Source: Gluconobacter potus (GTDB lineage: Bacteria > Pseudomonadota > Alphaproteobacteria > Acetobacterales > Acetobacteraceae). Taken from it: DNA of 64,000 nucleotides. The stretch covers positions 62,001 through 126,000 of the forward strand of contig NZ_JABCQF010000003.1 of assembly GCF_015244705.1 (NCBI RefSeq). Reading direction: 5' to 3'. Below are positions 1-64,000 of the stretch, one piece after another. The notes beneath the pieces were generated by a model. The model was not told the origin of the DNA, made no database searches, and saw nothing but the letters and a program-made list of their open reading frames with translations. Position 1 is the stretch's first letter; every line of letters begins with the position of its first letter. A program made the position numbers and the translations under genes.

Positions 1-1
1 C

Positions 2-748
2 GCGAGTTACGGCATGGCTGAGGCAACACTCGCCATCAGCTTCGCCCCGCTCAACACCGGCATCCAGACCGACACGATCGATCTGCGCCGCTTGGAGAAG
101 GACGGTATTGCCGAGCCTTCCAACGATCCGTCCCATCCGCTGCGGACCTTTGTCCTGTGCGGCGAGGCCCTTCCCGATCATCAGATCGAAGTCCGCGACG
201 CCGCAGGACATGATCTGGCGGACCGGCAGGTTGGCACCGTTTACGTGCGTGGACCGAGTCTCATGTGCGGCTATTTCCGCCGTCCCGATGAGACCGAAGC
301 CGTCCTCGATGCGGATGGCTGGCTGAACACGGGTGATCTTGGCTATCACCTCAATGGCCAGATCGTCGTCACCGGCCGCGCTAAGGACCTGATCATCATC
401 AACGGCCGCAATATCTGGCCGCAGGATCTGGAATGGTCCGCCGAAAGCGAGATCCCCACCCTGCGGTCGCGTGACGTGGCCGTCTTCTCCGTGGATGGCG
501 ACGAAGGCGAGAAGATCGTGGCACTCGTCCAGTGCCGCGCGACCGAGGATGAGAGCCGCAACCAGCTCCGCGACGAGGTCACGAGTCTGTTCCGCCGCCA
601 GCACGGCGTGGATGTCGACGTCATTCTTGTGCCGCCGCGCACGCTTCCCCAGACCTCGTCCGGCAAGCTGACCCGCGCAAAGGCCAAGACCATGCTGCTC
701 TCCGGTCAGTTCGAACAGCAGCCAGAAACCACGTCTTCGGTCGCCTGA
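2..748 (+). CDS. Fatty acyl-AMP ligase, C-terminal part (5' end outside window)
   Basis: The reading frame is open from base 2 (residues ASYGMAEATLA, the A5-type motif of adenylate-forming enzymes), so the gene starts upstream of the window. The visible 248 residues cover the end of the large adenylation subdomain (TGDLGY, then GRAKDLIIINGRNIWP, the hinge/A8 region typical of fatty acyl-AMP ligases) and the small C-terminal subdomain ending in QTSSGKLTRAKAK, which carries the conserved lysine. Such enzymes activate a fatty acid as acyl-AMP and load it on an acyl carrier protein. The next gene is exactly such a carrier, and a serine palmitoyltransferase-like gene follows, so the likely job is supplying acyl-ACP for long-chain base synthesis. 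Family confidence is high; the pathway role is inferred from context. Confidence 0.88.
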   Translation, partial: ASYGMAEATLAISFAPLNTGIQTDTIDLRRLEKDGIAEPSNDPSHPLRTFVLCGEALPDHQIEVRDAAGHDLADRQVGTVYVRGPSLMCGYFRRPDETEAVLDADGWLNTGDLGYHLNGQIVVTGRAKDLIIINGRNIWPQDLEWSAESEIPTLRSRDVAVFSVDGDEGEKIVALVQCRATEDESRNQLRDEVTSLFRRQHGVDVDVILVPPRTLPQTSSGKLTRAKAKTMLLSGQFEQQPETTSSVA

Positions 749-862
749 TCCCGAACCGGCTCCATCTGCCCTGCTGCCTGAAAAGGCAAAGGGGTGGCGA
801 AAGGGGCCGGTTTGGAGCATAAGGCTTGCCCAAGATTGCATAGACACCGAGAGTTGAAGTCC

Positions 863-1117
863 ATGACTGACAGCGTCGCCGGTATTTCCGGAATGATCAT
901 TGAGAAACTGCTTGCTAATCCGAAAGTTCCCCGGGACATCGATGGCAACAGCAAGATTGTCGAAGACCTGGCCTTTGACAGCCTGGCCGTCATGAACTTC
1001 GTCATGGAAATCGAAGACGAACTCGACGTCTCCGTCCCGCTCGACAAGCTGGCCGATATCCGCACTATCAACGACCTTGCCGGCTGCCTGCACACGCTGA
1101 AGGTCGCCCACGCGTGA
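863..1117 (+). CDS. Acyl carrier protein, dedicated to the sphingolipid locus
   Basis: A protein of 84 residues with the phosphopantetheine attachment motif DLAFDSLAVM; the modified serine is Ser40. It is distinct from the housekeeping AcpP at 15986-16225, which has the usual GADSL motif. I chose the ATG at 863 because the longer in-frame upstream stretch (from 794) is not ACP-like. It sits 114 bases after the acyl-AMP ligase, and its stop overlaps the GTG start of the next gene (GTGA), so translation of the two is probably coupled. In Caulobacter and Zymomonas a specialised ACP adjoins the serine palmitoyltransferase gene, which supports a role as acyl donor for that enzyme. Confidence 0.88.
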   Translation: MTDSVAGISGMIIEKLLANPKVPRDIDGNSKIVEDLAFDSLAVMNFVMEIEDELDVSVPLDKLADIRTINDLAGCLHTLKVAHA

Positions 1118-2307
1118 CCGATATTTTCGCCAAGCACCAGGGGCTGCGCGAAGCCTATGAGGGCCTGACCGCAGCGTCGCCCCGGAACCCGTTCGAGGTC
1201 GTAATCGAGCGGCCGATCTCCGCAAGTGTCGGGATTATCGAAGGGCGCGAAACGCTGCTGTTCGGGACCAACAACTATCTTGGTCTCAGCCAGTCGAAGA
1301 AAGCCATCGAAGCAGCCGTGGAAACGGCCGAGACGATGGGCGTCGGCACGACGGGCTCCCGCATTGCGAACGGGACCTTCGGTCTGCACCGCAAGCTGGA
1401 GGCAAAGCTCGCCGAGTTCTTCCGCCGCAAGCACTGCATGGTGTTCTCGACCGGCTATCAGGCCAATCTGGGCACGATCTCAGCTCTGGTGAACAAGGAC
1501 GACGTCCTGCTGCTCGATGCGGACAGCCATGCCAGCATCTATGACGGCGCCAAGCTGTCCGGCGCACAGGTCATCCGCTTCCGCCACAACGATCCGGTCG
1601 ATCTGGAAAAGCGTCTGGCACGCCTGAAGGACCACACGGGTGCCAAGCTCATCATCGCCGAGGGCATCTACTCCATGACGGGCAATGTCGCCCCGCTGGA
1701 CAAGTTCGTCGACATCAAGACGCGCCACGGCGCGTATCTGATGGCTGACGAAGCCCATTCATTCGGTGTTCTGGGTGCGCATGGCCGTGGCGTTGCGGAA
1801 ATGCAGGGCTGCGAGGACGGGATCGACTTCGTGGTCGGGACCTTCTCCAAGTCCCTCGGAACCGTGGGCGGCTACTGCGTCACGAACCATGACGGCGTGG
1901 ACCTGATGCGTCTGTGCTCGCGTCCCTACATGTTCACGGCGTCCCTGCCCCCGGAAATCATCGCAGCCACCATGGCGGCGCTTGAAGACATGCAGGCCCG
2001 CCCAGAACTGCGGACAAAGCTTCAGGAAAACGCAGCCCGCCTGCATGCGGGGCTCCAGAAGGTCGGCCTCAAGACGGGCGAGCACGTCTCCCCGGTGGTC
2101 GCCGTGACGCTGGAGACCGTGGATCAGGCCGTGGGTTTCTGGAACGCGCTGCTGGAAAACGGGGTCTATGTGAATCTCTCTCTCCCCCCGGCCACGCCTG
2201 ACAACCGGCCGCTGCTTCGCTGCTCGGTCATGGCAGCCCATTCCCCCGAGGAAATTGACCGCGCCGTTGCAGTCTTCGGCGAAGTCGCCAGACATTTCGG
2301 GCTGTAA
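1114..2307 (+). CDS. spt: Serine palmitoyltransferase-type alpha-oxoamine synthase
   Basis: A 397-residue, PLP-dependent alpha-oxoamine synthase. The PLP lysine is Lys246 in GTFSKSLGT; the cofactor-contacting residues are His139 (DADSHAS) and Asp212/His215 (MADEAHSFG). This family condenses an acyl thioester with an amino acid: serine palmitoyltransferase, 8-amino-7-oxononanoate synthase (BioF), 2-amino-3-ketobutyrate ligase (KBL) and ALA synthase all share the fold. The adjacent dedicated ACP and fatty acyl-AMP ligase argue for serine palmitoyltransferase making 3-ketosphinganine in the cytoplasm. The start is a GTG overlapping the ACP stop. A strong terminator follows directly. BioF or KBL cannot be fully excluded from sequence alone. 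Confidence 0.85.
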   Translation: MTDIFAKHQGLREAYEGLTAASPRNPFEVVIERPISASVGIIEGRETLLFGTNNYLGLSQSKKAIEAAVETAETMGVGTTGSRIANGTFGLHRKLEAKLAEFFRRKHCMVFSTGYQANLGTISALVNKDDVLLLDADSHASIYDGAKLSGAQVIRFRHNDPVDLEKRLARLKDHTGAKLIIAEGIYSMTGNVAPLDKFVDIKTRHGAYLMADEAHSFGVLGAHGRGVAEMQGCEDGIDFVVGTFSKSLGTVGGYCVTNHDGVDLMRLCSRPYMFTASLPPEIIAATMAALEDMQARPELRTKLQENAARLHAGLQKVGLKTGEHVSPVVAVTLETVDQAVGFWNALLENGVYVNLSLPPATPDNRPLLRCSVMAAHSPEEIDRAVAVFGEVARHFGL

Positions 2308-2313
2308 TCCATA

Positions 2314-2344
2314 AAAAAGGGGGATCCACCGGATCCCCCTTTTT
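2314..2344. terminator. Bidirectional terminator between convergent lipid genes
   Basis: A perfect 14-base stem (AAAAAGGGGGATCC paired with GGATCCCCCTTTTT) closes a 3-base loop. The A-run and T-run flanks make it usable from both strands. It serves spt (ends 2307) and the minus-strand gene ending at 2348. Confidence 0.93.
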
Positions 2345-2347
2345 GAT

Positions 2348-3286
2348 TCAGGCTTTCGAACGCGCCAGAAGTCCCCGCGCGCGCCACAGAAGCCGGGGCA
2401 GCATCACAAGCGGATGCCGGCTCTCGAAGGGCGAGAGCTGCATGTCAAAACCCGTATGGCGCTGGATCTTCCAGGCCAGATAGGACGCGCCGTTTTCAAA
2501 CGTAAAGGCGGCCTTCAGCAGTCTGGCCACATTGCGTGGCCGTCCGGATGTCTGGATCAGCGCCCAGCGACGGGCCGCTTTCCGACGAAGCTCCTCGTGA
2601 ATGACGGGTTCAAGCCTGTCGCCATGAGCCGAGAACTGAAGATGTCCCCGCGCCCACCCCAGCGTCAGCAGGGCAGCGTAACGTGCCTCCTGTCCTTCCA
2701 GAATACTGTTGCCCCGGCCCTTTTTCTCGACCCGAAGCTCGGACGCATAGGTATGGGCAAAAAGAGTCTGCCAGAACTCCACCGCCGTCATGGACGCCTG
2801 ACCCAGAAGCGCCGCCCAGCAGGCCGCCGTCGTCACACAGCCCGCGATCAGTGACAGAATGGCATCCGCGCTTTGCGGATCCCGCACCCAGACCAGCCGC
2901 ACGGGCTGACAGAACCGCGCCCAGATTGTTGTGTCGAGCGCGCCGAGCCCCGTTCGGGCTTCGAACTGCGCCTGTGACAGTACTGCGATCTTTGCTCTCA
3001 GAACCTGGCCGTCATGACGGAATTCGGAATAACGGACATTGGGCGGCAGGACGAGATTACCGGTCCGGGCCACCAGTCCGCCCGCAAAGCCCGCGGCGTT
3101 TTCGGTAATGATGTAGAAGTCGAGAATACCGTCCGGATCAGCTTTACGCAGGAGCGAGCCGTAGAACAGCACCCCCAGGGGCAGAACGGGACAGGCACGG
3201 GCCAGCGCATCGGCAAAAGCGCCCACGCCTGGATCGACCGGCGTCGTCAGTTCGCCGATCAGGCGCTGTTCGAGCGCATCAGGCAT
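2348..3286 (-). CDS. Tam41-like nucleotidyltransferase (possible phospholipid/ceramide cytidylyltransferase)
   Basis: A 312-residue protein. Near residues 40-60 it has FYGSLLRKADPDGILDFYI, a nucleotidyltransferase Gly-Ser followed by an Asp-Phe, arranged as in Tam41-type CDP-diacylglycerol synthases. Its C-terminus (KAAFTFENGASYLAWKIQ) resembles the amphipathic end of Tam41. I chose the start at 3286 because it overlaps the stop of the upstream kinase by 8 bases (ATGCCTGA), suggesting coupled translation; an upstream in-frame start would run far into the kinase. Kinase plus cytidylyltransferase-like partner suggests a route from lipid to lipid-1-phosphate to CDP-lipid. The Tam41 assignment rests on motif recognition and is moderate; the substrate is unknown. 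Confidence 0.62.
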   Translation of the reverse strand: MPDALEQRLIGELTTPVDPGVGAFADALARACPVLPLGVLFYGSLLRKADPDGILDFYIITENAAGFAGGLVARTGNLVLPPNVRYSEFRHDGQVLRAKIAVLSQAQFEARTGLGALDTTIWARFCQPVRLVWVRDPQSADAILSLIAGCVTTAACWAALLGQASMTAVEFWQTLFAHTYASELRVEKKGRGNSILEGQEARYAALLTLGWARGHLQFSAHGDRLEPVIHEELRRKAARRWALIQTSGRPRNVARLLKAAFTFENGASYLAWKIQRHTGFDMQLSPFESRHPLVMLPRLLWRARGLLARSKA

Positions 3287-4238
3287 GAAGGAACCGGAAG
3301 CGCGATGCCTGCTCCAGACGCAGGACACCGCCCGGCGCCGCGCTGAAGACCTCGCCATCGAGCACGAAATCGCTTTCCGTCACCAGCGTCATGTCGTCCG
3401 TCCGGCCACTGACATAATCCGGGTGACGACGCAGCCAACGCGGTGCACGTCCGCACAGAAGGGCGACTGTCGCCCGGAGCAGACTGTCCGGCCAGGCGCT
3501 TACATCCAGATAACGCAGCCCTTCGACATTGGGCTCTGCATCCCAGAAGGGCCAGATCCCGCGGGACAGGCGCGAAAGCCCTGTCGTCAGGAACATGAAG
3601 CTCTGTCCGTCATAGACATGGCCGCCGGTCTCGATCCTCAGCGGATCACCCCGGAGCCACTCCTCGCGGCTTTTGCGAAACATGAGGCTGACGAATGTCG
3701 AGAGCAGCGTGATGCCGACCGCAAGATCATGGGGCGCGAAACGCAGGACGGTCGGCGAATGGGCAATCCGGACGGCGCGTGCATATCCCGCGCAGCCCCC
3801 GAACAGGCCAAGCACGGGCATCCGGTCGGTTCCGGGCCAGGACAGGCGGATCGGGGTTCGCACGCTGGAGCGCAGGCCGCCCTGCCGCAGACGCTGGATC
3901 GCCTCCATCCCGCGCAGGCCGAAACCGACATCCCCGGCAATAAGGTTCGTGTTGCCAGACGCCAGGACCACGATATCCGGGAGCCTGTCCGCAGGATAAG
4001 CGCGCGCGATGGCGGTCAGGGCCGTGCTGACCGTCCCGTCGCCGCCATCGATGAGGATGGTGTCGATCCCACGCTCACAAAGCTGGCGGACATGTTCGGT
4101 TGTCCCCTCCCGACTATCTGAAGGCACGAAATCCTTCCCCAGAAGGGCCTGGGCCTCGACAGCAAAACTGGAACCGTTCCGGCGGTTTTTCCGGCTACGG
4201 GCATTATGGATCAAGGCAATGCGCACTAGGTGAGGCAA
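3279..4238 (-). CDS. Diacylglycerol/ceramide kinase-like lipid kinase
   Basis: A 319-residue protein with the DAGK catalytic domain: N-terminal IALIHNARSRKNRR, then IDGGDGTVSTALTAI (the GGDGT nucleotide loop) and ASGNTNLIAGDVG further on. Family members phosphorylate diacylglycerol, ceramide or sphingoid bases; Caulobacter uses a kinase of this type as ceramide kinase. Its position next to the serine palmitoyltransferase unit favours a sphingolipid substrate. The first possible start is TTG at 4238; a GTG at 4226 would give MRIALIHNARS and is an equally good choice. It is first in a two-gene minus-strand unit with the Tam41-like gene and divergent from the phosphoesterase operon. Confidence 0.8.
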   Translation of the reverse strand: MPHLVRIALIHNARSRKNRRNGSSFAVEAQALLGKDFVPSDSREGTTEHVRQLCERGIDTILIDGGDGTVSTALTAIARAYPADRLPDIVVLASGNTNLIAGDVGFGLRGMEAIQRLRQGGLRSSVRTPIRLSWPGTDRMPVLGLFGGCAGYARAVRIAHSPTVLRFAPHDLAVGITLLSTFVSLMFRKSREEWLRGDPLRIETGGHVYDGQSFMFLTTGLSRLSRGIWPFWDAEPNVEGLRYLDVSAWPDSLLRATVALLCGRAPRWLRRHPDYVSGRTDDMTLVTESDFVLDGEVFSAAPGGVLRLEQASRFRFLHA

Positions 4239-4365
4239 TCTTCGTATGGCGTTCGGCTATGCGGGCGGGTCTAGCACGGCTATGATGGAACTGCCAGAAC
4301 ATGGCATCCCGGCACGCCCGGATGCCGGCTTCTGACGTGGATACTGACAAGGCCCTTTTCTGATC

Positions 4366-5286
4366 ATGACCCCTGACCTGCCCGCAGATCCCCTCTCGTC
4401 GCGGCAAACGTCCCCTGTCACCCCCACTGTCACACTGGCCCATATTTCGGACCCGCACCTGCCCCCGCCCCCGGTTCACTGGCGTGAGGCGCTCAACAAG
4501 CGCGCCCTGAGCCTTCTGTCATGGAAGAAGCACCGCCGGTACGTCCATCTCGAACAGACCTGCACAGCCCTGGTAAAAGATATCGGGCGCTCGGACGTGG
4601 ACACCATCCTCGTCAGCGGGGACCTGACCAATTTCGGAACGCCCGACGAGTTTGCCGCGGCTGCACGCTGGCTCGATGCCCTGCCGGCTCCTGCGCTCGT
4701 GATTCCCGGCAATCATGACTGCATGGTCCGCCAGCCGGCCTCGGCCGGTCTGCACCAGTGGGAACGCTGGTCCGCGCGGCAATATCCGTATGTCCGCATC
4801 CAGAACGGGGTTGCGATCGTCGGCGTCAATTCCAGCATTCCGACAGCGCCTTTCATGGCATGCGGGCGGGTCGGCCGCAGGCAGCGGGACCGGCTTGAGG
4901 CGCTTCTGGAAGAGCTGGGCAAAGAGGGGTTGTGCCGGGTCGTGATGATCCATCATCCGCCCCGGCGTGGACTCGTACCCTGGCGCAAATCCCTGCTCGA
5001 TCACCGTGAAGTCGCCGCTGTTTTCAGGCGGGCTGGCGCGGAGATCGTGCTGCACGGGCACTCCCATAACGCAACGCTGACCCATATCGCCGGAACCGAC
5101 ATTCCACTTCTCGGCGTGGCGTCCGCCTCCCTGACGGATGAACGCCCACACCGGCAGGCCTGCTGGAATCACCTGAGCATCCACCCATATAGGAAGGGCT
5201 GGACAATCACTCTGGCACGTCACCGGCTCGATGGCTCCGTCAGTGAACGGGCGTCATGGAACCGTTCGGGAAGGACAGAGGCGTGA
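4366..5286 (+). CDS. Calcineurin-like metallophosphoesterase
   Basis: A 306-residue protein with the metallophosphoesterase motifs in order: AHISDPHLP (DxH), VSGDLTNFG (GDxxN-like), PGNHDCM (GNHD), MIHHPPRR and LHGHSHNA (GHxH). These ligands bind a dimetal centre. There is no signal peptide, so it should be cytoplasmic. It heads a six-gene operon in which each neighbour overlaps the next by 4 bases, and it is divergent from the lipid kinase. By position it could remove a phosphate or nucleotide from a lipid or headgroup intermediate, as LpxH does in lipid A synthesis; that substrate assignment is inference only. Confidence 0.85.
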   Translation: MTPDLPADPLSSRQTSPVTPTVTLAHISDPHLPPPPVHWREALNKRALSLLSWKKHRRYVHLEQTCTALVKDIGRSDVDTILVSGDLTNFGTPDEFAAAARWLDALPAPALVIPGNHDCMVRQPASAGLHQWERWSARQYPYVRIQNGVAIVGVNSSIPTAPFMACGRVGRRQRDRLEALLEELGKEGLCRVVMIHHPPRRGLVPWRKSLLDHREVAAVFRRAGAEIVLHGHSHNATLTHIAGTDIPLLGVASASLTDERPHRQACWNHLSIHPYRKGWTITLARHRLDGSVSERASWNRSGRTEA

Positions 5287-6437
5287 AACAGCGGGCCAAC
5301 ATTCTGGACCGTTATCTGCTGACGCAGATGGCGCCACCATTCGCCATTGCGCTTCTGGCAATGCTGGTCGCGCTGCTGCTGGAACGCCTGCTGTCTCTGT
5401 TCGACTATCTGGCTTCGGCCGGAAGTTCGCTTGGAACATGTATCGCGCTCCTGACGGATCTTCTGCCCCATTACTTCGGCATTGCCCTGCCCGCGGCGCT
5501 GTGTATCGCGGTGTTCCTCACCATCCGGGGCATGAGCGACAACAACGAGATCGACGCGCTTCAGGCCGGGCGGGTCTCGCTGATGCGAATCAGTCGCCCT
5601 TTCATGATCGTAGGGCTGCTTCTCGGGGCGGCGAGCGTGTTCCTGTACGGCTATATCCAGCCCGTGGCCCGCTATGACTATCGCGCGGGCTTCTATTTTG
5701 CCGAGCATACCGGCTGGGCCCCGCATCTTCAGGCGGGAATGTTCGCCTCCACGTCCAGCAAGGCCGTCATGACGGCCGACAGTGTCAGCCATGCCGGCAC
5801 CCGCCTCAGACGGGTCTTCATCCGGGAAGTGAATGCCAACGGCGTGGCTCACATCATCACGGCCCGGACCGGCGCGCTGACCATTTCGGAAAAGACCCGC
5901 AGTACGCGCCTCGACCTGTGGAACGGGGAAATCGTGGATGATCCGTTCCAGGCCACCAAACCCCACAAACCGACTGTGACCCATTTCGAACATGTCGTCC
6001 GCGTTATCGACCGACCGAACAAGGAAACCTCTTTCCGCTCCCGCGGGACCGACGAGCGCGAACTGACCCTGTTCGAACTGGCGCATGACCTGCGTTATGG
6101 CCTGCCCGGCATCGAATACCGCACACTCCGGGCGGAAATGGATTTCCGTATGGCCCGCGCCATCGCCATCCCGTTCATTCCGCCGCTGGCGGTCGCGCTG
6201 GCCATCAGCGCCCGGCGGAGAAAATCCGTCTGGGGACTGATTGCGGTGGCCGTGATCCTGATCGGCTTCGACCAGACGCTCATGTTCGGCCACAGCCTCG
6301 CCTCGACCGGACGTCTTCCGATCTGGCTGGCGATCTGGGTACCGGAACTGCTGTTCTGCGTGGGCTGTCTGGCAGCCCTGCTGCGCCGTTCCCGAGGGTC
6401 ATGGCGGCGACGCAAGCTCACAAGGGCACCAGCATGA
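5283..6437 (+). CDS. LptF-like (YjgP/YjgQ family) lipid export permease
   Basis: About 384 residues with the YjgP/YjgQ layout: an N-terminal membrane block (LDRYLLTQMAPPF onward, with further spans to about residue 125), a large periplasmic beta-rich domain, and a C-terminal membrane block from about residue 305. The segment MSDNNEIDALQAGRVSL is the conserved cytoplasmic loop that contacts the LptB ATPase. I chose the GTG at 5283 because it makes a GTGA overlap with the preceding stop and has GGAAGGA about 8 bases upstream; an ATG at 5256 is an alternative. LptF/LptG normally extract LPS from the inner membrane. Here the pair is embedded in a sphingolipid locus, so sphingolipid export is plausible. 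Confidence 0.8.
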   Translation: MKQRANILDRYLLTQMAPPFAIALLAMLVALLLERLLSLFDYLASAGSSLGTCIALLTDLLPHYFGIALPAALCIAVFLTIRGMSDNNEIDALQAGRVSLMRISRPFMIVGLLLGAASVFLYGYIQPVARYDYRAGFYFAEHTGWAPHLQAGMFASTSSKAVMTADSVSHAGTRLRRVFIREVNANGVAHIITARTGALTISEKTRSTRLDLWNGEIVDDPFQATKPHKPTVTHFEHVVRVIDRPNKETSFRSRGTDERELTLFELAHDLRYGLPGIEYRTLRAEMDFRMARAIAIPFIPPLAVALAISARRRKSVWGLIAVAVILIGFDQTLMFGHSLASTGRLPIWLAIWVPELLFCVGCLAALLRRSRGSWRRRKLTRAPA

Positions 6438-7543
6438 GCGACTCCACACCTGCCATGCCCCGCCATGTCCTGATCAAGGCACTCAACCGCGCCCTTCTGG
6501 GGCGGTTCGCGCTGTGCGGGGCCGTCCTCGTCTCGCTGCTGGAAATCCTGGCTCTTCTTGAAAAGACGACGCCGATCCTGAACCGGCATCTCGGCTTTCG
6601 CGGTATCCTGACCTTCGCCTTCCTGCACCTGCCTGCCCTGAGCATCGACATCCTGCCGCTCGCCTTCATGGTGGGCACGCTGTTCCTGCTCACGCAGATG
6701 ACCCTGTCGAGCGAAATCTCGGCCCTGCGGGCAGCCGGGCTTTCAACGCCCGCGTTGTACCGTCTTCTCCTGCCCGCAGTGCTGATCGCGGGGATCGGGG
6801 GAACCTGCGCCCAGTACTGGCTGGTCCCGGTCTGCGAGAACGCTCTCACGACATGGTGGAACCGCACGGACCCGCTCGCGGGGCAGGACGGGCAACCCGA
6901 GGACAATATCCTGTGGTTCCGCGCAGGCCCCACGCTGGTCCGGATCGGGCAGATCGCCCAGGGCGGCACGTTCCTGCGGGACGTGACGATCTATCACCGG
7001 GACAGCACGGGCCTACTGACCGGCACCGAACACACGAATGTCCTGACTTACCGTGACGGGCAGTGGCATCCCGATGGCGCGCAGGATCTTTCCCTGACCA
7101 ATGACAAGTCGTTCGTAAATGTTACAAAGGGCGACAGCACCTTCGTCATTCCGGCCACACCCTCGGTCATCATGACGCTCTCGCAGAACGGAGCGACCGT
7201 CACGCCAGCGCAGGTCAGCGCCATTCTTCACAAGGGCGCACCCGCAAGTCTACCCCGGGCCACGTATCGTATGGCCCTCTTCAGCGGGATGATTTTACCT
7301 GTCGAAATTGCAGTAATGCTTCTATTGACGCTCCCGGTGATCTATATCCCTCCGCGTGCAGGACTTCGAAATCCACTGCCAGTTTATGTTCTGGCCGCTG
7401 GAATGGGTTTCGTCATCCTGCAGGGAATGATTTCCGCACTCGGAAACGCGGGAACGCTGCCAGCACCGCTGGCCGTCAGCGTCGGACCGCTCCTGGGGAC
7501 CCTTCTCGGGCTGACCTGGCTTTTGCGGATGGAGGAACGATGA
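6434..7543 (+). CDS. LptG-like (YjgP/YjgQ family) lipid export permease
   Basis: A 369-residue partner of the preceding permease. It has membrane spans at about 20-45, 55-90 and 100-125, a periplasmic domain, and spans from about 285 to 365. The loop QMTLSSEISALRAAGLS matches the family's cytoplasmic coupling helix. The start at 6434 overlaps the upstream stop (ATGA). With its partner it would form an asymmetric FG heterodimer needing an LptB-type ATPase; none is encoded in this operon, so the general LptB or another ATPase would have to serve. It could also simply be the organism's only LptG, which cannot be decided from this window. Confidence 0.8.
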   Translation: MSDSTPAMPRHVLIKALNRALLGRFALCGAVLVSLLEILALLEKTTPILNRHLGFRGILTFAFLHLPALSIDILPLAFMVGTLFLLTQMTLSSEISALRAAGLSTPALYRLLLPAVLIAGIGGTCAQYWLVPVCENALTTWWNRTDPLAGQDGQPEDNILWFRAGPTLVRIGQIAQGGTFLRDVTIYHRDSTGLLTGTEHTNVLTYRDGQWHPDGAQDLSLTNDKSFVNVTKGDSTFVIPATPSVIMTLSQNGATVTPAQVSAILHKGAPASLPRATYRMALFSGMILPVEIAVMLLLTLPVIYIPPRAGLRNPLPVYVLAAGMGFVILQGMISALGNAGTLPAPLAVSVGPLLGTLLGLTWLLRMEER

Positions 7544-8355
7544 GCAACTTCAAGGCGCCCTGGCGCAACATGTCCGCCATCAGGACGGGTCGCAGCTTCG
7601 ATCTGGGAAAGATGAACCTCCCGCAGCTGTGGTTCGCCTATCTGACCTATCCGACGATCCTGCTCTATTTCGCGCTGATCGCTGTGTCCGCCTGGGCCGC
7701 CCTGCATTTCTCGACTGCGCTGTGGGCGACGCTCATTCCCGTTCCCGTCGTGATCGTGGTCTATCCGCTGGCCTGGTATGCGATCCACCGCTTCATCCTT
7801 CACGGGCGCTGGCTGTACCGCAACCACTGGACCGCTTCGCTGTGGAAGCGCATCCATTTCGACCATCATCAGGACCCGCATCTGCTGGACGTGCTGTTCG
7901 GCTCCCCGCTGAACACGGTGCCGACCATGGCGATCATCACAATGCCCATCGGCGGACTGATCGCGGGATGGAGCGGTGCGTTCTGTGCGCTTTCGACAGC
8001 GCTGGTCATGACCTGCATCTACGAATTCTTCCACTGCATCCAGCATCTGGCCTACAAGCCGCGCTGGAAATGGGTGGCGGACATCAAGCAGCTTCACGTC
8101 CTGCACCATTTCCACGATGAGGACGGCAATTACGGCATCACGAACTACGTGCCAGACCGCCTGTTCAGCAGTTTCTACCGTGAGGCCCGTGACCGGCCCC
8201 GCAGCAAGCACGTCTTCAACCTCGGTTACGATATCGAGGAAGCCCATCGTTATCCGTGGGTCATGGATCTGACGGGCTCTCCCCCGCGAGACCGTCCCGA
8301 CGGCGCACGTCCGGCCTCCGCCCGCGCGGCAGCAGACCGTAACCGCGCGGCATGA
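7540..8355 (+). CDS. Membrane fatty acid hydroxylase superfamily (likely sphingolipid hydroxylase)
   Basis: A 271-residue membrane protein with the eight-histidine signature of the fatty acid hydroxylase/sterol desaturase superfamily: HRFILH, HFDHH, HCIQH and HVLHHFHDEDGNYG. These bind a di-iron centre on the cytoplasmic face. Hydrophobic spans lie at about residues 30-90 and 120-165; the last 30 residues are a Pro/Ala/Arg-rich tail. Acetic acid bacteria are known to contain ceramides with a 2-hydroxyacyl chain, so fatty-acyl 2-hydroxylation of ceramide, or long-chain-base hydroxylation, is the natural guess here. It overlaps both neighbours by ATGA, placing it firmly in the lipid operon. Confidence 0.86.
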   Translation: MSNFKAPWRNMSAIRTGRSFDLGKMNLPQLWFAYLTYPTILLYFALIAVSAWAALHFSTALWATLIPVPVVIVVYPLAWYAIHRFILHGRWLYRNHWTASLWKRIHFDHHQDPHLLDVLFGSPLNTVPTMAIITMPIGGLIAGWSGAFCALSTALVMTCIYEFFHCIQHLAYKPRWKWVADIKQLHVLHHFHDEDGNYGITNYVPDRLFSSFYREARDRPRSKHVFNLGYDIEEAHRYPWVMDLTGSPPRDRPDGARPASARAAADRNRAA

Positions 8356-9107
8356 CGCTTCCGGTTCTGGTTCTCGCCGGGTCCCGGGACGGCGAGAACG
8401 ATGTACTTGCGAAACTCGGTCAGGTTTCCCACAAGGCACTGCTTCCCGTCGCCGGTCAGCCCATGCTGGCCCGCGTGCTCGATACGATTGCCCGCACGCC
8501 CGGCCTTGGGCCCGTCACGATCAGCATCGAAAACCCGGACTGCATCAGGGATCTCGCAGGTGACGCCACGATCCTGCGTTCGGCCCCTTCTCCAAGCGAG
8601 AGCGTGGCCGAAGCCATTGCCCGGATCGGCACGCCCTGTCTGGTGACGACAGCCGATCATGCGCTTCTGCGCCCGGAATGGATTCAGGAGTTCCTCGCCA
8701 AGGCACAGGGCTGCGATCTTGCGGCCGGCGTGGCGCTGCGTGCGACGGTTGAGCGCGACGTGCCCGGCACGAAACGGACCTATATCCATCTGTCTGACAT
8801 GAGCTTTTCCGGCTGCAACCTGTTCCTGATCGGCACGCCGAAAGGACGGAATGTTATCGAACTGTGGAAGCGCCTTCAGCAGAACCGCAAACGCCCGCTC
8901 CGGATGGCCCTGACACTTGGGATCGGGACCCTGCTCCGGGCCATGACCCGTACGCTCGATTCCACGGCCCTGTATCGCCGTATCCGGACGCTGACGGGCG
9001 CAAATGTGCGTCTGGTGACGCTCTCGGACGGGCGCGCGGCCGTGGACGTGGACAAACCCTCGGACCTGACGCTGGCTGAAAAAATCCTGGCCCGGACGAC
9101 ACCATGA
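8352..9107 (+). CDS. MobA-like NTP transferase domain protein
   Basis: A 251-residue protein beginning with LPVLVLAGSRDG and continuing with HKALLPVAGQPMLARVL, the layout of MobA-like/sugar-phosphate nucleotidyltransferases. The usual glycine-rich GGxGTR loop is altered to GSRDGEND. The metal-binding region looks like TTADHALL. Such enzymes couple an NTP to a sugar- or polyol-phosphate; inositol-1-phosphate cytidylyltransferase is one member of the wider group. It lies between the hydroxylase and a glycosyltransferase with 4-base overlaps on both sides, so it probably activates a headgroup for the lipid made here. The exact substrate cannot be read from sequence. Confidence 0.72.
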   Translation: MTLPVLVLAGSRDGENDVLAKLGQVSHKALLPVAGQPMLARVLDTIARTPGLGPVTISIENPDCIRDLAGDATILRSAPSPSESVAEAIARIGTPCLVTTADHALLRPEWIQEFLAKAQGCDLAAGVALRATVERDVPGTKRTYIHLSDMSFSGCNLFLIGTPKGRNVIELWKRLQQNRKRPLRMALTLGIGTLLRAMTRTLDSTALYRRIRTLTGANVRLVTLSDGRAAVDVDKPSDLTLAEKILARTTP

Positions 9108-10174
9108 AAATCGCCTACATCATCAATTCCCTCGAATGTGGCGGCGCACAGCTTCCCATTCCGGATATCGTGTCCTTTCTGAAAGCCCGAGGCGGGGATG
9201 TGACCGTCTTCGCCCTGGCCCGCAAGGACGGCCTCGCCATCCCGCTGATCGAAGCCGCAGGCATCCCCGTGCGCGTCCGGGAAGGCACGACGCGGGACCA
9301 TATCGCGGCCTATCGCTGGCTGCGGGACGAGATGGAGGCGTTTCAGCCGGACCTGATCTGGACGTCGCTAAGCCGCGCCACGCTTCTGGGACAACTGGTT
9401 GCCCTGCGCCACAAGACCCCGACGGTTCACTGGCAGCATTGCGGGCGTCTGAAGAAGGCCAACGCGTTCCTGCTGAGGCTGTGCCGCCCCTACACGACGC
9501 TCTGGGTCGCCGACTCCCAGTCCGTCATCACCTTTGCCGCGAAGGAACTCGGCCTTACCGACAATTTCGTCGCCTGGCCCATTTTCCGCGCCAATCCGGA
9601 CGCTCCTGTGGCCACGCCGTGGAAAGACGGCGAAGTTGTCCGCGTCGGCTCGCTGGGACGCCTGAACCCCGTCAAGGCGTATGACATTCTGTGCGAGGCC
9701 GTGGCTCTTCTGAAAGACCATCCCGACCTGCCGCCATTCCGCCTTCAGATCGCAGGTGATGGTCCCGAACACGCAGCGCTTCAGGCCCGCATCACGGCCG
9801 GGAATCTGCCGATCGACCTTCTGGGCTACGAATCAAAGCCGTTTGATTTTCTGAAAACACTGCATCTTTACGTCCAGTCGTCGCACTGGGAGGGCATGTG
9901 TGTCGCGGGGCATGAAGCCATGTCCTGTGGCCTTCCGGTCGTCGCCACCCCTGCGGGTGAACTGCCATCGAGCATTCTCGACGGTGAGACGGGACGCATC
10001 GTGCCGTTCGACAATGCCCCTGCCCTTGCGGCAGCTCTGGCGGACCTGATCGGCAGACCGGCCGATCTCGCGGCCATGGGCGCCCGGTCCCGCAAACGGG
10101 TGCTGGAACGCTTCGGGCCTGAAGCGTTCGTTAGGCATGGCAATGCCGTGCTGGATCGTATCCCGGGCTTCTGA
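9104..10174 (+). CDS. GT4-type glycosyltransferase
   Basis: A 356-residue GT-B glycosyltransferase. The N-terminal acceptor domain starts IAYIINSLECGGAQ; the C-terminal donor domain has VGSLGRLNPVKAYDIL and the EX7E-like region HWEGMCVAGHEAMSCGLPV. There is no signal peptide or clear membrane span, consistent with action at the cytoplasmic membrane surface. It is last in the coupled operon that begins at 4366. A role in attaching a sugar to ceramide or another lipid is the likeliest reading; the donor sugar is unknown. Confidence 0.85.
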   Translation: MKIAYIINSLECGGAQLPIPDIVSFLKARGGDVTVFALARKDGLAIPLIEAAGIPVRVREGTTRDHIAAYRWLRDEMEAFQPDLIWTSLSRATLLGQLVALRHKTPTVHWQHCGRLKKANAFLLRLCRPYTTLWVADSQSVITFAAKELGLTDNFVAWPIFRANPDAPVATPWKDGEVVRVGSLGRLNPVKAYDILCEAVALLKDHPDLPPFRLQIAGDGPEHAALQARITAGNLPIDLLGYESKPFDFLKTLHLYVQSSHWEGMCVAGHEAMSCGLPVVATPAGELPSSILDGETGRIVPFDNAPALAAALADLIGRPADLAAMGARSRKRVLERFGPEAFVRHGNAVLDRIPGF

Positions 10175-10195
10175 GCGCCCGGGGATACGCGCTTC

Positions 10196-11086
10196 TCAGG
10201 CGCCGAAGATCCGGCGCTTCAGATTGAGCAGGTCCCGCCTGGGGCCAATCCCGATTTTCTTGACGTCAATCAGCGTCACCTGCCCGGCTGCGGACAGGGT
10301 GTGCATCCCGTCCGGATACCGCTTCCGCAAAGACGCCGGGATGGAAATCGACAGGCCGAGCGTGACTTTCGGCAGCCCCCGTTCCAGCCCTTCAATTTCC
10401 AGCAGCCGGATCCCGCGACCATAGGTTCCGCGGCAGTCCTGCGTGGGCAGGAAGATCTTTCCATCCACGAGAACCGGCGTACCCCCGGGACGTGCCCCTG
10501 CCCGGTCGTTCAGGAAAAGCCCGAGGTTTTTCCATGACCCCATCAGGGTGTCGGCCACGGAAATGTTCAGAAGACTCTGCCGTTCGTCCTTGTTGCCCGC
10601 AGGCGTCCAGAACATCCACCAGCGATCGGCATACTGAAATGGCGTGGCATCGATCGCGGCTTCGGCGAAATCGAACGCCTCGACCCGCTCCCACTCACGC
10701 GGAAACGATTTTGCCCGATAGAGCGAAAGATGGCCCGAAGCGCTGGCCTCGGGCAGCATATAGACCTCGCCCTCATGCGCGAACACGAACGGGTAGGACA
10801 GATGCCAGGGCTCCTGCAGAACGGTTTCACGCGACAGCAGACGGCCCGTTCCGTCATAGATCAGGACCTCGATCGTTCCCGTGGGGTTGCGGTAATCGAA
10901 GGCCTCGGCAAAGACGTACAGCTTTCCGTCCCGCCAGAATCCGAACGGATCGGCCAGAAAACAGTGATCCCCGATATCGGGCAGAGTCGTGATGGGAAAG
11001 CCGTTCAGACTGGCCGCTTCGACCACCTCAGCCAGAGGCGCATGAACGATGGCGCATCGCCAGTGATCCGTTCGCAAAAATGGCAT
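10196..11086 (-). CDS. GINT1 N-terminal-domain-like beta-propeller protein
   Basis: A 296-residue protein of repeated aromatic and glycine-rich blades (FLADPFGFWRDGKLYVFAEA, then YPFVFAHEGEVYMLPEAS, then DRWWMFWTPAG, then GTPVLVDGKIFLPTQD), consistent with a five-bladed propeller. The pattern matches the domain at the N-terminus of plant glucosamine inositolphosphorylceramide transferase 1 (GINT1), which also occurs alone in bacteria. There is no signal peptide. It converges on the GT4 gene with only 21 bases between, so a GINT1-like two-part arrangement (propeller plus separate transferase) is conceivable. Family recognition is moderate; function is unproven. Confidence 0.62.
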   Translation of the reverse strand: MPFLRTDHWRCAIVHAPLAEVVEAASLNGFPITTLPDIGDHCFLADPFGFWRDGKLYVFAEAFDYRNPTGTIEVLIYDGTGRLLSRETVLQEPWHLSYPFVFAHEGEVYMLPEASASGHLSLYRAKSFPREWERVEAFDFAEAAIDATPFQYADRWWMFWTPAGNKDERQSLLNISVADTLMGSWKNLGLFLNDRAGARPGGTPVLVDGKIFLPTQDCRGTYGRGIRLLEIEGLERGLPKVTLGLSISIPASLRKRYPDGMHTLSAAGQVTLIDVKKIGIGPRRDLLNLKRRIFGA

Positions 11087-11168
11087 GAGGCACTCTCCCG
11101 TAAAAATACAGCTTCAAAAAAAGCATGCCGGGGCAGACGTAGAGCGCAGATCGGGGCAGGATGGAACC

Positions 11169-11708
11169 ATGAGTACGGTTCTTGCCGAAAATCCCGCTGC
11201 AACATCCTGTGGCCTGCCGGAAACGCAACTGGCCATCCGGCGCGCCGTCCTCGGATTGTGCCGGACAATGAACTGGGCCGCCATCAATGAATTCGCCCTT
11301 CCCGCCGCGGGACGCCGCGCGGACATCATGGCACTCCTGCCCGATCATTCCCTGACCTGCATCGAGATCAAATCCGGCCTGCGCGATTTCCAGACCGATC
11401 AGAAATGGCCCGAATACCGGGACTGGTCCGACCGGCTGTTTTTTGCGGTGGATGACGGCTTTCCGCTGGATCTGATTCCGCCGGATGTGGGCCTGATCGT
11501 CGTCAGCGTCAGCGCCGTCCCCGCTGCCCTGCGCGACAGTATTCTGGCAGAATGCACGATCATTCGGGAGCCCGTGCTCCACAAGCTGGCTCCCGCACGG
11601 CGGCGCACGCTGCTGCATCTGTTTGCGACAACGGCCGCAAGCCGTCTCATGAGCCTTGAAGACCCCGCCATTACGGCATCCCTCCGCGCTGCACGGCGCA
11701 CAGACTAG
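11169..11708 (+). CDS. mmcB: MmcB family DNA repair protein
   Basis: A 179-residue protein matching MmcB, a small PD-(D/E)XK-type nuclease-like protein of alphaproteobacteria linked to DNA damage tolerance in Caulobacter. Visible core: RADIMALLPDHSLTCIEIKSG, with the nuclease-fold D and ExK, followed by DFQTDQKWPEYRDWSDRLFFA. I chose the ATG at 11169; the longer frame from 11085 has no family support. It is divergent from the GINT1-like gene and lies 9 bases upstream of an inositol-monophosphatase-like gene. Confidence 0.83.
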   Translation: MSTVLAENPAATSCGLPETQLAIRRAVLGLCRTMNWAAINEFALPAAGRRADIMALLPDHSLTCIEIKSGLRDFQTDQKWPEYRDWSDRLFFAVDDGFPLDLIPPDVGLIVVSVSAVPAALRDSILAECTIIREPVLHKLAPARRRTLLHLFATTAASRLMSLEDPAITASLRAARRTD

Positions 11709-11717
11709 GACAGTTCC

Positions 11718-12506
11718 ATGACCTTCGATCCGATTGCCGTCCGCCTCGAAGCCGCCCGTTCCGTTGTGCGCGATGCGGCCCGGCTGGCCCTCTCCCTGCG
11801 CCCTGCTCCGGGTGGTCCGACCGGGACCCTCAAGGGCCGGCAGGACTACCTGACCGAGACGGATGGCGCCGTGGAAGCCTTTGTCAGCCGCCGCATCCAG
11901 GAGCTTTTCCCCGAGGATGGCTTTCAGGGCGAGGAAAATGGTGCGACGCGTCAGGGCGGCTTCCGCTGGGTCGTGGACCCGATCGACGGTACCTCCAATT
12001 ATGCACGCGGCCGTGACCGCTGGTGCGTGTCGCTCGGCCTGCTGGACGGAGACGAACCCGTAGCTGGCGTGATCGATGCTCCGGCGCTTGGCGAAGTCTT
12101 CACGGCCCAGAAGGGCAAGGGCGCGTTCCTGAACGGCAAGCCGATCAAGGCGTCCCCCATCACGAACACGCAGGAAGCCATGATCGAAATGGGCTGGTCC
12201 GCGCGCGTGACGACCGAGACTTTCAACGAGAAGATCGCCGCCATCATGGCGCTCGGCGCAATGCCGCGCTCCGGCGGCTCCGGTGCACTCGCGCTGGCGG
12301 ACGTGGCGTGTGGCCGCTCCGACGGATATCTGGAAATCGTCATCCAGCTCTGGGACGTGGCGGCAGCACTCGTCATCCTTTCGGAAGCCGGGGCCGCGGT
12401 CTCGCCCTTCCTTCAGACAGGCGGCCTGACGGGCGGGGCAACCATTCTTGCCGCCGCGCCCGGCATTGCGAAGGCCCTGTCCGCCGCCGTTAACGTGGAA
12501 ATCTGA
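11718..12506 (+). CDS. Inositol monophosphatase family protein
   Basis: A 262-residue member of the Mg2+-dependent, Li+-sensitive phosphatase family. The metal-binding motifs are visible: GEENGA (Glu ligand), VVDPIDGTSNYARG (DPIDGT) and IQLWDVAAALVILSEAGA (WDxAA). Family members hydrolyse inositol-1-phosphate, histidinol phosphate, PAP or fructose-1,6-bisphosphate, and these cannot be separated reliably by eye. Given the adjacent lipid locus with a GINT1-like protein, a role in inositol metabolism is attractive; a HisN-type histidinol phosphatase is the main alternative. Confidence 0.82.
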   Translation: MTFDPIAVRLEAARSVVRDAARLALSLRPAPGGPTGTLKGRQDYLTETDGAVEAFVSRRIQELFPEDGFQGEENGATRQGGFRWVVDPIDGTSNYARGRDRWCVSLGLLDGDEPVAGVIDAPALGEVFTAQKGKGAFLNGKPIKASPITNTQEAMIEMGWSARVTTETFNEKIAAIMALGAMPRSGGSGALALADVACGRSDGYLEIVIQLWDVAAALVILSEAGAAVSPFLQTGGLTGGATILAAAPGIAKALSAAVNVEI

Positions 12507-12594
12507 CATCCCTTCCGCCCCGCACTCGTGATTTGGCCGCATTTGGCGCATAGTGCGGGAAATATTCCTAAGATGACTGCAGAAGGTATCCTCC

Positions 12595-13473
12595 ATGACC
12601 CTGTCCGGTCTCCTGCGTAAGACCATGCTCGTCGCTTCGGGCTGCGCCGCCCTGTCAGCCTGTTCCGATGCTCCCCAGACCACGGCCAGCCAGCAGCAGA
12701 TCATTGTCGATCGCGCCACGCTGGCGGTTCAGGATCTCTTCACGGGAACAACAGCACAGTCCCGCTCCCAGAAGCTGCTGGCCGAAGCCAAGGCCGTCAT
12801 GGTCTGCCCGTCCGTGCTGAACATGTCCTTCGGGATCGGCGGCTCGGGTGGTCGCTGCGTGCTTCTGAGCCGCGACGCCCGCGGATCATGGTCCGACCCG
12901 GCATTCTACCGCCTGGGCACGGCCTCGATGGGGCTTCAGCTTGGCGTGCAGAGCACGGAAACGATCCTGTTCATCATGTCCCAGCGCGGCATTCAGGCCA
13001 TTCTGGACAGCCAGTTCAAGTTTGATGCCTCTGCGTCCGCCTCCTTCGCCAGCATCGGCTCGGGTCTGGAGGACAGCACGGCTGGCGCACACAACACCGA
13101 CATCTACGCCGCCCAGAAGAACGAGGGCCTGTATGCCGGAGCTGCGCTGGGTGGTTCCAAGCTGACCGTCGATAGTGGCGCCAACCGGGCCTATTACAAC
13201 CAGACCGTCGGCCCCGAGGACATCATTGTGACGATGCGTGTCAACAACCCGTCTGCCGATCCGCTGCGCCGCGCCCTGATGTCCGTGGCGAAGCTGCCCG
13301 TCAGCAGCACAGCCACATCCCGCGTGTCACAGGCGGTCACCGCCGCGCGCACGACCGCCACGCAGGACGTCGTCGGCAACAACCCGTATCCGACAACTTA
13401 CGATTCAACGCGCCCGTATTCCGCACAGGCGTCCAGCGTGCAGAGCCAGACCCTCGCCCCGCTGAAGCATTGA
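12595..13473 (+). CDS. SYLF/Ysc84-domain lipoprotein
   Basis: A 292-residue protein with a lipoprotein signal peptide (lipobox LSAC, Cys23 becoming the lipidated N-terminus), then a SYLF/Ysc84 domain. Typical features are KAVMVCPSVLNMSFGIGGSG, glycine-rich and serine-rich beta stretches, and GAALGGSKLTVDSGAN. SYLF domains bind lipids. The C-terminal 50 residues are Ser/Thr/Ala-rich and probably disordered. It is probably anchored in the envelope facing the periplasm. A hairpin terminator follows. Confidence 0.82.
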   Translation: MTLSGLLRKTMLVASGCAALSACSDAPQTTASQQQIIVDRATLAVQDLFTGTTAQSRSQKLLAEAKAVMVCPSVLNMSFGIGGSGGRCVLLSRDARGSWSDPAFYRLGTASMGLQLGVQSTETILFIMSQRGIQAILDSQFKFDASASASFASIGSGLEDSTAGAHNTDIYAAQKNEGLYAGAALGGSKLTVDSGANRAYYNQTVGPEDIIVTMRVNNPSADPLRRALMSVAKLPVSSTATSRVSQAVTAARTTATQDVVGNNPYPTTYDSTRPYSAQASSVQSQTLAPLKH

Positions 13474-13476
13474 GAC

Positions 13477-13508
13477 AACCCTGCCGTCCTCTCCGGAGGA
13501 CGGGGGTT
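13477..13508. terminator. Hairpin terminator between convergent genes
   Basis: Stem CCGTCCTC paired with GAGGACGG around a TCCG loop, extended outward by AACC/GGTT. It lies between the SYLF gene (ends 13473) and mltG (ends 13508 on the minus strand). There is no long T-run, so it may be only moderately efficient. Confidence 0.7.
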
Positions 13509-14557
13509 CAGTTCTGGTTCTGAGGTGTCGCCGACAGATGCGCGCGATAGGCGCGGATGTTTTTATCCTGATCGGCGAGCGTCTCGGCGAAATTATGCCC
13601 GCCCGTCCCCGTCGCCACAAAATACAGCATCTTCCCGTCAGCCGGATGCGCTGCGGCGTCCAGTGAGGTCGGTCCCGGCGAACAGATGGGGCCGGGCGGC
13701 AGTCCTGCCTGAAGATAGGTGTTGTAAGGTCCCGGGGTCTGCAGATCCTCATGGGTCAGCGGTGCGTCCAGCGTTCCTGCGCCATTGCTGAGCCCGTAGA
13801 TCACGCTCGGATCCGTCTGAAGCCGCATACCCAGTTTCAGGCGGTTCAGAAACACGCGTGCCACCATCGGCCGCTCGGACGGCACGGCCGTCTCACGCTC
13901 GATCAGCGATGCGAGAACCAGCAGTTCCTGTGGAGACTGGATCAGCCCGTCCAGCGCCTCGACATTGCGGCCGTCCCAGGCTGCGGCGAGCTTGGCCGCC
14001 ATCATTTTTTGCAGTTTCTCGGCCAGAGTCTGCCGCGTCTTCCCCCAGACGTAAGAGATTGTCTGCGGGAAGACGCTGCCCTCGGCAAGCGTGGGCACTT
14101 CACCGCTCAGCGCCGGAGCCTTGTTCAGAATGGCCGCGATCCTGAGGGCCGTCAGCCCTTCGGGCACCGTCAGCTGATGGGAAACGGGCTTGCCGTGACG
14201 CAGGATTTCAAGGGTATGCGCGACCGAAACCCGGGCCGGAAACTGCAGTTCCGCAGCGTGGATCTGGCCATCACGATGCGTCAGGAACGCGGCAATCCGG
14301 AAAAACGTACCGGATGCCCAGGTCGGGGAGAGGATCCCGTCGTCCTGGAGCGCCTTTGTCACACGGGCATTGTTGCCATGCGGAATGACGAAAGTCTTCT
14401 CGTCCTGCAGCGGTCCGGGATCGGTGTAGTGGCCGTAACCTGCGGCCAGTCCTGCGACGAGGAGCAGTGGCGCCCCGAAGAGCGCCAGCTTGCGGCCAGC
14501 CTTCGGCGGAAGAACAAGCTTCCGCGGTTCCTCGCCGTCCGGCTGACCTTCAGACAT
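13508..14557 (-). CDS. mltG: Endolytic peptidoglycan transglycosylase MltG
   Basis: A 349-residue YceG/MltG family protein. It has one N-terminal transmembrane segment at about residues 25-43 (LALFGAPLLLVAGLAAGYG), a LysM-like region (FVIPHGNNARVTKALQ), then the catalytic core with LASLIERETAV (the catalytic Glu) and RVFLNRLKLGMRLQTDPSVIYGL. It cleaves nascent glycan strands in the periplasm to end chain growth. It lies 17 bases downstream of fabF, an arrangement common in alphaproteobacteria, and is probably co-transcribed with it. Confidence 0.95.
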   Translation of the reverse strand: MSEGQPDGEEPRKLVLPPKAGRKLALFGAPLLLVAGLAAGYGHYTDPGPLQDEKTFVIPHGNNARVTKALQDDGILSPTWASGTFFRIAAFLTHRDGQIHAAELQFPARVSVAHTLEILRHGKPVSHQLTVPEGLTALRIAAILNKAPALSGEVPTLAEGSVFPQTISYVWGKTRQTLAEKLQKMMAAKLAAAWDGRNVEALDGLIQSPQELLVLASLIERETAVPSERPMVARVFLNRLKLGMRLQTDPSVIYGLSNGAGTLDAPLTHEDLQTPGPYNTYLQAGLPPGPICSPGPTSLDAAAHPADGKMLYFVATGTGGHNFAETLADQDKNIRAYRAHLSATPQNQN

Positions 14558-14574
14558 TGAAAACGAACCCTTCC

Positions 14575-15861
14575 TCAGTCCTTGAAGCGCTTGAGGATGA
14601 TGCTCGCATTCGTGCCACCAAAGCCGAAGCTGTTGGACAGGGCAACGTCGATCTTGCGCTTCTGGGCCACATGCGCCACACGGTCGATGACGCTTTCACG
14701 CGCAGGATTGTCCAGGTTCAGCGTGGGCGGCACGATGCCGTCACGGATGGCCTGAAGGCAGAAGATGGCCTCGACCGCACCGGCCGCCCCCAGAAGATGC
14801 CCAATTGCCGACTTCGTGGAGGACATGGCCAGACGCTTGGCATCATCGCCAAAGAAGCGCTCGACGGCATCAAGCTCAAGGTCATCCGCCATGGTGGAGG
14901 TGCCATGAGCATTGACGTAGTCGATATCGGCCGTCGTCAGGCCACCACTGTTGCGCAGCGCAGCCTTCATGGCACGGAAAGCGCCGTCATGGCCTTCGGC
15001 AGGAGCCGTGATGTGATACGCATCACCAGACATGCCGTAGCCGCCGATCTCACCATAGATCTTCGCACCACGGCGCTTGGCATGCTCAAGTTCTTCAAGC
15101 ACGACCACACCGGCGCCCTCACCCATGATGAAGCCGTCGCGGTCCTTGTCCCAGGGGCGCGAGGCCTTGGTCGGATCGTCGTTGGAAGCCGTGGACAGCG
15201 CACGCGCCGAACAGAACCCGGCAATACCGAGCGAGCAGATCGCAGCTTCCGCACCGCCCGCCACCATCACGTCGGCATCGCCATACTGGATGAGGCGCGA
15301 GGCATCACCGATGGCATGAACGCCGGTCGCACAGGCCGTCACGACAGCATGGTTCGGTCCCTTGAATCCGTAGCGGATCGAAAGGTGACCGGAAATCAGG
15401 TTGATCAGGGCCGAGGGAATGAAGAACGGCGACAGACGGCGGGCCTTACCGCTCGAAACCGTCAGGGAGCCGTCATAAATCGTCTGGAGACCGCCGATAC
15501 CCGAGCCGATCATCACGCCTGTGGCGCAGCGATCATCCTCGTCCTCAGGCTTCCAGCCTGAATCCTCGACAGCCTGAATGGCTGCGGCAAGGCCCAGATG
15601 GATGAAACGGTCCATCTTCTTCTGGTCCTTGACCGGCACCCAGTCGGACAACGTGAGACCGCCTTCCGCCGTCGGGCCATCCGGAACCTGTCCGGCGACC
15701 TGGGCAGGAAGTTCGGAGGGATCGAAATGCGTGATCCGGCCAACGCCGGACTGTCCTTCGATCAGCCGCTTCCAGGTCAGTTCCGCGCCCACAGCCAGTG
15801 GGCTGACAACACCGATACCGGTTACGACGACACGCCGCCCGTTAGTTGCAGTCCCGCTCAT
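14575..15861 (-). CDS. fabF: 3-oxoacyl-ACP synthase II
   Basis: A 428-residue condensing enzyme. The nucleophile is Cys177 (VTACATG); the two active-site histidines lie in NAHGTSTMADD and AIGHLLGAAGA; the C-terminal FGFGGTNAS is the family signature. FabF elongates acyl-ACP in fatty acid synthesis. I prefer the start at 15861 (MSGTATNGRR) over a start 18 bases upstream. It is downstream of acpP with two stable hairpins between them, and upstream of mltG. Confidence 0.96.
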   Translation of the reverse strand: MSGTATNGRRVVVTGIGVVSPLAVGAELTWKRLIEGQSGVGRITHFDPSELPAQVAGQVPDGPTAEGGLTLSDWVPVKDQKKMDRFIHLGLAAAIQAVEDSGWKPEDEDDRCATGVMIGSGIGGLQTIYDGSLTVSSGKARRLSPFFIPSALINLISGHLSIRYGFKGPNHAVVTACATGVHAIGDASRLIQYGDADVMVAGGAEAAICSLGIAGFCSARALSTASNDDPTKASRPWDKDRDGFIMGEGAGVVVLEELEHAKRRGAKIYGEIGGYGMSGDAYHITAPAEGHDGAFRAMKAALRNSGGLTTADIDYVNAHGTSTMADDLELDAVERFFGDDAKRLAMSSTKSAIGHLLGAAGAVEAIFCLQAIRDGIVPPTLNLDNPARESVIDRVAHVAQKRKIDVALSNSFGFGGTNASIILKRFKD

Positions 15862-15897
15862 CGATGCCTCTTGTCTCACGTTATGTCCGGGTCTTGC

Positions 15898-15924
15898 AGC
15901 CGGGCCTCAGGAAAAGGCCCGGCT
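15898..15924 (-). promoter_or_regulatory. Intercistronic hairpin between acpP and fabF (fabF-proximal)
   Basis: A perfect 10-base stem (AGCCGGGCCT/AGGCCCGGCT) with a 7-base loop, not followed by a T-run on the transcribed strand. It may set a processing site or partial attenuation between the highly expressed acpP and fabF. Confidence 0.55.
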
Positions 15925-15957
15925 GGTCTTCCGCCTCGTATGACGAGACGGGAATCC

Positions 15958-15977
15958 GGAGCCGGAAAACCGGCTCC
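15958..15977 (-). promoter_or_regulatory. Intercistronic hairpin just after acpP
   Basis: A perfect 8-base stem (GGAGCCGG/CCGGCTCC) with an AAAA loop, 8 bases beyond the acpP stop. A hairpin here could protect the 3' end of an abundant acpP message. No T-run follows. Confidence 0.55.
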
Positions 15978-15985
15978 AGTCAGCC

Positions 15986-16225
15986 TCAGGCTGCCTTCTG
16001 CTTCTCGATGTAGTCGATGGCATCCTTGACGGTTGCGATCTTCTCGGCTGCATCTTCCGGGATCTCGACGGAGAAGGCTTCTTCGAAAGCCATGACCAGC
16101 TCGACCGTATCGAGGCTGTCAGCGCCCAGGTCGTCGATGAACGACGCGTCCGGCGTTACCTTGCTTTCGTCCACACCGAGGTGCTCGACAACGATCTTCT
16201 TTACCTTGTCAGCAATATCGCTCAT
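15986..16225 (-). CDS. acpP: Acyl carrier protein (housekeeping)
   Basis: A 79-residue acidic protein with the classic [18 protein letters not shown] motif; Ser37 carries 4'-phosphopantetheine. The start at 16225 (MSDIADK) matches the usual ACP N-terminus; an upstream in-frame ATG at 16246 is unlikely. It is the central acyl carrier for fatty acid synthesis, between fabG and fabF as in most proteobacteria. Confidence 0.97.
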
Positions 16226-16447
16226 CTGTTCGTTCCTTCTGCCCATCCGGGACCCTTTTGCCCGTCCGGTGCGTTACATCAAAACTCGTACTGCCATCTG
16301 CCAGTCCGGAAGCCCGGAGGTTCCTCCAGCGCAGGACCGCCCCCTTCGCAGGGGAGGCGTTGCCGCCGGAAAAACCGGACATCAGCCTTCAGCAGGCCGG
16401 GCAAAGCAGCGCGCGATTAGCATGCTTTAACCAAAAAGGCCAAGCAT

Positions 16448-17188
16448 TCAGACCATCGCCATGCCACCATTGACGTGCAGGGTCGTACCCGTGACCCATG
16501 CCGCCTCATCGGAAGCCAGATATACTACTGCGGACGCCACGTCACCAGTATTCCCCATCCGGCCGAGCGGAATGGAGCCAATCAGCTTCTCGCGCACGGT
16601 CTCCGGCAGCACATCCGTCATCGGCGTTTCGATGAAACCGGGGGCCACGACGTTGACCGTGACGCCACGCGGACCGGCTTCCTGCGCCAGCGACTTGCTC
16701 ATGCCCACGATGCCAGCCTTGGCGGCGGCATAGTTGGCCTGACCGGCATTGCCCGTCGTGCCCACCACGGATGCGATGGAAATGATCCGTCCTGCACGGC
16801 GGCGCAGCATGCCCTTGAGCGCAGCGCGGGCCAGACGGAACGGGCTTTCCAGATCCACGGTCAGAACCTGCGACCAGTCGCTGTCCTTCATGCGGATGGC
16901 AAGCGTGTCGCGCGTCAGGCCGGCATTGTTGACCAGAATGTCCAGCGGCGCGCCCGCAACGGCTTCGGCCTTGGCAACGAGGCCATCAGCCTCGGCCGGG
17001 TCGGACAGATTGGCGACGGCGATATGGGCGCGCTCGCCCAGGCTGTCAGCCAGTTCCTGAAGAGCGGCTTCGCGCGTGCCGCTGAGCACGACCGTCGCAC
17101 CCTGTGCATGAAGCTGACGGGCAATCGCAGCGCCAATGCCGCCGGATGCACCCGTGACGAGAGCAGTCTTGCCGGAAAGAGAGAACAT
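16448..17188 (-). CDS. fabG: 3-oxoacyl-ACP reductase
   Basis: A 246-residue short-chain dehydrogenase. The NADP-binding motif is TGASGGIGAAIA; NNAGLTRD follows; catalytic Ser, Tyr and Lys lie in IISIASVV and ANYAAAKAG. It ends with the FabG-typical VTGTTLHVNGGMAMV. It reduces 3-oxoacyl-ACP. It lies 12 bases downstream of fabD and upstream of acpP, the standard fab order. Confidence 0.95.
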   Translation of the reverse strand: MFSLSGKTALVTGASGGIGAAIARQLHAQGATVVLSGTREAALQELADSLGERAHIAVANLSDPAEADGLVAKAEAVAGAPLDILVNNAGLTRDTLAIRMKDSDWSQVLTVDLESPFRLARAALKGMLRRRAGRIISIASVVGTTGNAGQANYAAAKAGIVGMSKSLAQEAGPRGVTVNVVAPGFIETPMTDVLPETVREKLIGSIPLGRMGNTGDVASAVVYLASDEAAWVTGTTLHVNGGMAMV

Positions 17189-17200
17189 GAACGGTTGTCC

Positions 17201-18145
17201 TTACAGGGTCTTGAGCAGGGCTTCGATTTCAGCGGGCGTCCCGGCATTGCTGGTCGCCAGTTCCGGAGCGATGCGACGGGCCAGACCGCACAGGACCTTG
17301 CCTGCGCCAAGCTCGTGCATGTTCGTCACACCCATGGCCACCATCGTCTGCACGCTCTCGCGCCAGCGTACCGTGCCCGTCACCTGCTTGACCAGCAGTT
17401 CGCGGATCACGGCAGGGTCAGTCACCTTGGCAGCCGTGACGTTGGCGATGACGGGAATGGACGGAGGATTGAGGGTCGCGGTCGCCAGCGCCTCTTCCAT
17501 TTCGCGGGCCGCCGGAGCCATCAGCGACGAATGGAACGGTGCGGAGACCGGGAGCTTCACGGCGCGCTTGATGCCATGCTCCTTGGCGACGACAATGGCG
17601 CGGTCAATGGCGCTCATCACACCGGAGACCACGATCTGGCCTCCGCCATTGTCGTTGGCAATTTCCAGCGTCTCGCCCTGTGAGGCTTCATCGCAGATCG
17701 AACGGGCCTGTGCGGCGTCCACACCCAGAAGAGCGGCCATACCGCCCTCACCCGCCGGAACCGCACGCTGCATGGCCTGTCCACGCAGACGCAGCAGGCG
17801 CGCGCCTTCGGCAATTCCCAGCGTACCAGCGGCGGCAAGCGCGGAATACTCACCCAGCGAATGACCGGCCACCAGAGCCGCCTTGTCCGCCAGTTTGAAG
17901 CCACCTTCGCTTTCCAGAGCGCGCACGGCGGCCAGCGAGACCGCGAACAACGCCGGCTGGGCGTTCTCGGTCCGCGTCAGTTCATCCGCATCGCCGGAGA
18001 ACATGAGGCGCGACAGATGATCGCCGAGCGCCTCGTCCACTTCCTGAAAAACGGCGCGGGAGGATGCAAAAGCCTCATTCAGGGCCTGACCCATCCCGAC
18101 GGACTGGCTCCCCTGTCCCGGAAAGACGAACGCGTGAACCGACAT
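17201..18145 (-). CDS. fabD: Malonyl-CoA:ACP transacylase
   Basis: A 314-residue acyltransferase with FPGQGSQSVGMG at the N-terminus and the nucleophile Ser96 in GHSLGEYSAL; the catalytic His lies in APFHSSLM. It loads malonate onto ACP. I chose the start at 18145 (MSVHAFVFPG) because it begins right at the conserved domain and has AGGGGGAT just upstream; a frame extended to 18202 exists but lacks support. Confidence 0.95.
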   Translation of the reverse strand: MSVHAFVFPGQGSQSVGMGQALNEAFASSRAVFQEVDEALGDHLSRLMFSGDADELTRTENAQPALFAVSLAAVRALESEGGFKLADKAALVAGHSLGEYSALAAAGTLGIAEGARLLRLRGQAMQRAVPAGEGGMAALLGVDAAQARSICDEASQGETLEIANDNGGGQIVVSGVMSAIDRAIVVAKEHGIKRAVKLPVSAPFHSSLMAPAAREMEEALATATLNPPSIPVIANVTAAKVTDPAVIRELLVKQVTGTVRWRESVQTMVAMGVTNMHELGAGKVLCGLARRIAPELATSNAGTPAEIEALLKTL

Positions 18146-18217
18146 GGATCCCCCTGCTGGCAGTGAAATTAAGGTTTCGGGTGATGCGTCCTTGCGGGCC
18201 ATCTGTCAAATCCCGTG

Positions 18218-18964
18218 TCATTTTTTCCGTTTGAGCGTAAAGAACTCGTTGGTCGGCACCTTCACGCGGATCATGGAAAACGGCCGGTCGGAGCGGAATA
18301 CCGTCCCGTCCTGATAGTCCTGCGGCCGGAGAATGAAGGTGTAGGGCACGGCTCCCTGATTATCGACCAGAAGCCGCGCCGTCCCGTTCTCCACCGCTTC
18401 AAAACGCGCCCCCGGAGCAACATCGACCTTCAGGCGATGGGCGTCCGGGGCCAGAAAGGCGAGGATCACGCCAAAGAAGTCCCGGATGGCGGCGTTGATC
18501 TCCCCCATCCAGACCCCGGCCTGCTCTTTCGTGAAAGAGGGCGTGGGCAGAGGAGCCACCTCGATCGCCAGTTCAAGCTGGACTTTCCGGTCGGGCGGCA
18601 GGGTCAGCAGAACGGGCGGATTTTCGGCCAGAAGCGCATCGGAACGGGGAAAATGCATGTCCCGGTCCTGCCCTACGAAGAGCGGAATATCGCCGCCTTT
18701 GGCATGGAGCACGACATGCGCTTCGGACGGCACGGCATGATCCGGCAGGATATCGCCCAGAAAATGTAACGACAGGTCCTTCCGCGCACGTTCGGGCAGA
18801 CGGTCGAACCGGTCATAGACCCAGTGGATGCCCTTGTAGCTGCCGACGCGCATCGCATGCTGCCCTGTAACAGTCACAGTCTCCGTTGTCTGGGCAGGTG
18901 CAGCGGAGAAAGACATGAGCACAAGAGCTGTGAACAGGGCCACACCGATACTGGCTTTTCTCAA
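18218..18964 (-). CDS. Exported protein of unknown function
   Basis: A 248-residue protein with a clear signal peptide (about residues 1-24, hydrophobic core VALFTALVLMSF, cleavage near APAQ). The mature part is mostly beta-strand-like, with no motif I recognise. The end, RVKVPTNEFFTLKRKK, is very basic. The length and secretion signal support a real periplasmic protein. It is upstream of fabD on the same strand but separated by about 70 bases, so a functional link to fatty acid synthesis is not shown. No function is assigned. Confidence 0.7.
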   Translation of the reverse strand: MRKASIGVALFTALVLMSFSAAPAQTTETVTVTGQHAMRVGSYKGIHWVYDRFDRLPERARKDLSLHFLGDILPDHAVPSEAHVVLHAKGGDIPLFVGQDRDMHFPRSDALLAENPPVLLTLPPDRKVQLELAIEVAPLPTPSFTKEQAGVWMGEINAAIRDFFGVILAFLAPDAHRLKVDVAPGARFEAVENGTARLLVDNQGAVPYTFILRPQDYQDGTVFRSDRPFSMIRVKVPTNEFFTLKRKK

Positions 18965-19005
18965 ACCTCTCTCCTCACATCCCGTCGCTTCATGACAAAT
19001 GATGA

Positions 19006-19887
19006 CTATCCGATCTTCTGCATCACGATCAGGACCTGTGGCAACCGCACGGGGTTGTCCATGTATTCAACCAGACGGAACAGACCGCCCCAGGCCTTGA
19101 TAATGTAATTGCGCGGAATGATCGCCTCGCCATAATGCGACTGGGGCTGCGGTGGTTTCGAGGACGCCGCATGCAGGAAGCGCCCGGCTTCGAATTCTGC
19201 ATTGGCGCGGGCCTCGTCGATGAAACTGTCCGCACAGACTTCATGCCAGGGATGCTCAAGCCGGATGCCGGACGCGCGCTTGAGCCTTTGCTCGGCACAG
19301 AAGGCGATGAACCTGCGGCTCTGCGTCGTCATGACCAGCATGCCACCTGGCTTGAGCAGGCGATGGAACTCCCGCACCCAGTGCCCGGCGAGAAATTCGT
19401 CCAGATGCGAGAAAACAGACCATGACGTGATCAGGTCAAAGCTTTCGGACGTCAGGAGCATCGGCGGCACAAGACCGCAGCCCAGAAAGTTGAGTGCGGG
19501 ATTGGCCCGCCGCGCGGCCATAAGGAAGCGGTCCGTGGTCTCCGCGCCATACAGATTGGACGGACGGACATCCTTCATGAACAGCCGTGCAATACGCCCC
19601 CAGCCGCAGCCAAAATCCAGCAGCGTTGTCTCGGGGCGCACCGGTCGCCCGGCATAGGCACAGTACGCCTTGATTTCCCGGAAGAAGACATGCGCCTCAT
19701 GGATGGAAATTTCCCCATGATGTCCATGGATTTCCCGCTGAAGATCGTCCGGCGGAAAGGTCGGCATCCTCACGCCCTGAATTTCCGGGATATGGACGGA
19801 CGACACCAGGACCTGAAGCCATTCCTCGTCGCTGATGCCACCAAAGGTCTCAAAAACGGCGCTAATGCTGTCCGGGTGGTTCATCAA
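19006..19887 (-). CDS. Class I SAM-dependent methyltransferase
   Basis: A 293-residue protein with the SAM-binding motif LLDFGCGWGRIARLF (motif I at about 90-104), a following acidic position in GAETTD, and SFDLITSWSVFSHL and FHRLLKPGGMLVMTT (motifs II/III). It resembles methyltransferase_11/25-type enzymes near polysaccharide or lipid genes. The substrate is unknown. Two adjacent ATG codons are possible starts. Confidence 0.82.
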   Translation of the reverse strand: MMNHPDSISAVFETFGGISDEEWLQVLVSSVHIPEIQGVRMPTFPPDDLQREIHGHHGEISIHEAHVFFREIKAYCAYAGRPVRPETTLLDFGCGWGRIARLFMKDVRPSNLYGAETTDRFLMAARRANPALNFLGCGLVPPMLLTSESFDLITSWSVFSHLDEFLAGHWVREFHRLLKPGGMLVMTTQSRRFIAFCAEQRLKRASGIRLEHPWHEVCADSFIDEARANAEFEAGRFLHAASSKPPQPQSHYGEAIIPRNYIIKAWGGLFRLVEYMDNPVRLPQVLIVMQKIG

Positions 19888-20003
19888 TTCCTGCCGAGGC
19901 TTCTTCGTAACGTTTATTTAACGCATCCTCGCAGGCCCGGAAACAGATGACCAGAGCAGGTTTATGAAAATTACAGCCCCGCTCCGGACAGTTCCCGTCC
20001 CCT

Positions 20004-20032
20004 TTGACACATTCCCGTGTCACTTTTGAGAA
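20004..20032 (+). promoter_or_regulatory. Possible promoter/operator upstream of the butanediol dehydrogenase gene
   Basis: TTGACA at 20004-20009 is a perfect -35 match; 17 bases on lies a weak -10 candidate TGAGAA. The -35 overlaps a small inverted repeat TGACAC-ATTCCC-GTGTCA, which could be an operator. Sequence resemblance only. Confidence 0.35.
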
Positions 20033-20132
20033 ATGGGCGATTTTTTGTGGAAACCACAAGACAAAGGGTCGATGGTTCCCGCCGTCATGGCAGTCACATG
20101 CCGATGACGGACAATCGAAGGATCTTTTTTCA

Positions 20133-20912
20133 ATGTCCCTTTCTGGAAAAATCGCCGCAGTCACGGGTGCAGCCCAGGGTATCGGCAAGGCCATTGCGCT
20201 TCGTCTGGCCAGGGATGGCGCGGATGTCATCCTGCTCGACGTCAAGCAGGAAACGCTTGCCGAAACCGCAAAGGAAGTTGAAGCCCTCGGCCGGCGCGCT
20301 ATGGCCCTGACGGCCGATATCAGCAACCGCGACCAGTTCCGCAGCACACTGGCCGATGCTGCGAAGACGCTCGGCGGCCTGGACATCATGGTTAACAATG
20401 CGGGGATCTGTCAGGTCAAGCCGATCCTGGACATCGAGCCTGCGGAAATCGAGAAGATCTTCAGCATCAACGTTCAGGGCGTGCTCTGGGGCATGCAGGC
20501 GGCGGCGGCCCTCTTCAAGGAGAAGGGCACCAAGGGCAAGATCATCAATGCCTGCTCGATCGCCGGTCATGAAGGCTATCCCCTTCTGGGAGCCTATTCC
20601 GCGACCAAATTCGCCGTCCGCGCCCTGACGCAGTCGGCCGCCAAGGAACTCGCGTCCTCGGGCATTACCGTCAATTCCTACTGCCCCGGCATTGTCGGAA
20701 CCGACATGTGGGTCACGATCGACAAGCGCATGGCCGAAATCACCGGTACGGAAATCGGCGCGACCTACAAGAAATATGTCGAAGGAATCGCTCTTGGCCG
20801 CGTGGAGACGGCGGACGATGTGGCGGGCTTCGTCGCCTATCTGTCCAGCAGCGACGCCGATTACATGACGGGTCAGTCCGTCCTGATCGACGGTGGTCTC
20901 GTTTTCCGCTGA
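20133..20912 (+). CDS. budC: Acetoin reductase / meso-2,3-butanediol dehydrogenase-type SDR
   Basis: A 259-residue short-chain dehydrogenase. The NAD-binding motif is TGAAQGIGKAIALRLA; an acidic residue after the second strand (LLDVKQ) favours NAD(H). Then NNAGICQVKPI, catalytic Ser in INACSIAGHEG, Tyr/Lys in YSATKFAVRALTQ, YCPGIVGTDMW, and DYMTGQSVLIDGG. The run from KIINACS through VNSYCPGIV closely follows Klebsiella-type BudC, which interconverts acetoin and 2,3-butanediol and reduces diacetyl. Another polyol dehydrogenase activity is possible, as acetic acid bacteria carry many related SDRs. The start at 20133 is at the conserved domain edge. Confidence 0.83.
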   Translation: MSLSGKIAAVTGAAQGIGKAIALRLARDGADVILLDVKQETLAETAKEVEALGRRAMALTADISNRDQFRSTLADAAKTLGGLDIMVNNAGICQVKPILDIEPAEIEKIFSINVQGVLWGMQAAAALFKEKGTKGKIINACSIAGHEGYPLLGAYSATKFAVRALTQSAAKELASSGITVNSYCPGIVGTDMWVTIDKRMAEITGTEIGATYKKYVEGIALGRVETADDVAGFVAYLSSSDADYMTGQSVLIDGGLVFR

Positions 20913-20921
20913 GGCCATAAA

Positions 20922-20953
20922 AAAAAGGGGCCGGTTTCCCGCGTCCCCTTTTT
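20922..20953. terminator. Bidirectional terminator
   Basis: AAAAAGGGG pairs with CCCCTTTTT across a 14-base loop. It sits 10 bases after the plus-strand dehydrogenase and abuts the stop of the minus-strand gene at 20955. Confidence 0.85.
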
Positions 20954-20954
20954 A

Positions 20955-21680
20955 TCAGCGACCGATGAGACGGCCGCGCTGCCAGGCTTCGGCAGCCCCT
21001 TCCGGGTCCTGTCCTTCAACGGAAATGACATAGTCCAGGGCGCTCATGACCTTATTGCCCAGCATCATTTCCGAAAGCTCGTCGAGCAGATCGCTGTCCG
21101 CCTGACGGGCCACGTCTTCACGCATGATCATCCGGGCCGACATTTCGCCGCCCAGCAGATGGGCCGGATCCTCGATTACGGTCAGCAGATCCGTATGGAA
21201 GACCGCATGAGGCTGTGTCGCCACGACCAGCGGCTTCTCTCCGGCATCGCGGGCCTTTTCCAGACGCTCGATCAGCGCCCCTTCCCCGATGCTTTCGACA
21301 GGCAGTACCGAGAGGGCTGGAAGCTGCTTGAGGGCTTCTTCCAGAGCGTGACGGCTGTCATCGCTGACGATGATGCGGTCCACATCCGCGGATGTCAGCG
21401 TCCCGACGGCACCCAGCGGCGACAGGGCCGCAAAACTGACGACAGGCTGGTACAGATCGCCCAGAACCCGACGCCCCGGACCGGCAAGCTTTTCGTCCCG
21501 CGGAAACCAGGCGGAGACGAGAAGATCGACTTCCGCCCCTTCGAGAGCGTCCTCGATATCATCGGGGTCCAGATCGACATATTCGACCTCGACCTCGTAA
21601 GCCTCAAGAACGCGCGCGACCGCGCTGGCACAGCCCGCATGCAACGAGGTGTACAGATGGCCGATCGTCATTTGCGTCAT
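20955..21680 (-). CDS. OpuAC-like betaine-binding-fold protein without a signal peptide
   Basis: A 241-residue protein resembling the substrate-binding domain of glycine betaine/proline betaine ABC transporters (OpuAC): HLYTSLHAGCASAVARVLEA, then VEYVDLDPDDIEDALEGAEVD and VSAWFPRDEKLAG. Unlike transporter subunits, it has no signal peptide or lipobox and starts directly in the domain, so it should be cytoplasmic. No permease or ATPase gene is adjacent. It might sense or buffer a solute, or be a remnant of a transporter. An in-frame ATG 9 bases downstream is an alternative start. Confidence 0.65.
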   Translation of the reverse strand: MTQMTIGHLYTSLHAGCASAVARVLEAYEVEVEYVDLDPDDIEDALEGAEVDLLVSAWFPRDEKLAGPGRRVLGDLYQPVVSFAALSPLGAVGTLTSADVDRIIVSDDSRHALEEALKQLPALSVLPVESIGEGALIERLEKARDAGEKPLVVATQPHAVFHTDLLTVIEDPAHLLGGEMSARMIMREDVARQADSDLLDELSEMMLGNKVMSALDYVISVEGQDPEGAAEAWQRGRLIGR

Positions 21681-21755
21681 GAGAATGGGTCCGTCAGGTA
21701 GAAAAAGTGAAACGTGAGACCGTGATTAGGCCCCACGTTCCGATTTGTCACGACC

Positions 21756-23852
21756 TTACCAGATCTTTACGCGCTGATCCGGTGCCAGATAGAGCTTCTG
21801 GCCGGGCTTCACGTCGAACGCATCATACCAGGCATCGATGTTGTGAGCCGGGATGTTGACGCGCGTGATGGCCGGAGCGTGCTCGTTCGACAGCATCTGC
21901 TGACGCAGCGCATCCGGCCGATCCTTCTCACGCCAGACCTGGGCCCAGCCGAGGAACACGCGTTGGTCACCGGTCAGACCGTGCACGACCGGCGCAGGCT
22001 TGCCGTGCAGCGAGTCATGATAGGCCTGCAGACCGAGGTTCAGCCCGCCGGAATCCGCGATGTTTTCGCCCATGGTCATCTTGCCGTTCACATGCGCGCC
22101 CGGCAGGACTTCCTGTGCGTCGTACTGCGCACCCAGCCGATCGGCCAGCTTCTGGAAGGCGTCCGTGGACGCCTTGCTCCACCAGTCGCTCAGGCGACCA
22201 TGCTCGTCGTAATGACGGCCCTGATCGTCGAAGCCATGGCTCATCTCGTGACCGATCACGCCACCGATGGCACCGTAATTGACGGCAACATCGCCCTTGG
22301 GATCAAAGAACGGCGGCTGAAGGATCGCGGCCGGGAACACGATCTCGTTCATCGTCGGATCGTTGTAGGCGTTCACCGTCTGCGGCGTCATGCCCCACTC
22401 GTCACGGTCGACCGGCTTGTCGAGCTTGTCCAGGTCGTGCTGCCAGTTGAACGCCACGCCACGCACGGCATTGCCGTAGACGTCGCCCTTGCGGATCTCG
22501 AGCTTGCTGTAGTCCCACCACTTCTTCGGATACCCGACCTGAATGGCGAAATGATCGAGCTTGTTCAGGGCCGCCTTGCGGGTCGGCTCATCCATCCAGC
22601 CGTTGTGCTCAAGGCGTTCGTGGAACGATGCTTTCACTTTCTGCACCAGATCCGTGATCTGGGCCTGTGCGGAAGGCGGGAAGTAACGCGCGACATATTC
22701 GCGGCCCAGGGCCCAGCCCAGCGCACCATTCGTCACACGCACAGCGCGCTTCCAGCGCGGGGACTGCTGCGCCACGCCAGACAGCGTATGGCTGTTGAAC
22801 TCGAAGGACGCATCATAGAATGTGCTGGACAGATAGGCCGCAGCATTGTCCCCGAGATGGAATGCGAGCCAGGCACGCAGCGTTCCAATATCCGCCCCCT
22901 TCAGCACCGTGGCCATGGCCTTGATTCCGGCCGGCTCACGCACGTCGATCTTGCGGTTTTCCAGCCCTTCGGCCGGCAGACCGGCACTGATCAGGAACGT
23001 GGCCCAGTCGAAGTCTGGCGCAAGCTTCTGAAGCTCGGAAACCGGCATCGGATTGTAGGTCTTGAGCGGATCGCGGGTCTGGTCACGCGGGACCTCGACC
23101 TTGGCCAGCGCGGTTTCAAGATCGACGACGGCCTGAGCGTTCTTCTCGGCGTCCGGCCAGCCCTCAAGCGTCAGCATCTTGGCGATATAGGCCTGATAGG
23201 CCTTCTTCTTGTCCGCGAGCTTGGGGTTTGTATAGTAGCTCGTATCCGGCAGGCCGAGACCGCCGCCAACGCCGATGCTCATGCCCTGATCGAGCATCAG
23301 CATGTAATGCTCGGGGTCCTTCTGGTCCTGCTCCACGCCGATCTGGAATGTCGTGAAGGCCATGGATTTGAGCGATGATCCGAATGCCGCGGCCAGACCC
23401 TTACCGTCATTGACGTTCCGGATGGTTTCAAGGTCGGTAGCAAGCGGCTTGCCACCCAGGCGGTCAACGGCCTTCTGGTCCAGGAAGCTGGCGTAATAGG
23501 TGCCGATCTTGCCCATATCGTCCGTCGGCTGGTCAGCAACCTTCTTTGCGGCTTCATCAAGAATGGTCTTCTGACGCGACAGGGACAGCTCATAGAGGAT
23601 ACGGAACGGGCCGTAGCTGCTCATATCGCCGGGGATCTTGAGGTTCCTGAGATAGGTGCCGTTGGCATACTCGAAGAAATTGTCGCCCGGCTGGACGGCG
23701 CGGTTCATCCCGGCTTCGTCAAAGCCCCAGCCCGCGCTGTACCCGGCAGCCTGCGCGCCAGAGACCATCAGTCCTGCTGCCAGGGCAAACAGGCTGGCTC
23801 CGTGTTTCAGAGCATGTCGTGACGTAAGGAATCGTTTCACATCAAACCTCAT
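21756..23852 (-). CDS. M13 family (neprilysin-like) metallopeptidase
   Basis: A 698-residue secreted zinc peptidase. A signal peptide covers about residues 1-36 (hydrophobic GASLFALAAGLMVSG, cleavage near AQAA). The zinc site is VIGHEMSH (His535, Glu536, His539) with third ligand Glu596 in ENIADSGG; the substrate-binding NAYNDPTMNEIVFPAAILQ region precedes it. The length fits bacterial PepO-type enzymes. It would act in the periplasm or outside, cutting oligopeptides. It appears to be a single-gene unit. Confidence 0.95.
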   Translation of the reverse strand: MRFDVKRFLTSRHALKHGASLFALAAGLMVSGAQAAGYSAGWGFDEAGMNRAVQPGDNFFEYANGTYLRNLKIPGDMSSYGPFRILYELSLSRQKTILDEAAKKVADQPTDDMGKIGTYYASFLDQKAVDRLGGKPLATDLETIRNVNDGKGLAAAFGSSLKSMAFTTFQIGVEQDQKDPEHYMLMLDQGMSIGVGGGLGLPDTSYYTNPKLADKKKAYQAYIAKMLTLEGWPDAEKNAQAVVDLETALAKVEVPRDQTRDPLKTYNPMPVSELQKLAPDFDWATFLISAGLPAEGLENRKIDVREPAGIKAMATVLKGADIGTLRAWLAFHLGDNAAAYLSSTFYDASFEFNSHTLSGVAQQSPRWKRAVRVTNGALGWALGREYVARYFPPSAQAQITDLVQKVKASFHERLEHNGWMDEPTRKAALNKLDHFAIQVGYPKKWWDYSKLEIRKGDVYGNAVRGVAFNWQHDLDKLDKPVDRDEWGMTPQTVNAYNDPTMNEIVFPAAILQPPFFDPKGDVAVNYGAIGGVIGHEMSHGFDDQGRHYDEHGRLSDWWSKASTDAFQKLADRLGAQYDAQEVLPGAHVNGKMTMGENIADSGGLNLGLQAYHDSLHGKPAPVVHGLTGDQRVFLGWAQVWREKDRPDALRQQMLSNEHAPAITRVNIPAHNIDAWYDAFDVKPGQKLYLAPDQRVKIW

Positions 23853-23923
23853 TCCAGAGTGGTGCCCCAGAATGAGGTATAAAATATCATTTCGTCAAAA
23901 GGACGGTTAGGTCAGTTCTATAA

Positions 23924-24559
23924 TCAGCGGGAGTGACGCGTCTTTTTCGCCTTCGGATCGGCCCCGGTAGATGTAACGGCAGCCGCAACCGTATAATCGA
24001 AAGCGACAACTTTCTCGAGATACGGAGCAGCGAATTCCTTGAAGGCCTCGTGGGCCGGATCAAAAAACGCCGGGTCCGTCAAGACCGGCTTGCCGACATA
24101 ATAGTTCCGGTCACCTTCGGACCGGAACGTCACGAGAAACGCCTGCTGCAGACCGGCATCAGCCCCTTCCCCGCTGCTCTGGAAACCGGTTTCAATACTG
24201 GCGACGACCGGCTTTCCGTCAGCGCGACGGCTGTCCTGCACCAGATGCAGGAAACGGCCCGACACTTCCGCGCGCTGGGCGGTGGTTGAGTCCTTGGTAT
24301 AGCGGAACATCACCATGTGCCGGACCAGACCGACACGCCAGTCGGGCGCGGTGAACTGCGCGTAGCCAATCTGCTTGGCAAGCTGCTGGGCAGACAGGGT
24401 GGCAGGACTGAGCATATCGGTTTTGACCGGCCCGGATGAGGCGATCGGCAGGGAATAGGGGTCCGCCTTTGCGGCCGGAAACTGATACAGCCCGACGGCA
24501 CAGAGTGCCAGGGTGGCCCCATAGACGGCACGACGGGAGAAAAGGGCGGAAACGGTCAT
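23924..24559 (-). CDS. Exported Dabb (stress-responsive alpha/beta-barrel) domain protein
   Basis: A 211-residue protein. Residues 1-33 form an export signal with a twin arginine (FSRRAVYGATLALCAVG), possibly Tat. The Dabb domain begins at RHMVMFRYTKDST and includes the long helix and AFLVTFRSEGDRNYYV, ending KVVAFDYTV. Dabb domains form dimeric barrels of varied function. I prefer the start at 24559 to the longer frame from 24607. A charged tail of about 15 residues ends the protein. Confidence 0.75.
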   Translation of the reverse strand: MTVSALFSRRAVYGATLALCAVGLYQFPAAKADPYSLPIASSGPVKTDMLSPATLSAQQLAKQIGYAQFTAPDWRVGLVRHMVMFRYTKDSTTAQRAEVSGRFLHLVQDSRRADGKPVVASIETGFQSSGEGADAGLQQAFLVTFRSEGDRNYYVGKPVLTDPAFFDPAHEAFKEFAAPYLEKVVAFDYTVAAAVTSTGADPKAKKTRHSR

Positions 24560-24658
24560 CTCGATCTCCGGACGCAGGGTGAAAAACTGCTGCCTTTCAT
24601 GGCACAACCGCCCCGTTTCGTCTCGTTTTTTCAGTATCCCAATGTTTCGTTTCCGGAC

Positions 24659-25480
24659 TCAGGCTTCCACGGCCTTCTGGAAGACCTTCCGGCGCCACTG
24701 CATCAGACGATAGACCAAGTTTGCAGCCAGCTTCTGCCAGCGCGAATGCGGCGTGAAACCGATGGTCTTGAAGATCATCGCCGTCACCCGATCGATATGT
24801 CTGGGCTTGTAGAAGCCCATGGCCTTGGACATGTAGGCCGCGATACAGCGCTTATGGTCATAGGCCATGCCCGGCGGCTCGTTCGTCGTGTGATAGGCCG
24901 AGGCCAGCTCGTCGTCCTCGCTCTCGGTCACGCGGCCCAGCGCAATCCGGGTCCGTGCCCAGACGCCCAGCTTCTCGCGCTTCAGATAGCGGCGCATGTG
25001 ATCGTAGAACAGCTTGAAATGCCGGTATTCGTCGGCCGCGATCTGCTTGCAGATGGCTTTGAGCAATGGCTCGTCCGTCGCATCGGCCAGAGCCGTGTAG
25101 AAAGACGACGTACCGGTCTCGACCATACAGCGTGCAATCAGTTCACCCGTGCGGGAGCCACGGATCGAGGCGTCCACATCCGCATCAATCTTGTACGACG
25201 CGCGATAGCGGTCGAACGCCTTTTCATAATCCCAGGACGGATCCGCCAGCATGGCCCAGCGACCCAGCGCGTCCCCGTGCTGAACTTCCTCGACGGCCCA
25301 GTTCTCGGCCGCCTTGCTGAAATCCGGATCCCCCACGAAGACGCGACGGAGATACTGGGCGTAGTCGAGACCATTCTTTTCCACCACGGAAGCCGCCTTC
25401 ACGAGGGGGATGATCTCGGGATCGACGCGGGAAGGATCAAAGGAATTCCAGTCCATCTGATCGATATGCCAGTGTTTCAT
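24659..25480 (-). CDS. Ferritin-like di-iron protein
   Basis: A 273-residue helical protein with ExxH pairs typical of di-iron carboxylate four-helix bundles: EEVQHGDALGRW at about residues 60-71 and DEYRHFKLFYDHM at about 150-162, with supporting glutamates in VEKNGLDY and VETGTSSFY. It belongs to the ferritin-like superfamily that also includes acyl-ACP desaturase-like enzymes and rubrerythrins; the specific reaction is not evident. The start at 25480 begins the conserved part; the frame is open upstream to 25753 but would overlap bioB on the other strand. Confidence 0.75.
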   Translation of the reverse strand: MKHWHIDQMDWNSFDPSRVDPEIIPLVKAASVVEKNGLDYAQYLRRVFVGDPDFSKAAENWAVEEVQHGDALGRWAMLADPSWDYEKAFDRYRASYKIDADVDASIRGSRTGELIARCMVETGTSSFYTALADATDEPLLKAICKQIAADEYRHFKLFYDHMRRYLKREKLGVWARTRIALGRVTESEDDELASAYHTTNEPPGMAYDHKRCIAAYMSKAMGFYKPRHIDRVTAMIFKTIGFTPHSRWQKLAANLVYRLMQWRRKVFQKAVEA

Positions 25481-25583
25481 TCTGCGACCTCGTCCGTTTT
25501 CCGGCTCATCAAGAGTGACGATGAGATGACACGATGGGACAATTTTGGGTAGGTGTGATGCAGCAACCCTTGGAGATTGATCC

Positions 25584-26624
25584 GTGACGGCCACCACCAT
25601 GACCAAGCCAGACGTCCGCCACGACTGGACCCGCGACGAAGTCGAAGCCCTTATCAGCCTGCCTTTTCCGGAGCTGATGTACCGCGCACAGACCCTGCAC
25701 CGCCGGTACTTCGACCCCACGAAAGTGCAGATTTCCACGCTTCTTTCGATCAAGACGGGCGGCTGCCCGGAAGACTGCGCCTATTGTCCGCAGAGCGCGC
25801 TGCACGAAAAAAGCGTCAAGGCCGAACGCCTGATGGCCGTGGGGTCCGTCATGAAGGAAGCACGGGCTGCCAAGAAGGCCGGTGCGGGCCGATTCTGCAT
25901 GGGAGCAGCCTGGCGCACACCGAAGGATCATGACCTCGACACCGTCTGCGAGATGATCGAAGGCGTAAAATCCCTGGGGCTGGAAACCTGCGTCACACTC
26001 GGAATGCTCGACGCGCAGCAGACCGAACGTCTCAAGAATGCGGGGCTGGACTACTACAACCACAACCTCGACACGTCCGAAGAGTTTTACGGCTCCATCA
26101 TTTCCACCCGCACCTACCAGCAGCGCCTCGATACGCTCTCGAACGTGCGCGACGCGGGCATCAATGTCTGCTGCGGCGGAATCGTGGGCATGGGCGAGGA
26201 CCTGTCCGACCGTGCCGGCCTGCTCATGACGCTCGCCAACCTGCCCAAGCACCCCGAAAGCGTGCCGATCAACCTGCTCGTCCGCGTCGAAGGCACCCCG
26301 CTGGGTGAGGCCGAAGCCGTCGATCCGATCACCTTCGTCCGCATCATCGCCACGGCCCGCATCATGATGCCGGAAAGCCATGTCCGCCTCGCCGCAGGCC
26401 GCGAGAACATGACGGACGAAGCCCATGCGCTGTGCTTCCTGGCAGGGGCGAACTCGATCTTCTGTGGCGAGAAGCTCCTGACCACGCCGAACCCGGCCGA
26501 ACACCGTGACCGGCAGCTCCTGTCCGCGCTCGGCATGTCGCCGATGGTGCAGTCCGAAGCCGAGATGGGCACGATGCGCCCGGCCGTGACGGAAGAAGCC
26601 GTCTGCGAGATGGCCGTCTCCTGA
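25584..26624 (+). CDS. bioB: Biotin synthase
   Basis: A 346-residue radical SAM enzyme. The [4Fe-4S] cluster cysteines are Cys61, Cys65 and Cys68 ([13 protein letters not shown]). Other family blocks are [33 protein letters not shown] and AGRENM, plus FLAGANSIF. It inserts sulfur into dethiobiotin, the last step of biotin synthesis. GTG at 25584 has GGAG 8 bases upstream and is preferred over the ATG at 25599. No other bio gene is adjacent. Confidence 0.97.
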
Positions 26625-26641
26625 TCTTCGGTCCACGTCTG

Positions 26642-26678
26642 AAAGGGGAAGCGTTCGAAAGGGCGCTTCCCCTTTTTT
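26642..26678. terminator. Rho-independent terminator after bioB
   Basis: A perfect 12-base stem (AAAGGGGAAGCG/CGCTTCCCCTTT) with a 10-base loop and a run of T on the plus strand. Confidence 0.93.
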
Positions 26679-26747
26679 ATGCTTGGCCTTTGCCAGCTTC
26701 TTCCCTAAACCCACGCCCTTTGCCCAAACCGGAAGAAAGCAGAACCA

Positions 26748-28049
26748 ATGACGGCGTCCGGACACAACCAGACCAAAATCCGCGTCGGAATTGACTTCGG
26801 CACCACCAACAGCGTGGTCGTGATCGCCGATGAAAACGGTAACACACACCCTGCCCGCTTCGTCTTCACGGACCACACCACCAGCGAAACCTGTCGCACA
26901 CTGCTCTGCCTGTGGATGGATCAGGACGGACGCCGCCGCGTCATGAAGGACGCGATCGGGCTGGATGCCATTGAGGCCTATCTGGACGATCCGGCTGAGA
27001 GCCGCCTCATCATGTCCATGAAGACCTATCTCGCGCAGGGGTCTTTCCGTGAGACGCGGGTTTTCAGCAGCGTCATGACGCTCGAAGCCTTGATTGCGCG
27101 CTTTCTGACGTCGCTCATGGACAAGGCCGGACTGAACCCGGGCGATGTGAGTGCTACGATCGGCCGCCCCGTGCGCTTTGCAGGCGAGCTGGCCGATGAT
27201 TCGCTCGGTGTGGCCCGTCTGCGCGAGAGCTTTCTGGAAGCGGGATTTCCCGAGCCCAATATCGTCCTCGAACCCGAGGGCGCAGGCTGGCGCTTCATGC
27301 AGCGTCTGGACCGCCCGGCAACCGTTCTCGTCGGGGATTTCGGCGGCGGTACCAGCGATTTCTCGGTCATGCGTTTCGATCCGCAGGGCAGTCCACGCGT
27401 CACCACACTCGGCCATTCGGGTGTAGGAATTGCGGGCGACCAGTTCGATTACCGTATCATCAGCCATGCCGTCGCCCCGGCACTGGGGCGCGATGCGACC
27501 TATCGCGTCATGGGCGGCCAGCCCCTGCCCGTCCCTGCCGAATGGTTCGCAAGCCTCGGCCGCTGGCACCGCCTGTCCCTGATGCGCACGCCCCAGACCC
27601 TGCGGGACATCGCCGACGTGGCCAAGACATCGTCCGAGCCGGAAAAGCTCCGCAGTCTGCTGCGCCTGATCGAGGATCAGGAAGGACAGAACCTCTATCG
27701 CGCGGTCGGACAGGCCAAGAGTGACCTGTCGCGTCAGGACAGCACCGTTCTGCGCTTCATTCACCGCGATCTGAAGATCGAAGAAACCATCACCCGCGCG
27801 GATTTCGAAAGCTGGATTGCGCCTGATCTGGCGCAGCTGGACGACGCCATCGAAGACGCCATGGTTCAGGCCGGGCTTGGGCCGGACGATATCGACCGGG
27901 TCTTCCTGACCGGGGGCACGTCCTTCGTGCCTGCTGTCCGCGATCTGTTCGACCGCCGTTTCGGGGCGGAGCGTGTGGACGGCGGATCAGAATTCGTCTC
28001 GGTCGCCGAAGGCCTGGCCCTCATCGAGCGCGAGCGCCATCAGGCCTGA
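26748..28049 (+). CDS. Hsp70-family chaperone lacking the usual substrate-binding domain (YegD-like)
   Basis: A 433-residue actin/Hsp70 ATPase-fold protein. Phosphate-1 motif VGIDFGTTNSVVV, phosphate-2 motif VGDFGGGTSDFSVM and adenosine motif VFLTGGTSFVPAVRD are intact. The length equals a nucleotide-binding domain plus a small insert, so it lacks the DnaK beta-sandwich substrate domain and lid. E. coli YegD has the same build. The client and role are unknown. It is apparently monocistronic, 70 bases after the bioB terminator. Confidence 0.87.
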   Translation: MTASGHNQTKIRVGIDFGTTNSVVVIADENGNTHPARFVFTDHTTSETCRTLLCLWMDQDGRRRVMKDAIGLDAIEAYLDDPAESRLIMSMKTYLAQGSFRETRVFSSVMTLEALIARFLTSLMDKAGLNPGDVSATIGRPVRFAGELADDSLGVARLRESFLEAGFPEPNIVLEPEGAGWRFMQRLDRPATVLVGDFGGGTSDFSVMRFDPQGSPRVTTLGHSGVGIAGDQFDYRIISHAVAPALGRDATYRVMGGQPLPVPAEWFASLGRWHRLSLMRTPQTLRDIADVAKTSSEPEKLRSLLRLIEDQEGQNLYRAVGQAKSDLSRQDSTVLRFIHRDLKIEETITRADFESWIAPDLAQLDDAIEDAMVQAGLGPDDIDRVFLTGGTSFVPAVRDLFDRRFGAERVDGGSEFVSVAEGLALIERERHQA

Positions 28050-28348
28050 ACAGGTCCTGATCCAGTCAACAGCATCCTGAATCCGTACCAATTCGGTCTT
28101 CGGAAAAGTTGTTTCAGCCATCCTTTAAGTTGCGAAACAGCCGCGTAAATTCCCGACAATAAATTATACTTTTTTATTTAGTGAAGAAAATTCCGGATTA
28201 TGTGATTGGGAATTTTCTTCATTAAGGACTTTATCTTTCCATGAAACGCTACAAACACACTCTGCACGTTCATTTTTCTTTCTGTTTTCGTGCACTATAT
28301 TTAAAATAATACTCCATATTTACTATGATCTCAGGAAAGAATACCAAA
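28050..28348. other. AT-rich intergenic stretch upstream of the porin gene
   Basis: About 300 bases without a gene. From about 28140 it is much more AT-rich than its surroundings. It holds a perfect 13-base inverted repeat (listed separately) and tracts such as AAATTATACTTTTTTATTTA and TATTTAAAATAATACTCC that could serve as -10 elements. An AGGAAAG ribosome site lies just upstream of the chosen porin start. I see no small gene in it. Confidence 0.6.
28182..28221. repeat. Perfect 13-base inverted repeat (operator or hairpin)
   Basis: TGAAGAAAATTCC at 28182-28194 is repeated in reverse complement as GGAATTTTCTTCA at 28209-28221, with a 14-base spacer. It lies 133 bases after the Hsp70 gene and 128 bases before the porin start. 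It could be an operator for the porin or an RNA hairpin; no T-run follows, so simple termination is less likely. Confidence 0.75.
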
Positions 28349-29908
28349 ATGTCTTGTAAGTATTTTTTAAAAATATTCCTGCAGATTAATATTCTTTCAG
28401 CTATTGGCACCCTTCCACTGACCGTTCATGCTCAGGATACAGCAGCGACTGCTCCACAGAACGTTCTCCCTGCGACGCCCCGCCAGTTGCCCTCCACGGC
28501 ATCGGCCGTCGCGCTACCACCAGCCCAGAAAGCCCCGGCCCACCATCCGCATCCGCCCGCGCCATCTGCCGATCATCTGGGCGCGATTTTCGACACGGAG
28601 AGCATTTCGTCGCTGCTCAACCGCAATGATGATGCCCTGCGGCGCAGCGATCTTACGGCCGGTTATTACGTGCCAGCAGAAGCCTTCGGTCATATTGCGC
28701 CCCAGCTTTCGCCCTACCGGAACTGGCTTGCCGAGCGTGGCTTCAGCTTCGAGTTCTCCTACAAGGGAGAAGCCATGGCGAATGTGGGCGGCGGCATCAG
28801 CAAGGGCATGTCCTACGCCCATGAACTGACCTTCAATACGCGATGGGATCTGGGGCGGCTGCTCGGACTGGATGGCTGGATCCTGCATGCGGTAATGATG
28901 GAGCGCGCGGGCCGCGAAGTGTCCTACGACCATGTCGGGGATCACCATATCCTGCTGAGCGAGGTCTACAGCCTCTCGGGTCATGCGGCGGCCCATCTGG
29001 CGGACATCTATCTTGAAAAATCGTTTTTCAACAACCGCCTCAACATCAATATCGGCCGCATCACGCTGACGCATACCTATGCGACGTCCGTGCTGCTCTG
29101 CACGTTCATGGTTCAATGCTCCGCCCCCCCCGCCATCAAGGCCGATGAGGGCTGGAGCGTCTATCCGAAAGCCAACTGGGGCGGCACTGTGCGTTTCAAA
29201 CCCACACGGGACCTGACCCTGCGAACCGGCGTCTACAGGGTCGGCGCACTGACGGAAAATCCCAGCGGCTGGGCCTGGGGCAGTGAAAAATCGACGGGCA
29301 TCATGCTTCCGATCGAACTGACCTGGGAGCCCTTTATCGGTCCAGATAACCTGCCAGGCCATTACAAGCTCGGCTTCGCGCACGACACATCCCCTTATGC
29401 GGATCGGCTCGGGACCATTCCGGCAATGTTCGCGAAAGAGGTCTTCCATGACGCCACCAAACCGCGCGACACGTTCTATATCGAAGCGGACCAGATGGTG
29501 TATCGCAAGGGCGGACAGCACCAGATGGCGGGCGGATACATCCTCGCCGGTTATGTACACAACACGCCCAGCGTTTCGACATTCTCGGATCAGGTCTATG
29601 TCGGCGCATCCCTGCTCGGCATTATCCCCCACAGACCGTTCGACCGTTTCGGCGTGATGTATTCCTATTATCAAATGAGCCCCGCCATCACGCTCGGCCA
29701 GCGCCTGAGACAGCTTGCGGGCATGTCCATGGGAGCGTTCGTCAACGGCCCACAAACCCATTCCGCCATTCTGGAAGCCTATTACGGCGTGCCCATCCGG
29801 CCGGGTCTCGTGTTGCAGCCGGAATTTGAATACATGATGCGCCCCGGCCAGACCTCGGTCATTCCGAACGCAACACTGGTCGGCCTCAAGGTCCTCGGAA
29901 ACCTGTAA
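28349..29908 (+). CDS. OprB-family carbohydrate-selective porin
   Basis: A 519-residue outer-membrane protein. The signal peptide has the core IFLQINILSAIGTLPLTV and cleavage near VHAQ. A Pro/Ala/His-rich linker of about 50 residues follows, then the OprB barrel (FEFSYKGEAMANVGGGIS, LDGWILHAVMMERAG, YLEKSFFNNRLNINIGRI, PVRPGLVLQPEFEYMM-like end). These porins pass sugars through the outer membrane, fitting a sugar-oxidising lifestyle. I chose ATG 28349 because AGGAAAG precedes it; ATG 28325 is an alternative. The first codons are AT-rich like the upstream region. Confidence 0.88.
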   Translation: MSCKYFLKIFLQINILSAIGTLPLTVHAQDTAATAPQNVLPATPRQLPSTASAVALPPAQKAPAHHPHPPAPSADHLGAIFDTESISSLLNRNDDALRRSDLTAGYYVPAEAFGHIAPQLSPYRNWLAERGFSFEFSYKGEAMANVGGGISKGMSYAHELTFNTRWDLGRLLGLDGWILHAVMMERAGREVSYDHVGDHHILLSEVYSLSGHAAAHLADIYLEKSFFNNRLNINIGRITLTHTYATSVLLCTFMVQCSAPPAIKADEGWSVYPKANWGGTVRFKPTRDLTLRTGVYRVGALTENPSGWAWGSEKSTGIMLPIELTWEPFIGPDNLPGHYKLGFAHDTSPYADRLGTIPAMFAKEVFHDATKPRDTFYIEADQMVYRKGGQHQMAGGYILAGYVHNTPSVSTFSDQVYVGASLLGIIPHRPFDRFGVMYSYYQMSPAITLGQRLRQLAGMSMGAFVNGPQTHSAILEAYYGVPIRPGLVLQPEFEYMMRPGQTSVIPNATLVGLKVLGNL

Positions 29909-29929
29909 AGCAAAGTCACCGATGACAGA

Positions 29930-29952
29930 TCTGTTACTTGTGATTTAACAGA
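29930..29952. repeat. Short inverted repeat after the porin gene
   Basis: TCTGTTA and TAACAGA are separated by 9 bases, 22 bases after the porin stop and about 105 bases before the small secreted-protein gene. It could be a weak terminator hairpin or an operator. Confidence 0.45.
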
Positions 29953-30056
29953 AACGTTATTCCACAATTCAAAAATTACCCGTTCGTGATTTGAGTATAA
30001 ATATTCATTTACATAACCTGAAAGCCCACAAGGATTACAGCCAAGGGACTTTCCGC

Positions 30057-30347
30057 ATGAAAACGATGCTTGCTTCTTTTTTCGTTCTTGGACTTCTGGG
30101 CGGCACAGCCCTCGCGCAGGAGCCCAAGGTTGAAAATGCCGTCGCCAGCACGACTTCAGGCGAGAAAACCCAGGTCACACAGGCAGCAGACCGCACGAAC
30201 AGCGAGACCTGCAATCAGGTCTGGGTCAACACCGCGACGCATGTCTATCACGTTCAGGGCAGCTTCTGGTACGGCGCTACGGCCCATGGGACGTATATGT
30301 GTGAAGAGGATGCCAAGCGTGCAGGCAATACCCGCGGACAGTTCTGA
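30057..30347 (+). CDS. Small exported protein with a VWVNT-VYHV-YYG-like motif
   Basis: A 96-residue protein with a signal peptide (residues 1-20, LASFFVLGLLGGTALAQ). The mature C-terminal half, VWVNTATHVYHVQGSFWYG followed by GTYMCEEDAKRAGNTRG, matches a short motif seen in many small secreted bacterial proteins where WVNT, VYH, YGxT and a terminal EADAxxxG recur. Two cysteines could form a disulfide. The start at 30057 is set by the signal peptide; the frame is open from 29991. Function unknown. Confidence 0.72.
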   Translation: MKTMLASFFVLGLLGGTALAQEPKVENAVASTTSGEKTQVTQAADRTNSETCNQVWVNTATHVYHVQGSFWYGATAHGTYMCEEDAKRAGNTRGQF

Positions 30348-30406
30348 CAGACGTTACCAACAGGCGTCAGACCCCATGGACTATGAGTTCTGACGCCTGT
30401 GCTCAT

Positions 30407-31309
30407 TCAGTTGGATGCGCCGAGACCTGACTGATCGACCGGAGTTCCACGAACCTGCACCGTAACCTTTCCGGGTGCCGGTTTTTCAGACGCACTATCC
30501 TTGGGCGCTGACTCATCGCCTCCAGCCTGCTTTGCCGCCACCTGCTCGCTGATTTTTTCCTGCTGCCGAAGGGCCGCAGCCTGTGGCTGATGCCCCGCCG
30601 CCTCGGCCGCATCCGCCGCCAGAGTGAGCGCACGGCGCATCCCGCGATAATCCAGCGCGTCACGGCGGCTTTTCACAACCGACAGGGCCTCGCTGCTGGC
30701 CAGTTCAGGCTGACCGCGCAGCAGGTTCAGACGGGCCGTCAGTTCCTGCTGGTCAACCTGCGCGCTGGTCTCACGAAAGGCGGCCAGATCATTCACGCGC
30801 TGGGCCAGAACCGTATCCTGCCTCAGATCCGCTGCGATCAGACCTGACAGGTAAAGCGCCCGTTCACGGATTCCCATATCCGGAGACTGAAGCGCGCGGC
30901 CCACCGCCTGCGAGGCGAACACCGTGTCACGAAGCCTGTACAAGGCGGCCGCGCGGATCACGGCCAGGTCGGATGTATCCGAAACACCACGCAGACTGAG
31001 CGCGGCTTCGGTCTCGCCAAGACTTTGCAGGGCTTTCTGCGGCTCGTCTTCCGCCAGCAGGACTGTCGCCAAGTTGAAACCGGCCTCGTGAATGGACGGC
31101 GCATCATCGCGCATCAGGGCACGGTCCATCGCGGTCCGGTACTGGGCCTCGGCCTGTGTGGCCTGACCGATCCCATAGACGCTCTTGCCGGTATCCATGG
31201 CGTCTTCATAAGGCTGATCGGGCTTTGGCCCCTTCGTTGCGGTCGAGGATGAGCAGCCGCCCAGCGTCAGGACCATCAGGCCCGTGCAGGCCAGAAGAAC
31301 GCGCCTCAT
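30407..31309 (-). CDS. TPR-like helical repeat lipoprotein of the MCE operon
   Basis: A 300-residue lipoprotein: lipobox LGGC with Cys19 after the core LACTGLMVLTL. The mature part is made of Ala/Leu-rich helix pairs (AEAQYRTAMDRAL, AGFNLATVLLAEDEPQKALQSL, AALYRLRD and so on) that look like degenerate TPR repeats, then a Lys/Ser/Pro-rich tail. Its start overlaps the MlaD-like gene stop by ATGA, so it is the last gene of the MCE operon. It takes the place where other MCE systems have an auxiliary lipoprotein, but has no visible similarity to MlaC or the ABC-type auxiliary (PqiC) fold. Confidence 0.72.
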   Translation of the reverse strand: MRRVLLACTGLMVLTLGGCSSSTATKGPKPDQPYEDAMDTGKSVYGIGQATQAEAQYRTAMDRALMRDDAPSIHEAGFNLATVLLAEDEPQKALQSLGETEAALSLRGVSDTSDLAVIRAAALYRLRDTVFASQAVGRALQSPDMGIRERALYLSGLIAADLRQDTVLAQRVNDLAAFRETSAQVDQQELTARLNLLRGQPELASSEALSVVKSRRDALDYRGMRRALTLAADAAEAAGHQPQAAALRQQEKISEQVAAKQAGGDESAPKDSASEKPAPGKVTVQVRGTPVDQSGLGASN

Positions 31310-32262
31310 GGCCGCACCGCCTGCGCCGGCAGACGACGCGAGGGCTCCTGCTTGCTGCCTCCACCGCCCAGCAGCCACAGCCCGCGCAGTTGATCCGTCA
31401 GCTTGCGCAGGCTGCTCGCACTGGCCTCCGCCTGAGCCAGAAGGGCTGGAAGCTGCGCCGTAGCCGTATTGGCATGGGCCACGGTCTGCTGCACCTGAGG
31501 CATGCTCTGACGCAGGCTTGCCGTCGCGGCCCTGGCATTGGCCATCGTTCCATCCACCTTCGTCATGACGCCACCTGCCTGTTTTTCAATGGGTCTGAGA
31601 TCAGCGATGACAGCATCGAGATGAGCCAGCGCAGCATTGGCCTTGTCGAGCACGTCATCCTTGACCAGCAGTCCGCCGATCGTGCCCTGCCCTTTTCGCA
31701 TGTCGGTCAGCATATCGTTGACCTGCGTGGTAATGAGCTGGACGTTGTTCATGGCCGGTACGAGCTTGTTGCGCAGATCCATGACGGTCTGGGTGATCAC
31801 ATCCGCCGGGTTGGCCTCGACCGTCGCCTGAAGGACCGCATAATCCCAGTCGAGCGGCTTGCCCTTGCCACGGCCCAGCTCAATGTAACTTGCGCCCGCC
31901 ACGATCAGGCGATGGCGGATGATGGCCGTGCTGTCCTGCCGGATGAAATTGGCGAACTGCGGGTCCAGATCCCCTTCCGCATACATCCGGCCCGTCTCAT
32001 TGAGCTTGAGGCGCCGGATTTCGCCCGCGTGGACGCCCATGACCTCGATATCATTGCCGATCGCAAGTCCGGCCACGCCGCTTTCGGGCAGCACGAAATG
32101 CAGCTTCTTCTCCGGCGTCAGCCACTGGCGCAGGAAACCGGCTTCCACGACGGCCACCGAGAACATGACGATCGCGGCAAGGACAAGCAGCCCGACCCAT
32201 TCATCCGCATAGCGGTTCTGAAAGAGCGGACGGGCGGTTTCGGTCTGGCGTACGCGAAACAT
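31306..32262 (-). CDS. MlaD-type MCE domain protein
   Basis: A 318-residue protein with a single transmembrane segment at about residues 24-44 (VGLLVLAAIVMFSVAVVEA) and one MCE domain (LPESGVAGLAIGNDIEVMGVHAGEIRR... with the following VAGASYIELGRGKG). The rest is a long helical region (DLRNKLVPAMNNVQLITTQVNDML onward) that would form the periplasmic needle-like or tunnel-like extension found in MCE rings. MCE proteins carry lipids between membranes. It overlaps the ATPase-like gene upstream (TGATG) and the lipoprotein downstream (ATGA). Confidence 0.9.
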   Translation of the reverse strand: MFRVRQTETARPLFQNRYADEWVGLLVLAAIVMFSVAVVEAGFLRQWLTPEKKLHFVLPESGVAGLAIGNDIEVMGVHAGEIRRLKLNETGRMYAEGDLDPQFANFIRQDSTAIIRHRLIVAGASYIELGRGKGKPLDWDYAVLQATVEANPADVITQTVMDLRNKLVPAMNNVQLITTQVNDMLTDMRKGQGTIGGLLVKDDVLDKANAALAHLDAVIADLRPIEKQAGGVMTKVDGTMANARAATASLRQSMPQVQQTVAHANTATAQLPALLAQAEASASSLRKLTDQLRGLWLLGGGGSKQEPSRRLPAQAVRP

Positions 32263-32981
32263 CAGGAACCTCGCATCGAAAACAGTCCGTCATCATAAAG
32301 GCGCAGGCGGATGGTGGCGTCGGACGCATAATCCCCCCACCCGCTTTCATCCGGAGCCATCCACACAACCGCACATCCCCGGTCCCGCAGATCAGTCACG
32401 AGAGACAGGAACGCATCCATCAGACTGACCGAGGCCCCTTCCATCGGATGCTCCAGCAGCAGAAGCGCCGGCTCGCCCATCATGGCCCGCACACAGGCCG
32501 CACGCTGGCGGTCCATGGCCGACAAGCGGTTCGGCGGGATCACCGGAAGGCCCGGCAGCCCGAGCCGGACGGCAAGATGCACGGCCTGCGACTGAAGCCT
32601 GTCGATCGGGATGCGTGTATGGTGCAGTTGTGGCCACAGGATGTTCATATGGGTCCCGTACAGGTCCACCCATCCACCCGTCATCACGACCCGCCCGATC
32701 CGGCCCCGCAGCGCGTTGCTGCGCCGTTCATCAAGATCGGCCCAGTCCAGCCCCATGCAGCGGACATGACCATCGCCCAGCGGAATGAGACCAACGCACA
32801 TATCGGCAAACAGTGCCGCCTGTCCCATATCCCGGCACTCGATCAGGGCACATTCGCCAGCGTTGAGACGCAGGTTGTAGCGGCTCGACACCAGACCGCT
32901 CTCATCGAACTGCGGCTTGGCGTCCAGCAGCTCCAGCCGGGCATCCAGGGAGTTGGGGAAAACGTCGTCAGTCTCAGCCAT
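32262..32981 (-). CDS. Degenerate ABC ATPase-like subunit of an MCE transporter
   Basis: A 239-residue protein in the position and of the size of MlaF, but the ATPase motifs are eroded. The Walker A region (about residues 45-58) reads ALIECRDMGQAALF with no GxxGxGK(S/T). The signature loop is LSAMDRQ instead of LSGGQ/M. Walker B is ALLLLEHP, so Asp-Glu has become Glu-His. The switch region WMAPDESGW has no obvious histidine. The overall ABC layout (beta-strand core, RAxCVRAMMGEPALLLLE) is still recognisable. It probably cannot hydrolyse ATP and may be structural or nucleotide-independent. The start at 32981 overlaps the permease stop by 8 bases. Confidence 0.75.
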   Translation of the reverse strand: MAETDDVFPNSLDARLELLDAKPQFDESGLVSSRYNLRLNAGECALIECRDMGQAALFADMCVGLIPLGDGHVRCMGLDWADLDERRSNALRGRIGRVVMTGGWVDLYGTHMNILWPQLHHTRIPIDRLQSQAVHLAVRLGLPGLPVIPPNRLSAMDRQRAACVRAMMGEPALLLLEHPMEGASVSLMDAFLSLVTDLRDRGCAVVWMAPDESGWGDYASDATIRLRLYDDGLFSMRGS

Positions 32982-33798
32982 CGAAGCACACGCTGAAAAC
33001 GACGTTGATGACCATGATGGACAGCATCCCGCGCGCAAACCCGCGCGGCAGCATGCTCGACAGGTCGTCCTCGGTGGTGACATCCATGCCGGACAGGCAC
33101 GAGCATACGCCCACGGCATAACCGCTGAAAATGAACTTGGCCGGGATCACAAAATAGTCGATCGGCTTCACGCTGCTGACCACCTGATCCAGAAACGCCC
33201 AGATCGGCATCGTGATCGCATCCTCGACACGACAGACGGCATAGCCGACCAGAAGGGCCGTCATGCTGAAAATAACACCAAGCGTGAAGCCGCTGATCGT
33301 CATGGCGAGGCTACGCGGCACCAGGAACGAGATGAACGGATCGATCCCCATCCCCGTCATGGCACGCATCTGCCCACCCGTCGTGAGCGTACCGAGTTCG
33401 GTCAGCATCAGCATCCCCGACCGGCCCAGCAGGATCACACCCACCAGAACCGGGGCGATCTCACGCACCAGAACCGTGGAGAGGATGGAGCCCGTCATCT
33501 GTGCCATGCCCGCAAAGCCGAGCCAGTAGACAGTCTGCGCCACGATGCCGAAACCCGTCAGCGCCGCCGTCACCAGCGTGCTGAGAATGCCACCGCCCAC
33601 GGCCTGATGCAGGGAGGCCCAGAATTCGATCCGCACCGTCCGCCGCCAGGTCGTCAGCCGCGTCGCCTCGCGCATGATGCCCCAGCCAGCACCGATCATC
33701 ATGAGCGTAAAGCGCATCTGCGTGCGGGAGAAATATCCCAGATGCACCAGCATGCTCCGGACCATCGTGATCCGGTCGAGATTGCGCAGCACTTTCAT
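32974..33798 (-). CDS. MlaE-type permease of an MCE transporter
   Basis: A 274-residue MlaE/YrbE family membrane protein. It has an amphipathic N-terminal region, then spans at about 65-90, 95-125, 150-185, 195-215 and 240-270. The family hallmark VREIAPVLVGVILLGRSG is present, followed by the ELGTLTTGGQMRAMTGMGIDP coupling region that normally docks on the ATPase. It overlaps the sensor gene stop by ATGA upstream and the ATPase-like gene by 8 bases downstream. Confidence 0.92.
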   Translation of the reverse strand: MKVLRNLDRITMVRSMLVHLGYFSRTQMRFTLMMIGAGWGIMREATRLTTWRRTVRIEFWASLHQAVGGGILSTLVTAALTGFGIVAQTVYWLGFAGMAQMTGSILSTVLVREIAPVLVGVILLGRSGMLMLTELGTLTTGGQMRAMTGMGIDPFISFLVPRSLAMTISGFTLGVIFSMTALLVGYAVCRVEDAITMPIWAFLDQVVSSVKPIDYFVIPAKFIFSGYAVGVCSCLSGMDVTTEDDLSSMLPRGFARGMLSIMVINVVFSVCFDG

Positions 33799-36158
33799 CG
33801 ACGGCCTGCCAGAATGAAGCTGCGGGTAATCCCGCTATGGGGCAGGTAGAACATTCCCCTCTCACGGAAGAGGAAATGTTCACGCAGGATCATATAGGCC
33901 TGTTCGGACACCTGGATCGTCCCCGCATCCGGCGAACTGCCGGTCAGCAACTCGGCACCATTGAGTGCATCGCCCCAGATGTTGAAGACCGAAGGCCCTT
34001 CTCCAAGTTCCGAAGCCATAACCGAGCCGACATCCATGCCGATCCGGAACACGGGGTCCAGATCCGCCGCGGCCAGCGAGGACAGGCAGGCTTCACGGAT
34101 CGACACCGCCGCATCCGCCAGCCGCACAGCCGCGGACGGGTCCGGCGTCTGCGAGCATCCGCCCACGAGGACGAGCCGGTTGCTTACGACCTGAACGGAG
34201 AACAGTCCGCTGTCACGCGCGATTTTCTGGATTTCCAGGCTGAGCGTGCGGATGACGTTCATGGCACGCGCGATGCTGTCACGGTCCGGCGCATAGGGGT
34301 CCACGAAGGAAATGACCATGACCGGAACCTGCGGATACACACCCGCCGCAACCGGATCACCGGCCGTGGCCGACGGCTCCAGAAGAAAACCCTCGTCAAA
34401 CCGCGTGTCATGCTTTTCTGCCGGTATCGCCAGACCGGAATGACCCTCGCCCGCCGCCGCATCGAACGGCTTGGCAAAGCGCAGGGCCACGATGGAGCCC
34501 ACGATGGCGATGATGTGCTCCATCGTCTCCGGCTGTCCCGGATCTTCCAGCACGATCGCGCCAACGGTCTTGTGCGCATTGCGGACCGGCTGGAACAGCA
34601 GCGTATTTGCCCCCACGGCCCGCATGATGACACGCTGGAAGTTCTGGGTGCGCTCGTCCTGGGAAGCATCCGCGATTGACAGGGTGTGCCCCTCGTCCAG
34701 AGCCTCGAACAGCTTGCCGTTGTCCCGCCGGCTGATCTCGACGCCCGTACTGTGCACGTCGCGCGACGGATCGAACGCATCCTCGCAGAGCAGACGGTCC
34801 CCGTCCGGCAGCAGGCGCCACAGACTGGCACGCCGTGCGCTGGTCCGCGCCGTCAGGGCCTCTGTCAGGATCGGGACTTCATGCGCGGGATCGAACAGGT
34901 CCGGCGTGCTGGCAATTTCCAGCAGCGAGGCATTCTCCGCCTTGACCTGATCCCGCCCCCGCTGGAGCCGCTTACGCAGACGTTCCACATGTCGCCCCTG
35001 CGCGACCAGCGCGAGCGCCAGCACCGAGGCCAGTCCGACGACCAGCAGCGAGAACCCGATATTCTGCCGCCGGGCCGTCTGGGCAAAATCGGCAAAATCA
35101 CTTTCCGGCGCATTCAGCAGCAGCACCCAGTGCCGGTGCACAAACGGCAGTTCGGAGGCGATGGTGACGTAATTCTTGCCCCGCGCCTGCACCACGCCCG
35201 TGCCCGGCCCCTTGATACGGAAACGGTTGAGCGCATGGATAAAGACGGGCTGCGTCTTGGGATCAAGGAACACATTCCCTGGATCGAAAGTCTTCGGATC
35301 CTGCCCGACCGCGACATTGTGCCCGGCGATGATCTGGCCGTGCATGTCCACGATCACCGCCTGTCCGCTGCGCCCGACCTGAAGTTTATTGAGGAACGAG
35401 GTCAGCTGGTTCAGCGAAATGTTGATCGCAAAGACCGATTTGTGCCCGTCATGTCCATCAAAGGCGAGCGAAGCCGTGATGATGAACTGATGCGTCGAAA
35501 TATAGGCGTAGGGGTCGGTCCAGTGGAGCTGCCGTTCCGGGTCGTTCTGATGCTTGACGGCTTTTGCGAACCACGGGCGCGTGACGACATTATAGCCCTC
35601 TGCCGGATCCGAGCTCTCGCCCGTAACGTTGCCGTCCTTGTCCGTATAGACGTGATGATAGACCTGCTTGCCGTCATCGGTCTGGAAATGGGTCTGCTCG
35701 AACCCGTCCTGACCGTGGCGCGTGATCATCCAGAACTGGCCCTGATCGTTCGCGATATAGAAGCTGTCCACCTGCGGCGTATGCGTCAGGATGGAGCGTC
35801 CGTAGAGCATGAACGTGTCAGGCGTGACGTTGGTCAGCGGATCGCGGAACATGTCCTGCGCGATCAGGGCACCAATGGAGGCCGGGGCCAGATAGTCACT
35901 GACCTCCTGCGTCACGTAGCGCTGTTGGCTGCGCAGAAGATCGTTGGAGAGCGAAATCGCGCCCTTGCGGGTCGTCTGGTAATTGTGAAGGCTGATGCCC
36001 GTAATCGCCGCGATGACCAGAAGCACGCCCACGAGCGGACCCAGGATCTGGAAGATCCGGCGGCGGTCGCTGGCAGGGCTCTGGGTGGGGTCCACGATTT
36101 CTGCGGCTGACAACGTTCTTTCACTCCGGACAGAGACGGGTTCGCGGAACAGGGCCAT
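33795..36158 (-). CDS. dCache-GAF sensor with a degenerate class III cyclase domain
   Basis: A 787-residue membrane sensor. TM1 lies at about 37-58, a periplasmic dCache domain at 60-360, TM2 at 367-387, a short coiled coil at 390-412, a GAF domain at about 415-565, and a class III nucleotide cyclase homology domain at 610-785 (VMVISFVDPYAP, then FRIGMDVGSVMASELG, then SVFNIWGDALNGAELL). The first metal Asp is kept (Asp620) but the second is Asn660 (VVSNRLVLVGG where FKTIGD is expected), so catalysis is doubtful. It is the first gene of the MCE operon, overlapping the permease by ATGA, and may sense a ligand for the transporter. The start at 36158 is preferred to 36203. Confidence 0.82.
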   Translation of the reverse strand: MALFREPVSVRSERTLSAAEIVDPTQSPASDRRRIFQILGPLVGVLLVIAAITGISLHNYQTTRKGAISLSNDLLRSQQRYVTQEVSDYLAPASIGALIAQDMFRDPLTNVTPDTFMLYGRSILTHTPQVDSFYIANDQGQFWMITRHGQDGFEQTHFQTDDGKQVYHHVYTDKDGNVTGESSDPAEGYNVVTRPWFAKAVKHQNDPERQLHWTDPYAYISTHQFIITASLAFDGHDGHKSVFAINISLNQLTSFLNKLQVGRSGQAVIVDMHGQIIAGHNVAVGQDPKTFDPGNVFLDPKTQPVFIHALNRFRIKGPGTGVVQARGKNYVTIASELPFVHRHWVLLLNAPESDFADFAQTARRQNIGFSLLVVGLASVLALALVAQGRHVERLRKRLQRGRDQVKAENASLLEIASTPDLFDPAHEVPILTEALTARTSARRASLWRLLPDGDRLLCEDAFDPSRDVHSTGVEISRRDNGKLFEALDEGHTLSIADASQDERTQNFQRVIMRAVGANTLLFQPVRNAHKTVGAIVLEDPGQPETMEHIIAIVGSIVALRFAKPFDAAAGEGHSGLAIPAEKHDTRFDEGFLLEPSATAGDPVAAGVYPQVPVMVISFVDPYAPDRDSIARAMNVIRTLSLEIQKIARDSGLFSVQVVSNRLVLVGGCSQTPDPSAAVRLADAAVSIREACLSSLAAADLDPVFRIGMDVGSVMASELGEGPSVFNIWGDALNGAELLTGSSPDAGTIQVSEQAYMILREHFLFRERGMFYLPHSGITRSFILAGRR

Positions 36159-36389
36159 ACTACCGCGATAAAACAATATCCTCCGACTATTACCAGACTG
36201 CAACCCGCAGCCACGAACTGAAACATGCCCTCACATCCGAAATTTACCGTTTTCACATGATCCGTGGGAGGGCTTCCCAGTCATTCCGTCCCGACGCAGA
36301 GATGGCGGATGACGGATTTGCCCGCTATGGTCGGGCGCTTTTCCAGCAGGGTGGTTTTGCTGGAAGCTGTCGGAACAGCGGTGTCTCAT

Positions 36390-37202
36390 ATGCACGAATA
36401 TCTTTCTCACCGCGCCGTCCTGTCATTTACGGGAACGGACCGCGCCAGCTTTCTTCAGGGGCTCGTCACCAATGACGTCCAGAACCTGACGGACACGACA
36501 GCCGTCTGGAGCGCCCTGCTCACGCCGCAGGGACGCTGGCTGAGCGAATTCTTCCTGTATGCCACGCCTGACCGCATCCTGATGGACTGTCCGGCCGATC
36601 ACGCGGAGATGCTCGCCAAGCGCCTCTCCCGCTTCCGTCTGCGCGCGGACGTGCAGATTGAGAACACGCCGTTGCAGATCATCACGGGCGCTGAAGGCCG
36701 CGCGGTTCCGGAAACCGTCCTCACGAGTGCCCCAGACCCACGATGCGAGGGGGCTGGATGGCGTGCGGTCGTGACGGAACCCGCTCAGGGGGATGAGACG
36801 CCTGCCGAATTTCTGGAACGGCGTCTGACGCTGGGTCTGCCGGACGTCATGGATTTCGAGAGCGAGCAGACACTGGCGCTCGAAGCCGACATGGACCTGC
36901 TGCACGGCGTGTCCTGGAAAAAGGGCTGCTATATGGGGCAGGAACTCACCGCCCGCACCCATTACCGCGGCCTCGTCAAGCGCCGTCTACTGCCCGTTGC
37001 CCTGTCGGAGGGCACGTTCCCCGACGAAGGCGGCGTCATTATTTCCGGCGAACGCGAAGTGGGCGACATCCGCTCCCGCAGCGGCAATCGGGCGCTCGCC
37101 ATGCTGCGACGTGACGCCTGGTCCGCATCGGACCTGACATGCAATGGACAGCCGCTTTCTGTAGTCTGGCCCGTCTGGTTTCCTGAGGAGATGCGTTCGT
37201 GA
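36390..37202 (+). CDS. ygfZ: YgfZ/GcvT-domain folate-binding protein
   Basis: A 270-residue protein with the YgfZ signature KGCYMGQELTARTHYRG and the aminomethyltransferase-like folate-binding fold (SFLQGLVTNDVQNL at the N-terminus). YgfZ proteins assist iron-sulfur enzyme maturation with tetrahydrofolate. The ATG at 36390 starts at the conserved domain (MHEYLSHRAVLSF); the frame is open upstream to 36264 without support. Its end overlaps the GTG of hisI by 4 bases. Confidence 0.9.
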   Translation: MHEYLSHRAVLSFTGTDRASFLQGLVTNDVQNLTDTTAVWSALLTPQGRWLSEFFLYATPDRILMDCPADHAEMLAKRLSRFRLRADVQIENTPLQIITGAEGRAVPETVLTSAPDPRCEGAGWRAVVTEPAQGDETPAEFLERRLTLGLPDVMDFESEQTLALEADMDLLHGVSWKKGCYMGQELTARTHYRGLVKRRLLPVALSEGTFPDEGGVIISGEREVGDIRSRSGNRALAMLRRDAWSASDLTCNGQPLSVVWPVWFPEEMRS

Positions 37203-37609
37203 CCTATGTTCCCCCCGCCCCGTCCATTGTCGATGACATCATCGCGCAGGTGAAGTTCGACGCGAACGGTCTGATTTCCGCGCTCGCACAGGCACCGGAC
37301 GGCGTGGTGCTGATGCTGGCCTGGATGAATGCGGATGCCCTGCGCGAGACGCTGCTGACGGGCCGGGTCTGCTACTGGTCCCGCAGCCGCCAGAAGCTGT
37401 GGCGCAAAGGGGAGACCTCGGGTCAGCAGCAGAAGCTTATTGAAGCCCGGCTCGACTGCGACATGGATGCCGTTCTCATGATTGTCGACCAGACCGGCGT
37501 AGCCTGCCACACCGGTCGCCGGAGCTGTTTCTATCATGGGGTGACGCCGGACGGGCTGCGCGACACCTCGCAGCCCGAAATCAGCGCCGAAGAGCTTTAC
37601 GGCCGCTGA
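37199..37609 (+). CDS. hisI: Phosphoribosyl-AMP cyclohydrolase
   Basis: A 136-residue HisI. Typical segments are VVLMLAWMNADALRETL, VCYWSRSRQKLWRKGETSG, the Asp-rich metal site DCDMDAVLMIVDQTG and the zinc-binding CHTGRRSCFYH. It opens the purine ring of PR-AMP in histidine synthesis. The GTG start overlaps the ygfZ stop (GTGA). Its 3' end overlaps the convergent RNase T2 gene by 13 bases. Confidence 0.95.
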   Translation: MTYVPPAPSIVDDIIAQVKFDANGLISALAQAPDGVVLMLAWMNADALRETLLTGRVCYWSRSRQKLWRKGETSGQQQKLIEARLDCDMDAVLMIVDQTGVACHTGRRSCFYHGVTPDGLRDTSQPEISAEELYGR

Positions 37610-38361
37610 TCAGCCGCAGACGGCGCCGTCCAGCCCGGCACGAGGAACGTGGCCGGGCAGCCGTTCTGGTCGTCCGGTGAGGACAGATAGGCGCCTTCAT
37701 ACGGGAAGCGCGAGAGCTTCTTCGGATCCAGCGTGAACCAGAGCTGCGTCAGCACCATCTGGCCGTTATGGGCCGGTTCGCAGCGGACCTGAAGGGCCCG
37801 GCTGTCACGAACATTCATCAGACGCACGAAGGTAGCCAGCATGTCATCGCGGTTGACCTGAAATCCGGACTGTTGCGCCAGCCACAACCCGAAGGCCGAA
37901 GCCGCAAACCGGTCGCGCATTTCCATGGACGTGATGAAGAAGCGGTCCGCATCATAGCCAAAGCAGCGCGCATGCTTGGTGTATTCATGCACGTAAAGCG
38001 GCTTCTTCAGATGCGGCACGACGCCACGCAGCGCCTCAACCGTTGTCGGCAGAAGCTGCGGCGGCGTGTCATTATGATCGTAGAGATCACAGCCCTTGGA
38101 CCACCATTCCTGCACCGGCACGCCCTGTGCTTCCAGAGCATGCGGCTCGGACGCCCACAGCCCGTGCAGACCGATCGAGATGCGATGTGTCTGGTCCCAT
38201 TCACATCCGCCGCCCGTGGCGCAGAAACCCGGCTGCCAGGTCAGGGCGAGCGTGTCATGCCGGAAATCGGTATGGGCCGTGGGCGTGATCGAAGGGCCGG
38301 TCGGAACCTGCGAGACGCAGCCCCCCAGCAGGAAAAGAGCGGCAAGAACGGAACGCTTCAC
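37597..38361 (-). CDS. RNase T2 family lipoprotein
   Basis: A 254-residue protein. The lipobox LGGC (Cys15) follows the core LAALFLL, so it is probably lipid-anchored facing the periplasm. Both T2 active-site boxes are visible: CAS I as ISIGLHGLWAS with His66, and CAS II as YVHEYTKHARC with His125, Glu126, Lys129 and His130. Cysteines flank these as in secreted T2 enzymes. It would cut single-stranded RNA outside the cytoplasm. It overlaps the upstream S-formylglutathione hydrolase by ATGA, an unexpected operon partner. Confidence 0.87.
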   Translation of the reverse strand: MKRSVLAALFLLGGCVSQVPTGPSITPTAHTDFRHDTLALTWQPGFCATGGGCEWDQTHRISIGLHGLWASEPHALEAQGVPVQEWWSKGCDLYDHNDTPPQLLPTTVEALRGVVPHLKKPLYVHEYTKHARCFGYDADRFFITSMEMRDRFAASAFGLWLAQQSGFQVNRDDMLATFVRLMNVRDSRALQVRCEPAHNGQMVLTQLWFTLDPKKLSRFPYEGAYLSSPDDQNGCPATFLVPGWTAPSAADQRP

Positions 38362-39206
38362 GCAGAAAGCCCCTTGGCATGGTGAGTCAGATGGTCCGCG
38401 ATGAAACTCTGCACGAACCAGTAGGAATGATCATACGCGGCATGACGACGGAGTTCGAGGGACTGTCCGCCTTCCTTTGCGGCCCCCTCCAGCGCGTCGG
38501 GACACAGATCCGCCAGATACTGGTCCATCAGTCCCTGATCCACGAGAATGGTGGACGGATGGGTATGCTTCGCGCGCAACAGAAGTGTCGGGTCGCAACT
38601 CTGCCATTTCGCTGGATCGCCGCCGAAATACGCATCGAAGGCCTTCTGCCCCCAGGGCACAATGCTTGGATGGCAGATCGGCGCAAAAGCTGAGACGGTC
38701 TTCCAGCGATCGGGATATTTCAGAGCCTGAAGCAGCGCCCCCATCCCGCCCATGGAATGTCCCATGATGCCGCGCCGGGTGCCGTCCAACGGATAGAGCC
38801 GCTCCGTCAGAGCGGGCAGTTCCTCGCCAACATAGGTCTCCATCCGGTAGTGATGGCTCCAGGGTTCGGACGTGGCGTCGATATAGAAGCCGGCACCCGA
38901 TCCCAGATCGTAACTGTCATCCTCACCTTTCGTACCCGTATGGCGCGGGGACGTGTCCGGGGCGACGAGCGCGATGCCATGTTCGGCGGCAAAGCGGATG
39001 GCGTTGGCCTTGATGAGGAACGTTTCCTGCGTCGCGGTCAGCCCGGCCAGCAGATGGATGACGGGGACTTTCTGCCCCACAAGCGCCTCTTTCGGCAGGA
39101 AGATCCCGAACGTCGCGGGAACACCAAGCGCCTGCGAATTGTGCCGGACAAACCGCAGGGAACCGTCGAAACAGGCGTGATGCGCCAGAACCTCGATGTC
39201 GGACAC
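38358..39206 (-). CDS. fghA: S-formylglutathione hydrolase
   Basis: A 282-residue esterase-D family alpha/beta hydrolase. The nucleophile lies in GHSMGGMGAL; the oxyanion segment is LAGLTATQETF; Asp and His follow in ILVDQGLMDQYL and AAYDHSYWFVQSF. It hydrolyses S-formylglutathione to formate and glutathione. It follows the glutathione-dependent formaldehyde dehydrogenase by 2 bases, the standard formaldehyde-detoxification pair. Confidence 0.96.
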   Translation of the reverse strand: MSDIEVLAHHACFDGSLRFVRHNSQALGVPATFGIFLPKEALVGQKVPVIHLLAGLTATQETFLIKANAIRFAAEHGIALVAPDTSPRHTGTKGEDDSYDLGSGAGFYIDATSEPWSHHYRMETYVGEELPALTERLYPLDGTRRGIMGHSMGGMGALLQALKYPDRWKTVSAFAPICHPSIVPWGQKAFDAYFGGDPAKWQSCDPTLLLRAKHTHPSTILVDQGLMDQYLADLCPDALEGAAKEGGQSLELRRHAAYDHSYWFVQSFIADHLTHHAKGLSA

Positions 39207-39208
39207 GC

Positions 39209-40324
39209 TCAGTACTCCACGACGGTGCGGATGCTCTCACCGCGGCTCATCATGTCGAAGCCCAGATTGATGTCAGCGAGCTTGAGCTTGTGGGTGATGA
39301 GATCGTCGATATCGATCCGGCCTTCCATGTACCAGTCCACGATCTTCGGCACATCGGTCCGTCCACGCGCTCCACCGAATGCCGAGCCGATCCAGCGGCG
39401 TCCCGTGACGAGCTGGAACGGACGTGTGCTGATTTCCTGTCCCGCCCCGGCCACACCGATGACACAGGACACGCCCCAGCCACGATGCGCGCTCTCCAGC
39501 GCCTGACGCATCAGGGTCGGATTGCCGACACACTCGAATGTGTAGTCCAGGCCACCACCAGTCATCTCGATCAGATGCCCAACAAGGTCGCCGTCCGGCC
39601 CCAGGTCCTTCGGGTTCACGAAATCCGTCATGCCGAACTTGCGGGCAATCGCCTCGCGCTCCGGGTTGATATCGATGCCGATGATCCGGTTGGCGCCGAC
39701 CATCTTTGCGCCCTGAATGACGTTGAGGCCGATGCCACCCAACCCGAACACAGCGACCGTCGATCCGGGTTCGACCTTGGCCGTGAACAGCACGGCGCCA
39801 ATGCCGGTCGTCACGCCGCAGCCGATATAGCAGACCTTGTCAAACGGCGCGTCGGGGCGGATCTTCGCCAGTGCGATTTCCGGCAGAACCGTAAAATTCG
39901 CGAAGGTCGAGCAGCCCATATAGTGATGGATCGGCTGACCTTTATAAGAGAAGCGGGATGTGCCATCCGGCATCACGCCCTTGCCCTGCGTGCTGCGGAT
40001 GGCCGTACACAGATTGGTCTTGCGCGACAGGCAGGACGGACATTCGCGGCACTCCGGCGTATAGAGCGGAATGACGTGATCGCCGGGCTTGAGATGCTTC
40101 ACCCCGGCCCCGACTTCCCGGACGATGCCCGCACCCTCATGCCCGAGAATGGCCGGAAACAGCCCTTCAGGGTCCTGACCCGAGAGCGTGTACTTGTCGG
40201 TATGGCACAGCCCGGTCGCCATGATCTCGACCAGCACTTCCCCGTCGCGGGGGCCTTCAAGCTGAACCGTGTCGATTTCCAGCGGTCTGCCGGCTTCGAA
40301 CGCAATGGCGGCGGTCACGTCCAT
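39209..40324 (-). CDS. frmA: S-(hydroxymethyl)glutathione dehydrogenase (class III alcohol dehydrogenase)
   Basis: A 371-residue zinc alcohol dehydrogenase of class III. Catalytic zinc ligands lie in [16 protein letters not shown] and [11 protein letters not shown]; the structural zinc cysteines are in [18 protein letters not shown] binding is at [15 protein letters not shown]. It oxidises the formaldehyde-glutathione adduct. I set the start at 40324 ([14 protein letters not shown]); the frame stays open far upstream to 41365, but that part is antisense to the bestrophin gene. Confidence 0.96.
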
Positions 40325-40504
40325 AACATCACTCTCCTCTGAAACGGTTCGGACAGGGTGTCGTATTAAACGGCATGGCGGCAAGAGGCCGCTGCAAAAG
40401 AAAGTAAAGTGACAGACACCCTTTGGTGTTGGCCGGGGACTAACTTCGCCGCTACGCTTCCGCACAACTTCCCTGCACATCCCGTCATCCGAGGAGACAG
40501 CCGT

Positions 40505-41380
40505 TTGATCGTCAACCGTCCACATGGACTGGCCATTCTTTTCCGGGAATCCCTTCCCCCCCTGATCATCCTGACCCTGTGGGACTTCGTCGTGGTCGTC
40601 CTGTTCCAGATCTTTCACCAGGACTGGATGGAGCAGCCGGCACTTCCGATTTCCCTGATGGGTTCGGCGCTCGCGATCTTCCTGAGCATGCGCAACAACG
40701 CGGCCTATAACCGCTGGTGGGAAGGCCGGACGCTGTGGGGCGCGATCACCAACAACTGCCGCTCCTTCGGCCGCGAAGCCGCGACCCTTCTGGGCGGACG
40801 TGCGGATCTGGCCCGCGCCATGGCCGCCTATCCGCATGTCCTGCGCGCGGCGCTGAGGGGCGATCCGCCCAACGAGGACACCAGGAGACTGCTGACGCCT
40901 GAGATGTACGAGAAGGTCTTTTCCTGCTCGAACACGGCCAACATGCTGCTCTACCAGATCGGCCTGGGGGTCCGGGACGAAGTCGAACGCAAGGGAATCG
41001 ACGGCGCTGTGCATGGCACCGTGGACCGCATCCTGTCCGACATCGCCAACGCACAGGGCGGCCTGGAGCGGATCAGGAACACCCCGCTTCCCGCGCAGTA
41101 TTCCCTGCTGCCCGAAATCGCGACGCATCTGTTCTGCATCATCCTGCCGCTTTCGGCCGTGCAGACGCTCGGCTGGATCACGCCTCTGGGCTCCAGCATC
41201 ATCGGCATGCTGTTCCAGATGCTCGACCGCAGCGGACGCGACCTGCAGGAACCGTTCACGAAGAGCGTCCACGCCCTGCCCATGCTGACCATGGCCCGCA
41301 CGATCGAGCGCGACCTCCTGCAACCGATCGGGGATCTCCCGCCCGATCCCATCCAGGCCATCCACGGCGTTCAGCCCTGA
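40505..41380 (+). CDS. Bestrophin-family (YneE-like) channel protein
   Basis: A 291-residue membrane protein: [13 protein letters not shown], a span at about 20-40, [23 protein letters not shown] (the bestrophin RNNxAYxRWWEGR signature), and a span near [19 protein letters not shown]. Bacterial homologues form pentameric ion channels. The best start is TTG at 40505, with GAGGAGA about 7 bases upstream; the ATG at 40409 would add a stretch with no membrane or family character. Probably expressed alone. Confidence 0.87.
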
Positions 41381-41402
41381 CGGACACAGGAGCCCCCGGT
41401 TG

Positions 41403-41438
41403 CCCCCTTGCGATCAGACAAGACAGCAGGGGGTTTTT
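41403..41438 (+). terminator. Probable terminator after the bestrophin gene
   Basis: CCCCCT pairs with AGGGGG, followed at once by TTTTT on the plus strand. The loop is 19 bases and contains an inner CTTG/CAAG pairing. Confidence 0.6.
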
Positions 41439-41456
41439 CTGCTATAAGCCGGGGCT

Positions 41457-42044
41457 ATGAACACGTTCAAAAGCCCCCAGAAGGGCGGCATGACCGATGA
41501 AATGGCTCGTGTCGCAGCCAACAACACTGCCCGTCAGACCGATCCGGAACACGACGCGGACCCGTTCCGCGAAGGTGACTCCATTGTCTACGCCGCGCAT
41601 GGCGTCGGACGCGTGGACAAGATCGGCATGGTCGAAGTCGCCGATACCGTCATCGAGATGATCCAGATCTCGTTCCCCGGCAACCAGATGACGCTGCGTA
41701 TCCCGCTGGCCAAGGCCCGCAAGGCCGGCCTGCGCAAGATCGTGACGCGCGACATCGTCGACAAGGCGATGACCGTCATCAAGGGCAAGCCGCATGTCAG
41801 CAAGGGCATGTGGGCCCGTCGCGCCGTGGCCTATCAGGAAAAGATCAACTCCGGTGACCTGATCCAGATTGCCGAAGTGCTGCGTGACCTGCGTCGCAAC
41901 GTCGACAGCCTCGATGGCAGCTTCTCCGAGCGCAAGCTGTTCGAAGCCGCGCAGGAGCGTTTCGTGGCCGAGGTCGCCGTTCTCGAAAACGTCGACCCCG
42001 CACAGGTTCTCGAAAACCTGACCAAGACCATGAAGGCCGCCTGA
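41457..42044 (+). CDS. carD: CarD/CdnL-family RNA polymerase-binding regulator
   Basis: A 195-residue protein. After a polar N-terminal tail of about 35 residues comes the RNAP-interaction domain (FREGDSIVYAAHGVGRVDKIG) and then the helical DNA-contacting domain (IVDKAMTVIKGKPHVSKGMWARRAVAYQEKI... ERKLFEAAQERFVAEVAV). CarD/CdnL stabilises open promoter complexes, notably at rRNA promoters. The N-terminal tail is longer than in compact homologues. An internal ATG at 41490 could give a shorter form. Confidence 0.92.
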   Translation: MNTFKSPQKGGMTDEMARVAANNTARQTDPEHDADPFREGDSIVYAAHGVGRVDKIGMVEVADTVIEMIQISFPGNQMTLRIPLAKARKAGLRKIVTRDIVDKAMTVIKGKPHVSKGMWARRAVAYQEKINSGDLIQIAEVLRDLRRNVDSLDGSFSERKLFEAAQERFVAEVAVLENVDPAQVLENLTKTMKAA

Positions 42045-42217
42045 AGCGCGGTCAGGAGCGCAGTTTGAAAAGGCTGCGCTTCTCCAATATGGATCAGGCT
42101 GTGGTTTTCTTCGCATCCCGGACGGGGTCTCTCGCGTTGGCGACACGAGAGATCTTTTCCGTGATGCGTTTTCAGTCACGGTTTCAAACCTGCATTCACA
42201 AGGAGAGGTGAGGCCAG

Positions 42218-43018
42218 ATGCCTGCCCCTTACAAAGACCGTTTCGCCGGCAAGAAAGTCCTCGTCACCGGGGCATCCCAGGGAATTGGCGAGGCCACCGC
42301 GCTTCGTTTTGCCGAAGAAGGCGCGCAGGTCGCCCTCAACGGCCGCAAGGAAGACAAGCTGATCGCCGTCCGCGAGAAGCTGCCCAAGGTCTCCGGCGGA
42401 GAGCACCCGATCGCCACGGGTGACATTTCCAAAGAAGATGACGTCAAGCGTCTGGTCGCCGAGAGCATCAAGGCCATGGGCGGTCTCGACGTTCTGGTCT
42501 GCAATGCGGGCTATCAGATCCCCTCCCCGTCAGAAGATATCAAGCTCGAAGATTTTGAAGGCGTGATGGCCGTCAACGTCACGGGCGTGATGCTGCCGTG
42601 CCGCGAGGTCCTGCGCTACTGGCTGGAAAACGGCATCAAGGGCACGATCATCGTGAACTCCTCCGTTCACCAGATCATCCCCAAGCCGCATTATCTGGGC
42701 TATTCCGCGTCCAAGGGCGCTGTCGGCAACATCGTCCGCACGCTGGCGCTCGAATATGCCAGCCGCGGCATCCGGGTGAATGCCGTGGCGCCCGGCGCCA
42801 TCGTGACGCCGATCAACATGTCCTGGATCAACGATCCCGAACAGTACAAGGCCGTCTCAAGCCACATCCCGATGAAGCGCCCTGGCGAAAGCCGCGAAAT
42901 CGCGGATGCCATCACTTTCCTTGCCGCCGAGGACAGCACCTACATCACGGGTCAGACCCTGTATGTCGATGGTGGCCTGACGCTCTATGGCGATTTCGAA
43001 AACAACTGGTCCTCGTAA
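42218..43018 (+). CDS. gdh: Glucose 1-dehydrogenase-type SDR, NADP-dependent
   Basis: A 266-residue short-chain dehydrogenase. TGASQGIGEATALRFA binds the cofactor, and ALNGRKEDK places a basic residue after strand 2, favouring NADP. The catalytic set is VNSSVHQIIPKPHYLGYSASKG. The SSVHQxIP block, PGAIVTPIN and GGLTLYGDF near the end follow Bacillus glucose 1-dehydrogenase. Gluconobacter has a cytoplasmic NADP-dependent glucose dehydrogenase of this type, feeding glucose to gluconate inside the cell. It is 6 bases upstream of a response-regulator gene. Confidence 0.85.
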   Translation: MPAPYKDRFAGKKVLVTGASQGIGEATALRFAEEGAQVALNGRKEDKLIAVREKLPKVSGGEHPIATGDISKEDDVKRLVAESIKAMGGLDVLVCNAGYQIPSPSEDIKLEDFEGVMAVNVTGVMLPCREVLRYWLENGIKGTIIVNSSVHQIIPKPHYLGYSASKGAVGNIVRTLALEYASRGIRVNAVAPGAIVTPINMSWINDPEQYKAVSSHIPMKRPGESREIADAITFLAAEDSTYITGQTLYVDGGLTLYGDFENNWSS

Positions 43019-43024
43019 CTCTTT

Positions 43025-43405
43025 ATGGCCCCTTCCCTTACCGTTCTGCTGATCGAGGATGATTTCCTCATCCGGACCTGCCTGGCGGAGTTCCTGCTCG
43101 ACAGCGGCCTGACGGTCAGGGAAGCGGACAACTGCGCCGAAGCCCGCGCCATCATCGGCGCGGAGCCGAGGCTCGATGCCCTCGTGGCGGACATGACCCT
43201 CCCGGACGGGGATGGCATGACCCTTGTCCAGCCGGCCCGTGAACGCTGGCCCGATCTTCCGGTCATCTATATCAGCGGCCATGGTGACCTGCGGCGTGAC
43301 GAGACCTCCGGCGATCCCGCGCGGGACCGTTTCATCTCGAAGCCTTATACGCTAGCAAGCATTCTGGAGGCCCTTCTGGAAATGACATCGGCGGCCTCGG
43401 ACTAG
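43025..43405 (+). CDS. Single-domain response regulator (receiver only)
   Basis: A 126-residue receiver domain. The acidic pair is in LLIEDDFLIR, the phosphorylated Asp is in VADMTLPDGDG, the switch Thr/Ser is in IYISGHGD and the conserved Lys is in FISKPYT. There is no output domain. It lies between glucose dehydrogenase and a TPR glycosyltransferase with 6- and 9-base gaps, and no histidine kinase is adjacent. It may act by protein contact or as a phosphate sink. Confidence 0.88.
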   Translation: MAPSLTVLLIEDDFLIRTCLAEFLLDSGLTVREADNCAEARAIIGAEPRLDALVADMTLPDGDGMTLVQPARERWPDLPVIYISGHGDLRRDETSGDPARDRFISKPYTLASILEALLEMTSAASD

Positions 43406-43414
43406 GAGATCCGC

Positions 43415-45043
43415 ATGTCTGCCAGTCTGGACAGACCAGCCCCTGAAGATCCGGCCCCAGCGACCGAAAACGACCAGGCCAGCCCCTCCGCTCGCCTGAC
43501 CTGGGCACAGCATGCCCTCGCCCGTAAAGACGCCGAAGAAGCGCTGGCCATCGCGGGCGCCTCCACGGACGATACGACTGAAATCCCGGCCCTGCATTAT
43601 GTCCGGGCCCGCGCACTGTTTCACCTTTACCGCTACGCCGAATGTGCGGAAGAGCTTGAAAAAGCCAGCGCCAATGTCGGCCCCCATGCCATTGCGCTGC
43701 TGCTGGACGAAGCCGTTTCCATGCGGCGGCGGGACGATCTGCTGCCGCTGCTGGAAATCTGCCGCAGGCGCAAACCCGATGATGCCCGGCTGATGGATGC
43801 CGAAGCGACGGTTCTGATCCAGCTTGCACGCTTCGACGAGGCGGAACTCCTTCTGCGCCGGAGTCTGCGCCACCGTCCCGGCAACCGCGGCACGCTCAAC
43901 CTGCTCGCCCTTCTCCTGACGGAAACCGGCCGTTTCGAGGGGGCACTCGCAGTCATGCACGATCTGCGCGAAAGCGATCCGCAGGACTGGGAACCGATCT
44001 GCAACATGGCCTGCATCCTCAGCAGCCTCGGGCGGATGGAAGAAGCAGCCAATCTGTACCGGCAGGCGGTTCCCATGGCGCCCAAAGACCCGCGCCTGCG
44101 TCTGAACCATTCCATCACCATGCTCAAGAGCGGGCGCATGGCACAGGGCTGGGCCGAGCATGAATGGCGTTTCGGCCTGCCGGGCCATACCAGCATGCCG
44201 CTGGATCGGCTCCTGCCCAACATTTCCCCATCGCTGGACCTGAAGGGCAAGCGCGTCCTCGTCACGCAGGAGGAGGGTCTGGGCGATACGCTGATGTATC
44301 TGCGCTACATCCCGCCCCTCGCCCGCACAGGGGCTATCGTCCATATCTGGGGCACCGAGACACTGGCGGCGATCTGCGAACGTGTCGCCGGGGTTACGGA
44401 AGTGCAGTTTGGCGGCGAAACGCCGGAATACGACTATCACTGCCCCTTCATCAGCCTGCCCCGTGCCTTTTCCGGAACGCCGGACGCGATGGGAGCGCCT
44501 GTTCCCTATCTCAGCGCGGACCGGCGGAAAGCCGAGATGTGGCGTCAGCGCCTGCAGGATGATCGCAGGTTCCGGGTAGGTCTGGTCTGGGCTGGGGCAG
44601 CGCGGCCTGAAGATACGGCGGCGCTCATGGTGGACCGCCAGCGGTCCATGCCGCTTGCCGCACTTGCCCCTCTGGCCGACATTGAAGGCGCGAGTTTCTA
44701 TTCCCTGCAGAAAGATCGCCCGGCCGAACAGATCCCCGATTTCCCGGGCGAACTGATCAATTTCATGCCCGAATGTCACACGATGGACGACACGGCGGCG
44801 CTGATGGTGAACCTGGACATCATCGTCTCGGTCGATACGTCAGCCGTTCATCTGGCGGGCGGACTGGGCAAGCCTGTCATCATGATGGACCGCATCAACA
44901 ACTGCTGGCGCTGGCTGCACGGGCGTGAGGATACGCCCTGGTATCCGCAGATGACGATCGTCCGTCAGACCCGTTTTGGGGACTGGTCGGACGTCGTGGA
45001 GCGTGTGAAACAGCGCCTCGAAGACGCCGTTTCCGCCCATTAG
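43415..45043 (+). CDS. TPR protein fused to a GT9/GT41-like glycosyltransferase domain
   Basis: A 542-residue protein. The N-terminal 250 residues are TPR helices (HYVRARALFHLYRYAECAEELEKA, ARFDEAELLLRRSLRHRPGNRGTL, NMACILSSLGRMEEAANLYRQA). The C-terminal domain has LKGKRVLVTQEEGLGDTLMYLRY, FRVGLVWAGAARP and NLDIIVSVDTSAVHLAGGLGKPV, the heptosyltransferase-like/O-GlcNAc-transferase-like pattern. It probably transfers a sugar to a protein or envelope polymer in the cytoplasm; acceptor unknown. It converges on tamB with only 3 bases between. Confidence 0.83.
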   Translation: MSASLDRPAPEDPAPATENDQASPSARLTWAQHALARKDAEEALAIAGASTDDTTEIPALHYVRARALFHLYRYAECAEELEKASANVGPHAIALLLDEAVSMRRRDDLLPLLEICRRRKPDDARLMDAEATVLIQLARFDEAELLLRRSLRHRPGNRGTLNLLALLLTETGRFEGALAVMHDLRESDPQDWEPICNMACILSSLGRMEEAANLYRQAVPMAPKDPRLRLNHSITMLKSGRMAQGWAEHEWRFGLPGHTSMPLDRLLPNISPSLDLKGKRVLVTQEEGLGDTLMYLRYIPPLARTGAIVHIWGTETLAAICERVAGVTEVQFGGETPEYDYHCPFISLPRAFSGTPDAMGAPVPYLSADRRKAEMWRQRLQDDRRFRVGLVWAGAARPEDTAALMVDRQRSMPLAALAPLADIEGASFYSLQKDRPAEQIPDFPGELINFMPECHTMDDTAALMVNLDIIVSVDTSAVHLAGGLGKPVIMMDRINNCWRWLHGREDTPWYPQMTIVRQTRFGDWSDVVERVKQRLEDAVSAH

Positions 45044-45046
45044 AAC

Positions 45047-48000
45047 TCAGTAGCTGTAGCCGTAGGACAGACCGATGCTCGATCCCGGATCGTTTTCCGG
45101 TGTCGTGAATCCCGTGACCTGACCACCCGTGCCGACCGTCGTGTTGAACTTCAGGCGTTTCGTCAGGTCAATCTGGACCTGCGCCTGCGTGCCGGAGCCG
45201 GATGTCGCCTGCTTGGCGCCGACATAGACGCCCTTCATGACGTATTTCCCGGCCTCGACACTGGTGCCCCCATTGTCCACACCGCTGCCGCCACCCACGG
45301 CCAGACGGTCCAGGCCCAGCAGGTTGCGGACCTTGCTCAACGGATCGAAGGCCGAGCCACCCGCAAGCTGCACCACCGCCGCGCCAAGTTCAGCAAGCTG
45401 CGTCGTGGAAAGCGAATGGCTGTCGGTGCCGAACAGCAGGATGGACAGAACCTGATCGCGCGGCAGGCTTGGCGTGGACGCGAAGTCGATCTTCGGCGCG
45501 CTGGCATAGCCCGTCACCAGAAGGCTCGCGAGCGTGCCGCTGGCGTTGCGGTCGGCACGGAAATCCAGCGTCGGATCAAGCTTGTGGTTCACGCCAGAGC
45601 CGTTGAACGCCACACGCCCGTTGGTGAAGTTGAGGTTGATGCCGCCCAGATTGAAATTGCCCCGCTTGAGATCAAAGCCACCGCTGACCGCAGGTTCCGC
45701 GCTTGTCCCGCGCACGCGCAGACGGCCCTGCATTTCCGCGAAGACGCCATGACCGCGCACGAAAAACTCACCCGGCGAAATCACATCCACGCCCAGCCCG
45801 ATGATCAGGCTCGAGCTGGAACTGGACGGCGGTTTCTGCCCCGGACGGATAACATCGAGCTGCGGGACGGAGGCCGGCATGGAGTCCGGAATGTTGATCG
45901 TGGCGTTGGGAATATTGACTTTCCCGTCCACATCCAGCCGCGTCGTGGCCTGCCCGTGGATATGCAGATCGGTGTTGATCGTCGCGGTCAGCAGGTCGCT
46001 TGAAACCGGCCGGGCTTTTTCGGACGTGATGTGCAGATCAACCGGAAGATCAGGCCGGAAGGCTCCGACTGTTCCTTCCAGCACGATCGTCCCCGGGCCC
46101 GCATGAGCGACGATGTGGTTGACGGCAATGCTGTCTCCCGACGCGACAAGCGCGCCATTAATATGATTGAGATGCACACCCTGCGCGTAGTGGTCGAAGG
46201 AGGCGTTCTCCAGCGTCACCTGTCCCGTCGCCCGTGGCTGCGCGGCCGTTCCGGCGACATTGAGATTGATGCCAACCTTGCCGGCCACTCCCATGCCACT
46301 GGCGCCCAGGACGGCATTGCCCACGGACAGGTCAACATGCCCCGTGGTCGCAAGCGCCATCGCGCCCGTGCTGGAAAGCGGCGCTGTGCCCCGCACGGCC
46401 AGCGCGACGGACGGACCGGCGCCCAGAGTCGCATCAACCTTCGCGGAACTGCCGGCGAGACCCACATTGGCCAGGATCTGCGCGGCCGGAAGGGACGCCG
46501 CAGGGCCGGTCCGCATCCGCAGGTCACGCCCGGTCAGCGAGACCGTTCCGGTTGGCGCGGCGAGGGTTCCGCCGAGCTTGGCATTGAGCGAAATCGCGCC
46601 CGTGGCCGACAGGTCCGGCGCGAAAGGTTTGGCGATCGCAGGCGTGATGTGATCCAGACGCGCCGTGAGCGAGAGCGCCGGTTTCAGCGTTCCCGCCACA
46701 TCGATGGTTGCAGGCGCGACACCCTGCGGGGCCACCGTTGCCAGAAGATGATCCACACCCATCGTCTTGCCGAAGGACACCACGGCCGGACGGCTCAGAC
46801 GCAGGCTCTCGCCCTTGGCCAGAGCCGTCAGTTGTCCGAGGCGCACCGTCTTTTCAGGTACATTCAGAACAAGTGCGGTGTCGATATTAGCCGGGGCATC
46901 CATCACGTTCTGGAAGGCCGCGTTCAGCGCAATGGCCATGGCGGTCTGCGGACCCTTGATCGTGGCATGCGCCTTGCCCGTCATGGCCTGATAGCGCATC
47001 CCGGCCAGATCCAGCACCAGCGCGGGTTCGGGTGCGTCGATCGGATTGGTGATGGTGCCGCTGACCTTCAGGGACTGGACGGCGGCCTGCGCCATCGACA
47101 GCATTCCGTCCAGTCCAAGTTTCACGACAGGCGGCGCATTTTCAGCTTCCGTGGTGTGCAGGCCCAGCGTCAGATGACCTGAAATTGCCTGCCCGATCAG
47201 ACGCTGGAAATCGCCCAGATTGCGGATCGAGACGTCCAGATCCCCCAGCGGAACTTTTGCCCCCTTGGGCAGACGCAGCCTGCCCTTCCCGGTCAGGCTG
47301 TTCCAGCCCAGCGTGTTGAGATCCAGATGGTACGCGCCCGCATCATCCTGCTGAAGCGCCGTATCGAGCACGAGTGGCGCGTGATCCAGGGTGCCTTTGG
47401 CCGTCAGCGTTCCATCGGGATGGGACGGCAAGTGCTGGAAATCCGCATGAAGCGTCACCGGCCCTTTCGCAACTTCCTTTGTCCCGAAATCCCCGTTCAG
47501 GTCGGCCTTGACCGCGAGATCATCCGTCGGGCCATCGGCCGTGGCGGTCAGCGTCGTATTGCCGAGGATGGCGGGGCTGGCCTTTGCGAGATCGGGCAAC
47601 TGGACGGTGACCTTCGTCTGCATCCGGTTGCCATGGGCCATGTCGATCACGGACGACACCAGCATGTGCAGGGCCGCGCCATCCAGTCCGAAGCTTTTCA
47701 GCGTCAGGACATTGGCGGGCGATTTCGTCAGATCCAGCGAGAACGTGCCCGTCTTGCCGATCAGGTTCACGGCCTGTGCCTGACCGCCCGTGATCGCGAG
47801 CGTCCCCGTGCTTTTCAGCGTCAGGTCGTCGCGTTTTGTGACCGGCATGGCGAAATCGGCATGTAGCCCCGCACTGCCCTTGAGGTCCGTACTGCCCATC
47901 GCCGCAAGTGAGTGCAGATCCGGCAGGTCGAGATCCAGATGCCCTTTCGCAGCTGGCTTCAGATCCGCTGTCGCCGAAGCATGAAGCAGCGGATGATCCA

Positions 48001-49192
48001 GCTTCGCCACGATCGGCGCGGACGGTGCCAGCGGATGCGCCAGAACATCCAGCGTCAGAGGAGCTGCGGCCAGAAGCGTGGGCTGGGAGCCCGGGATTCT
48101 CAGCCCATCCAGAGATGCGGTCAGATGACCCGTCGCATCATTAGGCTGATCGCTCTCGACGCCCTCGAACTGCGCATGCAGATGCCCGATCCCAGCACCC
48201 GCCGCCGTCAGCGCGTCGATATCCAGAACGCCCTGCCCGTTCGGCGCCGTCAGCGGCCCATGCAGGTCCGTATCCAGTGCGATCGTGTTCCACGCAATGC
48301 CCGGACGCAGCGTCATGGACGGCGCATTGGCCTTCACATGCAGGTCCCCGACACGGGTCAGCAGGTTCATCGTCCCGCTGGCGGAAGCCTTGATCGGCCC
48401 TGCACCCAGACCGAAATCCAGTACCGCGGCCGTACGCGGCCCGTTGAGGTTCAGGTGCAGATCCAGCGGGTCGAGCTGCGGCATCTGTCCGAGGGTGGTG
48501 GCAAAACCGTTATCGCCTTCCTGAAACCGCACCCCGACTGCAATGCGCTTCTTCGGCGTCTGGACGTTCAGTGTCAGACTGCCCAGCTGATCGAGCCGCT
48601 TCAGGGCCAGCGCCACATCCATGACCGGCAGAGTCTTCACCGTCACGCCATCCAGGAACGGCGCGATGCTGTGGATATGGGCGTGACCGTCCAGCGAGAA
48701 AGCCGTCGGCGTGACGGTATAGTCCGGCCCGATTTCCAGCCGCCCGACATGCAGGGATGCCAGATCGACGCGCAGATGCAGCTTCGACGGTGCCGTGCTG
48801 GTTGTCGTGGGCTTTGCAGGCGTCTTTTCGGGCTCGGACACCATCTTGCGCAGGACGGCGACCCGGGAGGCACTCAGATTGGTGATCTTCGCATCCAGAT
48901 GCAGCAGGGACAGCGGCGACCATTTCAGGTCGGCATTATCCAGCTCGATCCAGGGGCCTTTCGTATCCTTGATGAGCAGTTTCGCCACCGCCAGATGATG
49001 CGGCAGGAAGCCCGAAAGTCCGGAAATTTCGACCATGCCCCCCGTCAGCGGGCCGATCTTGCGCTCGATCAGACGCTGGCCGGGCGAGATGTTGATCCCC
49101 ACAAGAACGCCCGTAACCGCCACGGCCACAAGCCCCACGGGCACGACAACCAGACCGGCTGCGACACGGAGAAGAAACCTGCGAACACGCAT
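45047..49192 (-). CDS. tamB: Translocation and assembly module subunit TamB
   Basis: A 1381-residue protein with one N-terminal signal-anchor at about residues 10-35 (AAGLVVVPVGLVAVAVTGVLVG), a very long beta-repeat rod rich in Leu/Gly/Ala/Thr, and the C-terminal DUF490/TamB domain (RGHGVFAEMQGRLRVRGT, GGFDLKRGNFNLGG, LSILLFGTDSHSL, ending in a YGYSY aromatic tail). The C-terminus meets TamA at the outer membrane; AsmA-like rods of this type are also implicated in phospholipid transfer. The start at 49192 overlaps the tamA stop by one base (TGATG). Confidence 0.93.
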   Translation of the reverse strand: MRVRRFLLRVAAGLVVVPVGLVAVAVTGVLVGINISPGQRLIERKIGPLTGGMVEISGLSGFLPHHLAVAKLLIKDTKGPWIELDNADLKWSPLSLLHLDAKITNLSASRVAVLRKMVSEPEKTPAKPTTTSTAPSKLHLRVDLASLHVGRLEIGPDYTVTPTAFSLDGHAHIHSIAPFLDGVTVKTLPVMDVALALKRLDQLGSLTLNVQTPKKRIAVGVRFQEGDNGFATTLGQMPQLDPLDLHLNLNGPRTAAVLDFGLGAGPIKASASGTMNLLTRVGDLHVKANAPSMTLRPGIAWNTIALDTDLHGPLTAPNGQGVLDIDALTAAGAGIGHLHAQFEGVESDQPNDATGHLTASLDGLRIPGSQPTLLAAAPLTLDVLAHPLAPSAPIVAKLDHPLLHASATADLKPAAKGHLDLDLPDLHSLAAMGSTDLKGSAGLHADFAMPVTKRDDLTLKSTGTLAITGGQAQAVNLIGKTGTFSLDLTKSPANVLTLKSFGLDGAALHMLVSSVIDMAHGNRMQTKVTVQLPDLAKASPAILGNTTLTATADGPTDDLAVKADLNGDFGTKEVAKGPVTLHADFQHLPSHPDGTLTAKGTLDHAPLVLDTALQQDDAGAYHLDLNTLGWNSLTGKGRLRLPKGAKVPLGDLDVSIRNLGDFQRLIGQAISGHLTLGLHTTEAENAPPVVKLGLDGMLSMAQAAVQSLKVSGTITNPIDAPEPALVLDLAGMRYQAMTGKAHATIKGPQTAMAIALNAAFQNVMDAPANIDTALVLNVPEKTVRLGQLTALAKGESLRLSRPAVVSFGKTMGVDHLLATVAPQGVAPATIDVAGTLKPALSLTARLDHITPAIAKPFAPDLSATGAISLNAKLGGTLAAPTGTVSLTGRDLRMRTGPAASLPAAQILANVGLAGSSAKVDATLGAGPSVALAVRGTAPLSSTGAMALATTGHVDLSVGNAVLGASGMGVAGKVGINLNVAGTAAQPRATGQVTLENASFDHYAQGVHLNHINGALVASGDSIAVNHIVAHAGPGTIVLEGTVGAFRPDLPVDLHITSEKARPVSSDLLTATINTDLHIHGQATTRLDVDGKVNIPNATINIPDSMPASVPQLDVIRPGQKPPSSSSSSLIIGLGVDVISPGEFFVRGHGVFAEMQGRLRVRGTSAEPAVSGGFDLKRGNFNLGGINLNFTNGRVAFNGSGVNHKLDPTLDFRADRNASGTLASLLVTGYASAPKIDFASTPSLPRDQVLSILLFGTDSHSLSTTQLAELGAAVVQLAGGSAFDPLSKVRNLLGLDRLAVGGGSGVDNGGTSVEAGKYVMKGVYVGAKQATSGSGTQAQVQIDLTKRLKFNTTVGTGGQVTGFTTPENDPGSSIGLSYGYSY

Positions 49193-51435
49193 CAGAACGT
49201 CTCCCCGAGGCCGAAATACAGTTCCCATTTATCGCCGTAAGCCGGACGGTTCATCGGCAGCGCCACATCCACGCGGATCGGGCCGATCGGCGTGAAATAG
49301 CGCACGCCACCACCATAACCGACCCGCAGCGTGCCCTGCCCCGGCCGTGAACCCGTGCCCACCTGACCGGCATCCACGAACCCGGCGAAACCCAGATTCA
49401 TCGGCAGGCGCTGGCGGAACTCGACACTGCCTGCATCCATGGACGTGCCGCCGATGCCGTATTTCGTCTTGCCGTATTGCGGCCCGACACCCTGATAGCG
49501 GAACCCGCGCACCGTCGCCGGGCCACCGGCATAGAGACGCTGATCGGGCGGGATCTGGTAGGTGGACGCGCCCTGCACCGAGCCTACGATGCCACGCACG
49601 GCAATCACGCTGCGTCCCGGGCGGGAAATGCCCAGATGCTTCAGATCGAAATAGGTCGAGACCTGGGCGGACAGCAGCGTGAAGAACGACGATCCGCTCT
49701 CAAGCGATTCCGAGGGCGTGACCGAAAGCGAAGCGCGGACGCCATGCGTCGCCGGGTCGATCGGGTTGGAAAGCTGGGTGTTGTCGAATGTGGCGTTCAG
49801 GGGGGCGGCGATAATGAAGTAGCTCCGCGTATCGCCGAACTGCTGGATCTGTTCCTGCTCCCCCATCACGCCGCCCGAGACGTTCCAGTATTTTCCGACA
49901 TGCCGGTTCAGCCCCGCGCGGCCGATGATGGCGGTCTGGTGATAGGAATAGAGAAGCTGGCGGATGCCTTCGAGACGCACGCTGAGGTTCTGCCCTTTGG
50001 ACAGGAAATCCGGCTTCATGAAATCCGCGTAGACGTCATAACCCAGTCCCTGCTGGGCGGAGCCGCCAAGGCCGGTGATCAGGGCGGTCAGACGCAGTTG
50101 CTCGGCATTACCCAGCAGGTTGTGATGCGTCCAGCTCACACCAACGCGCCCACCGAGATCGGTCGAGTATCCGATTTCGGCAGACAGGGTCCGCCGCTTG
50201 GCTTCCTTGAATCCGAATTCGATCGGCATGGCCTGAAGGATGCCGGGCATGAGGGTGCGCGAGGGCGGAAGGGTAATGATCGGCGGGGCATTGCGGACCT
50301 GAACGGACGCAAAAACGCCCGTACTCGCCAGATCCTGCCGTGCGGCTTCGATCCGGGAGGGGCGGTAAAGCTCGCCTTCCTTCAGTTCCAGCCGGTTCAT
50401 GAGATAGCGCTGTTTGGTATGCGCCAGCCCCGTCATGCTGATCGGGCCGATCACGACCTTTGGCCCGCGGTTCACCCGGAACACGATATCCAGCGTATGC
50501 GTCTGGGGCTTCAGATAGGCCAGAGGGGTCGAGACAGTCGCCGTGGCGTAGCCTTCTTCCTGAAGCTGGTTGAGCAGGCTGTTCTGTGCGGCCAGAACGT
50601 CTGCCGCCACGGCAGGCTGCCCCGAAGACAGGCCGAACGCCTTGCGCTCTTCAGGCAGAAGGCTGACCGGCTGGGCCTGTGCGATCGCCTGCTCCGAGGT
50701 CGCCGCGACCGCAGCAGCGGGTGGCGGGGTCAGGACGGATTTTCCGTCAGAGGGCGCTTTCCCCGCGGGGGTTTTTGCGGCCACCTTCGCAACAGGCGCC
50801 TTCGCGGTCGGGTCCTTCATGGCAGGCGCCGTCGCCGTGGGAGTCGTTGGCGTAGGTGCTGGAACGGATGCGGCGGGAGCTTCCTGTGGCGGCGTGGTCA
50901 GCGCCACATTTCCCAGACTGAACCTCGGCCCGATCGTAGCCGAAATCGTGATCGCGACCTTCTGGCTCCTGCCGAGCGCCTTGAGAATATCCGGCAGGGA
51001 CGGATCCTTGCCATCCACGGTCCGTGCGCCCGCCTTGACGCTGATTTTCACAGAACCCGCGTAATATCCCTGTGATTCAAGCGCGCTGTTGACGCGGTCA
51101 TAATCGCTGCGGATCCGCCCGGCGAGCGCATAGGCTCCGACGGTGTGGGACGTCTGAAGGGATTTGAGCTGCGAGGATGCGGTGATCGCGGCGTCCAGAT
51201 CCGCCTGTTTCGTCGGCGTCAGCGTCACGGCATAGGGAATGGCAGGATCGGACGTGCCATCCGTCACCGGCTTTGCGTTGGCCGCCGCTTTCGACGCCTT
51301 CGCTTCTGCTGGCAGAGGCGCGCAGAACACCGTCACGATGCCCAGAATGCAGGACATCGAAGCAACTGACACAGAAAGAGAAACTGGGCTGCGGCCTGAC
51401 TTCACCGTGCGTCCTGAAATCCGTCTTGAGGGCAT
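49192..51435 (-). CDS. tamA: Autotransporter assembly complex protein TamA
   Basis: A 747-residue Omp85 protein. A signal peptide (core SMSCILGIVTVFCAPLP, cleavage near AEAKA) is followed by POTRA domains and a C-terminal barrel (bacterial surface antigen) with LYAGGPATVRGFRYQGVG and a final aromatic (GLGETF). Between the first and second POTRA there is a Pro/Ala/Thr/Lys-rich low-complexity stretch of about 75 residues (genomic 50671-50895). I prefer the start at 51435; an ATG at 51495 would give a longer basic leader. It is co-transcribed with tamB. Confidence 0.92.
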   Translation of the reverse strand: MPSRRISGRTVKSGRSPVSLSVSVASMSCILGIVTVFCAPLPAEAKASKAAANAKPVTDGTSDPAIPYAVTLTPTKQADLDAAITASSQLKSLQTSHTVGAYALAGRIRSDYDRVNSALESQGYYAGSVKISVKAGARTVDGKDPSLPDILKALGRSQKVAITISATIGPRFSLGNVALTTPPQEAPAASVPAPTPTTPTATAPAMKDPTAKAPVAKVAAKTPAGKAPSDGKSVLTPPPAAAVAATSEQAIAQAQPVSLLPEERKAFGLSSGQPAVAADVLAAQNSLLNQLQEEGYATATVSTPLAYLKPQTHTLDIVFRVNRGPKVVIGPISMTGLAHTKQRYLMNRLELKEGELYRPSRIEAARQDLASTGVFASVQVRNAPPIITLPPSRTLMPGILQAMPIEFGFKEAKRRTLSAEIGYSTDLGGRVGVSWTHHNLLGNAEQLRLTALITGLGGSAQQGLGYDVYADFMKPDFLSKGQNLSVRLEGIRQLLYSYHQTAIIGRAGLNRHVGKYWNVSGGVMGEQEQIQQFGDTRSYFIIAAPLNATFDNTQLSNPIDPATHGVRASLSVTPSESLESGSSFFTLLSAQVSTYFDLKHLGISRPGRSVIAVRGIVGSVQGASTYQIPPDQRLYAGGPATVRGFRYQGVGPQYGKTKYGIGGTSMDAGSVEFRQRLPMNLGFAGFVDAGQVGTGSRPGQGTLRVGYGGGVRYFTPIGPIRVDVALPMNRPAYGDKWELYFGLGETF

Positions 51436-51649
51436 TTCCGGCCTTGTGAAAACCGGAACACGAGATCGCAGACCGAACAAGGCGGCTGCTACCATCCGAG
51501 GAACCTTGCACGGCGCTCCCTGTCAAGTCCTCCCGGACAGGAGCAGTCCGGAAAACTGCCCTGCACCGGCGCACTCAGCAGGCAGCCCGACAAACAAGCC
51601 AACAAACAAGATTGTGTCCCCCCCGCGAAAACCGTATCACTCAGCACCC

Positions 51650-52606
51650 ATGTCCCATCGTGATGCCAAGACCCCGAACGGCCGGCGCGGTCACAACCGT
51701 CCTGTCCTGGAGGGAAATGCCGATTTCCCGGCTTTCCAGCCGACAACGTCGTCCTCGCTGTACAGCCGCCTGCGCTGCATCAGGCGGCTGTCGCTTGTCC
51801 TGATCTGGGCATTCTGGGTGTGCTGCATCCAGGCCATCCTCATCCGTCTTCCCGGACGCCTGAAGATCCTGATGCCGCAGTTGCTCTGGAAAGGCGTGTG
51901 CCTGATCATGGGAATCAGGACCACCGTCATCGGCCAGAGCGCTGGCGGCGTGCGGAGTGCAAAGGATGTCCGCAGCGGGCAGCGTCCGGTCGTGTTCGTG
52001 GCCAATCACTGCTCCTGGCTCGACATCATCATCATCGGCAGCGCCCTGCCCGGCGTGTTCGTCGCCAAGGGCGAAGTCGGGAAATGGCCTCTCATCGGCA
52101 CGGCCTCGCGACTGGGCCGGACGATTTTCGTCAGCCGCAACCGTCAGGACACCGGCCGCGAACTGCAGGACATGGCGGCACGCCTGTGGGACGGAGACGA
52201 CATCGTCCTGTTTCCGGAAGGCACATCCTCCGACGGCTCGCGGGTCCTTCCGTTCCTGTCATCGTTCTTTGCCGTCGCAAAACCCGGCCGGCTGGAACAG
52301 GCTGGGCTTCCCAAGGCCCCTCCGGTCCTGATCCAGCCCGTCTCAGTGGTCTATGACCGCCTTGAAGGCCTGCCGGTCGGGCGCAGCCGTCGGAATGTCT
52401 TTTCATGGTACGGGGACATGGACCTTGCCCCCCATCTCTGGTCGTTCGGGCAATGGCGTTCGATGGGCGCCTCGCTGATGCTACATGATCCCATCAATCC
52501 CGAGGATTACCGCTCCCGCAAGGAACTCGCGCGCGCCACATTCAAGGTCGTCAATGACGGCGCAGCGGAACTCCGTCGCGGCCAGACAGACACGATCCAG
52601 TCCTGA
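51650..52606 (+). CDS. plsC: 1-acyl-sn-glycerol-3-phosphate acyltransferase
   Basis: A 318-residue membrane-associated acyltransferase. Hydrophobic segment at about 45-70 (LSLVLIWAFWVCCIQAILI), then the acyltransferase boxes: NHCSWLD (HX4D), FVSRNRQ, and FPEGTSSDGSRVLPF. It makes phosphatidic acid from lysophosphatidic acid. The ATG at 51650 precedes the conserved region by about 100 residues; the frame is open upstream into the region antisense to tamA, which I exclude. Confidence 0.9.
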   Translation: MSHRDAKTPNGRRGHNRPVLEGNADFPAFQPTTSSSLYSRLRCIRRLSLVLIWAFWVCCIQAILIRLPGRLKILMPQLLWKGVCLIMGIRTTVIGQSAGGVRSAKDVRSGQRPVVFVANHCSWLDIIIIGSALPGVFVAKGEVGKWPLIGTASRLGRTIFVSRNRQDTGRELQDMAARLWDGDDIVLFPEGTSSDGSRVLPFLSSFFAVAKPGRLEQAGLPKAPPVLIQPVSVVYDRLEGLPVGRSRRNVFSWYGDMDLAPHLWSFGQWRSMGASLMLHDPINPEDYRSRKELARATFKVVNDGAAELRRGQTDTIQS

Positions 52607-52851
52607 AATCTGCGCGAAACCGGGCCCTGTCATCATGTTTGTCTTGACTTGAAGCCTGCCCACACGCCACCTTCGGATCATGACACGGCGGTAATCCAGC
52701 CTGCGTGTCCGGAGGTGGTGATACCCATTCAGGCCCGTCTGACAATCCGTCGGCCCGTGACATTCGGTTCGCCGTTCTCCGGAACAGGCTTGACCCCGTG
52801 GATGTCTGCCCCGATGTGTGTGCCTGATTCTGCCATTCCCGGACCGAGACC

Positions 52852-54276
52852 TTGACTGCCCCAACTTCCCCAGCCGTGCCTGCCTCTTCCGACACCGCGC
52901 CCACCGGGCCTGCTCCACGGGGCCTTCATGTCATTACATGGGGCTGCCAGATGAATGTCTATGACAGCGCACGCATGGCCGATGTCCTGCGGCCGCTGGG
53001 TTATGGCCCGGTCGAGCGCCCCGAAGACGCCGATATGGTCATCCTCAACACCTGCCATATCCGCGAACGGGCAACCGAAAAGGTCTTTTCCGAGCTTGGT
53101 CGCCTGCGCAAGATCCGCGACGAGCGGATGAGCCATGGGGCTGACCGGACCATCATCGCGGTTGCGGGATGTGTGGCCCAGGCGGAGGGTGAAGTCATCC
53201 TCTCCCGCGCGCCTTATGTGGATCTGGTGCTCGGGCCGCAGACCTATCACAAGCTGCCCGAAATGGTGGCTCGCGCCGCCCGTGCGGGTGGGGCTGTGAT
53301 CGAGACGGATTTCCCGGTCGAGCAGAAATTCGATTTCCTGCCCACGGATGCCGCCCCACAGACACAGGGCAATCTCACGGCGTTTCTCACCATTCAGGAA
53401 GGCTGCGACAAGTTCTGTTCGTTCTGCGTCGTGCCCTATACCCGTGGTGCGGAAACGAGCCGCCCGGTCGCTTCGGTTCTCGCCGAAGCCCGCCGGATGA
53501 CGGAAAGCGGCGTACGCGAGATCACGCTGCTCGGGCAGAACGTCAATGCCTATCACGGCGATGACGGCAAGGGCGGCAGTGCGACGCTGGCGGGACTGGT
53601 CGAACAGCTCGCGCAGATCCCCGGTCTGGGCCGCATCCGCTACATGACGTCCCACCCCCGCGACGTGGATCAGAGCCTGATCGACGCGCACCGGGACAAT
53701 CCCGCACTCATGCCGTTCCTGCATCTACCGGTGCAGAGCGGCTCGGACCGGATCCTCAAGGCCATGAACCGCGGCCATACGGCGGACGAATATCGCGAGA
53801 GCGTTCGCAAGCTGCGTGAGGCCCGTCCGGATCTAGCCCTGTCTTCCGATTTCATCGTCGGTCATCCCGGCGAGACGGAAGAGGATTTCGAAGCGACGAT
53901 GCAGCTCGTGCGCGATATCGGTTTCGCCATGGCCTACAGCTTCAAATATTCCCCACGTCCTGGCACCCCAGCTGCTGGCCAGCCGATGCAGGTGCCCGAG
54001 GACGTGAAGGATCGTCGTCTGGCCGAACTGCAGGCGCTTCTGCGCGAACAGCAGGACGCCTTCAATGCCGACATGGTCGGAACGGTGCAGGAAATCCTGG
54101 TGACGAACCGGGGCCGCAAGCCCGGGCAGATCGCCGGGCGTTCGCCTTACCTGCAACCCGTTCATTTCGACGGGCCGGATCATCTGATCGGGTCCACCGT
54201 CAAGGTCGCCATCACCACGCGCCGCACCAACTCCCTGGGCGGCACCCTGATCCGGGAGACAGCCTCCGCTTGCTGA
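52852..54276 (+). CDS. miaB: tRNA-2-methylthio-N6-dimethylallyladenosine synthase
   Basis: A 474-residue methylthiotransferase. The N-terminal cluster cysteines lie in [21 protein letters not shown] and [10 protein letters not shown]; the radical SAM cluster is [17 protein letters not shown]; a TRAM domain ends the protein. It adds the methylthio group at A37 of certain tRNAs. The start is TTG at 52852; a GTG at 52876 is an alternative and no in-frame ATG exists before the WGCQMN motif. It heads the miaB-phoH-ybeY-corC series. Confidence 0.96.
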
Positions 54277-55451
54277 CAACGCACCCGACCCGTCCCGTCG
54301 CCACCAGCAGTGGCTCCGAAGGCAACCGCACCGTTGCCCTTCGCTTCAACGACAACATCCTGCTCCAGCGCCTGCTGGGGGACCACGACCGGCATCTCGT
54401 CCGGCTTGAGGAAGGATTCGACGTCAAGCTGTCCTGTCGTGGCAACAAGATCGCCATTTCCGGAGAGACGGAATCGGTCGGCCGCGCACAGGCGGCCATC
54501 ATCGCGCTGTACAACCAGCTCGAACAGGGCGGCACGATCGATGCCTCGCAGGTCGATGGCGTGATCCGCCTGACGGCCCTGCCGAGCCGCCCGGAACGGC
54601 CGGTCGACACGAGGCAGGCCCGGCCCGCTCCCGAAGAACGCCCGCGTGGCAACAACGGTCATCGGCGCCCGGAAAAGGGCCATGGCAAGCCGCATAACGC
54701 GCCCGCAACGGCATTCGGGGATCTGCCCGCCATCAAGACCAAGCGCGGCGTCATCGCACCGCGTTCGCATGGTCAGGCCGCCTATATGGAAATGCTGGCC
54801 AATACCGACATGGTGTTCGGCATTGGCCCGGCCGGTACGGGCAAGACCTATCTGGCCGTGGCGCAGGCCGTGGGCATGCTGCTGGCCGGACAGGTGGACC
54901 GGATCGTGCTGTCGCGCCCGGCCGTTGAGGCTGGTGAGCGCCTCGGTTTCCTGCCCGGCGACATGCGCGAAAAGATCGATCCCTATCTGCGTCCGCTCTA
55001 TGACGCCCTGCATGACATGATGCCGGGCGATCAGGTGGTGCGCCGCATGGGGACGGGTGAGATCGAGGTGGCGCCGCTCGCCTTCATGCGCGGACGTACC
55101 CTGGCTCATTCCTACGTCATTCTGGACGAAGCCCAGAATACGACCGCAGCCCAGATGAAGATGTTCCTCACCCGCATGGGCGAAGGCACACGCATGGCCA
55201 TTACGGGCGATCTGAGTCAGATCGATCTGCCGAATGGTGTATCATCCGGTCTGCGTGAAGCGGTCGAGACCCTCGAAGGCATCAAGGGAATCGGCATCAC
55301 GCGCTTTTCTTCAGAAGATGTGGTGCGCCATCCGCTGGTTGCCCGTATCGTCGATGCCTATGAACAGAAAGCGCCAGCCCCCCGGGACGTGTTCCGGAAC
55401 AGGCTGCGCCGGGAAAACAATGGAACCTCCAAGTCGACACGCCGGTACTGA
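54270..55451 (+). CDS. phoH: PhoH family ATPase (YbeZ-like)
   Basis: A 393-residue protein. An N-terminal KH-like region ([23 protein letters not shown]) is followed by a basic linker and the PhoH ATPase: Walker A GPAGTGKT at 186-193, [19 protein letters not shown], and Walker [12 protein letters not shown]. It is thought to work with YbeY in RNA/ribosome metabolism. The start is TTG at 54270, overlapping the miaB stop by 7 bases. It overlaps ybeY by 32 bases. Confidence 0.93.
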
Positions 55452-55926
55452 CATCATCATCGAGGACGCGCGCTGGCGCGCCTCGGTTCCGGGGACGGAG
55501 CGTGCAATCCGGCGCGCCCTCGTCGCGGTCGCCCGTCAGGGTGGACCCGACTTCACGCAGTCTCCGGCTCCTTCGATCCTTCTGGCGACAGACCGGATCG
55601 TCAAGCGCCTCAATGCGCGCTTCCGGGACAAGAACAAGCCCACGAATGTCCTGACGTTCGAGCCTCTCTCGCCCATGCATGGCGGAGACATCGTGCTGGG
55701 TTACGAGACGGTACGCCGCGAAGCAGCGGCTGCCCGGCGCTCACTGAGGGCGCATCTGTCGCATCTTGTGGTGCATGGCGCACTGCATCTTGCCGGTTAC
55801 GATCATCATCATCCCGGCGAGGCCCGGGAAATGGAAGGAATTGAGACCCGTACCCTGCGGTCCCTCGGTTTTGGGGATCCTTGGCGCCAGGGGAACTGGC
55901 AGCAGGCTGGGAGTGTCCGGATATGA
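55420..55926 (+). CDS. ybeY: Endoribonuclease YbeY (rRNA maturation factor)
   Basis: A 168-residue metalloprotein. The zinc site is HLVVHGALHLAGYDHHHPGE (H3xH5xH arrangement). The segment NKPTNVLTFEP is the second family signature. It takes part in 16S rRNA 3'-end maturation and ribosome quality control. The ATG at 55420 lies inside the end of phoH; its stop overlaps the next start (ATGA). Confidence 0.94.
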   Translation: MEPPSRHAGTDIIIEDARWRASVPGTERAIRRALVAVARQGGPDFTQSPAPSILLATDRIVKRLNARFRDKNKPTNVLTFEPLSPMHGGDIVLGYETVRREAAAARRSLRAHLSHLVVHGALHLAGYDHHHPGEAREMEGIETRTLRSLGFGDPWRQGNWQQAGSVRI

Positions 55927-56870
55927 GTGACGATTCACACGACCGCCCGACCGAAGAGTCGGGCAAGAGCCGCCCTTCCCGCGGCCTTTTCGGACTTTTC
56001 AACCGCCGCGGGCGCGATCAGGGCCTGCGCGAGTCCATCGCCACCCTCGTTCAGGAAGCCGGACAGCCGACCGAGGATGCAGGCGACGAACCGGAACTCG
56101 ACCGGCAGGAACGCGCCCTCATCATGAACGTGCTGCGCCTGCGGGACATCACGGCGGATGACGTCATGATCCCGCGCGCGGACATCGTCGCCATGCCCGA
56201 AGCCCTGCCCTTCAACGAAGCGCTCGACCTGATGCGCCGGGAAAACCATTCCCGCCTTCCGGTCTATCGCGACCAGCTCGATGACATCGCGGGCATGATC
56301 CATGTGAAGGACCTGATCGCCTATGTCGGCGATCCGGAAGCCTTCGATATCCGCCCGCTCCTGCGTCAGCCGCTGATGATCGCACCGACCATCCCGGTGC
56401 TGGACCTGCTGCTTCAGATGCGTCAGCGCCAGATGCACATGGCCCTCGTGATCGACGAATATGGCAGCATCGACGGGCTCGTGACGATCGAGGATCTGAT
56501 CGAGACCATCGTGGGCGACATTTCCGACGAGCATGACGATCCGGTCACGACCATGTGGGTGGAGCGCCCGGACGGTTCGTTCGACATCGATGCCCGTCTC
56601 CCTGTCCGGCAGCTTGAAGAACGGCTTGGCGCCGTACTGACGGATGCCGAACGCGAGGCCGAGATCGAGACGGTCGGTGGGCTGGTCTTCCGTCTGGCCG
56701 AGCATGTCCCGGCCAAGGACGAGGTGCTGACCCATGAAAGCGGCCTGGAATTCCGGGTGCTGGATGCGGATGCCCGGCATATCCGCTCCCTGCGCATGCG
56801 AGTTCCGGAAGGCTGGGAAAACAAGCCGCTTCCCGCTCTCAAGACGCAGGAAGATGACCGGGGCTCTTGA
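55923..56870 (+). CDS. corC: CBS-pair/CorC_HlyC domain protein
   Basis: A 315-residue cytoplasmic protein. A charged N-terminal region, then two CBS domains (VMIPRADIVAMPEALPFNEALDLM; MIAPTIPVLDLLLQMRQRQMHMALVIDEYG), then the transporter-associated CorC/HlyC domain (DIDARLPVRQLEERLG ... TVGGLVFRLAEHVPAK). It lacks the DUF21 membrane part of full CNNM-type transporters. Members are linked to Mg/Co efflux. Here lnt, which often follows, is absent; two DsbA-like genes come next. Confidence 0.92.
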   Translation: MSDDSHDRPTEESGKSRPSRGLFGLFNRRGRDQGLRESIATLVQEAGQPTEDAGDEPELDRQERALIMNVLRLRDITADDVMIPRADIVAMPEALPFNEALDLMRRENHSRLPVYRDQLDDIAGMIHVKDLIAYVGDPEAFDIRPLLRQPLMIAPTIPVLDLLLQMRQRQMHMALVIDEYGSIDGLVTIEDLIETIVGDISDEHDDPVTTMWVERPDGSFDIDARLPVRQLEERLGAVLTDAEREAEIETVGGLVFRLAEHVPAKDEVLTHESGLEFRVLDADARHIRSLRMRVPEGWENKPLPALKTQEDDRGS

Positions 56871-56925
56871 CGGAGGCCCCGGTTCATCGTTCGAGTAGCA
56901 CATCGTTTCCAGCGGAGCCCCGCCC

Positions 56926-57561
56926 ATGTCTGCCGACCAGCCTCTCGGCCGCCGTACCCTTCTCGTTTCCGGAATGGCCCTTGTGGCCAGTGCGGCCGTG
57001 CCGTTTGCACGGGCGGATGACCTGCCCGCCAGCGATCCGCGCATGGGGCCCCGGGTCATCGGCTTGCCGGATGCAAAGGTGATCGTGGACGAGTGGTTCT
57101 CGCTGACCTGCTCGCACTGCGCCCATTTCGCGCAGGAGATCTTTCCCCAGATCCGCAAGAACCTGATCGACACGGGAAAGATCCGCTACCGCTTCCATGA
57201 CTTTCCGCTTGATCAGGTCGCCCTGCTGGCGTCCATGGTCTCACGCTCCCTGCCCGCCGATCGGTACGAGCCCTTCGTGACGGATCTGCTCGACCATCAG
57301 GACGAGTGGGCCTTCGCACAGAATATTGACCCCGTGGCTGAGCTGAAAAAGCGCGCGGCGCTGTTCGGCGTGAGTGCTGCCGAATTCGACAAGATCAATG
57401 CCGATAATGCCCTGCGCGAGGCCATTATCAACAGGCAGGACCGTGACGGCGCTTTCCTCCAGATCCAGGGCACGCCATATTTCCGCATCAATGATGTTCC
57501 CGCGCCCGACGTGGTCGGGAGCTATGATGATTTCGCCAAAGCAGTTGCAAAGGCTTCCTGA
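56926..57561 (+). CDS. DsbA-family thiol oxidoreductase, copy 1
   Basis: A 211-residue exported protein. The signal has a twin arginine (LGRRTLLVSGMALVASAAV), so Tat or Sec export. The active site is FSLTCSHCAHFAQE (CSHC) and the cis-proline lies in IQGTPYFRIN. The fold is that of the DsbA/thioredoxin_4 group common in alphaproteobacteria (Com1-like). It would form or shuffle disulfides in the periplasm. Directly followed by a paralogue. Confidence 0.9.
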   Translation: MSADQPLGRRTLLVSGMALVASAAVPFARADDLPASDPRMGPRVIGLPDAKVIVDEWFSLTCSHCAHFAQEIFPQIRKNLIDTGKIRYRFHDFPLDQVALLASMVSRSLPADRYEPFVTDLLDHQDEWAFAQNIDPVAELKKRAALFGVSAAEFDKINADNALREAIINRQDRDGAFLQIQGTPYFRINDVPAPDVVGSYDDFAKAVAKAS

Positions 57562-58197
57562 ATGACCCGTCTTTCCCTTTCCCGCCGCTTTTTCGTCTCT
57601 GCCGCGCCGGCTCTCGCCGTGGCCGGAACTGCCGCCGGCACGGCCCGCGCGGCCGGTGCAGGTTCGACCGATGCCCGGCTGAGCCCGCGTATCATCGGCA
57701 ACCCGAATGCCAAGGTCCTGGTTCAGGAATGGTTCTCCCTGACCTGCACGCACTGCGCGCATTTCGCGACGGAAGAATTCCCCAAGATCAAGGAACAGCT
57801 CATTGATACCGGCAAGATCCGCTATCAGTTCCATGATTTCTGCGGAGATCGCGTCGGCCTGACGGCGGCCATGGTGGCCCGCTCCCTGCCGGAAGAGCGT
57901 TACGTCCCCTTCCTCGAAGCCCTGTTCTCCAGCCAGATGCAGTGGGCCTTCGCATCCGGTGGCGACCCGATGCAGCGCCTGCAACAGATGTCCGCTCTCG
58001 CCGGCGTTTCGGCTGCGCAGTTCGACGCCATCAGCAAGGATAACGTGTTCGCCGAGGCGCTGTTCGATCAGGTCAAAAAGGATTCGGACACCTACAACAT
58101 CCAGGGCACGCCGTATTTCCGCTTCAACAACACGCATTACGACCAGGATCCGGAAACCTACGAAAAGTTCGCCGATCTCGTCGCCAAGGCGTCCTGA
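57562..58197 (+). CDS. DsbA-family thiol oxidoreductase, copy 2
   Basis: A 211-residue paralogue of the preceding protein, of identical length and starting right after its stop codon. The signal contains SRRFFVSAAPALAVAG (good Tat-like twin arginine). The active site is FSLTCTHCAHFATE (CTHC), and the cis-proline lies in IQGTPYFRFN. An extra cysteine occurs at HDFCGDRV that copy 1 lacks (HDFPLDQV there). The pair probably arose by tandem duplication and is co-transcribed, with smc 34 bases further on. Confidence 0.9.
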   Translation: MTRLSLSRRFFVSAAPALAVAGTAAGTARAAGAGSTDARLSPRIIGNPNAKVLVQEWFSLTCTHCAHFATEEFPKIKEQLIDTGKIRYQFHDFCGDRVGLTAAMVARSLPEERYVPFLEALFSSQMQWAFASGGDPMQRLQQMSALAGVSAAQFDAISKDNVFAEALFDQVKKDSDTYNIQGTPYFRFNNTHYDQDPETYEKFADLVAKAS

Positions 58198-58231
58198 TCC
58201 GCTAAGGTAGGGCCAGTATTTCCATACCCTG

Positions 58232-61200
58232 ATGTCGAGCCGCGCCACGACGATCGACCGCCTGAGCATTGGCGGTTTCAAGAGTTTCGCCGATGAGGTG
58301 CGTCTCGATATCCTTCCGGGCCTGACGGGGATCATCGGGCCGAACGGCTGCGGAAAATCCAATGTCGTCGAAGGCCTGCGCTGGGCCATGGGCGAGACCT
58401 CCGCCCGTGCGCTGCGAGGCGGAGAACTCGATGACCTGATCTTCGCGGGCACCGGCGCGCGCTCGGCCCGCAATATCGCTCAGGTCACGCTTCATCTCAG
58501 CAATGCGACCGGTCTGGCCCCATCCCCGTTTCAGGACGCGGACGAGCTGGAAATAAGCCGTCGGGCCGAGCGCGGATCAGGCAGCGAATACCGCATCAAC
58601 GGCCGCGTCATGCGCGCCCGTGACGTCCAGACGCTGTTTGCCGATCTGGCATCCGGCGCGCGCAGTTCCGCCATCATCAGCCAGAACCGCGTCGGCCAGC
58701 TCATCGCGGCCAAGCCCGAGGAACGGCGCCTGCTGCTCGAAGAGGCCGCGGGCATCACCGGTCTGCATGCCAGACGTCACGACGCCGAACTCAAGCTGCG
58801 CCAGACCGAGACGAACCTCTCCCGCGCCGAAGACCTGCGCCTTCAGCTTGAGGAACGCCTCGAAAGTCTTGAAAGCCAGACCGTCCAGGCCCGGAAATAC
58901 CGCGAGATTTCCGAAAAAATCCGCCAGACGGAAACCGAGCTTCACGCCCTGCTCCATGCCCGCGCCAATCTGGCCGTCCAGCGCAGCCGGGACGATCTGG
59001 CCAAGGCGCGCGAAGACCTGAAAAAGGCCGAGCTGGCCGCCGAAGCCGCCGCCACGGCCGAGTTCGAGGCCCGCAAGGCCGCCCCGCAGGCCCGCGAGGA
59101 AACGGACCGTCTTCGCAGCGCTCTGGAGCGGCTGAAGGTCCAGTCCGAAATCCTGAAGCAGGATCTCGACCGCGCCCGGCAGACCGAGTCCGAAACCCGC
59201 CTGCGTCTTGAACAGGCCGAAGGAGACCTGACCCGAAGCGAAGCCAGTCTGACGACGGACCGAGAAGCCGGGCAGAAGGCCGCGGAAGAATGTGCAGGCC
59301 TTGAAGCCGAAATAGCCGCTCTGCCCGGTCTGCGCTCATCCTGCACAGCAGAGTGCGAACGTCTCGATGCGCTCGAAAAGGAGCAGGCCCTCGCTCTGGA
59401 AAATGCGACCCGCCTGCGTGATGCCGAAGCCATCCGCAGGGACGGCGTGATGGAAGGGCTGGATGCCCTGACCCTTCGTCTGGATGCGGAAATCGGCGCG
59501 CTGGACGCTCTTGAGGCGGAAATCGCGGCACTGGATCAGGCGACACCCGATAACGATACACTGGAGACGCTGCGTCAGAAAGCCGCGTCGATGCAGGAAC
59601 AGGCGCAGCTCGCCAGCGGCCGGGAACAGGACTGCACAACCGCGTTGCAGGAGGCGCGCCTCAAGGCCGAGCTGGACGGACGGGCACTGGCTGAAGGCAG
59701 AAGCCGCCTCGAAGCGCTTCAGGCCACGGAAGCCGATCTGGACAGACGTCTTCAGACGACCCAGACCCAGATCTCGCAGGACCGGACCACACGGAATACC
59801 GCTCAGGCCGCACTGCTGACCGGAGATGCAAGAGCGGATCTTGAAACAGCCCGCGACAACACGGCACAGGCCCTGACCGAAGCCCGCGAGCGCGAGGACC
59901 ACGCCCGTCAGGAACAGGAGCGGCTCGGCGCCCTCTGGCTGGAAACCCGCGCTGCGGCAGAAGAAGGCACGCAGCGTCGCAAGGCGCTTCTCCGAACCGT
60001 TGAACAGGCTCGGCAGTCCCTCGATCAGGCGCGGCAGAAGGTTCAGTTGGCCACTACAACGGAGACAACGGCCCGGGCTGCCCTTGTGCCCGAACAGACC
60101 GTTCAGGACGCCCGCAATACCGTCACGCAGACCGAAGAGCGCCTGACAGGTCTGCAAAAGGCTCTCACAGAGGCGGAAGCTACACTGGCAGAGACGCGCG
60201 AACAGGAAGCACAGGCCCGGCAGACCCTGTCCGCGCTGGAAACGCTCATCCTGCGCACACAGGGCGAATGCGAAGGGCTGGAGCAGAGCCTCAACGCTGT
60301 TGCCGCCCAGCCCGATCCGCTGGAAGACGCGCTGGACCTCCCGGCAGACATGGCCCGCGCCGTCGCGGCAGTGCTGGCGGACGGGCTGGACGCGTCCCTG
60401 GCCCCGGACAGCATTCCCGCCGACCGGCGCTGGCGCTCTCTGGACCGGCTTACCGTCGCGGAACTGGCGGGCTGTCGTCCACTCTCGGATCTCGTTCAGG
60501 CCCCTGCGGCGCTCCAGCGCTGTCTGGACGCCGCATTCCTGCTTGAGGATGCCAGCGCCGGACCGGATCTGCAAAAAACCCTTCAGCCGGGACAGGTTCT
60601 GGTCTGCCGCAGCGGCGCGCTCTGGCGCTGGGATGGATTTACCCGCTCTGCCGATGCCCCGGATGCCGGAGCAGCCCGGCTGGAACAGCGGCGCCGTCTG
60701 ACGGAAACCCATGCCCTGCTTCAGTCCCATCAGGCCGATCAGCCCCGCCTGAGCCAGACCTGCACCACAGCCATCGAGGCGCGCGAACAGGCCGAAACGG
60801 CCCTTGCGGCCCTGCGTCGCGACCGCACAGCGCTTGAGCCGCAGCTTGCTGAAGCCCGGACCGTGGCATCGCGGATCGAGCAGAAAGCAGCCTTGGCCCG
60901 CACCCAGTGGGAACAGGCCGCAGAGCGCCTGAAGGACGCCGAGGCTACACTGGAAGCTGCCCAGGGCGCAGCAACACAGGCCGAAGCCGAACTGGAAGCC
61001 CATCCCGCTCCCGACGACCTGCTGCTCAGGGCACAGACCAGCGCTCAGGACGCTGAAAACGCCCGCAATGCCCTGCGAAACGCCAGCAGCAGGCTTCAGG
61101 ATGCACGGAGCGCCGCGGACACCGCAGCACGCGTCCTGGATCAGGCTCTTCTGCGGCATGACAGCACGCTCACCCGCCTGCGGGATCTGGATGAAGGGCT

Positions 61201-62767
61201 GACGCGGCTGGAGCAGGAACACGAGCGTCTGACGGCCCAGCGTGTTGCACTCCAGCAGCAGGACAACCGGCCCGATATCCCCACACTGCAAGCCGCGTCT
61301 CAGGCCTCGCAGCAGGTTTTCGATCAGGCACGTTCCTCTGCCGAGGCAGCATCGCAGGCGGCACGGAAAAGCCGTGAAGACGCCACCCGCCTGACGCGGG
61401 AGCTTCAGGCACTCGACCAGTCCGCCGCAACGGCCCTCGCCCGGCGTTCCGCGCTGGAACCGCGTCAGCGGGAGTTGCACGACCTCGTCAGCCGCCTGCG
61501 CGACGATCATGCCAGACGAACGGCCGAGCTGGCCGAGAGGCCGGATCCTGCGGTGCTGGAACAGGCAGTTCTGGACGCCACGACGCCCCTTCACGAAACA
61601 CGCCATCTGTTGGATGCCGCCCGGACCGAAAGCGCCCGCCTGTCTCTTGAAGACGTCCGTCTGACAGGCGCCCTGGCTGCGGTCCGTGCCCGGCTTGAGG
61701 CACTCGGCACCCGGATCGCGGGCGAAGAAGCCAGTCTTGCGCATCTCCGCAGCCGACGGGACGAACTGCGGGACAGCTTTCAGACGCACAGCGCAGTCCC
61801 TGCCGAGCTGGAACGGAAACTCGCCGGTCACGATCAGACCCTGACGGATGCCCAGAACGCTTATGACGTGGCACGTACCCGGGACGAAGCGGCGGGGGCT
61901 GCGGGGCTGGAAGCGCAGGAGCAGCGCCGCAACGCCGACCTGGCACTGGCGGCAGGACGCGAAGCGATCGCACGCCTGACCGAGCGCGCCGAACAGGCCA
62001 TCGCCGCCCGCGAACGCCTGCTGGCCGACAGCGAACCGCCTGAAGGCGGAGCACAGGGCGCCGCCTACCCCTCCGATCTTTCCGAACAGGCCGAGACCTC
62101 GACCCGCCGCCGCCTTTCCCGCCTGACCCGCGAGCGCGAAGACCTGGGCGCGGTCAATCTGCGAGCCGAAGCCGAGTTCGAGGAAGCGCGCGAAACAGCC
62201 GAGACCATCGCCCGCGAACACGCCGAACTGACGGCGGCCATCAACAGGCTGCGCGGCGGGATCGGCACGATCAACCGCGAAGGACGCGAGCGCCTGCTGG
62301 CGGTCTTCTCGGAAGTGGACCGGCATTTCCAGTCCCTGTTCGCGCGCATGTTCGGCGGCGGACGCGCGCATCTGGGCATGGTCGGCAGCGATGATCCGCT
62401 GGAAGCGGGACTGGAAATCTTCGCCCAGCCACCGGGCAAGAAGCTCTCGACGCTCTCCCTGCTTTCGGGTGGCGAGCAGGCCCTGACTGCGCTTTCGCTG
62501 ATCTTCGCAACCTTCCGCTGCAACCCCGCGCCGATCTGCGTGCTCGATGAAGTCGATGCGCCGCTGGATGATGCGAATGTCGAGCGTTTCTGCTCCCTGC
62601 TGTCCGACATGACAAAGGAAGCCGGCACGCGCTTCCTGGTCGTGACGCATCATCAGCTGACAATGGCGCACATGGATCGTCTTTATGGTGTCACGATGCA
62701 GGAACGTGGTGTAAGCCGGGTCCTGTCAGTCGATCTGGGGCGCGCCGTCGCGCTTGTGGACGGCTGA
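58232..62767 (+). CDS. smc: Chromosome segregation ATPase SMC (unusually long)
   Basis: A 1511-residue SMC. Head motifs: Walker A GPNGCGKS at 36-43, signature LSGGEQALTALSLIFATF and Walker B PAPICVLDEVDAPLDDANV near the C-terminus. Between are two long coiled coils rich in Ala, Arg, Glu and Gln around a hinge-like region at about 690-810 (ending GALWRWDGFTR, as in other alphaproteobacterial SMCs). Bacterial SMC is normally about 1150-1200 residues, so the arms are about 300 residues longer. It organises and segregates the chromosome. Confidence 0.94.
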   Translation: MSSRATTIDRLSIGGFKSFADEVRLDILPGLTGIIGPNGCGKSNVVEGLRWAMGETSARALRGGELDDLIFAGTGARSARNIAQVTLHLSNATGLAPSPFQDADELEISRRAERGSGSEYRINGRVMRARDVQTLFADLASGARSSAIISQNRVGQLIAAKPEERRLLLEEAAGITGLHARRHDAELKLRQTETNLSRAEDLRLQLEERLESLESQTVQARKYREISEKIRQTETELHALLHARANLAVQRSRDDLAKAREDLKKAELAAEAAATAEFEARKAAPQAREETDRLRSALERLKVQSEILKQDLDRARQTESETRLRLEQAEGDLTRSEASLTTDREAGQKAAEECAGLEAEIAALPGLRSSCTAECERLDALEKEQALALENATRLRDAEAIRRDGVMEGLDALTLRLDAEIGALDALEAEIAALDQATPDNDTLETLRQKAASMQEQAQLASGREQDCTTALQEARLKAELDGRALAEGRSRLEALQATEADLDRRLQTTQTQISQDRTTRNTAQAALLTGDARADLETARDNTAQALTEAREREDHARQEQERLGALWLETRAAAEEGTQRRKALLRTVEQARQSLDQARQKVQLATTTETTARAALVPEQTVQDARNTVTQTEERLTGLQKALTEAEATLAETREQEAQARQTLSALETLILRTQGECEGLEQSLNAVAAQPDPLEDALDLPADMARAVAAVLADGLDASLAPDSIPADRRWRSLDRLTVAELAGCRPLSDLVQAPAALQRCLDAAFLLEDASAGPDLQKTLQPGQVLVCRSGALWRWDGFTRSADAPDAGAARLEQRRRLTETHALLQSHQADQPRLSQTCTTAIEAREQAETALAALRRDRTALEPQLAEARTVASRIEQKAALARTQWEQAAERLKDAEATLEAAQGAATQAEAELEAHPAPDDLLLRAQTSAQDAENARNALRNASSRLQDARSAADTAARVLDQALLRHDSTLTRLRDLDEGLTRLEQEHERLTAQRVALQQQDNRPDIPTLQAASQASQQVFDQARSSAEAASQAARKSREDATRLTRELQALDQSAATALARRSALEPRQRELHDLVSRLRDDHARRTAELAERPDPAVLEQAVLDATTPLHETRHLLDAARTESARLSLEDVRLTGALAAVRARLEALGTRIAGEEASLAHLRSRRDELRDSFQTHSAVPAELERKLAGHDQTLTDAQNAYDVARTRDEAAGAAGLEAQEQRRNADLALAAGREAIARLTERAEQAIAARERLLADSEPPEGGAQGAAYPSDLSEQAETSTRRRLSRLTREREDLGAVNLRAEAEFEEARETAETIAREHAELTAAINRLRGGIGTINREGRERLLAVFSEVDRHFQSLFARMFGGGRAHLGMVGSDDPLEAGLEIFAQPPGKKLSTLSLLSGGEQALTALSLIFATFRCNPAPICVLDEVDAPLDDANVERFCSLLSDMTKEAGTRFLVVTHHQLTMAHMDRLYGVTMQERGVSRVLSVDLGRAVALVDG

Positions 62768-62768
62768 G

Positions 62769-62822
62769 GTCAATTTTCTCAAACAGATAAATTGACGTTG
62801 GACCGTTCTGGCCCTTTGATAG
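62769..62822 (+). promoter_or_regulatory. Possible promoter with inverted repeat upstream of the phosphoesterase gene
   Basis: An inverted repeat GTCAATTT/AAATTGAC (62769-62776, 62789-62796) overlaps TTGACG at 62792, a fair -35; TTTGAT at 62815 is a possible -10 with a 17-base spacer. The repeat could be an operator or a weak hairpin after smc. Resemblance only. Confidence 0.35.
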
Positions 62823-62879
62823 AAGGAAAACCGGAAAGCACGCGCCATCTTCGTTGATCCACCCCTTCCCGAACCCATC

Positions 62880-63566
62880 ATGACGCGAATCCGTGAACAC
62901 GGCATCCGTGTCGTGGGAGACGTGCATGGTGATTTCAACGCTTTCCGTCATGCCACCGCAACCGACCGCTTTGTCATCCAGCTCGGAGACCTCGTCGATC
63001 ACGGCCCCGACAGCGCCGGCGTGATGGAACTGATGCTCGAACTTCTGGAGCAGCAGCGTGGGCTGTTCATTCTCGGCAACCATGACCGCAAGCTGGGCCG
63101 CGCCCTCGAAGGCAGGCGCCTGCGGCGTGACCCCCCGCTTGAGGAGACGCTGCGCCAAATTTCGCTGCCGGAATATGAGGGGCTTCCCGAACGCGCCTAC
63201 AGGGCTATCGATCAGGCGCCGACATGGCTGCGGATCGGCCGCTCCCTGTTCGTGCATGGCGGATTTCATACGGCCATGCTCTCCCATTCCCCGGTGCCGG
63301 GTCTGGGCGAGATGTCCGCGCCGCTGTCCCGCGCCCTTTTTGGTGAAACCACCGGCCGCATGCAGCCGGATGGCTATCCCGAACGCCGCCTGACCTGGAT
63401 CAACCGCATCCCTGAAGGGATGACGGTCTATGTCGGCCATGACCGCCGCTCGACCGACGGACGCCCCTGGCGCCGGACGGGACGTCTGGGGGGCACGGCT
63501 GTCTTTACCGATCTCGGTGCCGGAAAAGGCGGCCATCTTGCATGGATCGATCTGAATGAGCCCTGA
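62880..63566 (+). CDS. Ser/Thr-phosphatase-like metallophosphoesterase
   Basis: A 228-residue protein with PPP-type motifs: VVGDVHGDFNAF (GDxHG), QLGDLVDHGPDSAG (GDxxDRG-like), ILGNHDRKLGRAL (GNHD), LFVHGGFHTAM and YVGHDRRS. It resembles bacterial PrpA/PrpE-type phosphatases or diadenosine tetraphosphatases. Cytoplasmic. Substrate unknown. The end overlaps the start of the chorismate mutase gene. Confidence 0.87.
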   Translation: MTRIREHGIRVVGDVHGDFNAFRHATATDRFVIQLGDLVDHGPDSAGVMELMLELLEQQRGLFILGNHDRKLGRALEGRRLRRDPPLEETLRQISLPEYEGLPERAYRAIDQAPTWLRIGRSLFVHGGFHTAMLSHSPVPGLGEMSAPLSRALFGETTGRMQPDGYPERRLTWINRIPEGMTVYVGHDRRSTDGRPWRRTGRLGGTAVFTDLGAGKGGHLAWIDLNEP

Positions 63567-63912
63567 GCCCTCCAACATGCCTCACACATCCAAGCCGGCT
63601 GCCTCCGACCCTGCCCTGGCCGAACTCGAACGCCTGCGCGCGAGCATCGACAACATCGATGCCGCCCTGATCCATATGCTGGCAGAACGCTTCCGCTGTA
63701 CGCAGGAAGTCGGAAAGCTCAAGGCCCGCGCCCATCTCCCGCCAGCCGACCCGTCCCGTGAGACGCGTCAGATCGAACGCCTGCGCCAGCTTGCCCGCGA
63801 TGCCCATCTGGATCCGGATTTCGCCGAGAAGTTCCTGGCCTTCGTCATCCGTGAGGTCATCCGCCATCACGAAGCCATCGCCGCAGACGCCCGCCGGGCA
63901 TCGGAAGGCTGA
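63556..63912 (+). CDS. Chorismate mutase (AroQ class)
   Basis: A 118-residue all-helical protein: LERLRASIDNIDAALIHMLAERF, then TQEVGKLKARAHLPPADPSRE (the Arg/Lys/Asp active-site set), and FVIREVIRHHEAI. It converts chorismate to prephenate for Phe/Tyr synthesis. ATG 63556 overlaps the upstream stop by 11 bases; an ATG at 63577 is a possible shorter start. It has no fused dehydratase domain. Confidence 0.92.
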   Translation: MSPEPSNMPHTSKPAASDPALAELERLRASIDNIDAALIHMLAERFRCTQEVGKLKARAHLPPADPSRETRQIERLRQLARDAHLDPDFAEKFLAFVIREVIRHHEAIAADARRASEG

Positions 63913-64000
63913 TGCGCCGTCTCCTGCTTCTGCGTCACGCCGAGGCCGTCCCCCATGTCCTGACGGAGAAGGGTGACCGCGCCCGCGCGTTGACCCCGAA
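63912..64000 (+). CDS. SixA-like histidine phosphatase, N-terminal part (cut by window end)
   Basis: The ATG overlaps the preceding stop (TGATG). The visible 29 residues begin MRRLLLLRHAEAV, with the RHA/RHG phosphohistidine motif of the phosphoglycerate mutase-like superfamily, and resemble SixA phosphohistidine phosphatases. Too short to specify substrate. Confidence 0.72.
   Translation, partial: MRRLLLLRHAEAVPHVLTEKGDRARALTP

Follow-up and report, generated by a model that had tools for sequence, protein, structure and literature searches.

What does Gluconobacter potus make with a locus in which genes that start sphingolipid synthesis face a lipid kinase gene and adjoin permease genes of the LptF/LptG family, and where would the product go? 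The window, i.e., the whole stretch of 64,000 nucleotides analysed from contig NZ_JABCQF010000003.1, holds this locus at its left end. We are reasonably confident that it is an acetic-acid-bacterial variant of the Caulobacter phosphosphingolipid system, one that probably starts a sphingolipid, gives it a phosphate-linked head group and moves it towards the outer membrane. The locus would be a rewired relative of that system, probably with a different final lipid. The direct basis of the proposed pathway is gene families, gene order, co-inheritance, protein folds and items not found.

Layout of the locus

The acyl-ACP synthetase gene aasR, of the fatty acyl-AMP ligase family, is truncated by the window edge (3′ end at 2–748, plus strand; NF006624, 375.8 bits) and is intact upstream (whole gene L004:14938-16749; AMP-binding 148.8 bits for the whole-length protein). 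It is followed by acpR, for a dedicated, second acyl carrier protein (863–1117, plus, its start taken from sequence; PP-binding 42.7 bits), and, through a GTGA overlap, by spt, for serine palmitoyltransferase (SPT; 1114–2307, plus; NF047599 617.9 bits, cut-off 500; E 2.4e-118 against PDB SPT 2x8u). This is the arrangement of the rhodobacterial SPT module, in which acpR and aasR adjoin spt. The same three-gene start, GOX2058-GOX2056, is known from Gluconobacter oxydans (PMC9386255), and in both an AcpP gene is nearby, GOX2041 there and 15986–16246 of the window here. The available text of that paper treats five ceramide genes, with GOX1849 named as reductase homologue, and no discussion of head-group or export genes was found in it.

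Facing spt on the minus strand, as the initial annotation had it, are a Tam41-fold nucleotidyltransferase gene (2348–3286), whose product is proposed to make CDP-ceramide, and a candidate ceramide kinase gene (3279–4238; DAGK_cat 41.9 bits, with GGDG in the translation). That these are relatives of Caulobacter CpgC and CpgB, respectively, had been overlooked; the relationship makes the branch the phospho-sphingolipid one. On the plus strand come genes for a metallophosphoesterase (MPE; 4366–5286; Metallophos 62.1 bits), a relative by position of CC_1158; for second LptF-type and LptG-type permeases, LptF2 (5283–6437; PF03739 174.5 bits) and LptG2 (6434–7543; PF03739 220.9 bits); for a fatty acid hydroxylase superfamily protein, FAH (7540–8355; PF04116 65.4 bits); for NTP, a MobA/CofC-like nucleotidyltransferase and CC_1153 relative (8352–9107; NTP_transf_3 48.2 bits); and for an accessory GT4 glycosyltransferase (9104–10174; Glycos_transf_1 94.9 bits). 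The proposal of a coupled operon was borne out: from MPE, its first gene, to GT4 the genes can be read as overlapping by four bases, GTGA or ATGA, at start and stop; for LptF2 and LptG2 this takes the inner starts, 5283 and 6434, and not the outermost. Beyond lie an accessory gene for a GINT1_N-domain protein (10196–11086, minus; PF24793 123 bits), an MmcB-like gene (11085–11708, plus; PF06319 207.2 bits) that is probably flank outside the pathway, and an inositol-monophosphatase (IMPase)-family gene, probably also flank (11718–12506, plus; PF00459 182.4 bits). Every gene type named at the outset was confirmed in its place; MPE and the MmcB-like gene had gone unmentioned.

Relatives in Caulobacter and across the family

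The reference system is the phosphosphingolipid cluster CC_1152-CC_1168 of Caulobacter crescentus (PMC11324152, PMC12275187 and PMC10331486, each in the text available), CC gene numbers being mapped via the matching gene sets of the Caulobacter sp. AP07 and Phenylobacterium loci. Common to the two are aasR, acpR, spt, the facing cpgC-cpgB, MPE, LptF2 and LptG2, together with a CC_1153-type NTP, a flippase and a TagF-like gene. Identities to the Caulobacter sp. AP07 genes are 45% for the CpgC relative (matching place and strand), 30% for the CpgB relative (matching place), 41% for MPE and 43% for NTP, whose counterpart there adjoins the ceramide synthase gene, CerS. In contrast to the Caulobacter cluster, here no CpgA or CpgD and no canonical ceramide reductase, CerR, were found, CerS is diverged and elsewhere, one LptC was detected, and FAH, GT4 and GINT1_N are added; FAH is also missing from the Caulobacter sp. 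AP07 locus.

How widely is the arrangement kept? Loss of linkage in related genomes had been named beforehand as grounds for abandoning the initial reading, and the linkage proved conserved, beyond what chance would give, in a comparison of 72 neighbourhoods. These came from the 71 of 73 other genomes of the family, here a computed kinship group, with SPT over the cut-off (G148 and G135 left out), plus G111, which carries an SPT fragment. The CpgC gene is present in 53 and absent from 19, the latter including at least six from genomes with CpgC elsewhere (G049, G114, G153, G103, G061, G058). In counts that take no account of relatedness, the kinase accompanies CpgC in 53/53 neighbourhoods, NTP in 52/53, and MPE, LptF and LptG each in 51/53, against 0/19 for all five where CpgC is absent; several contigs are short, so absences in those neighbourhoods are not firm. 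CpgC and the kinase lie on the strand opposite SPT in all 53, and MPE, LptF, LptG, FAH and NTP share the SPT strand wherever found (51, 51, 51, 48 and 52 of 53). The GINT1_N gene also co-occurs with CpgC, GT4 is present in 21 of the 53 and the TagF-like gene in 32. Genome-wide, 61 genomes have both CpgC and SPT, 13 SPT alone, 124 neither and two CpgC alone, one of these two having an SPT fragment and the other an adjoining oxoamine synthase.

The edges of the locus are variable, with aasR, the flippase, the TagF-like gene and GINT1_N placed elsewhere in some (e.g., L052, L061, L064-L067), and in two genomes of one genus (L108, L109) CpgC, kinase, FAH and NTP are kept while MPE, LptF and LptG are missing at the locus. 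MmcB, IMPase and Ysc84 genes occur in 22, 35 and 37 of the 48 CpgC-bearing neighbourhoods without CpgA, in 0/5 with CpgA and in 0/19 without CpgC; MmcB and the IMPase-family gene probably represent conserved chromosomal flank. In 11 neighbourhoods the contigs break 3.6–4.1 kb upstream of spt. An rRNA operon was considered as the cause and set aside: scans, mostly of loci other than the broken contigs, showed no tRNA in 8 loci and nothing matching Rfam in 6.1 kb of one locus.

Head group, cargo and competing readings

The structure model of the CpgC relative has the Tam41 fold, matching the mitochondrial and bacterial Tam41 CDP-DAG synthases of PDB 6ig4 and 7ecd at 13% identity, in a comparison in which VIA-align re-aligned top-ranked Foldseek matches only. 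By sequence it has no Pfam or NCBIfam match, and Tam41 is not among its PDB sequence-profile matches. Where Tam41 makes CDP-DAG, the substrate proposed here is ceramide-1-phosphate. The step that the fold now addresses is called unidentified in the available text of PMC13228409; on this structure model it would become a testable CTP-dependent reaction.

Could the final lipid nevertheless be CPG2 itself, with CpgA and CpgD too diverged to recognise, or with NTP and a TagF-like protein standing in for them? Relatives of NTP and MPE, so regularly found with CpgC, are required in C. crescentus for turning CPG into CPG2, according to the available parts of PMC11324152, and a TagF-like gene (L004:13802-14938, its start picked from the ordered part of a structure model) precedes aasR. 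Its predicted fold is GT-B-like, with UDP-GlcNAc 2-epimerases ranked first and TagF second in a tie, and its sequence profile reaches a TagF-like protein, Cps3D, at E 0.0076 only. However, the profile of CpgA, a CDP-alcohol phosphotransferase, has no match at E 0.001 in this genome, and that of CpgD, a CTP:phosphoglycerate cytidylyltransferase, has at best 55 bits over part of its length, while both occur at full length (558–609 and 370–414 bits) in one shared set of 7 among 39 genomes, five of that set belonging to the family; this makes the CPG2 proposal unlikely. NTP was also considered as CpgD and rejected: both are NTP_transf_3 proteins, but NTP aligns with the CC_1153 relative, next to which Phenylobacterium has a distinct CpgD-type gene on the minus strand. 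Against the preferred reading stand the retention of NTP and MPE here without CpgA and CpgD, the lack of FAH at the Caulobacter sp. AP07 locus, the presence of the TagF-like gene in only 32 of the 53 CpgC-bearing neighbourhoods, and the two genomes L108 and L109. Ceramide phosphoglycerate terms occurred, among the matches listed, only in Caulobacter papers, and a literature search thin on subscription journals found no report of the lipid or head-group genes in acetic acid bacteria.

If the product were instead a sphingolipid bearing sugar and no phospho head group, the kinase pair would serve another lipid; the adjoining GT4 and GINT1_N genes and the 19 of 72 SPT loci without the pair fit this, but the kinase and CpgC follow SPT with consistent strands in 53/53, GT4 in only 21/53, and we consider the proposal very improbable. 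Still less credible is a lipid like inositol phosphoceramide, with the IMPase-family and GINT1_N genes in its pathway. The plant glycosyltransferase GINT1 has a C-terminal GT64 catalytic domain. GINT1_N, which co-occurs with CpgC, is by its family description the N-terminal domain of that plant enzyme of inositol phosphoceramides, but in the 296-aa protein here it is the sole Pfam match and neither GT64 nor another glycosyltransferase domain was found. The IMPase-family gene, distributed like flank, was rejected as support for an inositol lipid, its best NCBIfam match being HisN at 144.4 bits, under the cut-off of 275.15. Finally, LptF2/LptG2 might export a form of LPS or another glycolipid, their position by spt being historical. 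They do belong to the LptF/LptG family of the LptB2FGC lipopolysaccharide exporter, and sphingolipid transport to the outer membrane is called not known in the available text of PMC11324152. What makes such cargo quite improbable is that the four PF03739 proteins of the genome form two pairs, one of them canonical, that the second pair follows CpgC (51/53 against 0/19), and that it groups, albeit with long-branch warnings, with LptF/LptG pairs that other families have in their sphingolipid loci. LptF2 has 201 bits to Caulobacter LptF2 against 46 to the canonical LptF of its own genome, and LptG2 122 against 47.

Ceramide formation and the proposed pathway

The initial annotation had called the locus complete. 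Its roles in synthesis, modification and export, with kept linkage, stand; completeness does not, given that the CerS homologue, diverged, is on another contig, no canonical ceramide reductase was found in the genome, no second LptB passed the cut-off, and LptC, generally weakly detected, gave one match here as against two in the Caulobacter and Phenylobacterium genomes. Strong CerR (334–463 bits) is present in 10 of 39 genomes. The best match here, G000:C3:299415-300149 (111.8 bits over 2–248 of 313), was rejected as CerR because it resembles the second copies (about 130–143 bits) that occur beside strong CerR in other genomes. A short-chain dehydrogenase (SDR) gene adjoins CerS in 16/16 genomes, from the 29 without strong CerR. 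Its product is a classical SDR with TGxxxGxG-type and YxxxK motifs, and by these and its CerS-neighbour position is likened to the 3-ketosphinganine reductases TSC10, FVT1 and BT_0972 (PMC9278070, available text).

In the pathway proposed for this Caulobacter-like system, AasR would load a fatty acid onto AcpR for condensation with serine by SPT, and the products of the divergent gene pair elsewhere in the genome, SDR and diverged CerS, would reduce and N-acylate the base. FAH, which has a PF04116 domain with the conserved histidines of the sphingolipid hydroxylases Scs7/FA2H and matches yeast SCS7 4zr0 by profile at E 9.1e-11, is a candidate ceramide N-acyl hydroxylase and may hydroxylate the ceramide part; the statement of the initial annotation that acetic acid bacteria contain 2-hydroxyacyl ceramides found no confirmation in a literature search. 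From fold and the Caulobacter work, the CpgB relative would yield ceramide-1-phosphate, and the CpgC relative would convert this with CTP to CDP-ceramide. An acidic phospho head group may be added and trimmed by NTP, which is CofC-like, by the phosphoesterase and, in loci that have it, by the TagF-like transferase. With CpgA and CpgD missing there would be no extension to CPG2, and GT4 and GINT1_N may decorate the lipid in its place. LptF2/LptG2, powered by the single LptB and handing lipid to a shared LptC bridge, would bring the product to the outer membrane.

A broader reading, which we offer as possible though doubtful, is that both ends of sphingolipid synthesis were rewired: a KDSR-like SDR replaced CerR, perhaps restoring a eukaryote-like cytoplasmic order of steps, the lineage gave up CPG2 extension in favour of a new phosphoceramide that bears sugar and is made via CDP-ceramide with the GINT1_N protein, and LptF2/LptG2 export relies on the one LptB, LptC and bridge that also serve LPS.

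That this lineage keeps its relatives of CC_1153 and CC_1158, with neither CpgA nor CpgD found, suggests a role for these relatives beyond the CPG2 step. With the CerS/SDR pair there is a reductase candidate for bacteria from which ceramide was given to people as food, in a trial cited in the available text of PMC8268314. As a second LptF/LptG pair is accompanied by one detected LptC and one LptB over the cut-off, whether it shares the bridge of LPS is testable genetically, and the lineage is a simpler case for studying how sphingolipids arrive at the outer membrane. If the broader reading holds, the sugar-bearing phosphoceramide would be a bacterial parallel to the glycosyl inositol phosphoceramides of plants.

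Layout and the Caulobacter counterpart

The window occupies C3:62001-126000 of a genome assembled as 67 contigs totalling 3.42 Mb, and its positions 2-12506 contain fourteen genes, including all those named in the initial annotation. On the plus strand an AasR-type ligase gene, of which the window has the 3′ end, is followed by ACP and SPT genes; next, on the minus strand, come a Tam41-like gene and a lipid kinase gene with a mutual overlap of 8 bases, and then a plus strand operon for a metallophosphoesterase (MPE), LptF, LptG, a PF04116 hydroxylase (FAH), an NTP_transf_3 protein (NTP) and GT4, in which neighbouring genes can share GTGA or ATGA at 5283, 6434, 7540, 8352 and 9104. GINT1_N follows on the minus strand, and MmcB and an inositol-monophosphatase-family gene come last. 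No tRNA was found across the whole window, and no Rfam match in its positions 1-16000. Immediately upstream of the window are genes for alanine racemase and for a flippase of Wzx type (PF01943), and a transferase gene with no assigned Pfam family precedes aasR; in the locus covering that DNA (L004) the flippase and this TagF-like transferase are directly 5′ of aasR, at 12441-14938. An 884-aa open frame at L004:8440-11094 is TonB-dependent receptor-like by eye alone, and has a match in a close relative (L089).

What known system does this resemble? When named genomes were searched using an SPT alignment, the best 80 of 590 relatives included those of Caulobacter sp. AP07 and a Phenylobacterium, whose loci run LptC2, TagF-like, flippase, AasR, CerR, AcpR, SPT, CpgC, CpgB, CpgA, MPE, HIT protein, LptF2, LptG2, CerS and NTP, with CpgD after NTP seen in Phenylobacterium only. 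This order agrees with C. crescentus CC_1168-CC_1152 as described in PMC11324152. On a map with CC numbers assigned by us from gene order and family, the window's Tam41-like gene would be CpgC, its kinase CpgB, its MPE CC_1158, its NTP CC_1153 and the TagF-like gene CC_1167. In C. crescentus CpgB is reported to be a ceramide kinase (PMC10331486), the first lipid, CPG, to require CpgC, and efficient formation of CPG2 to require CC_1159, CC_1158, CC_1153 and CC_1152 (PMC11324152).

Co-inheritance within the family

Of 200 genomes in the window's family, 74 have an SPT scoring above the NCBIfam cut-off, and the gene content of 72 fetched SPT neighbourhoods was compared by tblastn. The 53 with the Tam41-like gene hold the kinase (53), NTP (52), MPE, LptF and LptG (51 each) and FAH (48); in the 19 without it, FAH occurs in 6, and kinase, NTP, MPE, LptF and LptG were found by tblastn in none. 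The Tam41-like gene and kinase oppose SPT in 53/53, and MPE, LptF, LptG, FAH and NTP share its strand wherever found among them, though the outer genes vary in position. Genome-wide, 63 of the 200 have the Tam41-like gene, 61 of these with SPT over cut-off, 13 have SPT alone and 124 lack both (Fisher p 1e-35, with no correction for relatedness). Three species belonging to the same genus as the window retain both genes, on separate contigs. The two exceptions lacking SPT over cut-off have an SPT fragment (G111) and an adjoining oxoamine synthase (G051). The latter, beside CpgC at G051:C41:13203-15222, gives 275 bits with the SPT model, under its cut-off, and perhaps makes a different sphingoid-like base. 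Around SPT, the 13 genomes in which CpgC is absent altogether have a second type of family sphingolipid locus (L039-L044, L056, L058, L062, L082, L092, L098, L105).

CC_1167 and CC_1157 are termed "probably unrelated" in PMC11324152. The TagF-like gene is in 32 of the 53 CpgC-bearing neighbourhoods and 4 of the 19 others, and the genomes of those four (L076, L087, L088, L090) hold CpgC elsewhere; we would not set this gene aside. CC_1157 (HIT) is in 5 of the 53. In 11 neighbourhoods (L045, L048, L050, L054, L057, L059, L068, L075, L079, L081, L091) the contig breaks off close to the TagF-like gene, 3.6-4.1 kb upstream of spt.

Ceramide formation and export

Thirty-nine genomes were searched with profiles built from named loci and from loci of the family. 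Full-length CpgA (558-609 bits) is in seven, namely Caulobacter, Phenylobacterium and five family members, and CpgD (370-414 bits) in the same seven. Since the window's genome gives no match to the CpgA profile and 55 bits over part of CpgD, CPG2 extension via the Caulobacter route is not predicted. CerS is in all 39, ten at 551-673 bits and 29, including the window's genome, in a diverged form (249-353 bits); CerR (334-463 bits) is in exactly the ten with strong CerS, its hits in the other 29 being partial or weak (maximum 136 bits). The locus had been put forward as complete; this was wrong, with CerS on another contig (C4:41604-42794, minus strand) and CerR represented in the genome by weak or partial matches. 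In two genomes a second CerS-like gene (~246 bits) adjoins a second oxoamine synthase (281-283 bits, SPT model; G136:C5:41813-44094 and G091:C1:414728-417009), a possible second N-acylated amino-lipid pathway.

What, then, could replace CerR? CerS surroundings were fetched for 16 of the 29 genomes without strong CerR. A classical SDR (PF00106, 132.7 bits; C4:42934-43737, plus strand), divergent from CerS in the window's genome (the pair spans 6605-8738 of its fetched locus, L248), recurs beside CerS in all 15 others, at 194-377 bits when trimmed to its likely start, and the remaining neighbours recur in only 5-11. Between the aligned gene starts lie 55-282 bases, and TGxxxGxG-type and YxxxK motifs are present in 16/16. 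As the 16 genomes are related, the pairing is probably one event kept, not sixteen. Among 80 CerS-bearing SPT loci of other sets, 59 of them with CerS flanked by 1 kb or more on each side, the best SDR match is 86 bits. The 3-ketosphinganine reductases TSC10, FVT1 and BT_0972 are described as SDRs (PMC9278070), C. crescentus CerR as a periplasmic protein whose proposed action follows acylation (PMC11087976), and in Gluconobacter GOX1849 has been named as reductase homologue and GOX2417 as acyltransferase (PMC9386255). We propose that the candidate SDR replaced CerR.

Four LptF/LptG proteins are encoded in the genome, a pair at C1:843868-846158 and that of the window. For the window LptF, the match to Caulobacter LptF2 is 201 bits and that to the genome's own canonical LptF 46, and for LptG the corresponding values are 122 and 47; a tree, with long-branch warnings attached, agrees. 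As one LptB exceeds the cut-off (372 bits, the next 161) and one LptC was found, where Caulobacter and Phenylobacterium have two LptC each, LptB and the bridge are probably common to both pairs. Two loci (L108 of G102, L109 of G027) retain CpgC, kinase, FAH and NTP, and no MPE, LptF or LptG was found there; G027 is the sole genome of 28 without detectable LptC, which, though LptC is weakly detected generally, would fit dependence on the bridge. We infer the cargo.

Accessory genes and the head group

With a 15-sequence FAH profile, the yeast ceramide fatty acid hydroxylase SCS7 is matched at E 9.1e-11 (a single sequence alone, 0.055), and since FAH also occurs in neighbourhoods without CpgC it may modify the ceramide part. 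Of the 200 family genomes, 65 carry GINT1_N (PF24793): 50 of these also have CpgC and 15 do not, and 13 CpgC genomes lack it (p 1e-21, uncorrected for relatedness). In 28 of the 50 the two genes are no more than 20 kb apart, and the five family genomes with demonstrated CpgA all lack GINT1_N. Plant GINT1, an enzyme acting on inositol phosphoceramides, begins with this domain. In the window's protein no further domain was found, and the PDB sequences closest to it are arabinanases (E 0.003). Of the 53 CpgC-bearing neighbourhoods, 21 include GT4. The TagF-like protein has a GT-B-like structure model, with TagF tied with UDP-GlcNAc 2-epimerases; NTP resembles 2dpw most, and CMP-Kdo and IspD cytidylyltransferases less strongly, and the best PDB match of MPE is a phosphohydrolase, over a short stretch only.

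Gene families, co-inheritance and folds are observed; the reactions are put forward conditionally. The chief puzzle is that relatives of CC_1153 and CC_1158 persist without CpgA and CpgD. Mutants of both are reported to accumulate CPG in C. crescentus, that of CC_1153 ceramide too (PMC11324152). Either these proteins act earlier than thought, an option given the ceramide in the CC_1153 mutant, or the head group is different here. The earlier view, of a locus making, modifying and exporting a decorated sphingolipid, appears right on pathway class and on export; the phospho-branch (CpgB/CpgC) had been missed. The locus is a variant of a known system with specific, testable rewiring.
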